This document shows, one piece after another, positions 1 to 64,000 of a stretch of 64,000 bases of DNA. The stretch covers positions 62,001 to 126,000 of the forward strand of contig JAJEKV010000541.1 of NCBI GenBank assembly GCA_021234155.1, in the 5' to 3' direction. The stretch's first letter is position 1; every line of letters starts with the position of its first letter. Position numbers and translations under genes: made by a program. Below the pieces are notes generated by a model that saw only the letters and a program-made list of their open reading frames with translations, was not told where the DNA came from and did no database searches. This stretch comes from Isoetes taiwanensis. Its lineage: Eukaryota; Streptophyta; Lycopodiopsida; Isoetales; Isoetaceae.

Positions 1-960
1 CGGAGGTACATTGTTGAATGGAGATGGGCCACCATATCTTGTGCCGGCAAATGTTATTGCGGCTTCTTCACAAGGAGTTAGGATTCAACCATGTCTTTAG
101 AGCCGGTGAAATTACGCAAACCCATGTGTGTCACCACGTTTTGTGAAGAGGAGTAGATCTTTGCAAGGTCGTCTTCATTTGTAGTGACGTCTTGGTGGGA
201 GAAGCGATGGAGAATCTCCAGATCTTGGAGCGTCTTTGTATTCCTCGTTTGTGTAAGTAAAGAAGGAGAAACCTACAAATAGGCGAGGTAGTGCATTGCG
301 AAAAATTTGCCGGTCGAGCCTCTGTAGTGTAGGGGATGGTACAAAAGGTGGTGGAAGATTGCTACGATTACCAAGTGTGAGGCTATGAAAGGAGGTAGCA
401 GCCGGTTTCCTACTAGACTTGGAGAGGGTTGGAAAGGTGGTGGCAGTCTACTAGTTACTGGACTCGGAGTGTCTTCGAGAAGCAACAAAGACCTTGTCGA
501 GGTAGAAGTTGAAGAAGCATCTGCTTTATGTGTTCCATCTGAAGTAGCGGTACTTGGGGAAACAAATGGTGGTGGAAGTTTGTTCACGAAGCGGTTAACC
601 ATCTTAAAGAACTGCAAAAAATTATGGACTTGTTAGTAACTCACAAGGCGGTTGGACTAATGATATACGAGAATACAAATGCTATTCCGGAATACTGTTT
701 TGTGTACAACATTTTCCGTTTGTGTGCATGAATCCTATTCTAGAATACACTTGTCCAGACTGTCTGGACATGAAGTATTCCACTTTACATAGAAAAAGAC
801 AACTGACAATAGCCTACCTTTAAAAAGGAAAATTGAGCGCCTCTGTTGCGTATTCCGCTTTTAGAGATTTAGTCGCCAACCCGAGCGCCTTCCAATCTAT
901 ATTGATTTGCTGTATTCCATTTTACATAGCAAAAATTATGGACAGGTAAGCATGTAAAGC
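1..960. other. Left-edge sequence without a recognisable gene
   Basis: I recognise no gene here. Open frames of 80-115 codons exist on both strands between about 270 and 640, but they overlap one another. Their apparent protein repetition comes from a degenerate G-rich motif (GGTGGTGG followed by AAG or CAG) seen near 347, 396, 436 and 565. From about 680 the sequence already contains short palindromes built on ATTCCGGAAT or ATTCTAGAAT (about 686 and 732), which are outliers of the dense array starting at 1002. Confidence 0.4.
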
Positions 961-1001
961 ACATAGTACGTCTTTTATCCCCATGTTAGTTTAATTTTGT
1001 G

Positions 1002-1360
1002 GGCAAAGTGTATTCCGGAATACACTTTGCCTTCAGTCAGAAGGGCAAAGTGTATTCCGGAATACACTTTGCCTTCAGTCATAAGGGCAAAGTGTATTCC
1101 AGTGTATTCCGGAATACACTTTGCCCTAATACACTTTGCCCTTATGACTGAAGGCAAAGTGAGGTAAAGTGTATTCCGGAATACACTTTACCTCACTTTG
1201 CCTTCAGTCAAAAGAGCAAAGTGTATTCCAGAATACACTTTGCCCTTCAGGTCAAAGGCAAGTGTATTCCGGAATACACTTTGCCCTTCAGGTCAAAGGC
1301 AAGTGTATTCCGGAATACACTTTGCCCTTTTGACTGAAGGCAAAGTGTATTCCGGAATAA
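1002..1360. repeat. Array of 30-bp palindromes centred on TTCCGGAA
   Basis: About eight palindromic units lie head to tail. The commonest is a perfect 30-bp palindrome that begins GGCAAAGTGTATTCC and mirrors itself (for example 1002-1031 and 1044-1073). Units are separated by 12-14 bases of the type TTCAGTCANAAGG. At 1141-1214 the array contains a 74-bp dyad of two 37-base arms with no loop and a single mismatch, whose axis lies between 1177 and 1178. Some units are shortened or have an internally duplicated half (1086-1125). The array ends within a last unit at about 1360. It is not a CRISPR: the repeats are self-complementary and the spacers are near-identical. A replication slip-prone satellite or the remains of nested foldback elements are the likely explanations. 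Confidence 0.9.
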
Positions 1361-2205
1361 GAATCTTGGATTTTTGGGAAATAATGCCCTTTTTTTTGTT
1401 GTTTTTAGCTTACGAAAACCACTTTTTAGTTAATTAAGAACATGAAAAAGCATGTTTGTGCGTCTATTTTCTAGCTGTTTTTTCTTCTTTTTGCTTGCAT
1501 TTAACACACAAATTTTCAATTCTTATTATGGAATACAGTTTTCATCCCTTTTCAACTCTTAACAGTGTTGTCTTAAACATTTCTGTGGCAGGCAAGAAGG
1601 AAGCAAGAGGGCACCAAAGAAAGTGCTGAAGATAGTCAAGCGGCCACATCCAATGAAGCGGGCCCGACACTGGGGCGAGCCTGCGATTTATGAAAATTTT
1701 CAAACGCAGATGGTTCGTAACCGGGTGCAGCGGCAAGTATAGCACCGACATTTCTACACGCTTGCAAGAGCCCCACGGGAACAAACGATCACGCCGACTC
1801 GAGTTTGTCAACCTTGGGACAATAAAAATGTCTCCGAGATTGCCTGGACAAGGAGGTCAAGCTGGGAGGCTATCCTTCAAAACCTCCTGGGCTGCATTGT
1901 TGCGAGACCTTGCAAGCTTTAGAATTGGGTTGCAAACCACGGGCACTATACAAATACATTTCACATTACCGGAGCAAACGGCTTTGGCTACAATTAATAT
2001 TGTGTTTGTTCTAGTCGAGGCGAGAACTTTCCGCCGCTGAATCGGGAAAGCATGAGGTAGCAGTGAAGAATCACCGCTAGTACCGAGGGAAACAGATGGA
2101 AGTTCGAGGAAGAAGTAGAGGAGCAGCCCCCAGAGCAGCTCAAGAAACTTAGCAGTGCCAAGAAACACTCGGGGCTAAGGAAAAAAAAGGAAGGTAAGGG
2201 AAATT
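1361..2205 (+). other. Sequence upstream of the ParB-like segment
   Basis: A fairly GC-rich stretch with an open frame at 1690-2040 and purine-rich sequence to 2205. It may be the 5' part of the gene whose conserved portion starts at about 2300, because the strand and base composition match, but I recognise no domain in it and several stops separate the frames. Confidence 0.25.
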
Positions 2206-2745
2206 TTGAATAGAAGAAACCCCGAGGAGAGCACAAAGAAAAGAAAAGGAGAAGCAAAAACTCCCGGGGTTGCAATAAAGGAGAAGAAAGTTGACAAGAC
2301 CTCTGAAAGAATAGAGGTAATAAACAGAGAAAAGTTCGTACAAGGGGTGATCTATCTTCCAGTCACATGCATGAGGCTGCCCCCTAAGAATGAAGCTGGT
2401 GAACGGCCACTTCAGGTTCAAAAAATCTACGCTGATCACTTGAGGAACCTGAAGGACCGAATAAGGAGCAATCCCAACGCTCATGTGGCCCCCATTGTGG
2501 TGCTTGTTGACAGGGAGTAGTGCACAAACCCCCAAGACTATGACAAGGAAAATGCAGAGACTTACATGCACTATGTCTTGGGGGGAAACCACAGCTTTAG
2601 AGCCAGACGGCAACTGTATAAATAAAAGAACAACCCGAGATATCTTTCAGTTCTTTGTGCAGTTTACTGTGGCCTGACAGACGAGGAAGCTAAAATTGTG
2701 GCCAATAGCACAACGCAGATAACGAGTACAAACTGAAGATGAGCA
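2206..2745 (+). pseudogene. ParB/sulfiredoxin-like domain protein, broken
   Basis: One reading frame runs from an ATG at 2206 to about 2708, interrupted by TAG at 2518-2520 and TAA at 2623-2625. The reading then continues one base out of frame after about 2709. The first 30 codons are lysine-rich. Then comes a segment shaped like the ParB N-terminal fold: a hydrophobic strand with a basic context (VIYLPVTCMRLPP), a helix (YADHLRNLKDRI) and a strand (HVAPIVVLVD). About 20 codons after the TAG is YVLGGNHSFRARRQLY, which matches the G-x-H-R/S signature loop of ParB-like proteins. After the TAA there is a conserved-looking stretch, YCGLTDEEAKIVANS, with an HN that needs the +1 shift. The similarity to ParB/Srx-type domains is my judgement from the motif pattern; the cellular role is unknown. 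The gene is cut off downstream by a microsatellite. Compare the exons at 19.8-20.2 kb and the methyltransferase-like exon at 28.6-29.0 kb, which may belong to the same gene. Confidence 0.5.
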
Positions 2746-2766
2746 TTGTGCACAGGGAGTACGTTA

Positions 2767-2950
2767 TCTCCTATCCTATCCTATCCTATCCTATCCTATC
2801 CTATCCTATCCTATCCTATCCTATCCCATCCTATCCTACTCCCTACTCCCTACCTTACTCCTACTCCTACTCCTACTCCTACTCCTACTCCTACTCCTAC
2901 TCCTATCCTATCCTATCCTATCCTATCCTATCCTATCCTATCCTATCCTA
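2767..2950. repeat. Compound microsatellite (CCTAT)n-(TCCTAC)n-(CCTAT)n
   Basis: A pentanucleotide run (CCTAT, 2767-2830) changes through a few variant units into a hexanucleotide run (TCCTAC, about 2836-2905) and back to the pentanucleotide (to 2950). Long Ser/Tyr/Pro open frames across it are by-products of the repeat and are not genes. Confidence 0.97.
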
Positions 2951-3194
2951 CATATATAAAAATATGTTAGCTGTGGGAAAAGTGACGTGGATTGAGGACA
3001 TAAATGCACGTGGCCGACAAAAAAGATGACGTGGACGTATCGAAAAAATCCAAGTGGATGAGAGTGCTGAATGAGCGAAGGCAGAGAGAAATGTAGACAG
3101 GATTCACGACGGGAGAAGGGAGAGGCGAACGGAGCTAAGGGAGTCGTTTGGTGCAGCAATTCCGTTGTAGATGCCGGAATCTATTTAGGGAGAT

Positions 3195-3690
3195 AGGGTA
3201 GCGAATTTAGGAAGGACGGGGGATTCCAGGTAAAACTGAACTCTTTGGAAGGGTCGAAGCAAAAGTAGAGACGCCTAATGTTCGTTTTTCCCTGTCAGGG
3301 ATGGTGTAAAGTCAAGATTAGATAAGTGGAGACGGAAGTATCGACTTAGGGTAAGAATATAATCGAGGTGAAATTTTGCTGTTTTTGCTTCTCTGTTTTT
3401 TACTGTGGTGTATTTGTGGCTGCTGTGGATAGTATCGAGGTAGCCCAGAATAGAAGAGCAGTGGAGAAAAGGAAGGAATTCGGAAAGAGGCAGTTTAGGT
3501 AAGAACATGAACAGAACGAAGTTTTACTGTTGTTTTTTTTGTTTTTGTGTACGTACACAGGAATGAATTGCTTATGTGATGATATGCTATCTTTCTCCGT
3601 TAGGAATATCGTTGGTTTGGAGTAGAATAAATGGAGGGAAAAGGATAATTGAAAAGGGAAGGAGCGATTCCAGGTAAGGGTTTCTTCGTG
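3195..3690 (+). repeat. Repeated exon-like modules ending in splice donors
   Basis: Four purine-rich blocks each end in a good plant 5' splice site: CCAGGTAAA at about 3228, TTAGGGTAAG at about 3346, TTTAGGTAAG at about 3495 and CCAGGTAAG at about 3669. The last three are followed by similar T-rich, intron-like stretches (compare 3350-3405 with 3500-3550). The spacing is roughly 150-170 bases. No block has a convincing reading frame. This could be a duplicated non-coding exon or a 5' untranslated leader with alternative donors. Confidence 0.4.
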
Positions 3691-4479
3691 CATATGTGTA
3701 AGATTAAGTTGCTTATCTTGATGTATACTTTAAAGTTTTCTGTTCTCCATAGATGCGTAGTAGATGTGTAGGATGATAATATATTAGATACATACCTAAG
3801 TTAATCTTATTCTGAACTAGACGATCGAGCATAGCGACGGATTGTAGTAATATTAGGAGAAAGATGTTGGATGAGCGAGCAAAGAAAAGGGGGCGTCCAA
3901 GGGAAAAAAGTTTAGATGATCAGGATGTTGAGAGAAATAAGAAATATGTAGCACAATAATAGGGGGTTTTCTTTGTGTTTTTGTACGCTTTTCACAAAGG
4001 TTTTCCTAAGATTTCATAGCGTATTCGAATGGATGTACTAATGCGTACATCTAGAGTGCACCATTTCTTAGTCGTTGATTTAGTTTTTTTTTTTCAATGG
4101 TCCAACATCCAAGGGCTCACAACAAAAGCCCTCTTTATTTTAGTGGCTGAACATGCAAGCCTCGTGGATAGCATTTTAGGGCAAATCCAGAGGAGAGCTA
4201 GAGGTTTCATCTGCAGCCGAGCTTCAGGGAGTTTGGGAGTTCTCGAGTTCGGGTGTTTTTCTTTCTAAAATTTGTGAGCCACAGTTCATTGAGCAATTTG
4301 TAAATTCTAGGATTGCCAATTTTTAGTTGGCGGAGATGGGTTTTTCACAGGTAGGAAGAATTTTGAGGCACCAAAAGATCATATGAGTTTTGGTTAGCAA
4401 GGGCGGAAAGCGATTCATAAATGGAAACCAAAGCTTTAACGGGCAACATAGGGCTTTTATTGCACTATCTAAAACAATG
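3691..4479. other. No recognisable gene
   Basis: AT-rich sequence. An open frame at 4029-4268 has no features I recognise. The 3' part could be the 5' flank or an intron of the ETF-QO remnant that follows. Confidence 0.4.
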
Positions 4480-5800
4480 AGAAAAAGGGAGTCTATGGAT
4501 TATGATGTAGTTATAGTTGGAGGTGAACCTCTTTGGCTTAGCTGCCGCTATTAAGATAAAGCAACTGCGGCATGTCTCGTGAAAGCAAGGAACTCTCGTG
4601 TGTGGAAAAAGGAGCTGAAATGCTAATTTTATCCAAGAATTGATGGGATTAAAGTTAACATGATTGATGGTAGATAATAGGATTCCTTATTTTACCATCA
4701 TGACAAGTGTTGCTATTGGTTCAAAGCTCACATTTTATGCGGAAATGTTTTGAACCAAGAGCACTGAAAGCAAACTCTCTTCCCGATTGGAAAGAACAAG
4801 GGTTGCTCACTATGCCCCGCTACTCTTCTTTTTTCTTCTACATAGTCTGAATCAAGTTCTTTTGCATTTGTGTGTTTTGGATGTAAATGTGACAAAAGAC
4901 AAATTTTGGTTTCTTTCAAGGAAACATGCTTTTAACTTGCCATCACCTTTCAAAAATGATGGCAACTCATTGATCGAGTCCTATTTCGTGTATTTCTTGC
5001 AAACATTTAATTAGTAAAGTGATGCTTATTTACGAACACTTGTAGCGTTATCTTGATAAAACTGTTTTACTTATTCGGGTTTGAGGCAAGCAGAAACCGG
5101 CCGCTAGGAGGCAAAGTTGAGGAATTTGGTGTAGAAATCTATCTTTGGATTTTACGCAGAGGGAAGTCTTGTTAGAGATTTAGCCCTTCTTTCATCAGGG
5201 TTGTGATATCATCATGTTCACCGGCCCCTCACAGGTCTTGTATGATGGGAATCGGGTAAGTGGTATAGCAACCAATGGTCATGGGGATTGCCAAAGATGG
5301 CTCGCAAAAAATCTAGCTTCCAATGTGGGATGGAGTTGCGAGGTATCTTTATTTAGTTCTAGAGTCAAGGTCCGTTTTGCTTGCCATATTCTTTTCGTAA
5401 TTGAACAGGGATCTGCAGGACGCATTACCTTGCTCGAGAAGGTTGTCGTGTTGGTTCTCTTTCCGAGAGGTACTCACCATTCTAACATAATCGCTTTTTA
5501 TCAAAACAACTTTGCTTTGGGGCTGAGTTTTGTTTCAAACGGTCAATCTTTTGGCGAAAGTGATTCATAAATTCTAATTACGTGAAAGGCTGATGCTCAA
5601 GATCGGACATATGCACCGGAATCAAAAAGTTTGTCACGAGACCTTGAATTCGAGATAGATAAGTTTGTCTTTATCAGGCAACTTTTGTGGAGGTATGGGA
5701 GGTGGACGTAAGAAACATCACCTAGTTTTGTGCTTCATACAATTGGTTGGCCCTTCACTCTGGGTACCTATGGAGGTTCTTTTCTTTATCACATGTCAAA
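4480..5800 (+). pseudogene. ETFQO: Electron transfer flavoprotein-ubiquinone oxidoreductase, decayed
   Basis: ETF-QO is an inner mitochondrial membrane FAD and 4Fe-4S enzyme that passes electrons from ETF (fatty-acid and branched-chain amino-acid breakdown) to ubiquinone. Conserved blocks appear in the right order: the FAD-binding start ESMDYDVVIVGG (4490) with GLAAAIKIKQL one frame over; VEKGAE (about 4597); GNV/FEPRAL (about 4740, one base lost between the two parts); KDKFWFLSRKHAFNLPSPF (about 4897); EEFGVEIY (about 5120); VLYDGNRVSGIATN (about 5230) then MGIAKDG; GRITLL and GCRVGSLSER (5418-5470); DAQDRTYA (5593); and VLHTIGWPF...TYGGSFLYHM (5738-5793). Intron-like gaps separate blocks, so this is a genomic copy rather than a retrocopy. 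The mitochondrial presequence, the C-terminal half and the 4Fe-4S cysteines are absent. There are at least five frame changes, some of them at CTG/CAG sites (see findings). Confidence 0.87.
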
Positions 5801-6745
5801 TAGGCGGTATATAATAATCAGCTTAAAGAACCTTTCTTGTGTTGGAACTTCAGTTGTTATGGTTTAACTTTACATGTGTATGCTCGGGCAGTTGCGATTG
5901 GCCCAATTGTTGCTAGCCCCACAGTTTCTATTCGGTTTCTTTTGGGGCTGTGTTGAGAGAATAATGAGGAGTTGAGCTTTGTGCAGTTTGTGTGAAGCTT
6001 AGGAAGCTTGAACTCGAGGATTGTCCTATTCTATCGGGCTGAAATTGCAGCCACGTTAGATCGCTTACAATCGTTGAGAGATACATATGGCCCTAAGGCT
6101 ATGAAGCAAGAAATACAAGTGATTTTCTTGCAATGGGGCCTTAATAGAATACCCTCGAAGTTCTTGTAAAAGTTGTGCTTATTTTGGTGCTCAAGTGCTC
6201 AAGTATTTATGTTTCATTTGAGTTTATGCCCATCGATTTAAGTTGCCTTGCAATTTATAACACCCTATGCAAAGACAAATCTTTAACTTCGATTTACTTG
6301 TGGAGATGTTTGATTATTCCCACAACATATGTATCCAAGATGGCATTTTTAAATATCGACAACATATGTGCCATGGCAAAGCACATGGTTTAAGTGCTCT
6401 TCACGACTATATTGTTTTAGGCAAGGCCTTTGAAGGGCCAAATTTTTTTTAATCTAACACAAACCATTACATCTAATGTTTCCAAGTGTGATATAATGTT
6501 TGTTTTTGCCCTCGAAGGGCAAAATTTTTAAAGTTATAACGCAAACCATTACATTACACACCTTAAAATTAAATTCCCCTTAAACCCCCTTTTCTTTGGG
6601 TGCATATTCACACACGGGGACGAGGGTAGAACTAGGAGCCCTATAATTATGTTTTGTATGTACAAAATCAACACTATATAGTATGTTACCTGAAATCTTA
6701 TAGCATTTTTCAAATCTTATTATACAGTATCATAATTTCTATATA
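5801..6745. other. AT-rich sequence between ETF-QO remnant and Helitron
   Basis: No gene recognised. Two overlapping frames at 6175-6452 show no domain. The segments around 6430-6560 repeat one another in part: 'gaagggccaaattttt' and 'gaagggcaaaattttt' are each followed by a similar string containing CAAACCATTACAT. This suggests a small local duplication. Confidence 0.35.
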
Positions 6746-7007
6746 TCTATACCCCACAAACGAGGAATTTTGTGTACGGTGTAGATTAAGGAATAATGGG
6801 TGAATATGCCTGTTTAACAGCTCTCGTTGCCCGTAATCACCTAGAAAACAAACAAGTAACGAATCAAGCGATGTATTTACATGGCGGCGGCCTTTAGATA
6901 ATAATCTGGTATTTGCAAAACTTGGAGGTGAAATGACGTTTACCTGAAAAAAGTATTAAAAAAATTAGTATGACCAAAATCATGATCGTCTTTGTGAAGT
7001 AGAAAAT

Positions 7008-10000
7008 ATGAGCGGCAAAAATTGTGCAGGTGAGCATTTAGAATATGGCATGAGAAAAAAGGGACGCAAAAAACAAAGTGGTGTGATTAATGGAAATATC
7101 GAGAAGGATGAAGAAAAAGATAGAAGCCTAAAAAGAAGTGGATGCAGCAAAAGTTTTCTTTGGCAGCGATCTCTAGACAATAATCCAGCTTTTAAGGACA
7201 TTGAGGATATTGGTTTGAAATCAATTTCACGGAAAAGATGTCGATCAAAGGGAAGTGAATTGAGCGAAACAGAAAGCAAGTTTGACGAGAAGGAATGTGG
7301 CCACAAGGAAAATTATTGGAAATGATTGGCATCAAAAATGAGAAACAAGAGTGGAAAGAGAGGAGTTAGATGTGAATGGAATAAGAAGTGTGATATTTGT
7401 GGTCTGGAATTGCTAAACGTAGAAAGAAAAGGGTTTTGCTGCAACAATGGAAAATGGAGACTCCCTCGGCTGCCTGAACTGCCGCAATGCATACACGAAT
7501 TATATTCTGATCCTAAATTCTCTAGAGACTCTCGAAAAGTAAATAATTTATTTTGCTTTACTGTTCTTGGTGTGAAAGGGTTATTTGTCCATCTGAAAAT
7601 ACCATCGTCCGTTAGTATTATGGAAAGAACATATCATAGACTATTACCAACTTCACAAGAGGGAAACCCTCTTCGATGATATATATATGATGAATCAGAG
7701 CGATATGACATGGCACGTGCACATCTAGTTAAATTTGAATGGGTATCACAGATAGCTAGCATGCTGAATAGCGTAAATCCATTCGCTCGAGCTTTGGAAA
7801 ATGTTACACAACTTGAAAAAAGGGATGTTATGCTGAGTATTAATGGGACAACTAGCAAGGATGAAATAGCTGCTATTGCCGATGTAAGCGATACTGTTAC
7901 CATCGAACCAAGAAAGGTTGGTTTTTGGTTGCAGCATGAAGGATCACCAAAATTTATAAGTATTTTAGACCCTTTATATGAGACATTACAATATCCATTG
8001 TTCTTCCCGCATGGAACATTAGGCTGGTATCCACGCAATGAATTTAGTCTTTCCCAAATTGAATGGTATAGGCAATGAATATTACATGAACCAAGGCTCG
8101 CCCAATTGGGCCGCCTTTGTGGCGAATATTTAGTTGATATGTTTTCACGGACTGAGGAGGAGAGATTAAATTACATATCAACCGAAGGGTTTACGAAAAA
8201 GAGCAACTCTAATAGAGATGATTTTGGGGACAATAGCAATGATTCAGGGGATGATATTATTCTGCCATCGTCGTTTTTGGGCTGGCGACGGTGGTGTGCA
8301 TCTCAAGTAGCAGACGCACTTGCATTAGCGAGATCAAAGGGACATCCAACCTTTTTTATAACAATGACTACGAATCCGGATTGGCATGAAATTCGTCAAA
8401 AAATAGAGCAGGGTAGAACAGCAGCAGATGTTCCAGTAGTTGTTTGTCGAGCATTCCATGCGCGTTTGCATGAACTTAAACAGCTTTTGAAGCGATATTT
8501 CGGATGTATTTCCTACATAATACATGTTATAGAGTTCCAAAAGAGAGGTTTACCTCACGCACATTTGGTGCTACGGACAGAAATTGATATTCCAATAAGT
8601 CCAATTGACGAAATCATTTGTGCAGAACTACCAGCAGATGTATCTGAGCGTATAAAAGTTGAAAAATATATGATACATTACCATTCATCTAGATGCTCTG
8701 ACGGCAGACCGTGTTGTTGGAATTTTCCTAAACGTATCACTACATCTACTTATATTGATGAAAAGGGTTATGTCCAATACAAAAGAAGACATGAAGAAGA
8801 CAGGTCTATCGTGCCATACAATCAGTTCTTATTGGAGAAATTGGACTGCCACATAACAGTTGACATTGCATCGACTGTCCACATATTCTCATATCTATAC
8901 AGTTATATTTATAAAGGATTTGACTCCGTTAAGTATCAGCTTCGAGCAAAAGACAAGCAATCAAGAACAAAGGCTGTAAATCTTTCTGATGGTCCAGTTG
9001 ACACAAAGAAGTGTGAAGACGGCCAAAAACAAGACCATGAACAGAAACGTCCAAAAAATGAAGTGCATGACTATCTAAATGCACGTTACTTATCCGCAAC
9101 GGAAGCAGCTTGGCGAATACTGGGCTATAATGTTACTAAGAAAACACCGGTTGTTAAATGTCTTCCATTACATTTGCCAGGTGAGAATAAACAGCAATTC
9201 AATAGAAAAGAAAAGTCGTCGTCGCTATCATTGCTAGATAGGTATTTTTTGCGGCCAGATAATTCGGAGTTTGATAATCTAACGTATGTAGAGTACTATG
9301 AAAAATATATGCTGCTTCCCAACAAACTGCATTTGAGAACAGAACAGGATAGTGTTGAGATATACGATGGTCACAATCCAGTTAATATTGTCAGAAATCG
9401 TGGAAATAAAACCTTGGTATGCCGAGTCCGATTATTACTTCCACGTGCAGGTGAGATATTTTATTTGCGGCAATTGCTTCTACACAAACCGTGCAGATCT
9501 TGGACTCATGCGAAAACGGTAAATAATGTGGAATACCCTATATAACAAAAAGCAGCAGAAGCGTTCGGCCTAACAGATGCAACAAATGAGTCTGACTTGG
9601 TTATGGAAGAAGTTGTCAGTTTAGCATTAACACCTAGTCAACTCCGTTTTCTGTTTGCATTGTTGTTAATGGATCAGGCACCTGCAACAGAATTATGGGA
9701 TAAGTATAAAGATGTAATGGCAAAAGATATGATTGACAGGTATATAGATAATCATGAGCTGGCCTACAACGAATGCTTGCATTTGATAAATGAGACATTG
9801 CTTCAACATTCTACAAGTGTTGCTGCGTTCGGACTGCTAATAAAAACATATATGGGTAGAGAAATTCCCAATGAACTTTCCCAATTTGCAGAAATAGACA
9901 CATATAAAACGACCTTTAATCAGATGTTGGCATCATTCAACAAAAATCAGCGACAAGTATTTGATGTTATACAGTCCATGATAGACGGAAAGGATGCTAT

Positions 10001-11300
10001 CAGACCAATTTTCATCGACGGAAAAGCGGGTACAGGTAAAACATACTTGCTTAATGCAGTGTGTTTATATACAAGAGCATCCAAGCTGATAACATTGCCA
10101 TGCGAAACAACAACACTTGCTGCATTACTTTATCCCGGTGGAAGAACAGCTCATTCATTATTCCAGATACCCGTAATAGAAAACAATGTAAATGTGCATT
10201 CATTGATGCCCAAGAAATCTGGATATGCAGACCTCCTCATGAAAAGCAGTGTAATAATATGGGATGAATTTCCAATGGCGAACAAGGCTGTGATTCTGGC
10301 AGTAAATAATCTACTTCAAGATCTATGTGAAAATAAAGAACCATTTGGAGGAAAATGCATCATAACAGCAGGTGATTTTAGACAGGTAGCTCCCATCGTT
10401 CGAGGAGCAGGCAAGACTGCGGCTATCAATGCATCGGTAAAATCATGCAGTTTATGGAATCACTTCGAGGTTCTAACGTTACATGAGCCAGTCCGTAATG
10501 CAGAAGATGAGGAGCTGATAGATTATGTAGACCAAATAGGAGAGGATTTCACAAATCCAACTGTCTCGATGAAATTGTTTGCAACAACCACAAGCCTTGA
10601 TGATGCAGTCAAATTTCTTTATCCATCGGCAATATTGAAAGACTCATCACAATCTGAAAAACGTGCATTCTTATCTGTACTTAATCGTAACGTCGATGAG
10701 TTCAATAAATATGTACTTTCGCTGTTAGAGACAGAAGAAACTAAATACTACAGCTTGGACCATATCACCGAGGATGATCAACGTATTGAAGATCATCCAT
10801 ATGCTAATCCAGATTTTCTAATGCATTTCAAACATCCAGGAATATCAGAGCATGAATTATCTCTCAAAGTTGGTTCCATCTGCCATATAATGAAATCATT
10901 AGACAGAGAAAAAGGATTAGTGAAGAATGCAAGAGTTGTCATCGAAGAACTCCACAAAAGATTTGTGATTGTTAGAGTTGTTGGAAGCACCGCAAAATCA
11001 GCTAATGCACGCCATGCAACATACCGAGTTGATTTTTTTTATCAGCCAGACAACAGACCATGGACAGTTCATAGACGACAGCTCCCTCTTCGACTTGCGT
11101 ATTCTACAACGTTCAATAGTTGCCAAGGTCTTACACTAGATAAGATGGTACTGGATTTGAGAGACGATATGTTTGCACACGGACAACTATATACAGCATT
11201 AACACGCATACGAAGAAAAGAAGATGTTCTTATTCTGTTGCGTGAAGAAAACACATCACTTACAACAACAAACATAGTTTATGAAGAACTACTTCAATAA
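7008..11300 (+). pseudogene. Helitron Rep/helicase, four in-frame stops
   Basis: This is one frame of 1,431 codons with no frameshift but four stops: TGA at 7323, 7677 and 8076, and TAA at 9543. The lysine-rich N-terminus is followed by a zinc-knuckle-like stretch (CDICGLELL...GFCCNNGKWRLP, about 7390). Then come the Rep domain with FFITMTTNPDW (about 8357), the HUH motif RGLPHAH (about 8546) and the tyrosine motif region YLYSYIYKGFD (about 8895; the usual lysine before the second Tyr is Ser). The helicase part has Walker A DGKAGTGKTY (about 10018), IIWDEFPMA (about 10258), GDFRQVAPI (about 10372), FNSCQGLTLD (about 11115) and YTALTRIR (about 11191). The protein nicks, unwinds and copies the element by rolling circle. 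Stops at 7677 and 8076 fit TGG to TGA and CGA to TGA transitions, as expected from cytosine deamination. As it stands it cannot make the full protein. Confidence 0.92.
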
Positions 11301-11487
11301 TCAGATGCAGGTAGGCGCGCTCCATGTCTTTCATTGTTTATAGACCATTAATCAATTAAATTATTATATTGCCATAATATCAATCCCATCTCCTAATTTG
11401 CATTCATGATTATTATCCTTTTTATAACTAAATCATATTTTCTACAAACTACCTCGCAGATCAGCTTACATTCTAAGAATATTTTAC

Positions 11488-12450
11488 ATGGCGAGCACAT
11501 CCACAAAGACAATCTGCCCTCCACATGAACTAAGTCCATACGAGCTTAATTGGACAATCAAAGTCCGGGTGACAGCAAAAACACCTCTAAGATCTTACAA
11601 TAACACCCATGGCCAAGGGAATGTCTTCAGTGTTGAACTTATCGATGAACATGTGAGATACTTCCACTTTACTAGTCAAACTTTTCATTTTGCATTATGT
11701 TACTTACACATATTGTTTACAGGGAACAGAAATACAAGCAACAATGTTTAAAGAGGCAGCACAAATGTTTTATGACATATTGCAAGTTGACAAGGTAGTA
11801 TTCAGACCAAAACAGCAAGCTTATACAAGCTCAACAATCTCCCAGTTTTTTTGTTAATAATGTGATGTACTATATTTCAAAAGATTTACTCTCTACGTCA
11901 AGCAAATAGAAAGATATACACGCGGAACAATGATTACCAAATCATAATAAATACACGCTCAATTATTGAGGAAATCACAGAGGACCAGCAAATTCCTAGA
12001 GGATCGCAATGCTTCACTGAAATCAGCCGACTACCGCAATACATTAACAGCAAAACCCTTCTTGGTAAGCTTAAATACTTTTTCTCTCTTCAAACCACTC
12101 TATTTGTAGCTCTATATAACTGACATTTCCTTTGCTTCCATGGACATTATCGGCATTGTTTGTCATGTTTCTTCAACAACATCCATCACGAAGAAAGATA
12201 GACAACCGCCAATTCCAAGAAAAAGATATCACGATTCTAGACCAAAGGTATTGTAACATTTTAAATTATTAGTCACATATTTGAATCAATGCACATACGT
12301 TAACATAAAATTGTTTTGGAAAATCGCAGCCAAACCAAAGTCAACATCACACTTTGGAATGAACTTGCTTTAAATGATGGAAATCAGCTGCTGCAAATGA
12401 TCTCGACATTCCTTGTCATAACAATTTCAGTGTCCTTGCTGACCTAAAGG
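11488..12450 (+). pseudogene. RPA1-like ssDNA-binding protein, 5' part
   Basis: The product would be the large subunit of replication protein A, which coats single-stranded DNA; Helitrons often carry such genes next to the helicase. The start ATG at 11488 begins DNA-binding domain A: WTIKVRVTAKTPLRSYNN and GQGNVFSVELIDE. A donor follows at about 11655 and the next exon starts GTEIQATMFKEAAQMFY (11723). Later pieces are YYISKD (about 11869), NDYQIIINTRS (about 11929, after a frame change), and FTEISRLPQYINSKTLL to the donor at about 12064. Then come DIIGIVCHV (about 12142) and VNITLWNELALNDGNQLLQM (domain B, about 12340). The acceptor before DIIGI reads CCATGG here but CCAACAG in the duplicated copy at 20301-20311. 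The gene is split by the LINE at 12458 and resumes at about 18297. Confidence 0.85.
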
Positions 12451-12469
12451 ATGATTGCACTGAAGGTCT

Positions 12470-13590
12470 TATGGAGTCAAATGTGAAAACAAATGATAAT
12501 GTCAACTTTTCTGCCTCCCCCATCATTCAAGACATTTTTGATCCCATCTTTCCTGCTAATTCATCTCTTGCTCAGCCCACACAAAACAATCTCATTGACC
12601 TCTCACCACCTACTTTTAATTGAACTTCACTCCCCCATTAAATAATCATCATGAGATTATTTCCCCTTACAATGAATTTCGATAAAAGAATTGTCGGGTC
12701 ATGCCATCAGTTGGTGTTGAGGAAGTTCAGCCAAATGGATGCTCTCATATGCAAATTCAACAACATTCTATGGTCAGTGATTTCACAAACACATCAGCCT
12801 CATGTGACAGAATTACAGATCAAGACCTACAAGGGAAATTCCAAAATACTGCAGGGGTCATCTCAGGGGTCAGCTCAGTGGTCAGCTCAGTAGTATCTAA
12901 GGAAATTGAGGTTCAACATTCTATGGTCGAGTGATCTCACAAACACATCAGCCTCATGTGGCGTAATTATCGATCAAGATCTACAAAGGAAATTCCAAAA
13001 TAATCTGAGGGGGTATTTCGGGGGTCACTTCGATGGTCAGCTCAGTAGTATCTAAGGAAATTGAGGTTCAAGATTTCAACACTCAGCAAGTCAACTCCCA
13101 ACTTGGAGACAAAACCAGGCAAGATCCTTCCATTCTAGTCATTGCTTCTTATAATTTAAATAATAAAGTTCTTTCAAATGACAGCATCCCTGTTCTCAAG
13201 GATATTGATGGAAGTACTAATTATGATAAATCCATCCTGCCTCCTTCTCAGAATTTAGATTCTCCTGAATTACATACCTGTTGCAAATCTAAATTTTGGT
13301 GTTGTTCTCATGCCTCAAACTCTGACACAGATGCTGATTTGGATAAAGAAAATAACAAACCTCCTCAAAACTTATCTTCCTCTGATATTTGGGAAGATGA
13401 CTCCTTCCTTATCAACAATCCTCTCATAGGTTGTGAGAATAATCATAATTCCAATGGCTTGAATAGACAGACCACCAAGAAGCATAAGAATAAATCCAAA
13501 AAGTCCAAAAGGTCTACTGTTATCTCTGGTACTCCAGCTGCTAATACAAGAAATAGCTCTAAAAGAGTTACTAGGAGCCATAATCTTTAA
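12470..13590 (+). pseudogene. LINE ORF1, C-terminal part (copy 1)
   Basis: Only the region downstream of the usual RNA-binding core is present, and I see neither an RRM-like domain nor a CCHC knuckle. The frame starts around ATGGAGTCAAATG (12472) and ends at 13590. It contains a repeated peptide block (HSMVSDFTNTSASCDRITDQ near 12760 and a worn repeat near 12920) and a Val/Ser-rich linker (SGVSSVVSSVVSKEIEVQ). The tail is strongly basic (KKHKNKSKKSKRS) and would fit nucleic-acid binding. Its frame is broken several times, mostly at CAG/CTG sites that are intact in copy 2. Confidence 0.7.
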
Positions 13591-13625
13591 GTTGGTCTCC
13601 ATTTTCCTTCATCCTATTCTTCTCA

Positions 13626-16600
13626 ATGAAGATTCTTACTTGGAACCTTAGGGGAATAAAAGGTCCCCTTAAAAGAAGGAGGGCTATTTCCCAAATAAGG
13701 GAATACAACTCTGATATCATTCTTCTTCAAGAGCTAAGGCTACCAAACTTTGAATGCTCGAACTTAGGTGACTGGATTGGCCCTGGTCATTCTTCCATTT
13801 GGATTGAAGCCTCAGGAACTTCTGGAGGCATATGTATTATCTGGAAGAAATTTAAACATAATATTGTTTATAACAGTCCATGCAAAAGCTGGCAAGCTGT
13901 TACTCTTGTTCATGATGATCTAACCTTTGGTGTGATCAATATTTATGCTTCTACTGATTCCAGAGTTAGAGAACACACTTGGCATGACCTCAATGACTGG
14001 CTTCTTTCTCAATCTTGTCAAACATGGATTATTGCAGGTGATTTTAATAACACACCTAGCTGGGACCTTAAATGTGGCAAAAATCTTAACATGTCTGCTT
14101 CTGAGAGGGTAAATTGGGATAACTTCCTTGATCAGCATCTCCTTAATCACATCCCATCCTCTACTGCCAGATACACTTGGTCCAATAAACAAAGTGGTAA
14201 TGCCCGAGTTTTTTGCACTCTGGATAGATTCTATATCAGTAACATGGCTAATTCTTTCTGGGACAACTGCATGGTCTTTAGTGATGAGTCTACTTCTATA
14301 TCAGACCATCAACCTCAATTTCTATCTACCAAACATGTCATCAACATGAAGAGATCCGAAATATTCCTTTTAAATTAAACGTTCTCTCGCTTGACTCGGA
14401 TAGATTCAATTCGAATTTATAGCCTATTATAACTCTCTTCCAAGGGTTACTTTGCTCTTAATTCCATGAAATCTTTTCTACCCAACATCAAGTTTGTCTA
14501 AATCTTGGATCAAAAATTGGTCAAAGATTTTCGTGTTTCTAAAATTGCAGAGAAAAACAATCGCTTCAAAAGATGAAAAGATGTCGATTGAATCTCCAAT
14601 CACGACCCTTTAAACTCGAAGCTTCACTCTATGGAAGAGAAATGGAAATGTCTATCAAATCTATGGAAGAATTGGAGGCTAAAGGGGGCAGCCATCAAAT
14701 GCAAATTAAAATACCATGCTCAAATGGATAGCTCCAACTCAAAATTTTTCTCCGGGGTTGCTAAAAATAGGATTTTGAGAAATCAACTCTCTGCAATTGC
14801 TACTGAAGATGGATCTATTATCTCAGATCATGGCCATATCTCTAATTATTTCCATGACAAATACAGGGATATTTTTACCAAACCTTTGGACAATACTTTC
14901 GCCTCGTAGGGCAACAATTTCGGGGATTTCCTAAACAATGCCAAACTTAACTTCCATATCTACATCCCCGAAATTGAAAACCTTCCCACCGAAAAAATGA
15001 AGTCTTGTCCATAATTAAAGATCTTGGGAAGAATAAAAGTCCAGGCCCAGATGGCCTTCCTGTGGAATTTTATATTAAATTCTGGGATGTTATCAAATTG
15101 GATCTAATGCACATGATTCATGGATTCTGGAATCTCAATCATTTACATCCATCTATTTGCTCGTGTTTTGTCACCATGATTCCAAAAGTAGATAATCCTG
15201 CAAAGTTCAATGATTGGAGGCCAATTTCTTTAACTAATACCTCCTATAAAATATGTGCTAAGATCATTGCCAATAGAATTAAAGGTCATCTTCAAAAGGT
15301 CATTAGTTATTGCCAATCTGCATTTTTACCAAACAGGTTTATTCTTGATAACTACATTGCTGCCATGGAGGGCCTCCACTGGAATTCTTTATCAAAGAAA
15401 AATTGCATTCTCTTGAAACTCGACTTTTCCAAAGCCTTTGACACAGTAAGATGGGATTTTTTGGAGTTTGCCTTATCTAAGCTTGGTTTTTCCAGCAAAT
15501 TGATAAAGTTAATTCTTGGTCTCAATCAAAGATCTCAATCTGCTATTCTTATCAATGGATCTCCTACCAGATTTTTCCCGTTAGCCAGAGGTGTCGAGGG
15601 GCTGCTGCCCTCTTGCCCCTTATTTATTTCTGGTAGTTGCTCAAATGCTTACATCTGCTATTCAATTTCATCAAAGTAATAATGATATTTATGGTCTCAC
15701 TCTGCCTGATAATTCTTCTCTAACCATCTCTCAATATGCAGATGATACCTTCACATTCCTCCAAAATGATCCTAATAATATTGATTTCTTTTTCAAGATC
15801 ATAGATTCTTTCAGTGCTGCCTCTGGTGTTCACCTCAACAAAGATAAATGTGTCATCATTGGGGATATTACTTCTGATAATATCTCGGGTATTAAATGTG
15901 TGCACTCTAATGATTCAACTAAACTCTTAGGCATGCCTTTGTCCACAAACCCTTCTATTAAAGGCCTGTGGTCTCCTATTGTCTCTCGGATAAAAAAGAA
16001 ATTGTCTAATTATGGCAGTTGTTTATCTTTAGCTGGCAGAACTATTATTGCTAACTCTATTATTGCCAGCTCCCATATTTACTTCTCTTCAGCCCTTCTT
16101 GCTCCAAAATCTGTCTATCAACAGCTTGAAAGAATTATTAGAAATTTCATTTGGGGCAAGCATCATATGGTCAACTGGAAATCCATTGCTAGAAGTAAAA
16201 CTCAAGGTGGTCTTGGATGTAAAAATCTTCTTTATCAAGGCTATGCTCTAGCTGGTAAATATGTCCGATCTCTCTTTCATGGCAATAATCCAAGCCTCTA
16301 TCTTTATCAAAATCGGGCCGCCCCGGCAGCCATATTAAAGGTCATCTATCTCTTGTGCACCATTACCCTCTTGACTTTTTACAACTTACAACCCGGTGCA
16401 AATTCATCCCCCTCGATGAGAAACATTATCCTGGCTTGGAATTGGTCTCATAAAGCTTTCAACCATGTGGATCTTCATAAATGTCACCTTAGCTCTTCTA
16501 TCTTCTGGAACCCTATGCTTTCTAGGGACAACTCATCTCCTCTTGTTGTTATTCACCCGTGATTTATAAGAAGTGGAGTAATCATAATATCCTCACCTTA

Positions 16601-17430
16601 GGTGATCCGGAGATGAGAATAATGTGGATTACTTGGACCGCCTTCTTCGGGCAAAAAATAAGGGAACCTCTTCCGACAGGGAATCTTTTAAGCATATCAC
16701 TCAATCTCTCAAGTAATCATAACTTGGAGGCATGCTCAAACTCAAATATTGACTAGATTCTAAATAATAAGACGGTTTACAAAGTCTCCAAAGATTTACA
16801 AATTTTTGAATAAGCTGCACACACCTCAAAAGCTAAAACTTTTTGGAATATCTCACGAGGAATCGAGCTGAAACTTTTAGAAGTGTGTGGAATTCCAAGC
16901 TAACTCCCAAGATTGAATATTTTATCTGGTTATTGGCTAATGGTAGTGTTCCTAATCTTCTCTCTATTGCTAGACATCAAGCCAGGAATGCTGCTCCTAT
17001 AAATGCCCATTGTCCTCTTCAATGCAATCAAATGGAAGACATGCTACACATTTTTATCTGTCCTAAGCTGAACTCTTTATGGAATTGGTTTCATTACCAT
17101 TTTGCCACACCTAAGCCTACTTCCATGCTGAACTTTCTTTCAAATAATGATGCTTTCTTAAATTCCTTATCCTTCACTATTTTATGGAATATTTGGAAGC
17201 ACAGAAATAGATGTCTACATGGCAAATATTCTGTCTCTTGCACTTGGATTAAGTTACACATTATTTATGATCTCGAATTGGCAGCCACTTGTAATATAAA
17301 CAGTAAAAACAATCATTTTGATGACAGGTGGAACAGCTTGGGTGTATTTTATGGTTCTTTTAATCTTTTTCGATTAAATTGTCATGATGAATTCACTAAC
17401 ACTGATTTTTATCCATCATCGATTATATGA
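13626..17430 (+). pseudogene. LINE ORF2: endonuclease and reverse transcriptase (copy 1)
   Basis: ORF2 cuts the target DNA and copies the element's RNA at the nick. The start is the ATG at 13626, 35 bases after the ORF1 stop. The apurinic-type endonuclease has MKILTWNLRG, a catalytic-type LLQELR (13725), AGDFNN (14036) and SDHQP (14304). The fingers and palm of the reverse transcriptase are at 15005-16560, with GKNKSPGPDGLP, NDWRPISL, LKLDFSKAFDTV and the active-site SQYADDTF (about 15729). The terminal zf-RVT region has CNQMEDMLHIFIC followed by SLWNW (about 17022-17080). The frame is broken near 14340, 14900, 15590 and 16300-16850. At 15590 copy 1 reads GTCGAGGGGCTGCTG where copy 2 has GTCAGGCAAGGCTG, giving the expected G(V)RQGCPL motif. 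Confidence 0.9.
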
Positions 17431-17439
17431 ACAACCTCG

Positions 17440-17863
17440 GATCGACCTTAGAAGAGAATTCGCATTCATGTGGAGCGGCTTCTTGATCAAGAGATAGTTT
17501 ATTCTCAAGGCCTTTGGACAGGGAATTGTTAGAGGCGAACCCGATGTGGACATTCTAGACATACCAGAGAGGGAGATTGACTGGACAATTGAGTTCTGCA
17601 GAGGCGCCTACCTTATGCATGAGTTGTGGTGGTTCCTAGACAGATTTGGCAGCAATATGACTGAGCATCAATTTGATTACTATAGAGGCTGCTATTATTA
17701 CCACAGGAGTATGGCTGATGCATATGGAACTCTTATACTTCTGAGGGCAACAAGATACTCTGATACTTTGATTCAGAACTGGGCGGGAAATAATCACATC
17801 ATGATTATCCAACCAGACTACCCTTCCTTTTTCCAATACATTGACTCATATCATTTCTAATTT
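17440..17863 (+). other. Extra C-terminal LINE domain of unknown function
   Basis: Between the zf-RVT end and the poly(A) tail lies an open stretch of about 140 codons (a continuous ATG frame at 17546-17860) rich in Tyr, Trp and acidic residues. Examples are IPEREIDWTIEFCRGAY, HELWWFLDRFGS and FDYYRGCYYYHRSMADAY. It is not an RNase H domain: the usual D-E-D pattern and the TDGS-like start are missing. The duplicated copy (25670-26020) has the same segment with frame changes. It may be a lineage-specific LINE tail domain or a captured exon. I cannot assign a function. Confidence 0.5.
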
Positions 17864-18296
17864 CCACATCCTATCACCATCACCTCACATTTTCCTTAAT
17901 TTCACATTTTGACTCATGATTTTCCTCTCGAGTTGCTATCTTCCTGGCCAATACTATTATGTTTTTTTTATGTCACCGGTCATTCATGGACATTACGGCA
18001 TGGTATCTTAATCATGTTTCAGCTTCCAGACTTCGGGACTTTAGATCTAAGTTGGTTTTTAATTTACCATTGTATTCACTGCTACTTGTATTTTCATTGT
18101 CATACTACTATAGTGACAATAATTTCCTTTGTATCTTTTTTACATAATTAATGGAAAAAACTTCATTCTCTCAAAAAAAAAAAAAAAAAAAAAAAATGAT
18201 TGACCAGGTGCCAAATCAATACTTTCCAAGGTTTATTAACAGTTATTTTTTTTTATACATAATTGCTGCTGATCATTGTATCTGCTTTCCAACAGG

Positions 18297-19255
18297 TATT
18301 GCTTTATCGACAACCAACACCAGCACCATACAAATAAATCCAGATATTCCTGCTGCTACCGAATTACGCTCATGGTTATCTACCTACGCTCTTTACCTCT
18401 TTTCCAATTTACACATGTTTTCTTTCATTAATGCATTTTCCATTATAGGTACAACACCCATGGAAAAAATGCAACATACATAGATACAGAAGCAGCTTTA
18501 CTCCGTGCAAACGTAAACGAAACATGTCAACCTCTTTGCGCTCAACGTTCATTCATAGCAGACATCATGCAACCAATGATTGGCAAAGATAAGGTATTTA
18601 AATCATAACTGGTTCGTTACTTTGACTATTTAAGACCTACTTATCCTCGTTGCAGCCTGCCTACTTCAACATCAAATGCCACATCAGCTTTATCGATCCA
18701 CAGCAGCCTATGTGGTACCAGACATGCATGGCATGTAACAAAAAAGTAATCAGTCAAGACAGCAATTTCTGGTGCAATGATTGTCATAAAAACACGGACA
18801 GCTCCAAAAGATACTTTTAATTTCAGTTACACCATCCATAAACAGACTAACCACATTGTTCATTATTTGCTAGGTACATATTATCATGCAATCTAATTGA
18901 CACAACTGCAGAAATACGAGCTACTGCATTTAACCAAGAAGCAGAACAAATTCTTGGCTGTAGCGCTGAGCAACTATACAGAATGAAAAGCCAGGTCGGT
19001 AATTCTGCACAAGATTACACGAGGCAATACCGTGATAACATCAAATCCTTTTACTTGCAGGAATCTTTCCAGCAAACATACCATACACAACTCAAGAAAG
19101 CAACGTGGATACCCAAACTATTTCGTGTTAGTGTACTCCAAGTCGACTTCAATTATGATAAGAGGCGAAAAGTGATTATTCGCCAAGTCGTTCCGATAGA
19201 CTGGACTACTGAATGTAGGTATATATTACACCAAATACAGTCTCTTCAGACCTAA
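18297..19255 (+). pseudogene. RPA1-like ssDNA-binding protein, 3' part (copy 1)
   Basis: This continues the RPA gene beyond the LINE. After an AG acceptor at about 18296 the exon reads GIALSTTNTSTIQINPDIP and ELRSW (end of domain B). The next exons start at about 18450, 18657 (PAYFNIKCHISFIDP), 18873 (YILSCNLIDTTAEIRATAFN) and 19060 (ESFQQTYH). The zinc ribbon of domain C is visible as CMACNKK plus CNDCHKN (about 18727-18790). The last exon has KKATWIPKLFRVSVLQVDFN and ends IHQIQSLQT-like at the TAA at 19253. All four introns have GT/AG ends. This half is well preserved compared with copy 2, in which CAG sites at the same splice acceptors and in the zinc ribbon are altered. Confidence 0.87.
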
Positions 19256-19758
19256 CTTCTCGGCTCAGTTTCATTGTACAACATATGCTATTCGCTGTTT
19301 ATAACTACTTCCCCTGTATATATTACACGAAATACAGTCTTTTCAACCCTAGCTTCTCGACTAAGTTTCATTGTATATATGTTATTTGCTGTTTGTAATT
19401 ACTTCCCCTGTATATATTTTTCATTTTCAATCTACGACACTCTATTTCAGCAAACAAACGTTGTTTTCAAATCAGCTTTAGATAGCTCTTTACAGCAACT
19501 AACCTTGACACCCATTTCTTTCTTGCTATCTAATTGAATGATAACCTATTAAATATCCACACCAATAAGCAATAACACAATAAAATATATATAATTCATA
19601 CAATTGCAACACAACGCATAACTTCACGTCCATTTACGTAAATATTATTACAATTATATTAGAGAGTAACAACATACATGAAAATCTATCATTCACACAT
19701 ATTTTCGCGTTCAACACATCGTACACTTCAAACCAAAATATCATTCACTGCTTAACCA
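19256..19758. other. Helitron 3' non-coding region
   Basis: AT-rich sequence between the RPA stop and the terminal hairpin. Two similar 60-base segments (about 19215-19290 and 19315-19390, each with ATATATTACAC, TTCGACT/CGGCT and CAGTTTCATTGT) form a local tandem repeat. No gene recognised. Confidence 0.5.
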
Positions 19759-19783
19759 ATGCGGCGGCAACGCCGCCGCATTC
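19759..19783 (+). repeat. Helitron-type terminal hairpin
   Basis: A perfect 10-bp stem with a 5-base CAACG loop, arms AATGCGGCGG and CCGCCGCATT. Position, strand and GC-rich composition in an AT-rich context fit the 3' subterminal hairpin of a Helitron. In the duplicated copy (27920-27940) the hairpin is degraded, with changes at CCG/CGG and at a neighbouring CTG. Confidence 0.7.
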
Positions 19784-19787
19784 CAGT

Positions 19788-20177
19788 CTTGTATTTAAAG
19801 AAAAGTATGGCGAGGACTTAAAGAAACCAGCCAACTCTTTGGAGCTTAAGGAGGCGTGTGCAATAGAGTGCTGCCTAAAGTACGATGAGGCAAACAAACG
19901 GCAGTCGCTTATCAGCCACGACAACTGGTTTCAGCTTGCCTTCAGAGATGGTCGAGTATGTTAGTTTTGTATTCCAGAATACGCTTTGTGTGCTTGTTGC
20001 CCTTGAACGCTCTAACAGCCTTCTATTTTCGAGTGCAGATCTGGGAGGTGCAGAACGAAATTTTTAATATGTTCGAAAGGGGAGAGCTGAAGAGTAAGGG
20101 AAAGGTGTCCGACAAAAAGAAGGGTGCCGACGTCCCAAAAAAAGAGATGACAATTACAGTGTGGAGGGAGTTGCAGG
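19788..20177 (+). pseudogene. Two host exons next to the Helitron end (copy 1)
   Basis: The first exon (about 19790-19955) reads FKEKYGEDLKKPANSLELKE, ACAIECCLKYDEANKR and SHDNWFQLAFRDGR, and stops at a GTATGT donor. The second starts after an AG at 20038: IWEVQNEIFNMFERGELKSK, a Lys-rich linker, then EMTITVWRELQG. Here it is joined in frame to RPA exon sequence by the duplication junction. The short intron contains ATTCCAGAAT, a variant of the TTCCGGAA palindrome. The true continuation is at the far side of copy 2 (from about 28340). I do not recognise a catalytic domain. Spacing, strand and protein style suggest these exons may belong with the ParB-like segment and the methyltransferase-like exon, which is inference. 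Confidence 0.55.
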
Positions 20178-20617
20178 GCTTCACTGAAATCAGCCGACTA
20201 CCGCAATACATTAACAGCAAAACCCTTCTTGGTAAGCTTAAATACTTTTTCTCTCTTCAAACCACTCTATTTGTAGCTCTATATAACTGACATTTCCTTT
20301 GCTTCCAACAGACATTATCGGCATTGTTTGTCATGTTTCTTCAACAACACCTGTACGAAGAAAGATAGACAACCAGCCAATTCCAAGAAAAGATATCACG
20401 ATTCTAGACCAAAGGTATTGTAACATTTTAAATTATTAGTCACATATTTGAATCAATGCACATACGTTAACATAAAACTGTTTTGGAAAATCGCAGCCAA
20501 ACCAAAGTCAACATCACACTTTGGAATGAACTTGCTTTAAATGATGGAAATCAGCTGCTGCAAATGATCTCGACATTCCTTGTCATAACAATTTCAGTGT
20601 CCTTGCTGACCTAAAGG
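20178..20617 (+). pseudogene. RPA1-like gene, 5' partial (copy 2)
   Basis: Starts mid-exon at FTEISRLPQYINSKTLL, fused in frame to the host exon upstream. It then has an intact intron (acceptor CCAACAG at 20304-20310) and DIIGIVCHVSSTTPVRRKID followed by IPRKDITILDQR (about 20311-20415), then VNITLWNELALNDGNQLLQM. It is cleaner than copy 1 over this span, so it gives the better reading of domain B. Interrupted by the second LINE copy at 20625. Confidence 0.8.
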
Positions 20618-20637
20618 ATGATTGCACTGAAGGTCTT

Positions 20638-21765
20638 ATGGAGTCAAATGTGAAAACAAATGATAATGTCAACTTTTCTGCCTCCCCCATCATTCAAGAC
20701 ATTTTTGATCCCATCTTTCCTGCTAATTCATCTCTTGCTCAGCCCACACAAAACAATCTCATTGACCTCTCACCACCTACCTTAATTGAACTTCACTCCC
20801 CCCCATTAAATAATCATCATGAGATTATTTCCCCTTACACAGAATTCCTGATAAAAGAATTGTCAGTCATGCCATCAGTTGGTGTTGAGGAAGTTCAGCC
20901 AAATGGATGCTCTCATATGCAAATTCAACAACATTCTATGGTCAGTGATTTCACAAACACATCAGCCTCATGTGACAGAATTACAGATCAAGACCTACAA
21001 GGGAAATTCCAAAATACCGCAGGGTCATCTCGGGGGTATTTCATTTGGTCACTCCTCAAGAGTATCTAAGGAAATTGAGGTTCAACATTCTATGGTCAGT
21101 GATCTCACAAACACATCAGCCTCATGTGACAGAATTACTGATCAAGATCTACAAAGGAAATTCCAAAATAATGCAGGGGTCAGCTCAGGGGTCAGCTCAG
21201 TGGTCAGCTCAGTAGTATCTAAGGAAATTGAGGTTCAAGATTTCAACACTCAGCAAGTCAACTCCCAACTTGGAGACAAAACCAGGCAAGATCCTTCCAT
21301 TCTAGTCATTGCTTCTTATAATTTAAATAATAAAGTTCTTTCAAATGACAAAGATCCCCTCGTTCTCAAGGATATTGATGGAAGTACTAATTATGATAAA
21401 TCCATCCCCGCCTCCCTTTCTCTAATTTAGATTCTCCCAATTACATACCATTTGCAAATCTAAATTTTGGTGTTGTTCTCATGCCTCAAACTCGACACGA
21501 TCTTTGATTTGGATAAAGAAAATAACAAACCTCCTCAAAACTTATCTTCCTCCTCGATATTTGGGAAGATGACTCCTTTATATCAGCAATCCTCTCATAG
21601 GTTGTGAGAATAATCATAATTCCAATGGCTTGAATAGACGTGGACCACCAAGAAGCATAAGAATAAATCCAAAAAGTCCAAAAGGTCTCTTCGTTATCTC
21701 CGGTACTCCAATTTTGCTAATACAAGAAATAGCTCTAAAAGAGTTACTAGGAGCCATAATCTTTA
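20638..21765 (+). pseudogene. LINE ORF1, C-terminal part (copy 2)
   Basis: The same region as 12470-13590. The first peptide block and the Val/Ser linker are altered near 21020-21065, while the second block (about 21085-21235) is well preserved, the reverse of copy 1. From about 21400 to 21765 the frame is broken repeatedly at positions where copy 1 has CTG or CAG. Confidence 0.65.
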
Positions 21766-21803
21766 AGTTGGTCTCCCATTTTCCTTCATCCTATTCTTCT
21801 CAA

Positions 21804-22760
21804 TGAAGATTCTTACTTGGAACCTTAGGGGAATAAAAGGTCCCCTTAAAAGAAGGAGGGCTATTTCCCAAATAAGGGAATACAACTCGATATCATTCTT
21901 CTTCAAGAGCTAAGGCTACCAAACTTTGAATGCTCGAACTTAGGTATTTGGATTGGCCCCTGGTCATTCTTCCATTTGGATTGAAGCCTCGGGAACTTCG
22001 AGGCATATGTATTATCTGGAAGAAATTTAAACATAATATTGTTTATAACAGATCCATGCAAAAGCCGGGTAAGTCGTTACTCTTGTTCATGATGATCTAA
22101 CCTTTGGTGTGATCAATATTTATGCTTCTCTTGATTCCGAGAAAGTTAGAGAACACACTTGGCATGACCTCAATGATGGCTTCTTTTCTCAATCTTGTCA
22201 AACATGGATTATTGCAGGTGATTTTAATAACACACCTAGCTGGGACCTTAAATGTGGCAAAAATCTTAACATGTCTGCTTCTGAGAGGGTAAATTGGGAT
22301 AACTTCCTTGATCAGCATCTCCTTAATCACATCCCATCCTCTACTGCCAGATACACTTGGTCCAATAAACAAAGTGGTAATGCCCGAGTTTTTTGCACTC
22401 TGGATAGATTCTATATCAGTAACATGGCTAATTCTTTCGGGACAATCAAGATGGTCTTTAGTGATGAGTCTACTTCTATATCAGACCATCAACCTCAATT
22501 TCTATCTACCAAACATGTCATCAACATGAAGAGATCTGGAAATATTCCTTTTAAATTAAACTGTTCTCTGCTTGACTCAGATAGATTCAATTCTGAATTT
22601 ATAGCCTATTATAACTCTCTTCCAAGGGTTACTGCTCTTAATTCCATGAAATCTTTCTACTCCAACATCAAGCTGTCTAAATCTTGGATCAAAAATTGGT
22701 CAAAGATTTTCGTGCTTCTAAAATTGCAGAGAAAAACAATCTGCTTCAAAAGATGAAAGA
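21804..22760 (+). pseudogene. LINE ORF2 endonuclease part (copy 2)
   Basis: ATG at 21804, then MKILTWNLRG. Several frame changes follow before 22110, where copy 1 is open. From 22109 the frame is open for 215 codons and includes AGDFNN, SDHQP and the linker towards the reverse transcriptase, where copy 1 is broken (14340-14620). Confidence 0.8.
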
Positions 22761-25450
22761 TGTCAGATTGAATCTCCAATCTGACCCTTTAAACTCTGAG
22801 CTTCACTCTATGGAAGAGAATCTGGAAATGTCTATCAAATCTATGGAAGAATTGGAGGCTAAAGGGGCAGCCATCAAATGCAAATTAAAATACCATGCTC
22901 AAATGGATAGCTCCAACTCAAAATTTTTCTACAGGGTTGCTAAAAATAGGATTTTGAGAAATCAACTCTCTGCAATTGCTACTGAAGATGGATCTATTAT
23001 CTCAGATCATGGCCATATCTCTAATTATTTCCATGACAAATACAGGGATATTTTTACCAAACCCATGGACAACTTTCCGATCTCTGTAGGGCAACAATTG
23101 CAGGGATTTCCTAAACAATCTGCCAAACTTAACTTCCATATCTACATCCCCTGAAATTGAAAACCTTCCCACTGAAAATGAAGTCTTGTCCATAATTAAA
23201 GATCTTGGGAAGAATAAAAGTCCGAGCCCGTGATGGCCTTCTGTGGAATTTTATATTAAATGCAGGATGTTATCAAATTGGATCTAATGCACATGATTCA
23301 TGGATTCGGAATCTCAATCATTTACATCCATCTATTTGCTCGTGTTTTGTCACCATGATTCCAAAAAGTAGATAATCCCAAAGTTCAATGATTGAGGCCA
23401 ATTTCTTTAACTAATACCTCCTATAAAAATATGTGCTAAGATCATTGCCAATAGAATTAAAGGTCATCTTCAAAAGGTCATTAGTTATTGCCAATCTGCA
23501 TTTTTACCAAACAGGTTTATTCTTGATAACTACATTGCTGCCATGGAGGGCCTCCACTGGAATTCTTTATCAAAGAAAAATTGCATTCTCTTGAAACTCG
23601 ACTTTTCCAAAGCCTTTGACACAGTAAGATGGGATTTTTTGGAGTTTGCCTTATCTAAGCTTGGTTTTTCCAGCAAATTGATAAAGTTAATTCTTGGTCT
23701 CAATCAAAGATCTCAATCTGCTATTCTTATCAATGGATCTCCTACCAGATTTTTCCCGTTAGCCAGAGGTGTCAGGCAAGGCTGCCCTCTTGCCCCTTAT
23801 TTATTTCTGGTAGTTGCTCAAATGCTTACATCTGCTATTCAATTTCATCAAAGTAATAATGATATTTATGGTCTCACTCTGCCTGATAATTCTTCTCTAA
23901 CCATCTCTCAATATGCAGATGATACCTTCACATTCCTCCAAAATGATCCTAATAATATTGATTTCTTTTTCAAGATCATAGATTCTTTCAGTGCTGCCTC
24001 TGGTGTTCACCTCAACAAAGATAAATGTGTCATCATTGGGGATATTACTTCTGATAATATCTCGGGTATTAAATGTGTGCACTCTAATGATTCAACTAAA
24101 CTCTTAGGCATGCCTTTGTCCACAAACCCTTCTATTAAAGGCCTGTGGTCTCCTATTGTCTCTCGGATAAAAAAGAAATTGTCTAATTATGGCAGTTATT
24201 TATCTTTAGCTGGCAGAACTATTATTGCTAACTCTGTTATTGCCAGCTCCCATATTTACTTCTCTTCAGCCCTTCTTGCTCCAAAATCTGTCTATCAACA
24301 GCTTGAAAGAATTATTAGAAATTTCATTTGGGGCAAGCATCATATGGTCAACTGGAAATCCATTGCTAGAAGTAAAACTCAAGGTGGTCTTGGATGTAAA
24401 AATCTTCTTTATCAAGGCTATGCTCTAGCTGGTAAATATGTCTGGAGATCTCTCTTTCATGGCAATAATCCAGCCTCTATCTTTATCAAATACTGGCTGT
24501 CTGGCAGCCATATTAAAGGTCATCTATCTCTTGTGCACCAATTACCCTCTTCAGCTTTTTACAACTTACAACCTGGTGCAAATTCATCCCCTCTGATGAG
24601 AAACATTATCCTGGCTTGGAATTGGTCTCATAAAGCTTTCAACCATGTGGATCTTCATAAATGTCACCTTAGCTCTTCTATCTTCTCGAACCCTATGCTT
24701 TCTAGGGACAACTCATCTCCTCTTGTCGTTATTCACCCCGGGATTTATAAGAAGTGGAGTAATCATAATATCCTCGACCGGAGACGTAATAGCGGTGGAT
24801 TACTTGGACCGCAAAAAAAAAAATAAGGGAACCTCTTCCGGGAATCTTTTTAAGCATATCACTCAATCTCAAGAATCATAACTTGGAGGCATGCTCAAAC
24901 TCAAATATTGACTAGATTCTAAATAATAAAGGCAGTTTACAAAGTCTCCGGCATTTACAAATTTTTTGAATAAGCACACAGCCTCAAAAGCTAAAACTTT
25001 TGGAATATCTCTCGAGGAATCTGGAGCTTTGAAACTTTTTAGAAGTGTGTGGAATTCCAAGCTAACTCCCAAGATTGAATATTTTATCCTGGTTATTGGC
25101 TAATGGTAGTGTTCCTAATCTTCTCTCTATTGCTAGACATCAAGCCGAATTTTGCTCCTATAAATGCCCATTGTCCTCTTCAATGCAATCAAATGGAAGA
25201 CATGCTACACATTTTTTATCTGTCCTAATTTGAACTCTTTATGGAATTGGTTTCATTACCATTTTGCCACACCTAAGCCTACTTCCATGCTGAAGTTTCT
25301 TTCAAATAATGATGCTTTCTTAAATTCCTTATCCTTCACTATTTTATGGAATATTTGGAAGCGCGAAATAGATGTCTACATGGCAAATATTCTGTCTCTT
25401 GCACTTGGATTAAGTTACACATTATTTATGATCTCGAATTGGTGACCACT
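22761..25450 (+). pseudogene. LINE ORF2 reverse transcriptase and zf-RVT (copy 2)
   Basis: The reverse transcriptase palm is continuous from 23543 to 24826 (427 codons). It has LKLDFSKAFDTV, ARGVRQGCPLAPYLF (23763-23805) and SQYADDTF (about 23906). Upstream, 23090-23540 has frame changes at sites such as CTGTGGAATT, where copy 1 keeps CCTGTGG. Downstream, 24760-25450 is worn, but the zf-RVT pattern ending SLWNWFHYHF is still readable (about 25229). Confidence 0.88.
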
Positions 25451-26439
25451 TGTAATATAAACATAAAAACAATCATTTTGATGCCGTGGAACAAACTTGG
25501 GTGTATTTTATGGTTCTTTTAATCTTTTTTCGATTAAATTGTCATGATGAATTCACTAACACCGATTTATATCCATCGAGTTATATGAACAACCTCGGAT
25601 CGACCTTAGAAGAGAATTCGCATTCATGTGGAACGACTTCTTGATCAAGAGATAGTTTATTTCAAGGCCTTTGAATGAGAGAATTGTTAGAGGCGGGGAC
25701 CCGATGTGGACATTCTAGACATACCGGAGAGGGATATTGATTTGGACAATTGAGTTCTAGCAGAGAGGCCTACCTTATGCATGAGTTGTGGTGGTTCCTA
25801 GGCGATTTGGCGGCAATATGGTGAGCATCAATTTGATTACTATAGAGTACGCTATTATTACCACCGCACGGGAGTATGGGCGATGCATATGGAACTCTTA
25901 TACTGAGGGCAACAAGATACTCGATACTTTGATTCAGAACCGAACCGGGAAATAATCACATCATGATTATCCAAACCGGACTACCCTTCCTTTTTCCAAT
26001 ACATTGACTCATATCATTTCTAATTTCCACATCCTATCACCATCACCTCACATTTTCCTTAATTTCACATTTTGACTCATGATTTTGCTCTCGAGTTGCT
26101 ATCTTCCTGGCCAATACTATTATGTTTTTGGCTGTCAGCTGGTCATTCATGGACATTACGGCATGGTATCTTAATCATGTTTCAGCTTCCAGACTTCGGG
26201 ACTTTAGATCTAAGTTGGTTTTTAATTTACCATTGTATTCACTGCTACTTGTATTTTCATTGTCATACTACTATAGTGACAATGATTTCCTTTGTATCTT
26301 TTTTACATAATTAATGGAAAAAACTTCATTCTCTCAAAAAAAAAAAAAAAAAAAAACAAATGATTGACCGGTAGCCAAATCAATACTTTCCAAGGTTTAT
26401 TTTTTTTTTTTTTTATACATAATTCTGCCGATCATTGTA

Positions 26440-27415
26440 TACGCTTTCCAACGTATTGCTTTATCGACAACCAACACCACACCATACAAATAAATCCGGA
26501 TATTTCCTTTAACAACTCTTAATTACGCTCATGGTTATCTACCTACGCTCTTTACCTCTTTTCCAATTTACACATGTTTTCTTTCATTAATGCATTTTCC
26601 ATTATAGGTACAACACCCATGGAAAAAATGCAACATACATAGATCTGTACGACTTTACTCCGCGGTAAACGAAAGCGAAACATGTCAACCTCTTTGCGCT
26701 CAACGTTCATTCATAGCGGACATCATGCAACCAATGATTGGCAAAGATAAGGTATTTAAATCATAACCGGTTCGTTATTTTGACTATTTAAGACCTACTT
26801 ATCCTCATTGTACCGCCTACTTTAACATCAAATGCCACATCAGCTTTATCGATCCACAAAGAGCCTATGTGGTACGGACATGCATGGCATGTAACAAAAA
26901 AGTAATCAGTCAAGACAAAGCAATTTAAGGTGCAATGATTGTCATAAAAACACGGGGACTCCAAAAGATACTTTTAATTTTCGGCCACCATCCATAAACG
27001 CGGACTAACCACATTGTTCATTATTTGCTAGGTACATATTATCATGCAATCTAATTGACACAACTGCAGAAATACGAGCTACTGCATTTAACCAAGAAGC
27101 AGAACAAATTCTTGGTCATGTAAGCCGGAGCAACTATACTGTAATGAAAAGCCGGTCGGTAATTTCTGCACAAGATTACACGAGGCAATACCGTATAACA
27201 TCAAATCCTTTTTACTTGCGGAATCTTTCCAGCAAACATACCATACACAACTCAAGAAAGCAACGTGGATACCCAAACTATTTCGTGTTAGTGTACTCCA
27301 AGTCGACTTCAATTATGATAAGAGGCGAAAAGTGATTATTCGCCAAGTCGTTCCGATAGACTGGACTACTGAATGTAGGTATATATTACACCAAATACAG
27401 TCTCTTCAGACCTAA
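26440..27415 (+). pseudogene. RPA1-like gene, 3' part (copy 2)
   Basis: The duplicate of 18297-19255. The acceptor before the first exon reads CCAACG instead of CCAACAG. The zinc ribbon has one intact CMACNKK, but CAG-linked changes precede it, and the second pair is shifted. KKATWIPKLFRVSVLQVDFN and the final exon are unchanged. Confidence 0.8.
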
Positions 27416-27944
27416 CTTCTCGGCTCAGTTTCATTGTACAACATATGCTATTCGGGTCCTTTTATAACTACTTCCCTCAGTATATATTACAATCTAAATC
27501 TTTTCAACCCTAGCTTCGACTAAGTTTCATTGTATATATGTTATTTGCTGTTTGTAATTACTTCCCTCAGATATATTTTTCATTTTCAATCTATTTACAC
27601 TCTATTTCAGCAAACAAACGTTGTTTTTCAAATCAGCTTTAGATAGCTCTTTACAAACAACTAACCTTTGACACCCATTTCTTTCTTGCTATCTAATTGA
27701 ATGATAACCTATTAAATATCCACACCAATAAGCAATAACACAATAAAATATATATAATTCATACAATTGCAACACAACCATAACTTCACGTCCATTTACG
27801 TAAATATTATTACAATTATATTGGGGAGAGTAACAACATACATGAAAATCTATCATTCACACATATTTTCGCGTTCAACACATCGCACACTTCAAACCAA
27901 AATATCATTCATCTTAACCAATGGGCGTGTTAACGCCGCAAGAT

Positions 27945-28450
27945 TCCAGCCTTTGTATTTAAAGAAAAGTATGGCGAGGACTTAAAGAAACCAGCCAACT
28001 CTTTGGAGCTTAAGGAGGCGTGTGCAATAGAGTGTTTGCCCTAAAAGTACGATGAGGCAAACAAACGGCGGGCCGCTTATCAGCCACGACATTAACCGGT
28101 TTCAAATTTTGCCTTCGAGATGGTCGAGTATGTTAGTTTGTATTCCGTATCACGCTTTGTGTGCTTGTTGCCCTTGAGCGCTCTAATGCCTTCCATTTTC
28201 GAAAGCGCGTGACCGGGAGGTGCGTAAGCTAAATTTTTAATATGTTCGAAAGGGGAGAGTGAAGAGTAAGGGAAAGGTGTCCGGACAAAAAGAAGGGTGC
28301 CCGGCGTCCCAAAAAAAGAGATGACAATTACAAGTGTGGAGGGAGTTGCGGTGGCTTCGATATGGATTTGCTAAAAGGCTCCTTAAAGTTGTTGACAAAT
28401 ACTTAATCGGAAGAAATGTCCAAAGAACCGCACAAAGCAAGTTGTATTTT
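27945..28450 (+). pseudogene. Host exons, copy 2 and original continuation
   Basis: These are the same two exons as 19788-20177 with many CAG/CTG-linked changes (for example GAGAGCTGAAGAG in copy 1 is GAGAGTGAAGAG here). Beyond the duplication limit the original exon continues. One frame reads GFDMDLLK and, one base over, LLKVVDKYLIGRNVQRTAQS, before reaching a stop region at about 28465. The ParB-like gene is a possible owner. Confidence 0.5.
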
Positions 28451-28589
28451 AAGTTTTGTTTGTTATTCTAATAATCTCCTACTTGCTCGTGAAGGCAAAA
28501 GTGTATTCGAATACACTTTTTCTTTCCTTTGTAAAGTATTACGAATTGCGGGACCCAAGTGCAAAGGCGTAATTGTCAATCATTACGAA

Positions 28590-29030
28590 TACGTAAGCTA
28601 ATTAACCATCTTCCGATATGTTCTCACGTCGTGAGATTGGGTCCTTGATGCTTTCTTGCCTGGGTACAACAATAGCATGTGCACTTAAAAGGGTCGCGAA
28701 TTGTGTTGTTATTGACATTGATAAAGAGGTCAAAACTTTATCAAGATGAGGTTGTCCGCCTTTACCAACTCTACCGTGATGAAAATCAAGAGTTTGGTGC
28801 CAAATCATCATCGATTTTTGCCAAGATGACATCCTCGAGATACAGCCCCTTTACGGCTCTACGGAAGATGAAGCTACCTTTTTGCGAGGCTTAAAGTAGA
28901 TCTAGCTACTATTTCTGAAGAGATTGTAGACACCGGTAAAGATGAAACAATGACAATGGAGCAAACCTGCAGAAGGACCAACACGGGGACAAGCAAACAA
29001 CATCTTGAGGACTTTGATTTAGACCTCTGA
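28590..29030 (+). pseudogene. DNA methyltransferase-like C-terminal exon
   Basis: Fragments in the correct order resemble the end of N6-adenine/N4-cytosine methyltransferases of the type where motif I is C-terminal. They are LINHL (about 28600), MFSRR (28618), DWVLDAF (28637), LGTTIACALKR (28661) and NCVVIDIDKEV (28700). The pattern FSxx-x-DxVLDxF-x-G-x-GTT-x-A...NCxxxDID is the S-adenosylmethionine-binding motif I with its following acidic strand. A helix (YQDEVVRLYQLYRDENQEFG) and an acidic tail to a TGA at about 29026 follow. At least three single-base frame changes separate the pieces. The catalytic motif IV (D/N-P-P-Y/F) would lie upstream and is not seen. This may be the end of the gene whose ParB-like part is at 2206-2745. 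Confidence 0.5.
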
Positions 29031-29350
29031 CTTATCTTTTGCTAAATTATTTATTATTGGCTACAAAATACTGCCATATTTGATGTACTGAAAGAAATTA
29101 ATAAAAACAAAATTATTCTTATTTCTACCTTTTTTGGATGTCTTCGAATTCCTAGTGAAATTCCTGGTGTATTAATGTCTGGAATTTTGCCATTTTCAAG
29201 TGCTCTTTTCTACAAATGCAAGATCATCACTTCAAAAGAACCTAAAATGCACGATAAAATATTCTGTTCCACTTAAAATCCCCAACTTCTTTTGAAAATG
29301 ATCAATTTTTAAATCCTGGTGTTTTTTTTAAGGGAATCTTTGAAACGGGA
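29031..29350. other. 3' flank of the methyltransferase-like exon
   Basis: AT-rich sequence with no gene recognised. AATAAA-like signals (about 29099) could serve polyadenylation of the upstream exon. Confidence 0.35.
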
Positions 29351-29351
29351 G

Positions 29352-29535
29352 TGATGCAACACTCCCGTTTAATTTGCAATCGTGTTGAGCTTTGTCTCGC
29401 ATGAAAATCTATGATTTAGTGAGACTATTTTTTATTGGCGAGTATATAAGTCTCATGACTGTTAACTTAGATGTTAATGTGTTAGTACAACAGCCTAGGC
29501 CAAGGGGCTAGGTCCATTTCAGTTGGTATCAGAGT
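29352..29535 (+). mobile_element. LTR end with initiator-Met primer-binding site
   Basis: TGGTATCAGAG at 29524-29534 is complementary to the 3' end of plant initiator-Met tRNA and is the commonest primer site of plant LTR retrotransposons. It stands two bases after a CA (29520-29521), the expected LTR end. A TATA box (TATATAAG, 29443-29450) lies 70 bases upstream within the presumed LTR. The LTR start is uncertain; TGCAACACTCCC at about 29352 is a candidate. No gag-pol frame follows. Confidence 0.65.
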
Positions 29536-30704
29536 GGAAAGTTTTGTCACCTTCGGGCCGTGGAAATTAAGGGCTAAGAACTTAATAGATTCTACTATAA
29601 AGTAGAATGTTCTGGCGGTTGGCAAATGCACTAGCCTAGATGAGTCAAGTGGAATGAGAAAGGAGCATAAGTCTAATGGAGTGATAGTATCTTAGTTGTG
29701 ATTGTTATTCTATGTTATATAAGGTACAAAAGCTAATGGAATGCAGCTCATCAAGGAGCTAAGCTTGGTTGTTGGTAGATTGTCTAGTGGTGGACCACGT
29801 TAACGCATTACTTTAAAGTAGACCATGTGTAAGGAGTTGCAGTGCTTCAGCAAAGTCAGTGCTAAGGTTGTGAGGGCCCATGAACTGTGCTTAAAGAGAT
29901 AAATTCAAGGGTTTAGGAAGTGGCTAGCTATGTTGAGTAGGTTTTTTTTTTTTTTTTTTTGTGAAACGTCCGCTAGACTATGTTCGTAATCTTTTATGTT
30001 CTCTTGAATTAACATGTGCGGGCTGTATAGCCATAAGATACATAGGTTGGAGGATGTGATTATGTCATTTATTTGTCACTCTTGGATTTGGCCATCCAAG
30101 ATGTGTCATATGAATACATATCTAGTTCGACCTGAGTACCTCTCTTGCCATGGTGGGCTTAGTATTTCATAGTGCGCTATTTTATCCTTAGTAGGAAAAA
30201 GTAGATTAACCCTATGATGCAGATGTTTGCTACGTTAGCTTGGACATCTGTAGTAAATAATTTATACTTGATGCTTCGAGTTTCATTATAGATAGTGAAG
30301 TTTTTAATTCCAAACTTTATATATGCTAGTGACAAGGTTAATGCACTTAGTTGATGATGAATTTGTTGTAGAATGTGGAGGGGTTATTGGGAATACCCAT
30401 GTCCTATTGCTATTGTGGTGGAAATGTGCAACTGAGGAGACTGTATCAGAACATAACAGTGGCTCAGAATCGCAAAAAGCCAAATATGGATAAGAGATGT
30501 AAAACCATAGATTGGCTAAAGGTTAGTCTTTTACATTTAAAGTGATAGAAAGTGAGCTACTAGATATGTCAGACCGAATGAAGTGTTAAACCGCATTGAA
30601 GCAGTGCCTTACGGACTAGAGTTACGCTGCATATTAAGGTTGGAGAAGCATGTGTACCTCAAGTAACTCATGAGGACATGAGTTGAATTTTACAAGGGGA
30701 GAAT
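29536..30704 (+). mobile_element. Non-coding LTR-retrotransposon interior
   Basis: No protein domain is visible in this stretch. It ends with AAGGGGAGAATGCAACG (30694-30710), which looks like a polypurine tract followed by an LTR start (TGCAACG). The downstream sequence does not obviously match the LTR before 29521, so this is either a decayed large-derivative element or two different remnants. A T20 run lies at about 29941-29960. Confidence 0.4.
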
Positions 30705-33230
30705 GCAACGAACCTAGTGGCCTTGTGGGCATGACGCTCGTAAGTTACCTGAAAGTGGCTTACTTTGTTTCAGTATAAGATGGTGTAGATCATCTAACGA
30801 CCTTGTTGATATGCGTCCATAGGTTATGCTAGTTGTGGCATTTAAAACTATAGAAATATATTAGCTAAGGTTATTTCAATCCTTAATATATTAAACTCAA
30901 AAGAGTGAGCACCATAAAAATAGGCGCAAGAGAATCGTGAACTGTGCTAGGAATATCAGAGAACCGAATGTGTCTTATTAAGGAATGCCATGCTAAATCC
31001 AGCACCCAACATGCCGAATGGGCATCTGGTGGGATGTTCTGGCAGCAGGATCAATTGCCAAGTGGGCTTCTCTGCATCGAGCTAAAGTATATAAGAGGAA
31101 GGAGAGGCTGGCCGGATTGCAGAACATGGAGGAGAGAAGAGAAGAAAGTAGCAGAAACTGGAAGGAGCTTGCAGATGGGAAGGCGATGAGGAAATAAAAG
31201 CAAGAGAGGCAGACCCAGTCGATAGGAAGCAGAACCAATCCGAGAAACTGAGGTGGGGATTCAAGCATGTTTGGGGTTTTGTTGTATTACTGTGAATATG
31301 ATTGCTTAAGACTGGTTACTGTGAAGCATAGGGAAGTAAACACCATCGTCTTTGAGCCAATTGCCAGTTCGGCAACTGTAATCTATCATGATATTTGGTT
31401 GGTGATTCCCAAATCCGAAAGATTGCGGTGGAATTCGACCATCAATCCCTGTGAACAAAAGCTTGTTGTAGTATTTGCGAAAAAAACCTTCCTTCTACCA
31501 GTCGATCTCCTTTGCCTGGGTAAAATTTGTAGCTCCACTTTCTCAATCGGTTGTGATTCCAGAGGTTGCTTTTGGGATGCAAATCCATATCAGTGCTAAG
31601 ATCCTACCTTGGCCGGATAGAAAGAGCAAGTGGGCAAGGGAAAAGGCTGCCGCTATTGGCTGCCGTGCCTTCTGTTATGTATTATGTTCTTGAGGGGGAT
31701 ACCCGGGGCCGATATCCCCCGACTTTTGAAAGTTATAGGAAAATTAATATCCATGCCTTAGAAGATTATTTGGCATCTTTGTTGATTGGGCTGTATTATA
31801 CCTTGCTAGCCATATATTTGTTAGGACCAAGTTTTTCGCTAGCAGTAAGCGTCTTAGGTATAGAACTGTGCTTGATGTCTTGAACCATATTAGCCAACCT
31901 TGAAATATGTTTGTTCTTGGGACCATTGGTCATATGATCACTGTCTTAGATTTATGTATATTGTTGCGGTCTACTTTAAACTATTGGGGTGGTTAAACGT
32001 CTTTTACCATTCACGTCTTGTGAGGTATAATGGTAGTACTAATACTAGATGTGCAAAGATCCTGCTTAGACAGTTGCCCAATCTATAGTGCTTTGCCTTT
32101 GATATGGTATAATGGCCATAGCTCGAAGGGAGTATTGATAAGCCTACGAACCATAAGTGATAAATGTTATATGTTGGAAACATAGAGTAACCTTGTCCTA
32201 GAGTTAGGTCGAATATGTGGGATAGTTTTCTTGCATAACTCCAGTCTTTAGAGACGTCTTCCTGCATGTCCATGTTAGGGATATACTTGAAGATATAAGG
32301 TCTAAGTTATTGATCCATGCTTGTTAGCATATGAAGTTATGTAATCATGCATAGGTAGTACTATCCTCTAGAGTGGGTCGTGACTAGACTGAGTTATGCC
32401 AATCATTGATTCTACTAGGCCAAACCACGGTATGGGGCCGAGGGCACGATAATACAAAAGCTAAGGGGAAGAATTGGAAAATTGAATGGCGTATTAAAAT
32501 AGTTAGGGAAATAAATGATAAACATCAAGTGCGTAATGTTCAAGGAGGAGAAGAGCTTGCGGGGCTTATAGGTATTCCTGGACAAAAACTGCCGTTTTGA
32601 GCCATAAAATTGGGCAAACTTTAAGTAATTTTTGAGGTTGTCTAGGGCTTACAAAACAGGGCCATTTTGAGCCATTAAACTTCATCTACTGCTGTTAGGC
32701 ATGTTTTCTCCTTCACATAAAGATGTCCAATATATAATTCCATGATATAAAGATGCATAATAAATGCAACAAAATTCCTGCTTATGAAATAGTTGCATGT
32801 AAAATGTAGGCATATGCAAGATACAATAGGTTCTAAAAATGACGTGCCAGCTATTGGGAAAGAGTAGAAAGAGACAAAGAGATACCATGATCATGTATTG
32901 TCATATAAATGCAAGATGGCTACCCATAATTACCAGAAAAATATATAATTATGATAAAAAGATGACATTCAGTCTGTAGCCATAACAGTTTTGAGATTTT
33001 TCAACCACAGAGAGCGAATCTATGAAAATGGGTTGGCTTTCTATAGCAATCAGGGCTTAATGGTATAAGGGAGAGTAATTAGCCAGTTGGGCATAATTTC
33101 AGGACAATATTGGTCTAAAGGAGGCAGACAAAACAATATGGAATTGTGTGGCTACGGTACTCCCAAACACTATAAGTAGAGGAGATCAAAACCCGTGGAT
33201 ATTGCACCCTTCTATTCAGCCAAACAAGTT
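30705..33230. other. Unassigned region
   Basis: Two neighbouring frames on the plus strand, 31267-31599 and 31475-31883, have fairly protein-like composition (for example VVIPEVAFGMQIHISAKILP and WPDRKSKWAREKAAAIGCRA). They overlap in different frames and match nothing I recognise. The rest is AT-rich and non-coding to my reading. Confidence 0.3.
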
Positions 33231-33329
33231 TGTGAAATAATGTTATAGAAGATTGAGGACTAAGGGCTTACTTCCAATATATAATAAATGGAAACTAGTG
33301 ATCACGAAGGAAAACCTTTAAAACATCCG

Positions 33330-33815
33330 GAGTAATGCTTGGCTGAAATATCTCCCCCCATGCATTAATGGTTTCCTTTGGCAAGTGATCCATAGTGTTC
33401 CAAAGGTCAATCAACTAGTCTCAAAATGGGACAATAACATCAGCCCACTATTCCCCATATGTGAGGCTGAAGAGGAGTCCATAGAATATTACCTGGTAGA
33501 GTGTGAGATGTTGCAAGTAGTGTGGGCAAGGTCTTTCATATAGCTAAGGCATGGACAATCTGGTCAATATGGAAAAGGAGGAAAAGGATTAGGAGGTCAT
33601 ATCATCAAATCAGCTTCTTCATATGGTACTTCAAAGGCTTAAAAAATTCAAGCTAGTGTTTGAAAGTGAAGAAGACATAAAGATAGAAATACGGGGCATC
33701 TTTCTAAATCTACTCTAGGTCAAAAAAGAGAATTGTGCAAGAAGGAGCCATGTAGCTATCTTCATCTCAAAATAAAGTCTATTTTTTATCCTTCAAGAAA
33801 AAGAAGAAGAAGAAA
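33330..33815 (+). mobile_element. LINE 3' fragment with zf-RVT
   Basis: The reading contains CINGFLWQVIHSVPKVNQL, then PICEAEEESIEYYLVECEML and VVWAR, which is the zinc-knuckle region found at the end of plant LINE ORF2 (first cysteine replaced by Phe-Pro context). It is followed by an A/G-rich tail at 33789-33815 that may be a worn poly(A). No reverse transcriptase precedes it, so this is a heavily 5'-truncated copy unrelated in detail to the 12-26 kb LINE. Confidence 0.65.
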
Positions 33816-34860
33816 ACTTACTTTGGTGGGTCTTCTATAATCATCCAACGGCTCAATATCACACTGCAGTGTTGGATGTACATTAACAATCCACACTTTA
33901 TCTTTACAAGTTTGTAGCTAAGGCTCAGTTTCTCTTATTATCTATGAATCTAACTGAACATAAACTTTCCATATTCTAGTGTGAACATAAACAACCTGAA
34001 TCGGCTTTCTAGCCATCTAGCGATATATGATATTAGCCATGTATGCAATGTTACATATTGTTTATATTGTGCTTGAACTAACCTTATAAGCTAATAATTA
34101 GTGATGTTATTCATAGGTGCTTAATATTGACCATCAGGCAAAGTAACAAGACGTACAGGTTTCATAGGACAATCACAATTTGGAGCACTACTGTAGATAT
34201 TGAAGAATTAAGGTTTTAAGTGTTACGAGGGGAGTATGTATTCTCTTGTGATGATAACAGTTGAGCTGATGTCATCAAATACATATTATATATGCTACTA
34301 TTTTGTAGTTATGCTATGATCTCAATATCTGTATATGGCATGGTGTATAATAGATCAAAACATAGGAAGCATATTCTAGGTTGCTTACTAATTGTGTGTT
34401 ATGCAGGCAATAAAGCAAATTGGATCGAACCATGATAACTTGAATCAACCATCAAGTTCCCTTCCGGGGTTACCTTTTGCAAGTCTACTAAGCAAGTTAA
34501 GATGTAAATCTATATTGTTGTGTCAATCGAAATGATATGCATGCAAGCTTCAAGGAATTGTAGAGATCGTTTTATTCCTTGAAATGTTATGAAATCTATC
34601 ACATTCTTACAAAGTGATTTCTCTTGTAGCTTCACTCTAGCATAGCTTGGCAATAGTCTAACAAAAATTAGTATGCGTTCTTGAAGATCATAATTTACGT
34701 GAGCATATAAGAATCAAGACTAGTGGAAAAATGATTTACCAAACACGCTACAAGAGAATGATGGCTAAATAAATGTCAATAATTGTCGAAAGCTTTTTAT
34801 AAAATAGACAACCTGTAGCATGCCCTTATTCTCGACGATTGTCTTGCGACGAAGTTTTAT
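33816..34860. other. No recognisable gene
   Basis: AT-rich sequence with no coding signal on either strand. Confidence 0.4.
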
Positions 34861-34867
34861 CTGATGA

Positions 34868-35000
34868 TTTATTGTTAGATAATTAGTCAGACATAGTCAG
34901 ATGAATAGTCACCAGAGTAGTCAGATAAGTAGTCTATAAATTAGTCAGGTTTTTTATCAGATATTTAGTCAGGCTAATAGTCAAAGGCTTAGTCAGCTAA
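34868..35000. repeat. Degenerate TTAGTCAG tandem repeat
   Basis: TAGTCAG/TAGTCA occurs about nine times at irregular 10-18-base spacing, separated by ATA-rich linkers. Confidence 0.7.
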
Positions 35001-35267
35001 TTTGGCATTTTAATAGACAGTGCAATAGTTAGAATATTGGTCATCGTATTTGCTGGTCTACACGTATTATGATGTTTATATACCCAACATGGATTTGAAC
35101 CCTGATATTCCAGCTTGTAATAAGACTCTAAACTTAATAGAGTGTACTTAAACAACACAATTGATTGAAAAAATCTTAACAGCACATCACTCTAGCATAA
35201 AAAAAAAAAATGCTTGTAGATCTGCATTTGCAATCATAATAACAACAAATATTATAGCAAAAACGCG

Positions 35268-37878
35268 AATAACACCATCACAAATGGATAGGATCTTGAA
35301 TACCGCATGCATTTCCTTGATTCCTAAGGTTAAGCAGCCTTCTACTATTAATGATTGGAGGCCTATCTCCTTGTTATCCTCTCGTACAAGATTATTGCGA
35401 AGCCCTCGCAGAGAAGTTGAAGCCGTGTTGACTTCTTCCATTAGTAAGGTGCATCATGGGGTTTGTTCCCGGGAGGAACATTTTGACTAATGTTGCCGCA
35501 GCTTATGAGGGCCTTTATTGGGCCGGAGAGCGAGGTCAAGGCATTGCCTATCTTAAGCTTGACTTTGCCAAAGCTATTTATAGTGTTCGTGGGGAGTTCT
35601 TATTCCGCCATGATGTTAGCGTTGGGTAATGCGGGTCCACGCTTTCAGAGCGATCCATGAAGCTACATAGGTCGCGATGGGCTACGGTGGTGTGCGGGGT
35701 GAACCCTCCGCCTTTTCTCCTTAGGGGCAGAGGGGGTGCGCCGGGGGTGCCCAGCAGGCGCCATTTTTGTTTACGATTGTGGCGGAGGCTTTGTCTCGCT
35801 TATTTTTGGTTGCGAGAGGAGGGGGGGTGGTGGATGGGCTTCGGATGCAAGATGGTAGCCGCAGATTATTAACCGTTTGCCGATGACACTTTCCTCTTCT
35901 TGGTGGCGTAAGAGAGGAATTTTGGAATGTGAAGGGTTTCTTTGGATACTTTCTCCTTGGCCTCGGGCATTCTTCCGAATTGGGGTAAATGCTCGAGACT
36001 ATGGGCCCGAAATCGACTCAGCCCCCTTGTTTGGCTCTATTCCCTTGGAAGGTGCTTCCAAGTAATGTGTGTACTAAGTCATTTGGGTATTCCCTTTGGA
36101 GGGATGTTTCCATGGGAGGGTGTGGGATGAGATTTTGTGGGCTGCGTAAACACCTCAATTGGTGGAAGGGCAACAAGTTGTCCATGGCGTGTAGGATCAC
36201 CACGCCAAGTTAGTACTTTGTAGCACTCATGTGTATACAAAGATCGTGATGTTAGCTCCCGAGGGTAAGATACAGCTTTGGATAAGATTGTTCAAATTTT
36301 GTGTGGGGGGATGATGAAGGGGCGGTTGTTAAAGTGGCTTGGTGGAAGTGTCTCCGCCCGGAGGATGGGGGGCTTGGCCATTGGATTTGCACCGCATAGT
36401 AAGGTGTTGGTCTCAAGTTTGTTTGGAGCATTCGCAGATGGAGCATCTTCTCGCCATTGTGTGGGCTTTGGGAAGCCGCTGCATGTGGAGTTGCCCTCGG
36501 CACCGTTGTATGGTTCTCGGCCCTTTCCCACATGCATTCCATTGTGTCACACAGGGTGTTGGGTTTGGGATCATCGCGTACGTGGATTATGCCTCCTTTA
36601 TCAGGCCTTTCCTTCTTATGGGTTCCTCACCCAAGCAAGACTTGCATCGCCCTGCATTTTCTCCTGCTAGAGGGTGTCACCTTGGAGGATTGGGATCATA
36701 GCTTGCGGGGAGTTCTTCCAGCTAGATTTTGCCTCGGGGGCTTATCACCTGCCATTCGGGAACAAGTTTCTTGTGGGTTCCTATAGTCCCTGATGATGAT
36801 GTGGTGGTGCCCTTGGAAGATTCATTCGCATGTTATGTCTTCTTGTTTTGTGCGGGTCTTGTTACCGAGTGTGCGTATTCATGACACCTTTCTTTGTGCT
36901 CTTTGGAGGATTGGTATTGGGATGGTCGCTTCGGTTTTGGGCGTTCTTTTGGAGCTCACTTTTCCCGAGGGGCGGTTAGGGGCTATCTCGGGGAACAAGT
37001 GGTGCAAGGAGGTATTAGGGGTGGAATGCCCTATAGTCCCTCGGGATGATGTGGTGTGAGCGGTGTTTGGAAGATTCATTTGTTGTGTCTTCTTGTTTTG
37101 TGCGGTCTTGTTACGCAGGGCCGGCTATTCATGACACACTTGCCCCTTCAGGCAAGTGGTCTCGCAGCCTTCCTGCCTCGATGGGCTTTCGGTTTGGGCG
37201 TGGACATGGAGCTCACTTCCCCCACCGGTTAAGTTAGGGTTATACGTGGCGGTGGTGCACCGGGCCGTATCGGGGGTGAATGCCCCTTGTGAGTCGGGCT
37301 TTTAGGCCGGTGTGAGCCCTCTCAGCGCCCCTTGTTGTGGCCTTCATCGTGAGACCTGTGGAGCATTGTGCGGTTTTATGCCCTCACTTGCGTGCTGCCT
37401 CGGGATTGGTTAGGGGCTCGGTTTCGTGTGAGATTGACTAGCCGCCAATTGTCGCTTCCATGTGTATCCCGGTGCTTGGCCACTCTTAGGAAGCAAGCCT
37501 TGCATCCGTGGCGCGGCTTGGTTGTGTGGCTGATTTGGAAGCGGGCGGCGGTTGTGGATCTTTCGGGGATTTAGCAGCGCCCTCTTTGATTCCTCGACCG
37601 GGTACAAGCTATTTCAAAGCTTTCTCGATGTTCCTGTGGATTGGTAGAGCGGAAGTTTGCCATTTGGCGTGACTTCTTGGGTGTTGTAGATGGTGATGGT
37701 CGGTTTGTACAAAGCATTAGAGTTGCGATTTTTTTCCGCGGAGTTTGTTATGGAGTGTCGAGGTATCATTGCCTCTTTGAGGCGCCCTCCCTCCTCCTCA
37801 CTTGCTTTGTAACATTACCATTCTTTTAATATATTGACGACACAGTTCTTAAAAAAAAAAAAAAATAACACCATCACA
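35268..37878 (+). mobile_element. GC-rich LINE with 15-bp target-site duplication
   Basis: AATAACACCATCACA is present at 35268-35282 and again at 37864-37878, immediately after a poly(A) (37851-37863). The 2.58-kb insert is a 5'-truncated LINE. It opens inside the reverse transcriptase (LNTACISLIPKVKQPSTIND followed by WRPISLL), then LTNVAAAYEGLYWAGERGQG and AYLKLDFAKA, FADDTFLF near 35876 (the active-site YADD has Phe), and DTFSLASGILPNWGK. The zf-RVT end is near 37400-37560 (VVWLIWKR). GC content is clearly higher than in the flanks. Frames change often. Confidence 0.92.
35290..37570 (+). pseudogene. LINE ORF2 reverse transcriptase remnant
   Basis: This is the coding part of the 35.3-kb LINE. 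Reverse transcriptase motifs are spread over all three frames in the right order (positions in the element entry), so no long product could be made. The body between 36100 and 37300 has long GC-rich open stretches on both strands, but I can match only its start and end to LINE domains. Confidence 0.75.
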
Positions 37879-38147
37879 TCTATAAACATTGCAAATTGAT
37901 TTTATACCACATATAACATCACATATGGAGAGAAGAGAAAGTGAAGTTACCTCGTCATGAAAAAAGCAACGAAATAAATATGCATAACCATTGGATGACC
38001 TGAATTAAAAAACATACAGAGAACATCATGAACATGCAATATGAAAATGGGACTGCAAAAACTATAAATTAAACTACTTCGCAATACAAAATTCAAATAA
38101 GCTACAAACAAGCTTAATCTCCCTAAAATACAGATTCTTCTATTAAC
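37879..38147. other. AT-rich flank of the LINE
   Basis: This is the pre-insertion sequence that continues from the left TSD. No gene recognised. Confidence 0.4.
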
Positions 38148-38510
38148 TGTAATGCATGACCTTTAGAGCATACTTTATTTATTGCAGCAAGTAGCTCCAC
38201 GTTGAAAAGACATATTACTAGTCGCTGATTGTGGTCGAAGCAAGGGGGAACATTTACTCGGCCAAAGGAAAGGCAGAATAACTAAAAGCATAACAGTCAT
38301 GAAAACATAAAACGAGGAAAAAGATTGTTCTGCAGCTGTAATGCATAGTCTTTAGAGCATACTTCGTCTGATACAGGAAGTAGCTCTACATTGTAGCACA
38401 TATTGATAGTTGCCTTAATGACAGGATCCAGCAAAGAGGAAACATTTGCTAGGCCAAAGGAAAAGCAGAACAACAGAAAGCAAAACAGCCCATATCCTAT
38501 TATGAACAAC
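38148..38510. repeat. 188-bp tandem repeat, two units
   Basis: TAATGCATGACCTTTAGAGC at about 38150 and TAATGCATAGTCTTTAGAGC at about 38338 begin two similar units. They continue with CATACTT, AAGTAGCTC, GAGGAAACATTT or GGGGAACATTT, GGCCAAAGGAAA and GCAGAA. An open frame across the second unit (38403-38930) is not convincing as a gene. Confidence 0.75.
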
Positions 38511-38814
38511 AAAGTGAAAAAAAATGGCAGAAAGGTGAGAGAGTTAAGAGAAACAGACCTGATTCCTTACAACCTTCACTGTCCTGGGAAAATCACGCTT
38601 CAGGGCAGGAGCTTTGCAAGTCGACAAATGCTTCAACAAGGCCGAAATCGAACTTTAGGCAGAAGACTTGAGGCAAAAACACTAAACTGGAACAAACGAA
38701 CTTTGAAGGCCAGTGCCATGGCTCAACCTGTAGCCAGCACCAATGCCAAGGCCATCGCACTTAGGTCTGCAAAGGAAGATCGCCTTGTGCAAAAGAAGAA
38801 AAAAAAACACCAAA

Positions 38815-39310
38815 ACATATTCCGGAATACAAATGTATTCCAGAATACATTTTCCTCTTATGATTTAGAACCAAAATCCAGTATCCCTGATCTTAAAAAA
38901 GAAAAAAATCAAAATCCCTTTATTATTTAGAACCATGACCCTGTATCCACACAAAACAAATAAAAAAATTGAAAGGTCACCAAAATAAATTGAAAATGTC
39001 TAAATATCTAGTTGTTATTGGTTTAATCTTTCCTTTCGCTAATCCCTTCATTATTTAGAACTATGTTCCTGTATCCCCACATAAAAAAACGAAAACCCAG
39101 AAAACCTGGAAAATTACAGGATCACTGTTGAGTCTCAAAACTTTGTACAGCAAAAGTGTATTCCGGAATATACTTTAGATTCGAGCAAAAACAAAAGTAT
39201 TCTGAAATACACTTTAACTTTTAAGAAAAGCAAAAGTGTATTCCGGAATACACTTTTGTTATCCTCGAAGAATAGAATAGAATAGAGCAAAAGTGTATTC
39301 TGGAATATAA
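38815..39310. repeat. Scattered TTCCGGAA palindromes
   Basis: At least six palindromes of the same type as the 1.0-1.36 kb array lie here: ATATTCCGGAATAC (38818), GTATTCCAGAATAC (38836), GTGTATTCCGGAATATAC (39158), a worn GTATTCTGAAATAC (39196), a full CAAAAGTGTATTCC palindrome (39233-39260) and GTATTCTGGAATATA (39294). Most sit within CAAAAGTG or its complement. An (AATAG)n run is at 39264-39280. Confidence 0.85.
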
Positions 39311-41330
39311 TTTTGGTACTTTGAAATATTATATCATTAAAAAATGACTCATTGTAACCTAAAAGTATCTTTTTCTAGAATACAATCCAAGCTAACAAAA
39401 TGTCGTGTAGGACATACATTTAAATTAGTGGTTTTCTCTAAAAACACACTCCAGGTAAATTCTAACTGTTAGGAAAAGTGTCACTTTGACATAGTCAAAT
39501 TTCTCTTTGCACACAAAAATGAGTGATTTTGGGGGGGGTCAAAATGCAATTTTATGACCAAAATAAAATGTTTACCTCATTTTAGCTCTTTTTTTGAAAA
39601 GAAAAGAATCTTTGAGGAATATTCCTTTTGCTCCTGTTTCAATGATTTGCTCCCGTTTAATACACAACCTTGTTTAAGATTGTAATCTATAGTTCATAAT
39701 TTCGATGTCGCGACATGTCGTTTTTGGATAATTTTATGTCTTTTATTGGATAATTTTATACTCGATTCTATGTTTACCATGTTATCAATTAAAAGTCTCT
39801 CTTGGCTTTATAGACCTTCAAGATTTGGAGATGCCCGTAGATAAGCTACCATTCAAGATACATGGAAAGATTTGACATTGTTTAATTAAGTATGATGACA
39901 GAACTTCAACATGCCGCATAAGATCTACTTCAATGCAATCTCAAAATTTTTATTTATTGTTTATCACACGCTTTGAAGATATATTACTACTAAAATGGGT
40001 CTAGAAGCATGTTCAAATGTGTCAACGTGACAACAAACATCCCACTTTAAGATATAAATAATATAATTTATTAGTGGCTGACCTGTGGTGAAGTAATATA
40101 ATAACAACCTCCAGCTATCAGCGTGGGTTAAAGAGCAGGCAGCTAAAGAGCAAGCAATGATTTGACAAACGCCTTTTGCAAAACCTTCTTTAACAAAAAG
40201 CAAATGGAGCTGCATCTGCCAAATGGATGCCTACAAAGATACAGTAAGAGTAAATAAGAGAGAACACATTGATTGCATTACAAAAAAAGAACCTCACCTC
40301 ATAAAACACAGTGGAAAGTGGATGCCCACTTGACATTTTCAAGATCGCCATGAACCAGGCTGCTCTACTGACACAATCGAGACAGGGCCGGGTTAAACCT
40401 TCAATAAGGAGTCACAAGAAAGAAGAGATGTACAAAGAGCACATATAAAAACACATGATGCAATCAGAATAAATTGCAGAATAGATCATAAGAAATTGCG
40501 GAAGTTCATGCAAGAAGATGCCTTAGAAAATGCACATCTAACAATAATATCAAGATATAGTAGGTCAATTTCTTACCTGATCGATATCCAAATTTGCCCT
40601 AAATAGTTGCAGCAGAATAATATATTCAAGTTCAACAGTAAGATAGGATTGAAATCTTACTGTTCGGGCTTGTTTGGCAAATATTCCAGGTGAAAGTGCT
40701 TGGCCTAAAATTATTCTAAAAAAGATAAGCAAATCTTCAGCAATGATAAAGAGAAGATGAGCAAGGAGAATATTACAACGTAGAGACTTGTTTGGTGCCT
40801 TCCTAGTTTAATCACATGGATCTCAAAGATATGGCAATGATTAAAAATTCTAAGGAATGAGCATCCAACTTTAATTTATTTATATGTTGCCACACGGAGA
40901 TACACCTTTTTAAGTCTAGGATGGATCTATTCTATTCTATTCTATTCATAGGTATAAAACGTAACTGTCAATGCTTCATAATATAGGAATTGCATCAAGT
41001 GTGGGGAAAAAAAAACGTGCAAGCTGCTTATTCCTGTGACATAATAAAGAGCAAGCATTTTCTACATATTCTGCTTAACAAAAATGTTAACATGAATCCT
41101 AACCTTTGGTTGCACTCATTAAAAAGAGAGAGGCAGAGACATATCAAATCTCCTCGGACCAGCAATGCATACAATCAAGTCAAACATAGATCAAAGAATA
41201 CTGCAAATCACTATATCCAAAACATTTAAGACAAAGAGAATCCATGTTTGAAAGCACAATATCTTCATCTCCAAGCATACAATCTAAAGTGTTAATTGTG
41301 AATAAGTAGTTCAAGTCTCATACAGATGCA
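39311..41330. other. No recognisable gene
   Basis: AT-rich sequence. It holds an 11-bp perfect hairpin at 40634-40664 (AACAGTAAGAT, 9-base loop) and a short (TATTC)n run at about 40930-40947. The frames at 39964-40215 (minus) and 40990-41229 (plus) look accidental. Confidence 0.4.
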
Positions 41331-42010
41331 TTACAACCATTCTCGGGTTTGGGCATGATGAGGAGGAGGAGAAGGCTGGGGGCGTGAAGTTTCTGCATGA
41401 AGGTTTTGGTCAACAGGAATGGGATTGGAGGGTTGTTTGGTGGATGCTTGAGACGTGGTATTGGGATGAGTGGATGAACCCTGACTGGGGAGAGGGAGGC
41501 AATGATGGAGGATGGCCTGCAGATGAGCACCTATAGTAGATTCAAGGCCCGAAGAAGGGGCTGCTCGGATGCGATCAATTTCATGAAGGAGGGGGAGGAA
41601 TAAAATTTGAGGCCAATCAATGGAATGAGTGGAGTGGATGGCCAAGACAACAATGTTGAAAAACTGCTTATTTATGTGGGTATTCTTGATGGAATACCCA
41701 TAGAACTTCCACCACAGAAATTTGACAAAAATATCATGGGATTTGGCAATGTTCATGAGACGATGAGTGTTGGCTTGATAAGGAAGTTGGCCATACTTGG
41801 TGACATCCTGTTCCTGTAAAGCAGCCCAAGACAAAGAAGGCCTGCGAAGAGGTAACTGAAATACCTGAGAGAGAAGACCTAGGTGAGTAAAATATCGGTC
41901 TGATCAACTCTAGTGGCATAACCAGTCGTGGATGTTGACCATGTTAGCAACAAACCGCCGGAGTTGGTGTAGATTTAAAGCGGGGAGTTCGCCCAGAGAA
42001 TTCATATTAA
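41331..42010 (-). pseudogene. Unassigned, probably transposon-derived ORF
   Basis: Read on the minus strand, a coding-like stretch begins near 42005 (NSLGELPALNLHQLRRFVAN, MVNIHDWLC). It passes two stops at about 41905-41915, then runs open to 41331 with LLSQVFQLPLRRPSLSWAAL, YGQLPYQANTHRLMN and a Pro/Gln/His-rich tail. The pattern suggests a gag-like or plant-transposon accessory protein lying downstream of the gypsy fragment on the same strand. I cannot name the family. Confidence 0.4.
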
Positions 42011-43048
42011 CCCGCGGGCGTTCTGCTCAAGAACTTCGGACCGACCTTTCAGGACATCACAAAGGTAGGAGGAAAAGGTAACAGACTAAAAAGAGCAGGA
42101 TCCCCGGGAGCATTAACTTCAAGAGTAGGGAATTTTGGTGAAACAGGCCATGGCAAGAAACGAAGAAGGAAGCGAGGGCGAGTGAAGGAAGCCGGAGGGG
42201 GAGAGCCGCGAAGACAAAAACGGAAGCAAGGCGAAAAGGTTTTAGGGCACACGGCTGTATGGTGGCGGCATGACAAGAGGAAAAAGGAGCGATTGATGTG
42301 GGCAGTGTGGCAAACCGGAAGAGGACGATTGAGAGGCAAAATGTTGGCTAAGTCCCGAGTAGTGAAGGGAAGGCGGATGAACTGGGCGGAAATAAGTCGT
42401 GAAGGAAGCGGTAGGATTTGGAGGTTTGTCTAAGGTACAAATAATAATGGCGCACAGGCGTAAAAGGAAGGAAGAACATTTAATGCGCATAAACTTAAGT
42501 GGGATATCATAAAAAGGAATTGTCGACAATACCATGGCTAGATATCACGCGGGAGAAGAGATTACGGATTTAGAAATAACCTGCATTGTAAACCACGTTA
42601 GCAATGTTTTTTTATTGGTCCCGTCGCCAGAGTTCCAAGCCGGTTGGGCTATATAAGACGAAAGAGGGTCGAAGCCGGAGACACCGGTTGGCGATGGAGC
42701 GGGGAGTGTACAATGCCACCTAAACCGCCAAGAGTGGGTTACTTTGTAAGATGAACGCTTTCGACCTCGGAAATGCCGCCGCAATCGGTATACCTATGGA
42801 TGGTGGTGGGGGGATGGCTGAGCATCCCCACCCTTTAACTAACACCATGGAGGTGGTGTGCTTTGCATGCGTTGGGATCCCCGAAAGCAAAACCTCTACC
42901 ATGTCCTCCGTGATAACCTCTCGCCCAAACCCGGAGTAGGGGGACTTTTTACCTTAGGATTTTGTAAATAGGGCGCTGCCCCTAATGGATGTATATGGGC
43001 AATGCCCACCTTTTGTATTTCGCCACTAATATAATATAAATATGCTGC
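42011..43048. other. Gypsy-flanking non-coding sequence with short hairpins
   Basis: No gene recognised. Opposed frames at 42049-42535 appear to be chance products. Near the right end two short self-complementary words, GGGCGCTGCCC (about 42971) and GGGCAATGCCC (about 42998), lie 27 bases apart. The region could include the 3' LTR of the minus-strand gypsy element. Confidence 0.35.
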
Positions 43049-43870
43049 TTAGTCACTATCTTCTGAGTCGGAATTTTGTTGTTGAGCATGTGTATGAACG
43101 CTTGTAGCTTCTGTATGAAATTGTTTTAGGCGAAAATCATTAACCAGTGTAGGTAATGGAGTGCCATCTAACTCAGCCAGTTTGAAAACACTGGGTTGCA
43201 CTACTTGAATAATTTGATACGGTCCCAACCACCGAAATTTTAATTTGCCCAGAAAATTTTTGTGTCTTGAATCATAGAGTAGAACCAAATCACCTTTATT
43301 GAATGTTTTTGTCTTAAGATGTTTGTCATGCAATGATTTCTGCAACTGTTGGCCATGAAGAACACGAATATAAGCATCTCTCCTAAGTTCGTCTAACTGT
43401 TCCAGTTGATAAACCCTTTCTTTAAGAGCTCCAGGTGGATTATGTGCTGTAGCAAGTTGGAAACGGAGAGTCGGAAGGATATATTCAAAGGGCATAAGAG
43501 CTTCTTGACCATAAACCAACTTGAAAGGAGTGTGGCCAGTAACAATTTTGAAACTGGTGTTGTAAGCCCAAAGAACAGTAGGCAACTTGTCTTGCCAATC
43601 CGTGCGAGAGGCATCACAGATTTTCTTGAGAATAGTAATGAGAGTTTTGTTGGTACTTTCAGCCAAACCATTCCCTTGAGGATAGTAAGGTGTACTCTTC
43701 CTATGATGGATATGAAGATAATCCGTTAGCTCCTTGATGGTACGATTGACAAAATGGATGCCACGATCACTAACAAGTTCCGTGGGACAACCAAAACGTG
43801 TGATGATGTGCGTGTATAGAACCTTGCACACTAACCCCAAAATCTGCTCTATGTGTAGTTTTTTGCTGTC
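43049..43870 (-). pseudogene. Ty3/gypsy integrase, C-terminal two thirds
   Basis: The integrase inserts retrotransposon cDNA into the genome. The open frame is intact from about 43860 to the stop at 43049. It shows HIITRFGCPTELVSDRGIHF (second catalytic Asp), YYPQGNGLAESTNKT (catalytic Glu), the typical GHTPFKLVYGQEALMPFEY, and the C-terminal NKGDLVLLYDS and GPYQIIQV folds. The zinc-binding HHCC domain and the first catalytic Asp are missing because the element is cut at about 43860 by an AT-rich GTGTAGTTTTT repeat. The first codons in the open frame come from that repeat. No chromodomain follows. Confidence 0.93.
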
Positions 43871-44120
43871 TTTTTTGCAAAAAAACAACACTTAAACACC
43901 ACCCATAGTAATGTTCCGAAAATGCTAGAAAACACGTGTAGTTTTTTAGTGTTGTTTTTTACACATAAAAGACGTGTAGTTTTTATGCGTGGTTTTTGGA
44001 AAAAAAAAACAACACATAGTTTTTATGTGTAGTTTTCACCGTGTAAAACAACCTGTAAATTCTATGTGTGGTTTAGAGAAAAACAACGTGTGTGTTTTCA
44101 GTAAAAACAACATGGTTTCA
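43850..44120. repeat. GTGTAGTTTTT repeat block
   Basis: Variants of GTGTAGTTTTTATGTGTGG and its complement (AAAAACAACAC) occur about eight times. The block truncates the integrase frame and may be a MITE or a microsatellite-like expansion. Both orientations are present, so it could fold back on itself. Confidence 0.65.
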
Positions 44121-44133
44121 AGCATTAGGGCGG

Positions 44134-44606
44134 ATTTGGGGTCTGAAAATGGCCTCCTATCAGCCATTCCACGTCATATTTCCGCTCCCTTTTTCCCATG
44201 CCACCTAGGATACCAAACTCTCATAATTACAGATTTGCTTGGAATATTCTTCCCGAATAAGGGGATTGCACATTCATGGCGCCATATGTATTTAATTTCG
44301 TTGGTTGGTCGACGGACCGATGCAACACGGCGCTTCTAAAATGCCACTTGCATTATAGCATACCGCAACTCATGACGGCAGGTTCTTAAGCGTATGCTAC
44401 ACCGCCCTTCTACATTTCAAAAATTTGAATGTGTAGGTTGAAGCTTTGTATCGATCAGACTTTCATTTCGAGGTGTCAAGGGGTCGCTACTTTAACCGAT
44501 CTTCACTTCATCCTAATACAGGCTTCCGCCCCTACAATTGGAAATTTGAATTTGCTTAATGTATAAAAGCATGGATTGTAGGAGAATGGACTTTTCGATT
44601 TCCATA
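44134..44606 (+). repeat. Dispersed repeat, copy A
   Basis: Shares long blocks with 46104-46585: AATGGCCTCCTATCAGCCAT, CATATGTATTTAAT, GCCACTTGCATTATAGCATA, TTTGAATGTGTAGGTTGAAG and CATGGATTGTAGGAGAATGG. No coding capacity seen. The unit is about 470 bases. Confidence 0.85.
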
Positions 44607-44927
44607 TGCACGCGTTGCAAATTTCAAAAACGGTTAGTAATGCGGACGCTGCGGCTCAAACGGTTTAATTGTGTTGGGGCATAAAAATACCACACCTTGA
44701 TTTGTACAGGCGATCTGCCACAATATGGAAGTTGCTTGTTGTCAAATTAAACTTAAACACAAGTGAGGTCGGCACTTACGTGGTTTTCTCGAGGAGGGTT
44801 TTGAGTGTTTTTTTTTTAAATCCCAATTATCGACATAGTGTGACGTAGCATCTTGGTATTAAATAGTATGTTAAATTCGAATTATATCGGTGTTCATTTT
44901 GAGGGTTAAACTCAAATCATATAGGGT

Positions 44928-45036
44928 TTAGGAATAAGGTTTAAAAAGGAAGATATTGGATATTTAGGAATAAGGTTAAAAAAGGAAGATATTGGATATT
45001 TAGGTATAAGGTTAAAAAGGAAGATATTAGATATGG
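44928..45036. repeat. 36-bp tandem repeat, three units
   Basis: Three successive units of TTAGGAATAAGG-TTTAAAAAGGAAGATATTGG type. Confidence 0.85.
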
Positions 45037-45216
45037 CTCAAATTTGAGATATGCACATAATGGCATATAATGATGGTTGATATAATCGAATCTAATCATT
45101 CCCACGATTTTCACGCCTAATCCAGCCTATATCTATTCCAGCCTAGATTGGCCCATTCTCCCCAATCTCCGCCCAATCTTCGCTAGATCCTCCGCCCAAT
45201 TTTTCTAGTCCATCGC

Positions 45217-45545
45217 CATGAAGAGATCACTATTTAAGAGCCGGGAGGTGTCCTCCAAGAGGCGCCTATTACGGCTGGAAGAGGTGTTCCCTCCATGATT
45301 CCCTCCGCCCTCCACGGTTCTTCTCTGAATGCCTCGATTCCTCCGATTCCTTTGACGAGGAATGGAGAGAATGAGGAATCAGAGGAAATTTCGGGAGCAG
45401 GAGTTCATCACGTGTTCTTGAAGGTGGATAGGAGATTCTTTGAAAATGAGTATTCACGGGACGGAGAAGAAGTCAAGATGATGAAGAAGATGAAGTTGAA
45501 GACGAATCTCACGACTTCGAGGAGCTCATGGCGTTAGTTCATGGT
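45217..45545 (+). CDS. Possible first exon of an unidentified acidic protein
   Basis: ATG at 45217 follows a C/T-rich leader and starts MKRSLFKSREVSSKRRLLRL. A frame change near 45295 leads to SGAGVHHVFLKVDRRFFENE, and a second near 45468 to DDEEDEVEDESHDFEELMAL, ending near a GT donor at about 45544. The basic start and acidic run suggest a nuclear protein. No homology is recognised, and two frame changes in 330 bases make a decayed copy equally likely. Confidence 0.3.
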
Positions 45546-46103
45546 ACATGCATGTTTTCTTTTTCTTTTCTTAAGCATTCAACTAACGGTTATTTCTTAT
45601 TTTTTTGCGGATGGTGAAGCAAATGAATGAAATTTGTTAGGGCAGAGCACCTCTTATTTTTTTTTCCTTGTTCTTAGCCTCCGGCTTGCCTCCGCCTTCT
45701 TACCATATGTTGCAAGCCTCCCGGGCTTTTTTTGTTGTGAATAGTTGAAGCCTCCGGGCATTTAAATTTACAAAATGATGTAAAGCCATACCTACCATAA
45801 AAATTTTGAATGTAAAAGTTTTTGCTTCTAATTCCATTTGAATACCTAACTTTTTTTTATGTACACATGTTACCACTCTTAAGTACATAAGTCATTATCC
45901 CTTTTCAAAGAGCATATTATTTTCAAGGATCACACCGTTTAATAGTACATATGCAACAAAATGGAACACACTAAATTCGTGATCGCGGTGATCCACTTTC
46001 TTATTTGTTGTCAAATTAAAATTAAAACACAAGTCCCCATCAATAGTCTCCCATTTGCATATAAAATATCTATCATTCCAAGTTATATTATGTTTTATGA
46101 ACT
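45546..46103. other. No recognisable gene
   Basis: AT-rich sequence with T-runs. It could be intron sequence of the preceding candidate exon. Confidence 0.35.
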
Positions 46104-46585
46104 AAAATGGCCTCCTATCAGCCATTCCATCGCCATATTTCCGCCTTTTTTCCTTCGGCCGATTTGTTTGGAATATTCTCCCTAATAAGGGGAATCGTGA
46201 TATCTATGGCCATATGTATTTAATTCTCGTTGGTTGTATTGATTGGCAACACGTGGCGCTTCTAAAAAGCCACTTGCATTATAGCATACCGGCAACTCAT
46301 GACGGTGTCTCTTGGTTTGTCGATACCAATCATGCATCACCGATTCTTGTCTTGCCCTATTTTCATTTAGAGTCCATTCCCCGCCTTCTACATTTCAAAA
46401 TTTGAATGTGTAGGTTGAAGCTTTGTATTAGACTTTCATTTCGATTTACTGCGATTTAGCCTTAAAAGTTCGTAGAAGGGATCTTTACTTCATCCCAATA
46501 CAGGCTTCCGCCTCTACAATTCAATTTTGAATTTGCTTTTGTATAAAAGCATGGATTGTAGGAGAATGGACTTTTCGATTAAGAA
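46104..46585 (+). repeat. Dispersed repeat, copy B
   Basis: The second copy of the 44134-44606 repeat, in direct orientation, with a 50-60-base insertion around 46310-46375. A matching string TTGTTGTCAAATTAAA lies before this copy (46005) but after copy A (44737), so the two are not a simple tandem pair. Confidence 0.85.
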
Positions 46586-48270
46586 GCATGAGCACAATAT
46601 CCGCAATTCAAGTTGAAGAACTAACTTAATACAGGGATTGCAAGCTAGCAATCACCCATTTTTATGGGTTTTCAAACCACATTTTGTGGTGACGATCTAA
46701 ATTTCTGCCTTAATGGTTTGAAGAGAAGATTGAAGGCCAAGGATTAGTGTGGAGCCCGAGGTGCAAGTGCTTGGCCGCATAAGCTTCCCCCCGTGTGGCC
46801 TATATCATAGAATCATCAGGTTAAAAAAATCCTCTTAGTGCTATTCCTAACTCGAGGAAACTCCATAGTTAGGTCAAAATTACTCATACATGCATATAGG
46901 TCTCCGAATCAAACCGTTGGGCAGATCTGGCGTTCAAAGCCACAATTCACATCCTCGGCCGATATAATCGGGATTCAAATCTTCACATCTTTAGAAACAC
47001 TTCAACCCACGAACTTTGTCGACGAGGACCTATTTTTTTCCTCCCGCAAATTGAACCTGGACACACTAAACCCAAGATCAATCTCAAATCTAAGACTCCA
47101 TAAGCGGATCGTAAACTCCCCGATTCCCATTACATGCAACCCTAAGAGAAGAAGAAGCGGCTGGAATTAGGACACGAGGGACAAAATTTGACGGTTAAGA
47201 TCAAATCAAATCTCGGATATGGTCGATCCGGCCATAGGGAAGATTAAAGAGCAACAAATCGGTGAAAATTGAAAAGGAAAAATCCGGTCGGAGGGGCTAC
47301 TAAGGACCGCAATCGCGCCTACCTAAAAAGAGAGCTGATGGAAGAAAGAAGAGTCGCACCCTACCAGCCCTAACTTACACATGCTATAAATTTTGAAACC
47401 TATCGACACCAGAGCAAATGAGAAATCGACACGTAAGATTGCATATATGCTAAAATGTTCTTCTATAATGGCATTTTGGACAAAGTTTTCCAGCATTTTT
47501 TGATAGAAAAAGAGTTGTCCATATTTGGCATGGCCATTAGAAAAATAGTTCTCCATATTTGGCGTGGCTAGATGCATTGCAAAGAGGAAAAATGGCATAT
47601 ACGGATTTTACCGAAGTTTTTGTTAATAAACTAAGCCGCCCGGTTGGGTCCATAAACTAAGCTCATGTACTACAACATGTGTATGTTGTGAATGCTCGTA
47701 TACCATTCAACTGAGTAATTGGAGTATATTGCACAAAGTATATGGTTGATCAACATAAGAACAAATATAATACCGTGCTCCAAAAGGTCCAATTCTGATT
47801 GTTGCTACGGATTAATAAATAACTTTGTGCCCCATACATGTATTTAAGACAAGAAGATCAAGTAATTGTCTAAATAAGCATGAGGATGATTTTTGTTCGG
47901 TCTGGCATAAGGAAAATCTTTTGTGTATTGTGTGCTAGAAAGCACAGTATATGATGCATATTTAATAGACACTTCTCATCATATGATGTACCGGTGTTTG
48001 AACCAATTCATTGAAAATTCAGATTTGACAACATAACTAAACTAGACAAAGATGTTGGCAATGTTGATATGTTGGAGCAGTATAGGTATGTGATATTATG
48101 TTGTTTCATTGTACGCCGAAGTTCCCTTTCATGTTTTAAATATTAAGTTTTGCACGCATTCGACACCTTCTTGACAACAATTTCGAATGAACAGCAAGTT
48201 TGACAAATGGACAGCAAGTTGGACGTTTATATCATTTTCAACTAGCACAAACTCGATAAAGAGAAATGTT
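46586..48270. other. No recognisable gene
   Basis: The frames at 46838-47170 (plus) and 47323-47598 (minus) have no domain I recognise. The minus-strand direction between 47340 and 46690 has the CT-rich look of a plant 5' leader, but no coding start can be supported. Confidence 0.3.
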
Positions 48271-48491
48271 CGCGGCGGCCTTGGCCGCCGCGATAAATTT
48301 CTTGTATACAATAACTTAAGCTGCCCCCTTATGGATAGAGATTTAAGTGTCGCCGCGCTGGCCTCAATCTCAGATCTGGACGGCCCATGTTATCTCTATC
48401 CATAAGGGGGCAGCTTGACTTAGATTCATCTGGGCCGTCGAACGTGCGAGATCGATGGCCCAGATAAAAGCCCCCCTTATTTGGGGCTTTT
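48271..48491. repeat. Cluster of four inverted repeats
   Basis: The cluster contains (1) a 22-base perfect palindrome, arms CGCGGCGGCC at 48271-48280 and 48283-48292; (2) a perfect 25-bp foldback, arms 48318-48342 (starting AAGCTGCCCCC) and 48392-48416, spacer 49; (3) 14-bp arms at 48428-48441 and 48452-48465 (ATCTGGGCC core, one mismatch); and (4) 9-bp arms AAAAGCCCC at 48466-48474 and 48483-48491. The first resembles the Helitron hairpin at 19759. Confidence 0.9.
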
Positions 48492-50897
48492 AATATGGAC
48501 CGTCCGGATTTGAGAATTTAATCAGGAGCCCATTTATATAGATTTGCATTTAATGTATAGGGGTGGCAACAATATTTAATAACCATTAATGCCACGTGAT
48601 GCGGTGGCAAGTATTTTTATAACCCATTAACTACGTGGCACTAAACTTGAAAAGGAATGTATTATTTTTCTTTTAACTGTTCTATTTTCTATAGAACAGC
48701 AGAGAATTGAAACGTGAACGGCATTTTTGACCCGTTCTTGATTTCTTAGCAATGTTGGAGCTGCTACCTATGGAGATGGTGAAGCTTTGAAGTGCTATTG
48801 CCGAGTATAATGCAGTATAATTGTCTTGCGATTACCATGCTTCCCCGGGATAACATTACGATTTTCAGGATTTTGTGCTCTATACACAGGTAAGCTGTTG
48901 CGAAGGACTGTATTTGCTGCTATGGCGGCTAGGGATATGAGGAAAGCGATTCACCAACATGGAGTTTTTCCATTAATGATTCAAAGATAACAGAGTTAAA
49001 GTTTCGCCACTGTTTCCAAGGTTCTTCATTTGTTCTTGAGGTTGATCCTTATACATGTGGTAGTTAGCTATTGAGGTCGTAGAATCGCGTTTTAAAATTC
49101 AAGCGAGAATGTGATTTATATTGGATTTTGCACTTATTAACATATCTTTAATCTGTCTATTTATTTTCTTGCAGTACTTAAACTTGATAACCGCCTCCTT
49201 ATTATAGGTCGTGCACAAGCTGTGATGTTCTTGGATCCGTGAACATATTCAAATTCTTTCTTCTTAGGCTTTGAACAACCGTGTGTGTACAACTGCCTCG
49301 TGCACAATATTAGGCTCCTTGCATCTTCAAGGTGTTTCCAAGTTGTCTTTACTTTCTTTGATGCCATAAATTTCAGAATATTATCCAGAGGGGAAAAATG
49401 GATGATCTTTGCAGGTTTAATGGAAGAGGTCAGACAGTGAATTTGTCATGCGTAGCATATAATAACCCGCGTAAGTATAAGAACTTTAAATTTTAATTGT
49501 CAAGTTTAAGTAAAGGGGTTTTGCATGTCAGTTTGGGTTCTGGACGATACTTAATAGGTTTTATGGTGAGGTCCAGGTTTGCAGTTCCCAACAAAACCCG
49601 ATATTATATCTAGTTATTTCAATTGGAGTGTCATATGGTGAAGGTTAACGATGACATGGCATCATTTAACAGTTCTTTGTGGCACTTTTATTTAGGGACA
49701 AGGTAGCAAAATATATGATCCCATTCTCTTATTAGAAGACCACACCATTTTGCTTCGAAAGATTGTGAAAAGCCTCATCTGATCCATGAAAATTCTCTTG
49801 AGCATAATTTTAATCTTTCTGCCCAAAAAAGAGGGAGCAATAGCCATTCATGAGACTTTCAACCTGGTTCCATTCCTTGGGTGCATTTTGAATGCCGTTG
49901 TTGGTTCACAACTTCTGTCAAATAAGGAACAAGGAAAAAATGAGCAAGTTGTAGTATGCGTAGTTTAGCCATGGACTAGGCACTTGAGAGGGAAAAAAGA
50001 ACGTGTGTTTTATAGAGAGTAATGTGCAACAAAAAACACAAAGAATATAGTAATTTGATAAATACATTATGATTGGAACATAGGAAATTTACCTTGCTAT
50101 CAATTAATGTACTATGAACTTCATTCATGTGCAATGTTACTCCTAGCATGGCATATGGCCCATAAATCTTAAATACTTAAGCTTTAATCCAAAACTTCTT
50201 TTTGTCCCTCGTGAATTGACCTTGTGCAATTGAGAATGTAGATAGTAATAAGTCCATACAATTGATTGCCCACAATGCATTGAAGATTCTAGAGCAGTAT
50301 TGAAGGAACCTAAAGGAATTCTATTAGATCTTAGTCTTCTAATATGTGATTGTTAAATTGTGCATCATCAAAATGGTCACTTCGTTTGGGCCTTTTCTAG
50401 ACAAATCGTTCTTAGTTATTTCTTGGTGGTCTTACTGTCTTTGGAATTAATCATAGCATTGCGAGATATGCAACGGTATCCTCTATTGTTAATATGACGA
50501 GCAACTTATGTCGAGCTACCTAGAAACATTGGGGTAGTTCAAGCCGAATGTACTAGAACATATAAAAGGTCTCAAAGAATGTATCGGAATTTAAGTGATT
50601 GTATATAGAATCAAATGCATCCATTGACTTTGAGTGTGACTTTGACATCTTCAGCCTTAGCTTGACTCTTTCAGTGTAATTCGAATTTATCTTGACCATT
50701 TGATTTGGGCTTTAGCTTGAGTCCTTCAACTTAGTTCAAATTTGACTCGAGGATTTGACATACCCACTAGGGTAACATTGGCCTATAATGCAATTTTGAC
50801 TTTTGAAACCCTTATTCTCGAGTACTATAGCAAAATGATCATTTAATAACAAAATAGACAACGCTTCTTAATGAAATCCTTATGCAAAAAAAATTTT
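48492..50897. other. No recognisable gene
   Basis: Several short frames (for example 49786-49968 plus, 49161-49367 minus) show nothing identifiable. Between 50620 and 50800 TTGAC occurs about seven times, which I regard as incidental. Confidence 0.3.
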
Positions 50898-50985
50898 CAT
50901 GGTACAACCACTCATAGTACAAGCACTTGTATATGTATACAAGTTTTTCTACTATGAGCGGTGCACTACGAGTGGTTGTACCATG
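50898..50985. repeat. Nested foldback, 88 bp
   Basis: The outer arms are 16 bp and perfect (CATGGTACAACCACTC at 50898-50913, complement at 50970-50985). Inside, CTCATAGTA pairs with TACTATGAG (50950-50958) and ACTTGTATA pairs with TATACAAGT around 50933. The whole unit can fold into a long hairpin, as in a small MITE or a foldback RNA. Confidence 0.85.
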
Positions 50986-51713
50986 AACGATTAGCATAAT
51001 GATTTCAAAGAAGGAACATGGTTAATTCTATCCTCGATTGATCACACATACGTCAAATTTAATGCTTCCTTTAGCAAACATTTTCCTATGGAGTTCCATT
51101 TAGACAAGTCAAGTTCAATCTTTCCTACAATGGGCACCACAAAGTGCATTTGTCAACTTGAATTAGCGGCTATGCCTATAGAGTTCTATTTAGAAAGGAC
51201 GAATTCAAGATTGCCTTAGTTTCCCTTGACCATGTGCCCCTTTATTACCATTTTCAAATCATTAAACTCATTATGTAAATCCAATAACTCTATTATTCTA
51301 CCCCTCTTCGCAGTCACACAAATGGAAGTATGCATCTAGACCAATGTTATGAAGGTTTAACCTAAATTCATTGCACGGGATAGCAATTTAATGAACATCT
51401 TGAAATAGCAATTCACGTGTTGCATTGGAGATTCCGGGCCTCCTAACTCCCTTGTCAAAACACCACTATGTCATTTCTCAACTACTTAAAAGATTCTCCG
51501 GCGTCACAAGCTTGCAATTGTTTATTAGAACTTCTCCTTCCATCCAATGCCATAGAAAGTGTCATATCGCTTGTTTGTTTCCAAGTCTATAATGCTCCTC
51601 CTTTTTGGAGACTCCAGTAAAATTGCTAAAACTTGTAATGAGATTCCTCAAGAATCCTCTAGATTGTCCTGAAACATACCAAGTGTGAAAGATCACCTAC
51701 ATTCATTAAGATC
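50986..51713. other. No recognisable gene
   Basis: AT-rich sequence with no coding signal. Confidence 0.35.
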
Positions 51714-51783
51714 ACCAATATTCTATCAAATTTATCGAGATTTGCCTTCCCCAATATTCTATCAAATTTATCGAGATTTGCTG
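51714..51783. repeat. 37-bp direct repeat, two units
   Basis: CCAATATTCTATCAAATTTA plus TCGAGATTTGC occurs twice in a row. Confidence 0.9.
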
Positions 51784-53800
51784 CAGAAACCCTCGATCAA
51801 ATGCATGATCAAACCCCTTTGTTCGACATTTTATTGTCCTGGCCATACAAATACCACCTCTTAACCAAATGTAATATTTTACAGCATGCCTGAGCTCATC
51901 ATTGTTTATTACAACTTCCATTTATAGAGGTTTATTCCTATTGCTCTTCTTTCTTGAATCCCAAACTTTAAATGCAATTAGAGAATCCTTTTTCCAATCT
52001 ATAATGGTCCTTTTTTTGCATGTAGTTTTGATTTTAGGTAACTCAAAATTAGTGTTTCCATTATTGAAGATCTAGATAAAAAGAACGTGTCTACAAAAAT
52101 ATATAAGTTGAGTTATATAAGCCGAATTTAATGTTTCCAAAATAGTAGTGACAACACTAATGTTGCAACATTGAAGAGTCAAATCAGAAGAAGTCACTAT
52201 CAAAGTGCAACTTGAATTGGTCACATGAGCTTTTTATTTCATATGCCAAACAAATTTATTCTTTTAACCAAAGCATATCATTAATAGAACTAAAAACTAT
52301 GTAGGACTGAATTGCGTGAAGCTGCATTGAACTTAGATATTGGTAGAAACATTTAGGATATTGCTATAAACATTGAATAACGACATGAAAAATTACTACA
52401 TCAGCATTCAACCACTATTATTATGGCTGAGGGCAACAAAGTTCATACAACACATGAAATGATTTCACCAACCTCCTTTGCCTTGTCCACAGTGAAGTAA
52501 TTAGGAAAGACGCACACATTTTCCATGCATATAAGGATATGAATCATTTTACCACGCCCATTTAGTAAAGAGAAGAATATTTGAAAATTATAAAATGTTG
52601 AAGACGTAGCTTTCTGATGACTCCAATTGTGCCCAAAAAATAAATAAATGAAGGTCAAGTAAAATTGACTCCAAGGAATAATATTAAAGATGCTTTCAAA
52701 GAAAAAATGTACCCAACGATTCTTTAAATGTTTTTAACTTGGGAATTTTACATGTGGTCCATGATTTACAATTTGGGTGTCAGGCATGAAAAATGCCAAG
52801 CATTAATGCTTAGCAAAGCCAAATAAAGATAACATGCATTAGTAGGAACTTGATTGCATTTTATTTGTAAGAAATAAGCAAAAGCTTTTCATAATTACTA
52901 CTTCATTATATGAAAAATTGTAACCGACATTCACACAAGGGATGATAAAGCAATGCATGTTAACAAAATTGCTACTACCACCATGGAGCTTTTCTTTGGA
53001 GCAGCGATAACCCATCATCATACGATAACATAAAGGTAAAATAACAAGATAGTTATCCCATATTCATCCTTCTCCCAAATGTTTCTACCAATATCTAAAC
53101 AATATCATAGCAAACATTTAGGATGGGCGCAAAGAACATGGGCATTTTACACCAATCATTTCTATACATGTAGATGCAATATGACAAAATCTTCATAATT
53201 TATCTCAACGAGAAAGTATATGAGCATTGTATTCTCTCTCTTTCATCATTTTAGGGAAAATAGTGTAAAATACTTCCAAATCGGGGTTAACAAAAAATGG
53301 GTAACATTCTTACTTAGGTGGAGCTTTTGCACTTTCAAAAGTAATTTTATCATGTGACATTACCTCGACAAACAAAATTGTGGTACCTAAACATACCTTG
53401 TCCTTGATCATTACAAATAAAATAATCGGGTCATTTTCAGTAGATGCTCGAGGAAGCCTGAGGTTATCAAGAGGTTCTGATTCAAGCTTGATGGTAAAAC
53501 TTCTAATAAAGCGATTAAAAACATTACTATCCATCTCAATAGTATTTTCAATCTTGGTCTTTTCAAATCCGCTGGTTCCAAATCCGATCAAAGCACCTAA
53601 GACATAGCCTCAAAAACAAAAACAATATCTATGTATAAAGTAACAATAGAGATTCATACAAAGATCGATCCTCTTACCAAAAAAAATCGGGTAATGTCAA
53701 CCTTTCGCCTCAATAAGACCAATTTTGAGCGGCGCGTGCATTATGAATCGCATTCGCTTTGATAAATATTCTCTAATTTGTTTGCACATAGGGCGCCGAT
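51784..53800. other. 3' side of the HslU remnant; no clear gene
   Basis: The minus-strand frame 53310-53591 (FTIKLESEPLDNLRLPRAST, then SHDKITFESAKAPPK) is fairly protein-like and lies downstream of the HslU exons on the same strand, but it does not match HslU. It could be an exon of another gene. The rest is AT-rich and unassigned. Confidence 0.3.
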
Positions 53801-53809
53801 ACACGAATA

Positions 53810-54839
53810 CGCTTTACCGGGTTGAAGGAGCAATTTAGGCCTTTTCGAAGTTGATTCTAGTCACGACTGATTGGATGGTGATGGAAGCCATCGGGATCTC
53901 ACAAATCCTTCTCGAGATCATGTCACTTGGTTTACGAGAATGGAAAGCACTTAGCTACAAATAATAAGTATATGATCATTTGACATTTCAATGTCATTGT
54001 ACTCACAACAACGCCACAAAAATACTAACATCAAAATTTCATAAATGCCGCCATTGCAACTTTATGTGCAATTTAAAAGTGAAAATTTATAGAAAATAAA
54101 AAAGAGCTTACTTTATAAATAATGCTATTCGCTAAATGCCCTCCCATGATCCCTCTGAGAATAGCATCCATCCTCCTTCAGGCATCTCCGAACTTGCAAT
54201 CATCAAGTTTACCATCTTCGTATAGCTTTCTAAATAGTCCATCAGAGTAAGATTCAGTGACTTCCTCTTGCTGAAATAGAAACAAAGACAATCGCAGATT
54301 CAAATAACCATTTTAAGAATTAATAAGAACGCAAAAACCTAGATCCACCTCTCTGTATCTGCTCACCGTTCTCAACACTTGTTTCAATATCCCGATAATG
54401 ATCTTGCACACCATAATTGAAGATCATTGCTATAATTGCTTGACTCTAATGACCACGAGCACAATGGAAATAACAATACTCATACAGCCCAATATAATTG
54501 CAAGATCAACAAGATCTCCTATAATCGGGTCCACATACCAACCATGAAAACCAACCTCTCAGAACTGGTGGTTTGCACCGCTAAGAGACAAGATTTTAAT
54601 GTAAAAACCGAAGTGATATAGCATTTTCACTAATCTATAAATAAACATACTTTCAATAAAATGGGCATATGCTGCTTGGCAAGTCGCCTTGCTATTTGAT
54701 CTTTCCACAACGAAGTTGGCTCAATCATAAGAATGTTCTTAGGTAAAATTTCTTCCCTTAAATGTGTGTTGGGACTTCGATGGCGGCGCCTTTTATTTCC
54801 CCGCGACAAGAAGGGCAAATTAAAGTCATCATCCAACAT
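53810..54839 (-). pseudogene. hslU: HslU (ClpY) AAA+ ATPase, spliced, damaged
   Basis: HslU unfolds proteins for the HslV peptidase, a bacterial-type proteasome kept in mitochondria of some eukaryotes. Four exon-like pieces appear in order on the minus strand. Exon 1 (54839-54651) has KRRRHRSPNTHLREEILPKN, ILMI, then the P-loop region and QIARRLAKQHMPILLK with a GTATGT donor. Exon 2 (about 54570-54430) has EVGFHGWYVDPIIGDLVDLA. Exon 3 (about 54280-54150) starts after TTTCAG with QEEVTESYSDGLFRKLYEDG followed by KLDDCK. Exon 4 (about 53945-53815) has KPSDMI and a worn sensor region. The P-loop reads EPTSLWKDQ where the family has GPTGxGKTE. The two differences at its centre coincide with CTG codon contexts and may be consensus errors. 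Walker B and the C-terminal domain are not seen. Confidence 0.82.
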
Positions 54840-55920
54840 ACGGACCCATTTGAACCCCAGATGTTATTATCATTGTCTTGACTAACGGCACGCCAACACA
54901 TCAGCGAAGACGCGACAATCACCTAGACCAGATCTCATAAACGAAAGCCAACCAACGCGATGTTTAACCCGCTTTTGGTTGGATGGAGCATCCAACAGTT
55001 GGCTACTTCGCAGAGGTTGCTTATTTCAACTTGCATTTCTTCTCAAGACGACAATAATGGTCGGGCTGCTTTCATCGACAAACAAAGTATAACTATGTGA
55101 ACAAACCAGAAAAACTGGATGGATGGTTCGTGTCGCAGCTAGTAAGAAAACAAACCGACAATATTATATTGCGCATTTTTTCCTTCACGCCCATGGTTAG
55201 CAACCGCCCGAGATCGCCGCTCCTTTGTCGTGGAGCCACATTTTCCTACTAGGGCTAAGATTTGAGAGGCAAAAGTACATAAGAAAACCCCAGAGATAAT
55301 AAAAAATATGCCTTCTATGTTGCAGTCGGAAGGCACCACGCACAAGAAACACCACATAACAAAAAAGAAAAAGCATGATCATGCAACCCCCATCATGTAG
55401 GGAGTTGCGAAAATCTGGTGGAGCCAAAACCAACCTGCACAAACCATGCAATCGATCTTGGGACGCAAGAAGAAAATGAATGGGCTTTGCACCACCAGAC
55501 CTCATTGGTCAAGCATAAAGAAAAGATTCCCTGGGGGCCTTGTATTTTGAGCATCCCAACCCAATATTGCCCCATTTCAACCGGGAGAAGACCGCGAATG
55601 CGCTTTGCCTCGATATAGACGCTCATTTTTATCGAATGCTATGGAGTTTCTCCGTGATCGGCCCCAAAAGCAACACATTTTTGATTCAAACTTCATGTTG
55701 GAATCAAACTTTAGTGTGAAAAATCTATCATGCCTAATGATCACTAACAAATAATAGAGGCATAGTTGTTTGATTTGTATTTTGCCCCATCATCCAAAAA
55801 TATGCTAAACCTACCTTTATTAATAATCATGCAAAATACATTAAATTCCTATGATCTGCCACCTCATCAAAGGCATTAATTGCATTGAGATCATAATTGA
55901 TTGCACTTTAATATGACCAA
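54840..55920. other. No recognisable gene
   Basis: 5' side of the HslU remnant. The N-terminal part expected for HslU (a VGQ..AK-type start) is not visible here. Overlapping frames at 55139-55626 on both strands are unassigned. Confidence 0.3.
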
Positions 55921-55939
55921 ATCTAGACCATCATCAACA

Positions 55940-56120
55940 CATTCAACGTGAGATCAAAAGCCCCAAATAAGGGGGCTGTTTTGGGATCATGACGGGTACG
56001 CTTCGCGGGCATTTGACCACAATCTAGACCGCCTGCATCTAGATACACACCTCGGTCGGAAACAAGGGCAGCTTTATATAATTGTATATATATAATGTAT
56101 ATATCACTATCACTCAATAT
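55940..56120. repeat. MITE-like remnant
   Basis: AAAGCCCCAAATAAGGGGGC at about 55958 is close to the complement of the fourth hairpin at 48466-48491, so the two places share a small repeat family in opposite orientation. A (TA)n-rich tail follows to 56125. Confidence 0.5.
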
Positions 56121-56159
56121 ATATACACGCGGTATTAGATGTGTGTTTTGTCATCCCAT

Positions 56160-56270
56160 GGGCATGTTCATAGAGATTCATCCTAGCCGCCCAATCACAA
56201 AATAGAAGGCCGTGATAATGCCACCTCATTTGGGTGCATGGATGGCCATGATGGGCAAAAACATGGGCAT
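56160..56270 (+). repeat. MITE-like end, left member of an inverted pair
   Basis: GGGCATGTTCATAGAGATTC and, further in, CCACCTCATTTGGGTGCATG match the complement of 63999-63880 with scattered differences. This may be the terminal inverted repeat of a 7.84-kb element or one of two separate small elements. Confidence 0.6.
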
Positions 56271-56639
56271 GCATGGGGGGCATGCACCATATCCCCTAAC
56301 CGTTGATCGGGGAGAATAAATCTTAGCCCCTTGATTTTTTGTAAAGAATGTGCTAAAAATTTAAATTTGGTGTAGCGATCTTAACCGTTAGATCAAAGGT
56401 GAGGATAAATCTAGCCATTAACTCTTAATATTAAATTAAGTTTTTAAAGCGAGGTGAGGTGTCACCCCCATTAATAAAAAGAAGTGAGGGTGGCAAAAAG
56501 CATTTATGAATGGACTCTTCTAGGAAGCTTCTTCCATTTAATCGCCTTCAAAGGCATAGCTTGAGAGTGGGTCTACCAAGGTGGGACCCACTGATTGGAT
56601 TCTGCCGCCAGAGTTTCTAAATGAGTAGTGGTTTGGCAA
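56271..56639. other. Non-coding sequence
   Basis: Non-coding sequence with A/T runs. Words such as ACCGTTGATC and ACCGTTAGATC resemble the inner part of the 64-kb member. No gene recognised. Confidence 0.35.
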
Positions 56640-58140
56640 TATTTTGTTGCAGCTTGAGCCAACATGATTCAAATACAAGAATCTTCTGGAATCTGAAAGC
56701 TTTAAGGAGTCTGGTAAGTTGAGGAATCTAGAAGAATCTTTACAGATAGAGGAATATCATGAGAATCTTAGAGAGAATCCATAAGAATTTAAGAGAGCAT
56801 CTTTGAGAATGTAAGAGAATCTAGGGAATCTTGATAAACCTTTTAAGAACTTAGAGGAATCTTTATGGAACTTTGGGGATTCTAGGGGAATTCTATAGAA
56901 ACTATGGGAACTAGAGGAACTCAAGAGAATCTATATAGAATCCTCAAGCTTCTATTTCTTTGGGAACCTAGGGGAATATTCCTAAAATCTTGAGAATTTA
57001 GTGAATTTTGTTGAATGTTGAAAAAATATTCTTTAAAAATCTATGGAGTCTCAACAAAATCTTTGAGAATCTAGGAGAATCTAAAAAAAGAATCTTCATA
57101 AAATCTTTTAAGAATCTATGGGAGTCTAGATGGAATCTTGGGGAATCTTCAGAGAATCTAGGGAGAATCTTTGCAGAACTCTAAGGAATCTAAGAGAATC
57201 TTTGGGAATCTAGGATAATCTAAATGAATCTCAAAGAGAATTTAGGGGAATTTAAAATTTTAGAATCTGCGGAAGTTCATGGAATCTTGTGAGAATCTAA
57301 GAGAATTTTCATAGAATCTTTTGGGGAACCCAGAGGAATCAAGGTGGAGACCTTGGGGAACCTAGGGAATCTTCATAGGATCTTGAGAATCTAGAGGAAT
57401 CTCAAGAGAATCTTTTAGTATCCCAGGAATCTTTAGCAACTTCTTGGAAAACCAAGAGAACTAAGCATGGGAATCTTAAACCTAGAGGAATCTTGGGATA
57501 ATCTTTGAAAATCTAGAGGAATCTCGTGAGAATCTAGGAAATCTAGGGGAATCCTAAGGAAATGTTTATAAAATCTTGAGAACCAGGGAGGAATCTTGAT
57601 AAAAATTTGGAGAATCTAGGGGGAAACCCCATAGAATCTATGGAAAGTAAGGAGAATCTACATAGAATATTGCGTAATCTAAAGGAACCTTGAGATAATC
57701 CTTCTAAATCTAGGGAATCTTGTAGAATCTTTAAGAATCTAGGGGAATCTTTCACTGATGTGTTTTGAAGGGAAATCTTTCTTTAGGGGTGTTTTTTCAT
57801 GGAATGTTGGAGAGTCTAGGGGAATCTTCATAGAATCAAAAGGAATCTAGGGGAATTTCTTTAAAAATCTCGGAGAATCTAAAGGAACTGATAGAATCTT
57901 AAGAATCTAAGGTAATCTTTGATATAATCTATGGGAATATGGAGAACCCACACAGGATCCTAAAAGTAATATAGAGGAATATTGGGATAATATTTAGATA
58001 TTTAGAGAATCTTTATAAGAATTAGGGGAACCCCTAAGAATCCTATTATTGAATCTTTAGGGAATCTAATGGAATATAATCTTTTTGGAATCTTATAGGA
58101 ATTTTAGGGAATTCAAGACAAGCTTCTTTAATGATATTCT
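56640..58140 (+). repeat. Degenerate GAATCT minisatellite, 1.5 kb
   Basis: Variants of GAATCTAGGGGAATCTT with (A/G)-rich linkers fill the interval almost without a break (roughly 100 GAATCT or GAATCTT words). The spacing is irregular, at 9-20 bases. It has no coding capacity. Units are too divergent for a recent expansion. Confidence 0.9.
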
Positions 58141-58228
58141 TTTCAAACGATCAAGGAAATCTTGGAGAAACCAAATAAAATTTTTAATCCTGGCCATATC
58201 TTTTGCGTGCCCTAAACTTAACAATTTG

Positions 58229-60116
58229 TATTTTTATATATATATAGTATATATATATTAACGCTTTTATCTAGACCCGGGATCCGACAAAAAATTTTCA
58301 CCAACTTGGTTGCCCCACCCGGCTTTAGAGGGTTTAGCATTCTATATAACCTAAAAAAAATGGTATAAATTTATAATCGCTAGAACTCTTACCGTGATAA
58401 ATTTATATGGCAAGAGTTGACTTTTTGATTTTGTTATATACTATATATATAGTATACAAGTCTTTGTATTCATGATGAAGCGTAAAGTCAACTCGACATT
58501 TGTGATTGAATTTTTCTATGAGGAATTTACAACAAACATCTTAGCATGAAAGTTAGAAATTAAAGACCGTGATTCTATCTACTATATAGGCAAATAGAAA
58601 AGTCAAACTAAACTTGAATATACACTCGATTGTTTGGTCAACCCATCAAAATTCACAATTGATTCTAAAGAGGAAGTCAAACACCTAAGCCAAAGTTCAA
58701 TAAGCCCATCGAGATGTACTCCAAACTAAAAGTCAATTGTAAAGTGAAAATCAAATACAAAATGATAAGATTTAAACATGTTTACTTTTGTTTGCTTTGT
58801 CGTAGTAAAACCAATTTTTTGCAATAATAAAAATATGCATGAAACGTATTCAATAACATAGGCTCAGACCAACATTATGCGTCATCCCTGCGGCTTTACA
58901 CGATTATATGTATTGTTCCTCTTGACGATGGATTTTGTTGTTCTCAAGATCAAACCCAATGTTAATGCTGTTGGTCATCAGATGCAATTTCAGAAAGGTT
59001 ACCATAACCTTGTGCCGGGCTATATGGAGTACGCCAAATAACCAAATTTCCTTGAAACTACATTATTTCCGAAGCCATTTTAGAAGTAGCTGATGAGCTT
59101 CCTGAGGTCCCATGTTGGCATGTATAACGCTAAATAAAATGATACATTCAATGATATTTTAACCTTTTGGCAAATCATCATTCAACAATTCCTCGCATAA
59201 TCGTAGGACTGCTCATGAATAAGCCGGCGGAGAGGAGGTCCCAGCTGGATTGACCTCGCAACGGCTTACTACAACAAATGATGTTTATATCTAACCTGCC
59301 CAACATCAAGAAAATCCATGCCACAAACCTATAAAAAAGTCCCAATGATGTTTGCATCAAATCACATTGCATGATAATACCGTAAACGTAAACCAAACTT
59401 TTCTTCAAATGGTATAAATTCCCTCATACAACATGTGTGAAAGACAACAAAGAGTGTATGGTGTTCTAGTTAACAAATTAGCCAAGTTAAAGCCAACAAC
59501 ATACAATAGAACCAGGTTCACATCAACAGATATCAATTTCACTGGTTGAGCCGAAAGTAAAGCAAATGCAAAAGATTGTTTCAAATTGTTTGTACAACAT
59601 CTATCAATCATATCATGTGTAATCAACATGTATCAAGCATGTCTTGTCTACTTTAGTATGACTTAGCGGGACGCCACATTGGCATTGGATCACATTAGAC
59701 CAACAACCGAAAGGAATTGTATATATAGTGTACATGAGGGATTAAATTCAACGAACCTTAACACCTCAAAATACCTTATTAAACCACAAACTGAAGGAAA
59801 CAGAGGTACATTTTAGCCAACTTTAAAAAAATGTGATGAATTGCATTTGCAAAGTCTCTCCACTAAACACCCAAACGGAATAACAAATTCAGAACCTTTT
59901 ATTGGAAATCTTTTGTGACCGGAGAGACCATTCCAAGTACCATGAACCTTCGAATTTTACTTTTCAAGATCCTTTCACTTGTAGACGAAAAAACTAAGAC
60001 CAATAATTTCGTTCTTATATGGGTCCATCAACTGCTTAAATAGTTACATTCTATGCATGTTAATGGACGATATAACTAGGTGCTCTTAAACATTTGTAGG
60101 TGATCAATTTCCATCG
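58229..60116 (+). repeat. 1.89-kb tandem duplication, copy 1
   Basis: Begins with TTTTTATATATATATAGTAT and repeats at an offset of 1,888 bases. Contents include TTTTATCTAGACCC, TTTTGTTATATACTATATA, AGTCAACTCGACATTTGTGA and TTCGTTCTTATATGGGTCCA. I see no gene in it. The frames at 59178-59629 (minus) do not keep open in the other copy. Confidence 0.92.
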
Positions 60117-61982
60117 CTATTTTATATATATATAGTATATATATATTAACGCTTTTATCTGGACCTGATCCCGACAAAAAAATTTTCACTAACTTGGTTG
60201 CCCCAACAGCTTTGTAGAGGGTTTAGTATTGCATCTATAAAAAAATGGTATAAATTATCGCTAGAACTCTTTATTTATAAATTTATCAAGAGTTGACTTT
60301 TTGATTTTTGTTATATACTATATATAGTAGTAAGTCTTTGTACTATGATGAAGTGTAAGTCAATCGACATTTGTGATTGAATTTTTTCTATGAGGAATTT
60401 TACAAACAAACATCTTAGCATGAAAAGTTAGAAATTAAAGACTGCATTCTATCCTATATAGGCAAATAGAAAAAGTCAAACCAAACTTGAATATACACTC
60501 CCCATTGTTTGGGTCAACCCATCAAAATTCACAATTGATCTCAAAGATAGTGCCAAAACACGGGCCAAAGTTCAATAAGCCCATCGAAGATGTAATTCCA
60601 AACGAAAAGTTCAATTGTAAAGTGAAAATCAAATACAAAATGATAAGATGGAGAAACATGCTTTACAGTTTTTGCTTGCTTTGCCGAAACTAATTTGTAA
60701 TAATAAAAAATATGATGAAACGTATTCATAACATAGGTTTCGCATCAACATTATGTCATCCCCGTGCTTTTAAGCATGATTATATGCACGTTCCCTCCGG
60801 ACTCCATTTTAGTTGTTCTCGTGATCAACCCAATGCTAATGCCGATAGTCATCCCAGATGCACTCACAGAGGCCACCAACCTTGTGTCGTATGGAGTACG
60901 GGCTGTAGGCCAACCACATTTCCTTGAAACTACATTCTTCCGAGCTACTTCTAGAAGTAGCCATGAGCTTCCTTAGAGGTCCCATGTTGGTATGCATAAC
61001 GCTGAAATAAAATGATATCTAACAGATAATGAACTCTTTTTGGCAAATCATCATTCAACAATTCCCACATAAGCGCTAGGACTTCACTCATGAATAAGCC
61101 GTGAACAGGAGGTCCGCAGCTTTGATTGACCCCAGAAATGTGGCTTACCATAACAATGATGTTTATATCTAACTGCTCCAACATCAAGAAAATCCATGCT
61201 ATATAAGGCCTATGTAACTAAAAGTCCCAATGATGTTTGCATCAAACTGCATTGCAACGAAGATAATACCGGAACCAAACTTTTCAAATGTGGCATAAAT
61301 TCCATAAACATGGTTAAAGACAATAAAGAGTGTATGAAGTTCTAGTTAACAAATTCAGCGTAAGCCTAAACACAATATAAGACAATAGAACTAGGGTTCA
61401 TCAACGCATATCACCACCGGAAATGATACAGTAAAATGCAAAAAGATTTGTTTTCACCGTTTGTACAACATCTATCAATCATGGTCATGTAACGGCATGT
61501 ATCAAGCATATCTTGTCCTTACTTAGTATGACTTAGCTGGACGCTTACATTGGTATTGGATCACATTAGACCAAACAACCGAGGACTTCCCATATAGTGT
61601 ACATGAGGATTAATCTAATTTGCACTTTTTTAACACATTTATCCTTTTATTAAACCTGTTTCAAAGGAAAATGAGGTATTACTAGGCCAACTTAGAAAAT
61701 GTGGATGAATGCATTTGCAAGTCTCTCCACTAAACACCAACGCGGAATAACAAATTCTGAAACTTTGTTGAAATCTTTGCGCATCGAGAGACTCCATTCC
61801 AAGTACTATGAACCTTTCAATTTTACTTTTCAAAGATCCTTTTCACTTGTAGACGTAAAAAACTAAGACCAATAATTTCGCTCTTATACGGGTCTATCAA
61901 TCGCTTAAATAGTTACATTCTATGCATGTTGGCGTGGGATCTATAACTAGGTAAGCCAACATTTGTAGGCAGGATCAATTTC
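60117..61982 (+). repeat. 1.89-kb tandem duplication, copy 2
   Basis: Collinear with 58229-60116 to CAATTTCCACGCAG at about 61982. Differences are short insertions, deletions and substitutions, again often where one copy has CTG or CAG (for example GGACCTGATCC against AGACCCGGGATCC, and CAACAGCTTT against CACCCGGCTTT). Confidence 0.92.
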
Positions 61983-63879
61983 CACGCAGATACAAAAAAC
62001 TCATTAACCCGGACTCACAATGATAAATTGGATGGACCGCCATGGTGTTTCTTCCTCAACATCAAAGAGACAACATCACCATTTGTTTTATTTGTAGGGG
62101 GCACATTGCCAGCGACCCAACTTCATAAATGGTGTGGTTCAGATGGGCCTATGAGCATTACGTGTACGTGGTCATCCAGATGGTTCAATAGTGCGAAAGA
62201 AAGGTAGCAAAGTTTAACCCGGAAAGGTGAAACGGTTCATACCGGAGTTGTTCGAGGTATTTAGGTTCGCCCGGCGTAATTAACAACTTTCATTAATACT
62301 CTAGAGCTTTCACAAAAACAATATTTTCAGTTGGTTTTGTTTGTAGAAATCTCAAATAATATATGCAAATCGCCAGCTAGATAAGGCAAGGCATATAGGA
62401 CTTTCTAAGCATCAAGATCTAGTTTGGCATTCCAGTTTACTCGCGTCCAGCGCTTCGCTCTTCCAAGACTTTATACACGAACGAATAAGCTCAACAAAAG
62501 TTGAGCCAATAATCTCTCCAATTTGTTTCATGAAAATAGAACGTGTATCCGTCCCGAACCCTGGAACTCACATTGGTAATTTATCTTTGAAAAAAATAAA
62601 CACATGTCTAAAACACTTCGTGTAAATTGCAAATAACATCTGAGAAAAAATACACACATGCTTCACTACAAAATTCTAAAAAGCTTTTCAAGACCTCCGC
62701 TTAGTCCTTTCCTGTAAAACCATGAAAATCACAGAAGTTTCTTGCTCGGCAATGAATCAAGGATGTTGGGTTCTTTGACCTGCACTAGATAGGTCCAATT
62801 GATGAAAACCATGTCAATCTTTGTTCTAAAAGGCTATCCCATGGCTTAGCCAATTTGTTGCAATAATAAGGGATGATCCACAATGGGCTTTGTTGGCATC
62901 TAAAATGCCTAAAAGCAAGAAACGCGAATTACCAAGAGAGATAGAGCAAGCAACACAGGACTTAGGTAAATTCAAGAACCATCACAACCCTCGCATGTGC
63001 CGCCAGAAGCATCCGCATGGAAACCGCACTCGGTGACGTGAAAAGCCGCCTTTGCACTAAAGTAAAGCGCACCAAATTGAACGCGGAAATAGAAACGTCG
63101 CCAGTAAATTGAGATTGAATGAGAAATCCAAACACCGTGACTCCCTGCGGGTACCGGAATCAACAAATGCGATTTCAAAGCAGCCCTCGAGGCCCCGATT
63201 TATTTAAAAGTCCTATCTTCCCCGAATCATCTTGACCACTTATTTCCGCACATTTTTAATAGCATAGCATACTTTGCTGAAAAATGGCATTTAAATCATT
63301 CCGGTTCCAAATCTATGACATCGTTAAAGCGCGACATCAACACTTGTAGACGGCCTACCATCACGTGGGTGCGCGCGTGCGCAGTAATTTAACCATTCCT
63401 TTCACTCTCGGGCAGTGTAAATTCCTTTCGAGGTAGATCCGCCTCCCTCCCTATCGGGACTTTATACAAGCCAATTTATCCTTTTCTCAACTCCAGGGAC
63501 CCATATGCCACTGTTTTTTCAAGAGCTTTAGTATTTTGACCTGAGAATTACGGTGAATTATAAATATGTCACATCGTGCCATAGGGAGAAGCCGCCGCCA
63601 AACAACAATCGACATACCCCACGAACAGCCAAATGTCCAATCCCAACATGCTTATATATTTATCCATCAATAAATATTTTTTCACCCTCATTTTCATTTC
63701 CCATTAAATAAAGGTGCCACCTCATTTTAAAGAATTGCTTTGCACTTTCCTATAATTTTTGTATTGAAGGGTCCAGATTTCATCTTCCCCATCCAACGGT
63801 TTAGACATGGGGGTAGGTGGATGCCCATAAATAACCTATATATGCCCTACATTAAAAATAAAAGCGACATGCAAATGTC
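61983..63879. other. No recognisable gene
   Basis: Mixed-composition sequence. The minus-strand frame 62972-63178 (RRFYFRVQFGALYFSAKAAF) is the most protein-like, but it is short and unassigned. A CG/GC-rich word (GGGTGCGCGCGTGCGC) lies at 63367-63382. Confidence 0.3.
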
Positions 63880-64000
63880 CAAGCTTAGAAATAGGGAATT
63901 TTCATGTATGCCCCATCATGCACCCAACATGAGGTGGAATCTTCCTAACCCTTGATCTCAATCATTTGACGGTTGGGATGAATTTCTATGAACATGCCCC
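63880..64000 (-). repeat. MITE-like end, right member of an inverted pair
   Basis: Ends GGATGAATTTCTATGAACAT followed by GCCCC at the window edge, which is the complement of the start at 56160. The matching inner word is CATGCACCCAACATGAGGTGG (about 63919). The window stops before any target-site duplication could be seen. Confidence 0.6.

Follow-up and report, generated by a model that had tools for sequence, protein, structure and literature searches.

Differences between tandem copies at CAG and CTG in an Isoetes taiwanensis contig as probable consensus errors

The 64,000-nucleotide stretch of Isoetes taiwanensis DNA analyzed here, referred to as the window, contains two tandem copies of an 8.2-kb unit, A and B, that are 94.1% identical by pairwise alignment. 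The question raised by this locus is whether the differences between the copies are mutations of the plant or errors of the assembled sequence. The features of the window are as follows.

12011–20182, plus strand: tandem copy A, with an RPA-like segment 3′ of Helitron frames; contains a LINE
20178–28358, plus strand: tandem copy B
12402–18193, plus strand: probably 5′-truncated L1-type LINE in copy A, with endonuclease, RVT_1, zf-RVT and a poly-A tail
12395–12401 and 18194–18200: putative 7-bp target-site duplication AAATGAT of the copy A LINE, read by eye and merging with the poly-A
20569–26357, plus strand: copy B counterpart of the copy A LINE, ends read by eye
13608–18180, plus strand: copy A LINE segment compared with outside copies C1026, C1068, C941 and C1060
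21785–26345, plus strand: copy B LINE segment compared with the outside LINE copies
8079–11300, plus strand: upstream Helitron_like_N and PIF1 helicase open frames (8079–9545 and 9546–11300)
18851–19255, plus strand: replication factor A C-terminal-like frame, copy A
27009–27335, plus strand: replication factor A C-terminal-like frame, copy B, overlapped by a second frame at 27092–27415
48961–58475, minus strand: stretch duplicated in contig C611 (L016), with the same CWG/CCG-centered differences
58232–61987, plus strand: adjacent direct repeats (58232–60117 and 60120–61987)

A virus or provirus identity for the tandem unit was rejected, its contents being a LINE and an RPA-like segment. The replication factor A frame of copy B appears as if broken, judging from its overlap with the second frame. 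In the upstream Helitron/PIF1 region, CAG/CTG counts are 29, 31 and 34 in the 1-kb bins spanning 8001–11000, and by these counts the triplets look unaltered.

Differences between the two tandem copies

The full alignment of A and B comprises 8273 columns, of which 426 are mismatches and 193 are gaps, grouped into 199 difference clusters. A first-pass annotation had placed nearly all of about 25 compared differences between the copies at CAG or CTG (CWG) and had quoted four examples, each of which is present in the full alignment. CAG/CTG is touched by 139 of the 199 clusters (70%); at 130 of these the triplet stands in just one of the copies, and at 9 it stands in both. Random placement of windows of equal length, repeated 1000 times, averaged 35.0 such clusters and never exceeded 55. 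The differences thus concentrate at these triplets, but “nearly all” is too strong, as 39 clusters touch neither CWG nor CG, including 10 single substitutions. Tabulation by trinucleotide gives the same large excess: CAG/CTG is disrupted at 169 of 383 sites (44%), compared with 4–26% for the remaining classes, and CG-containing triplets are disrupted at 37–65%. CWG is not the exclusive context that had been proposed; CCG/CGG and some dense CG are altered too. Changes other than one substitution make up 167 of the 199 clusters, compared with 28 of 140 for the outside LINE copies C1026 and C1060. In the adjacent direct repeats, 37 of 39 CAG/CTG sites differ, and 1547 of 3547 non-CG, non-CWG triplets differ as well.

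LINE segments compared with outside copies

Four LINE loci outside the duplication served for comparison. C1026, the main reference, exceeds the other three in CWG density and in the length of its open stretch, a choice that favors the detection of losses; relative to it, 79 of 103 clusters fall on a CAG/CTG of C1026 (20.6 expected), and 24 lie away from any. With C1060 as the reference, CWG clusters still number 74 of 103. Among the 79 clusters, 26 are deviations of copy A alone, 35 of copy B alone, and 18 of both copies, bearing out, as far as agreement with C1026 goes, the earlier claim that each copy is correct in some blocks. CAG/CTG sites of C1026 are altered at 67 of 168 positions in A and 75 of 168 in B, with 61 intact in both; other non-CG triplets are altered at 365 of 4375 in A and 467 of 4375 in B. 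With all other non-CG triplets as the comparator and change taken relative to C1026, the odds ratios for CWG are 7.3 in A and 6.7 in B (p about 1e-27), compared with 1.2 in C1060 (p = 0.46) and 2.3 in C941 (p = 5e-5). The changes have a direction: 52 clusters have CWG in C1026 but not in A, versus 1 with the reverse, and the corresponding numbers for B are 63 versus 2. TCA/TGA is changed at 27 of 216 sites in A and 26 of 216 in B, and at 3 of 166 and 7 of 166, respectively, where no CWG overlaps. Altered CWG sites are clumped, forming 42 runs in A versus 81.7 when shuffled and 46 in B versus 84.1, with none of 5000 shuffles as low.

CHG and CG are the contexts of plant methylation and match the contexts affected here, as would be expected if methylated CHG cytosines had been deaminated after the duplication. 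Plain C>T does occur, at 9 of 67 altered CWG sites in A and 12 of 75 in B, but it is not the main change; indels, multi-base alterations and other substitutions predominate, a spectrum that is wrong for deamination, as the first-pass annotation had argued. CG is the classic deamination hotspot, yet CG triplets of the LINE are changed at only 4 of 28 sites in A and 7 of 28 in B, no higher than in C1060 (9 of 28). The spectrum between C1060 and C1026 is ordinary, with 112 single substitutions and 4 pure indels among 140 clusters, and close copies elsewhere retain CAG/CTG and differ mainly through substitutions. Altered sites also form blocks, and deamination as the source of the differences is scarcely credible.

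Nor is inheritance alone sufficient, because 16 CWG sites are altered in both A and C1068 yet intact in B, the tandem twin of A. The replacement strings at shared LINE sites are identical in 3 of 22 cases for A and C1068 and in 10 of 35 for A and B, so the LINE gives no support to a fixed dictionary of miscalls; such a dictionary largely holds in the 5S genes, where 32 of the 37 changed copies share the string CCATCGAACT. Frame-changing events relative to C1026 fall at CWG in 16 of 20 cases in A, 9 of 16 in B, and 10 of 14 in C1068, against random means of 3.2, 2.8 and 2.3, respectively; C941 and C1060 have totals of 3 and 2 frame changes. The proposal that many of the “pseudogene” frame changes are technical agrees with these counts, and many apparent gene-breaking changes in A and B are probably absent from the plant.

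The signature in other repeats and in rRNA genes

The signature had been described for the tandem duplication and is not confined to it. It is also found in contig C611, in a 9-Mb contig, in 5S arrays, and in 18S copies, with CCG/CGG included, such that one motif is altered repeatedly and independently across unrelated sequences (LINE copies, C611, 5S and 18S). In the C265–C611 comparison, CWG is absent from both copies at 205 of 340 clusters; in part, these are putative sites altered in both copies.

The 5S genes bear on whether a real process mutates methylated CHG through indels and short replacements, for example, when 5mC is excised or the DNA breaks and repair is error-prone. Sequence specificity, clustering, and repeats as targets are all compatible with such a process, as is the variation in outcome among copies at LINE sites. 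Of the 72 copies in the two main arrays, however, 45 have CAG>CG when counted with patterns of equal flanks (27 clean), compared with 1 of 33 copies elsewhere (32 clean; p = 1.5e-9). When five clean short-array copies are left out, the copies elsewhere number 1 altered and 27 clean (p = 2e-8). Altered main arrays and clean copies elsewhere are the opposite of what selection or decay predicts. Scored with the Rfam model, 10 of 52 5S copies reach 110–111 bits, and 42 score 39–95. Altered and unaltered blocks alternate, sometimes inside one 119-bp 5S gene, and these clean-to-altered switches argue against a mutational process, as does the damage to both 18S and 5S rRNA genes. We know of no precedent for an indel-type mutation process at methylated CHG. 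It is highly unlikely that such a process is the cause, and equally so that methylation-directed mutation rewrote CHG in blocks, acting separately on transposons and on arrayed rRNA genes.

Among six near-full-length 18S copies of the twelve fetched (L020, L021, L025, L029, L030 and L031 were left out), CAG/CTG ranks first of 32 triplet classes in disruption, in counts that span 30 ordered pairs and are not independent. Against one truncated C907 copy (∼250–410 bp), CWG is changed at 8–10 of 11 sites in six copies altered at the pattern site; at 4/11, 7/12, 4/11 and 4/11 in four further copies; and at 0 of 12 in a second C907 copy. Copia LTR pairs were obtained at six of seven fetched loci, L015 being without a pair. 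On two large contigs, the LTRs of each pair match at 100% (219 and 259 bp); the pairs on four small contigs have 5 to 16 clusters each, with CWG disrupted at 3/19, 5/23, 3/9 and 11/29 sites and non-CWG/CG triplets at 0.03–0.12, all small numbers. This trend agrees with the CWG signature over a few sites. Low CAG/CTG density is also seen in plastid pieces and in several small-contig Copia loci; density by itself is only indicative.

The affected places identified here are repeats, and small contigs hold several of them; the GCGCGC string, one of the CG-containing 5S strings that are often altered, is not predicted by a simple model in which CG is handled and CHG is not. These observations would fit consensus errors of another cause, such as CAG/CTG miscalls in low-coverage or collapsed repeats or a different platform. 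CWG and CCG together, however, make up the CHG class, and CAC is changed at only 3 of 78 sites in A and 7 of 78 in B. The small plastid contig C840 (34.6 kb) keeps eight frames open over 10 kb, rbcL and atpB among them; frames are thus not broken by small size alone, with the proviso that the read depth of C840 may differ. A nuclear plastid insert, C1052, was dropped as a pairwise control for C840; the two are not one genome's pair, because rbcL is 89.7% identical and, apart from it, the search aligned just 72 bp between the 10-kb pieces. With the Dcm precedent (PMC6591954) also pointing to methylation, consensus errors with a cause other than CHG methylation are very unlikely.

Probable consensus error at CHG sites and its precedents

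Within blocks, most CAG/CTG triplets are replaced by short different strings, homologues in the assembly keep the triplets, and many CCG/CGG are likewise replaced elsewhere in the assembly. A technical origin, as first proposed, is favored because homologues keep CAG/CTG, the spectrum is not C>T, the changes lie in blocks, and conserved rRNA genes are altered. Judged from the assembled sequence, most differences between A and B are probably consensus errors rather than mutations, with nanopore miscalls at 5mCHG as the likeliest source, a reading assigned a probability of about 0.88. Plant transposons and rDNA usually carry 5mC at CHG. The altered cytosines would carry this mark, and native nanopore DNA called by a model untrained on 5mCHG would yield a wrong consensus at such sites. 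Polishing, by short reads or otherwise, may have mended only the stretches in which reads could be placed, which would leave clean stretches interspersed with altered ones.

An identity of 94% probably understates how alike the copies are and greatly overstates the age of the tandem duplication, which is probably far younger, because just 39 of the 199 clusters remain without CWG or CG contact. An assembly of this kind would give wrong values for repeat divergence and insertion dates, and wrong pseudogene calls and rRNA variants. Because no reads are needed, other long-read plant assemblies could be screened in the way used here, by looking for CAG/CTG triplets lost, through indels rather than C>T, where a homologous copy keeps them.

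Searches of part of the literature found no report of CAG/CTG consensus errors in a plant assembly, and the closest known cases come from the accessible portions of three papers. With default models, the Dcm motif CCAGG/CCTGG accounts for ∼70% of the ONT consensus errors reported for K. pneumoniae (Wick et al. 2019, PMC6591954). Similar to those errors, the changes described here concentrate at a motif of 5mC before W-G, as is seen when the basecaller is untrained on such methylation, although here the methylation is inferred; they differ in the plant host, the wider CHG class, and the interspersion of blocks with clean stretches. Nanopore accuracy is also reduced in plants under general basecalling models, and a suggested cause, partial at the least, of the loss in native plant DNA is methylation unlike that in the training data (Ferguson et al. 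2022, PMC9749173). A term search of the main text of that study finds none of CHG, CAG or CTG, and its subject is read accuracy rather than blocks of repeat consensus error. Telomere repeat-calling errors (PMC9414165) are likewise systematic, motif-specific nanopore miscalls at repeats, with the telomere repeat as the motif in place of the CHG sites seen here.

Tandem copies and the placement of their differences

The contig C265, of which the window covers 64 kb, is 153,012 bp long and belongs to a 1.66-Gb assembly that contains plastid-type rbcL and plant-type transposons. The tandemly duplicated region, together with the frames that precede it, is a transposon assemblage with the following features:

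8-11 kb of the window: Helitron_like_N and PIF1 frames
3' of these frames: replication factor A (RPA)-like segment, into which a LINE is inserted
Within the RPA-like segment: LINE with endonuclease, reverse transcriptase, zf-RVT, and poly-A tail
12011-20182: tandem copy A (RPA-like part and LINE)
20178-28358: tandem copy B (RPA-like part and LINE)

Given these contents, a virus was rejected as the identity of the region. The LINE is probably 5'-truncated, as other LINE copies extend upstream of its 5' end. Near its 5' part lie ~160-bp tandem repeats, two per copy (window 12761-13075 in A and 20929-21242 in B), and other LINE copies seem to hold a single unit. The short stretch at window positions 1001-1359 is palindromic or tandem in structure, with numerous overlapping self-matches in direct and inverted orientation.

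All four example differences quoted in the first-pass annotation are found in the full A-B alignment. CAG/CTG (CWG) is involved in 139 of its 199 difference clusters, in one copy only for 130 of them, compared with a mean of 35 clusters under random placement. The noted excess at CWG is confirmed, but the description of nearly all differences as lying there was overstated, as 39 clusters involve neither CWG nor CG. Between A and B, CAG/CTG triplets are disrupted at 169 of 383 occurrences, CG-containing triplets at 37-65%, and other classes at 4-26%.

Direction and kind of change in the LINE

A and B were aligned with four LINE copies from large contigs, C1068, C1026, C941, and C1060, with C1026 as the reference. 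CAG/CTG is present in C1026 alone in 52 clusters and in A alone in 1; the corresponding numbers for B are 63 and 2.

Triplets of C1026 altered in each copy, and frame-changing clusters in the C1026 open stretch of 1052 codons
Copy; CAG/CTG (n = 168); other non-CG (n = 4375); frame-changing, total; frame-changing, at CWG
A; 67; 365; 20; 16
B; 75; 467; 16; 9
C1068; 32; 282; 14; 10
C941; 38; 497; 3; 2
C1060; 22; 497; 2; 1

By these counts, A and B are about seven times readier to lose CWG than other non-CG triplets (odds ratios of 7.3 and 6.7), and C941 about twice (2.3); C1060 compared with C1026 has no detectable CWG excess (odds ratio of 1.2, p = 0.46). TCA/TGA is altered at 27 (A) and 26 (B) of 216 sites and is raised only where it overlaps CWG, with 3 (A) and 7 (B) of 166 sites altered outside such overlap. 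CG triplets of the LINE (4/28 in A and 7/28 in B) are not altered above the level of C1060 (9/28). The suggestion that many of the "pseudogene" frame changes may be technical is supported by their placement at CWG.

Of the altered CWG sites, C>T accounts for 9 in A and 12 in B, other single substitutions for 22 and 19, multi-base changes for 17 and 22, and indels for 19 and 22. The C1026-C1060 clusters comprise 70 transitions, 42 transversions, 23 multi-substitutions, 4 pure indels, and 1 mixed change, a spectrum of ordinary divergence in this LINE family.

Altered sites are clustered in A, B, C1068, and C941 (none of 5000 shuffles was equally clustered); those of C1060 showed no clustering in the same test. 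In these three copies, A, B, and C1068, runs of at least five altered sites extend over 79-321 columns and clean runs over 126-1177. Simple inheritance does not explain the alterations common to A and C1068, because 16 such sites are intact in B, the tandem twin of A.

The same signature elsewhere in the assembly

The differences had been noted within the tandem copies, where they are indeed present, but the signature reaches well beyond the duplication, to contig C611, the 5S arrays, and 18S copies. C611 (77 kb) and C265 have ~9.5 kb in common, window 48961-58475; the two could be haplotypes or duplicates of a single locus. Between these copies, CAG/CTG is disrupted at 174 of 248 and CCG/CGG at 98 of 138 occurrences; of 340 clusters, 213 contain gaps and 205 have CWG in neither copy. 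CAG/CTG ranks first in disruption among the triplets of six near-full-length 18S copies (459/705 over ordered pairs), followed by CCG/CGG (1007/1685). CWG is thus altered as proposed, but not CWG alone. An 18S pattern with exact flanks occurs at 17 places, of which 11 read GCAGTT and 6 are altered.

In the fetched parts of the C13 and C907 arrays, 9 of 63 5S copies are identical to the reference copy (itself counted); CCATCAGAACT is intact in 26 and replaced by CCATCGAACT in 32, and the latter have further CHG sites altered, often into the same string. GCGCGC is often altered as well, and some single genes are clean and then altered part-way through. Among 52 copies above the Rfam cut-off, 10 reach 110-111 bits and the other 42 lie at 39-95 bits. 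The array in C13 (282001-305000) has a unit of ~350 bp, and a minority of its assembled genes are intact 5S. Decay is expected to damage stray gene copies first, and the large arrays should be the site of the working genes. When exact strings with equal flanks, rather than all genes, are counted across the genome, 45 of 72 copies in the two arrays are altered and 27 clean, compared with 1 altered copy among 33 elsewhere, the other 32 being clean (p = 1.5e-9, or 2e-8 without five clean copies in short arrays of C1103 and C1041). The damage lies in the large arrays, the opposite of the decay pattern.

Triplet densities are indicative only, since the loci compared differ in sequence type: CAG/CTG per kb is 18.1 in the window, 11.0 in the 2 kb beyond it, 29.3-36.3 in loci L005-L007, L009, and L010, 19.0-29.4 in seven other nuclear loci (L003, L004, L011-L015), and 16.8 and 19.2 in two plastid pieces, and CCG/CGG per kb is 11.5 in the window, 3.5-5.9 in the first five of these loci, and 4.1-13.4 in the seven further nuclear ones. 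One plastid-gene contig, C840 (34,556 bp), has open frames, named by eye, resembling ndhC, ndhK, ndhJ, atpE, atpB, rbcL, accD, and ycf4. Identity between its rbcL and the one in C1052 is only 89.7%; C840 is possibly from another photosynthetic organism, a contaminant or epiphyte. Intact-looking rbcL, atpB, and atpE lie inside the 11.4-Mb C1052 (5411001-5421000), as a plastid insertion or misjoined stretch.

Probable consensus errors at CHG sites

The affected triplets, CWG with CCG, form the CHG class, the context in which plants methylate transposons and silent rDNA. Judging from the assembled sequence, the A-B differences do exist in the file, but most of them are probably not present in the plant itself. 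The first-pass interpretation of technical consensus errors was right in substance, with CHG as the class. Counted against this reading are the often unlike strings at the same LINE site (identical at only 3 of 22 sites altered in both A and C1068), the 61 of 168 LINE CWG sites intact in both A and B, and the 24 of 103 LINE clusters away from CWG. The mosaic of clean and altered runs is best explained by partial repair, in which placeable reads would have been used. The unraised CG change in the LINE would fit a basecalling model accustomed to CpG methylation, to which the frequent GCGCGC alteration in 5S is no neat fit.

A comparable case is described by Wick et al. (PMC6591954): of the ONT consensus errors made in K. 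pneumoniae under default models, ~70% fell in the Dcm motif CCAGG/CCTGG. According to Ferguson et al. (PMC9749173), species-specific models raise basecalling accuracy in two plants, a gain for which they suggest methylation as one reason.
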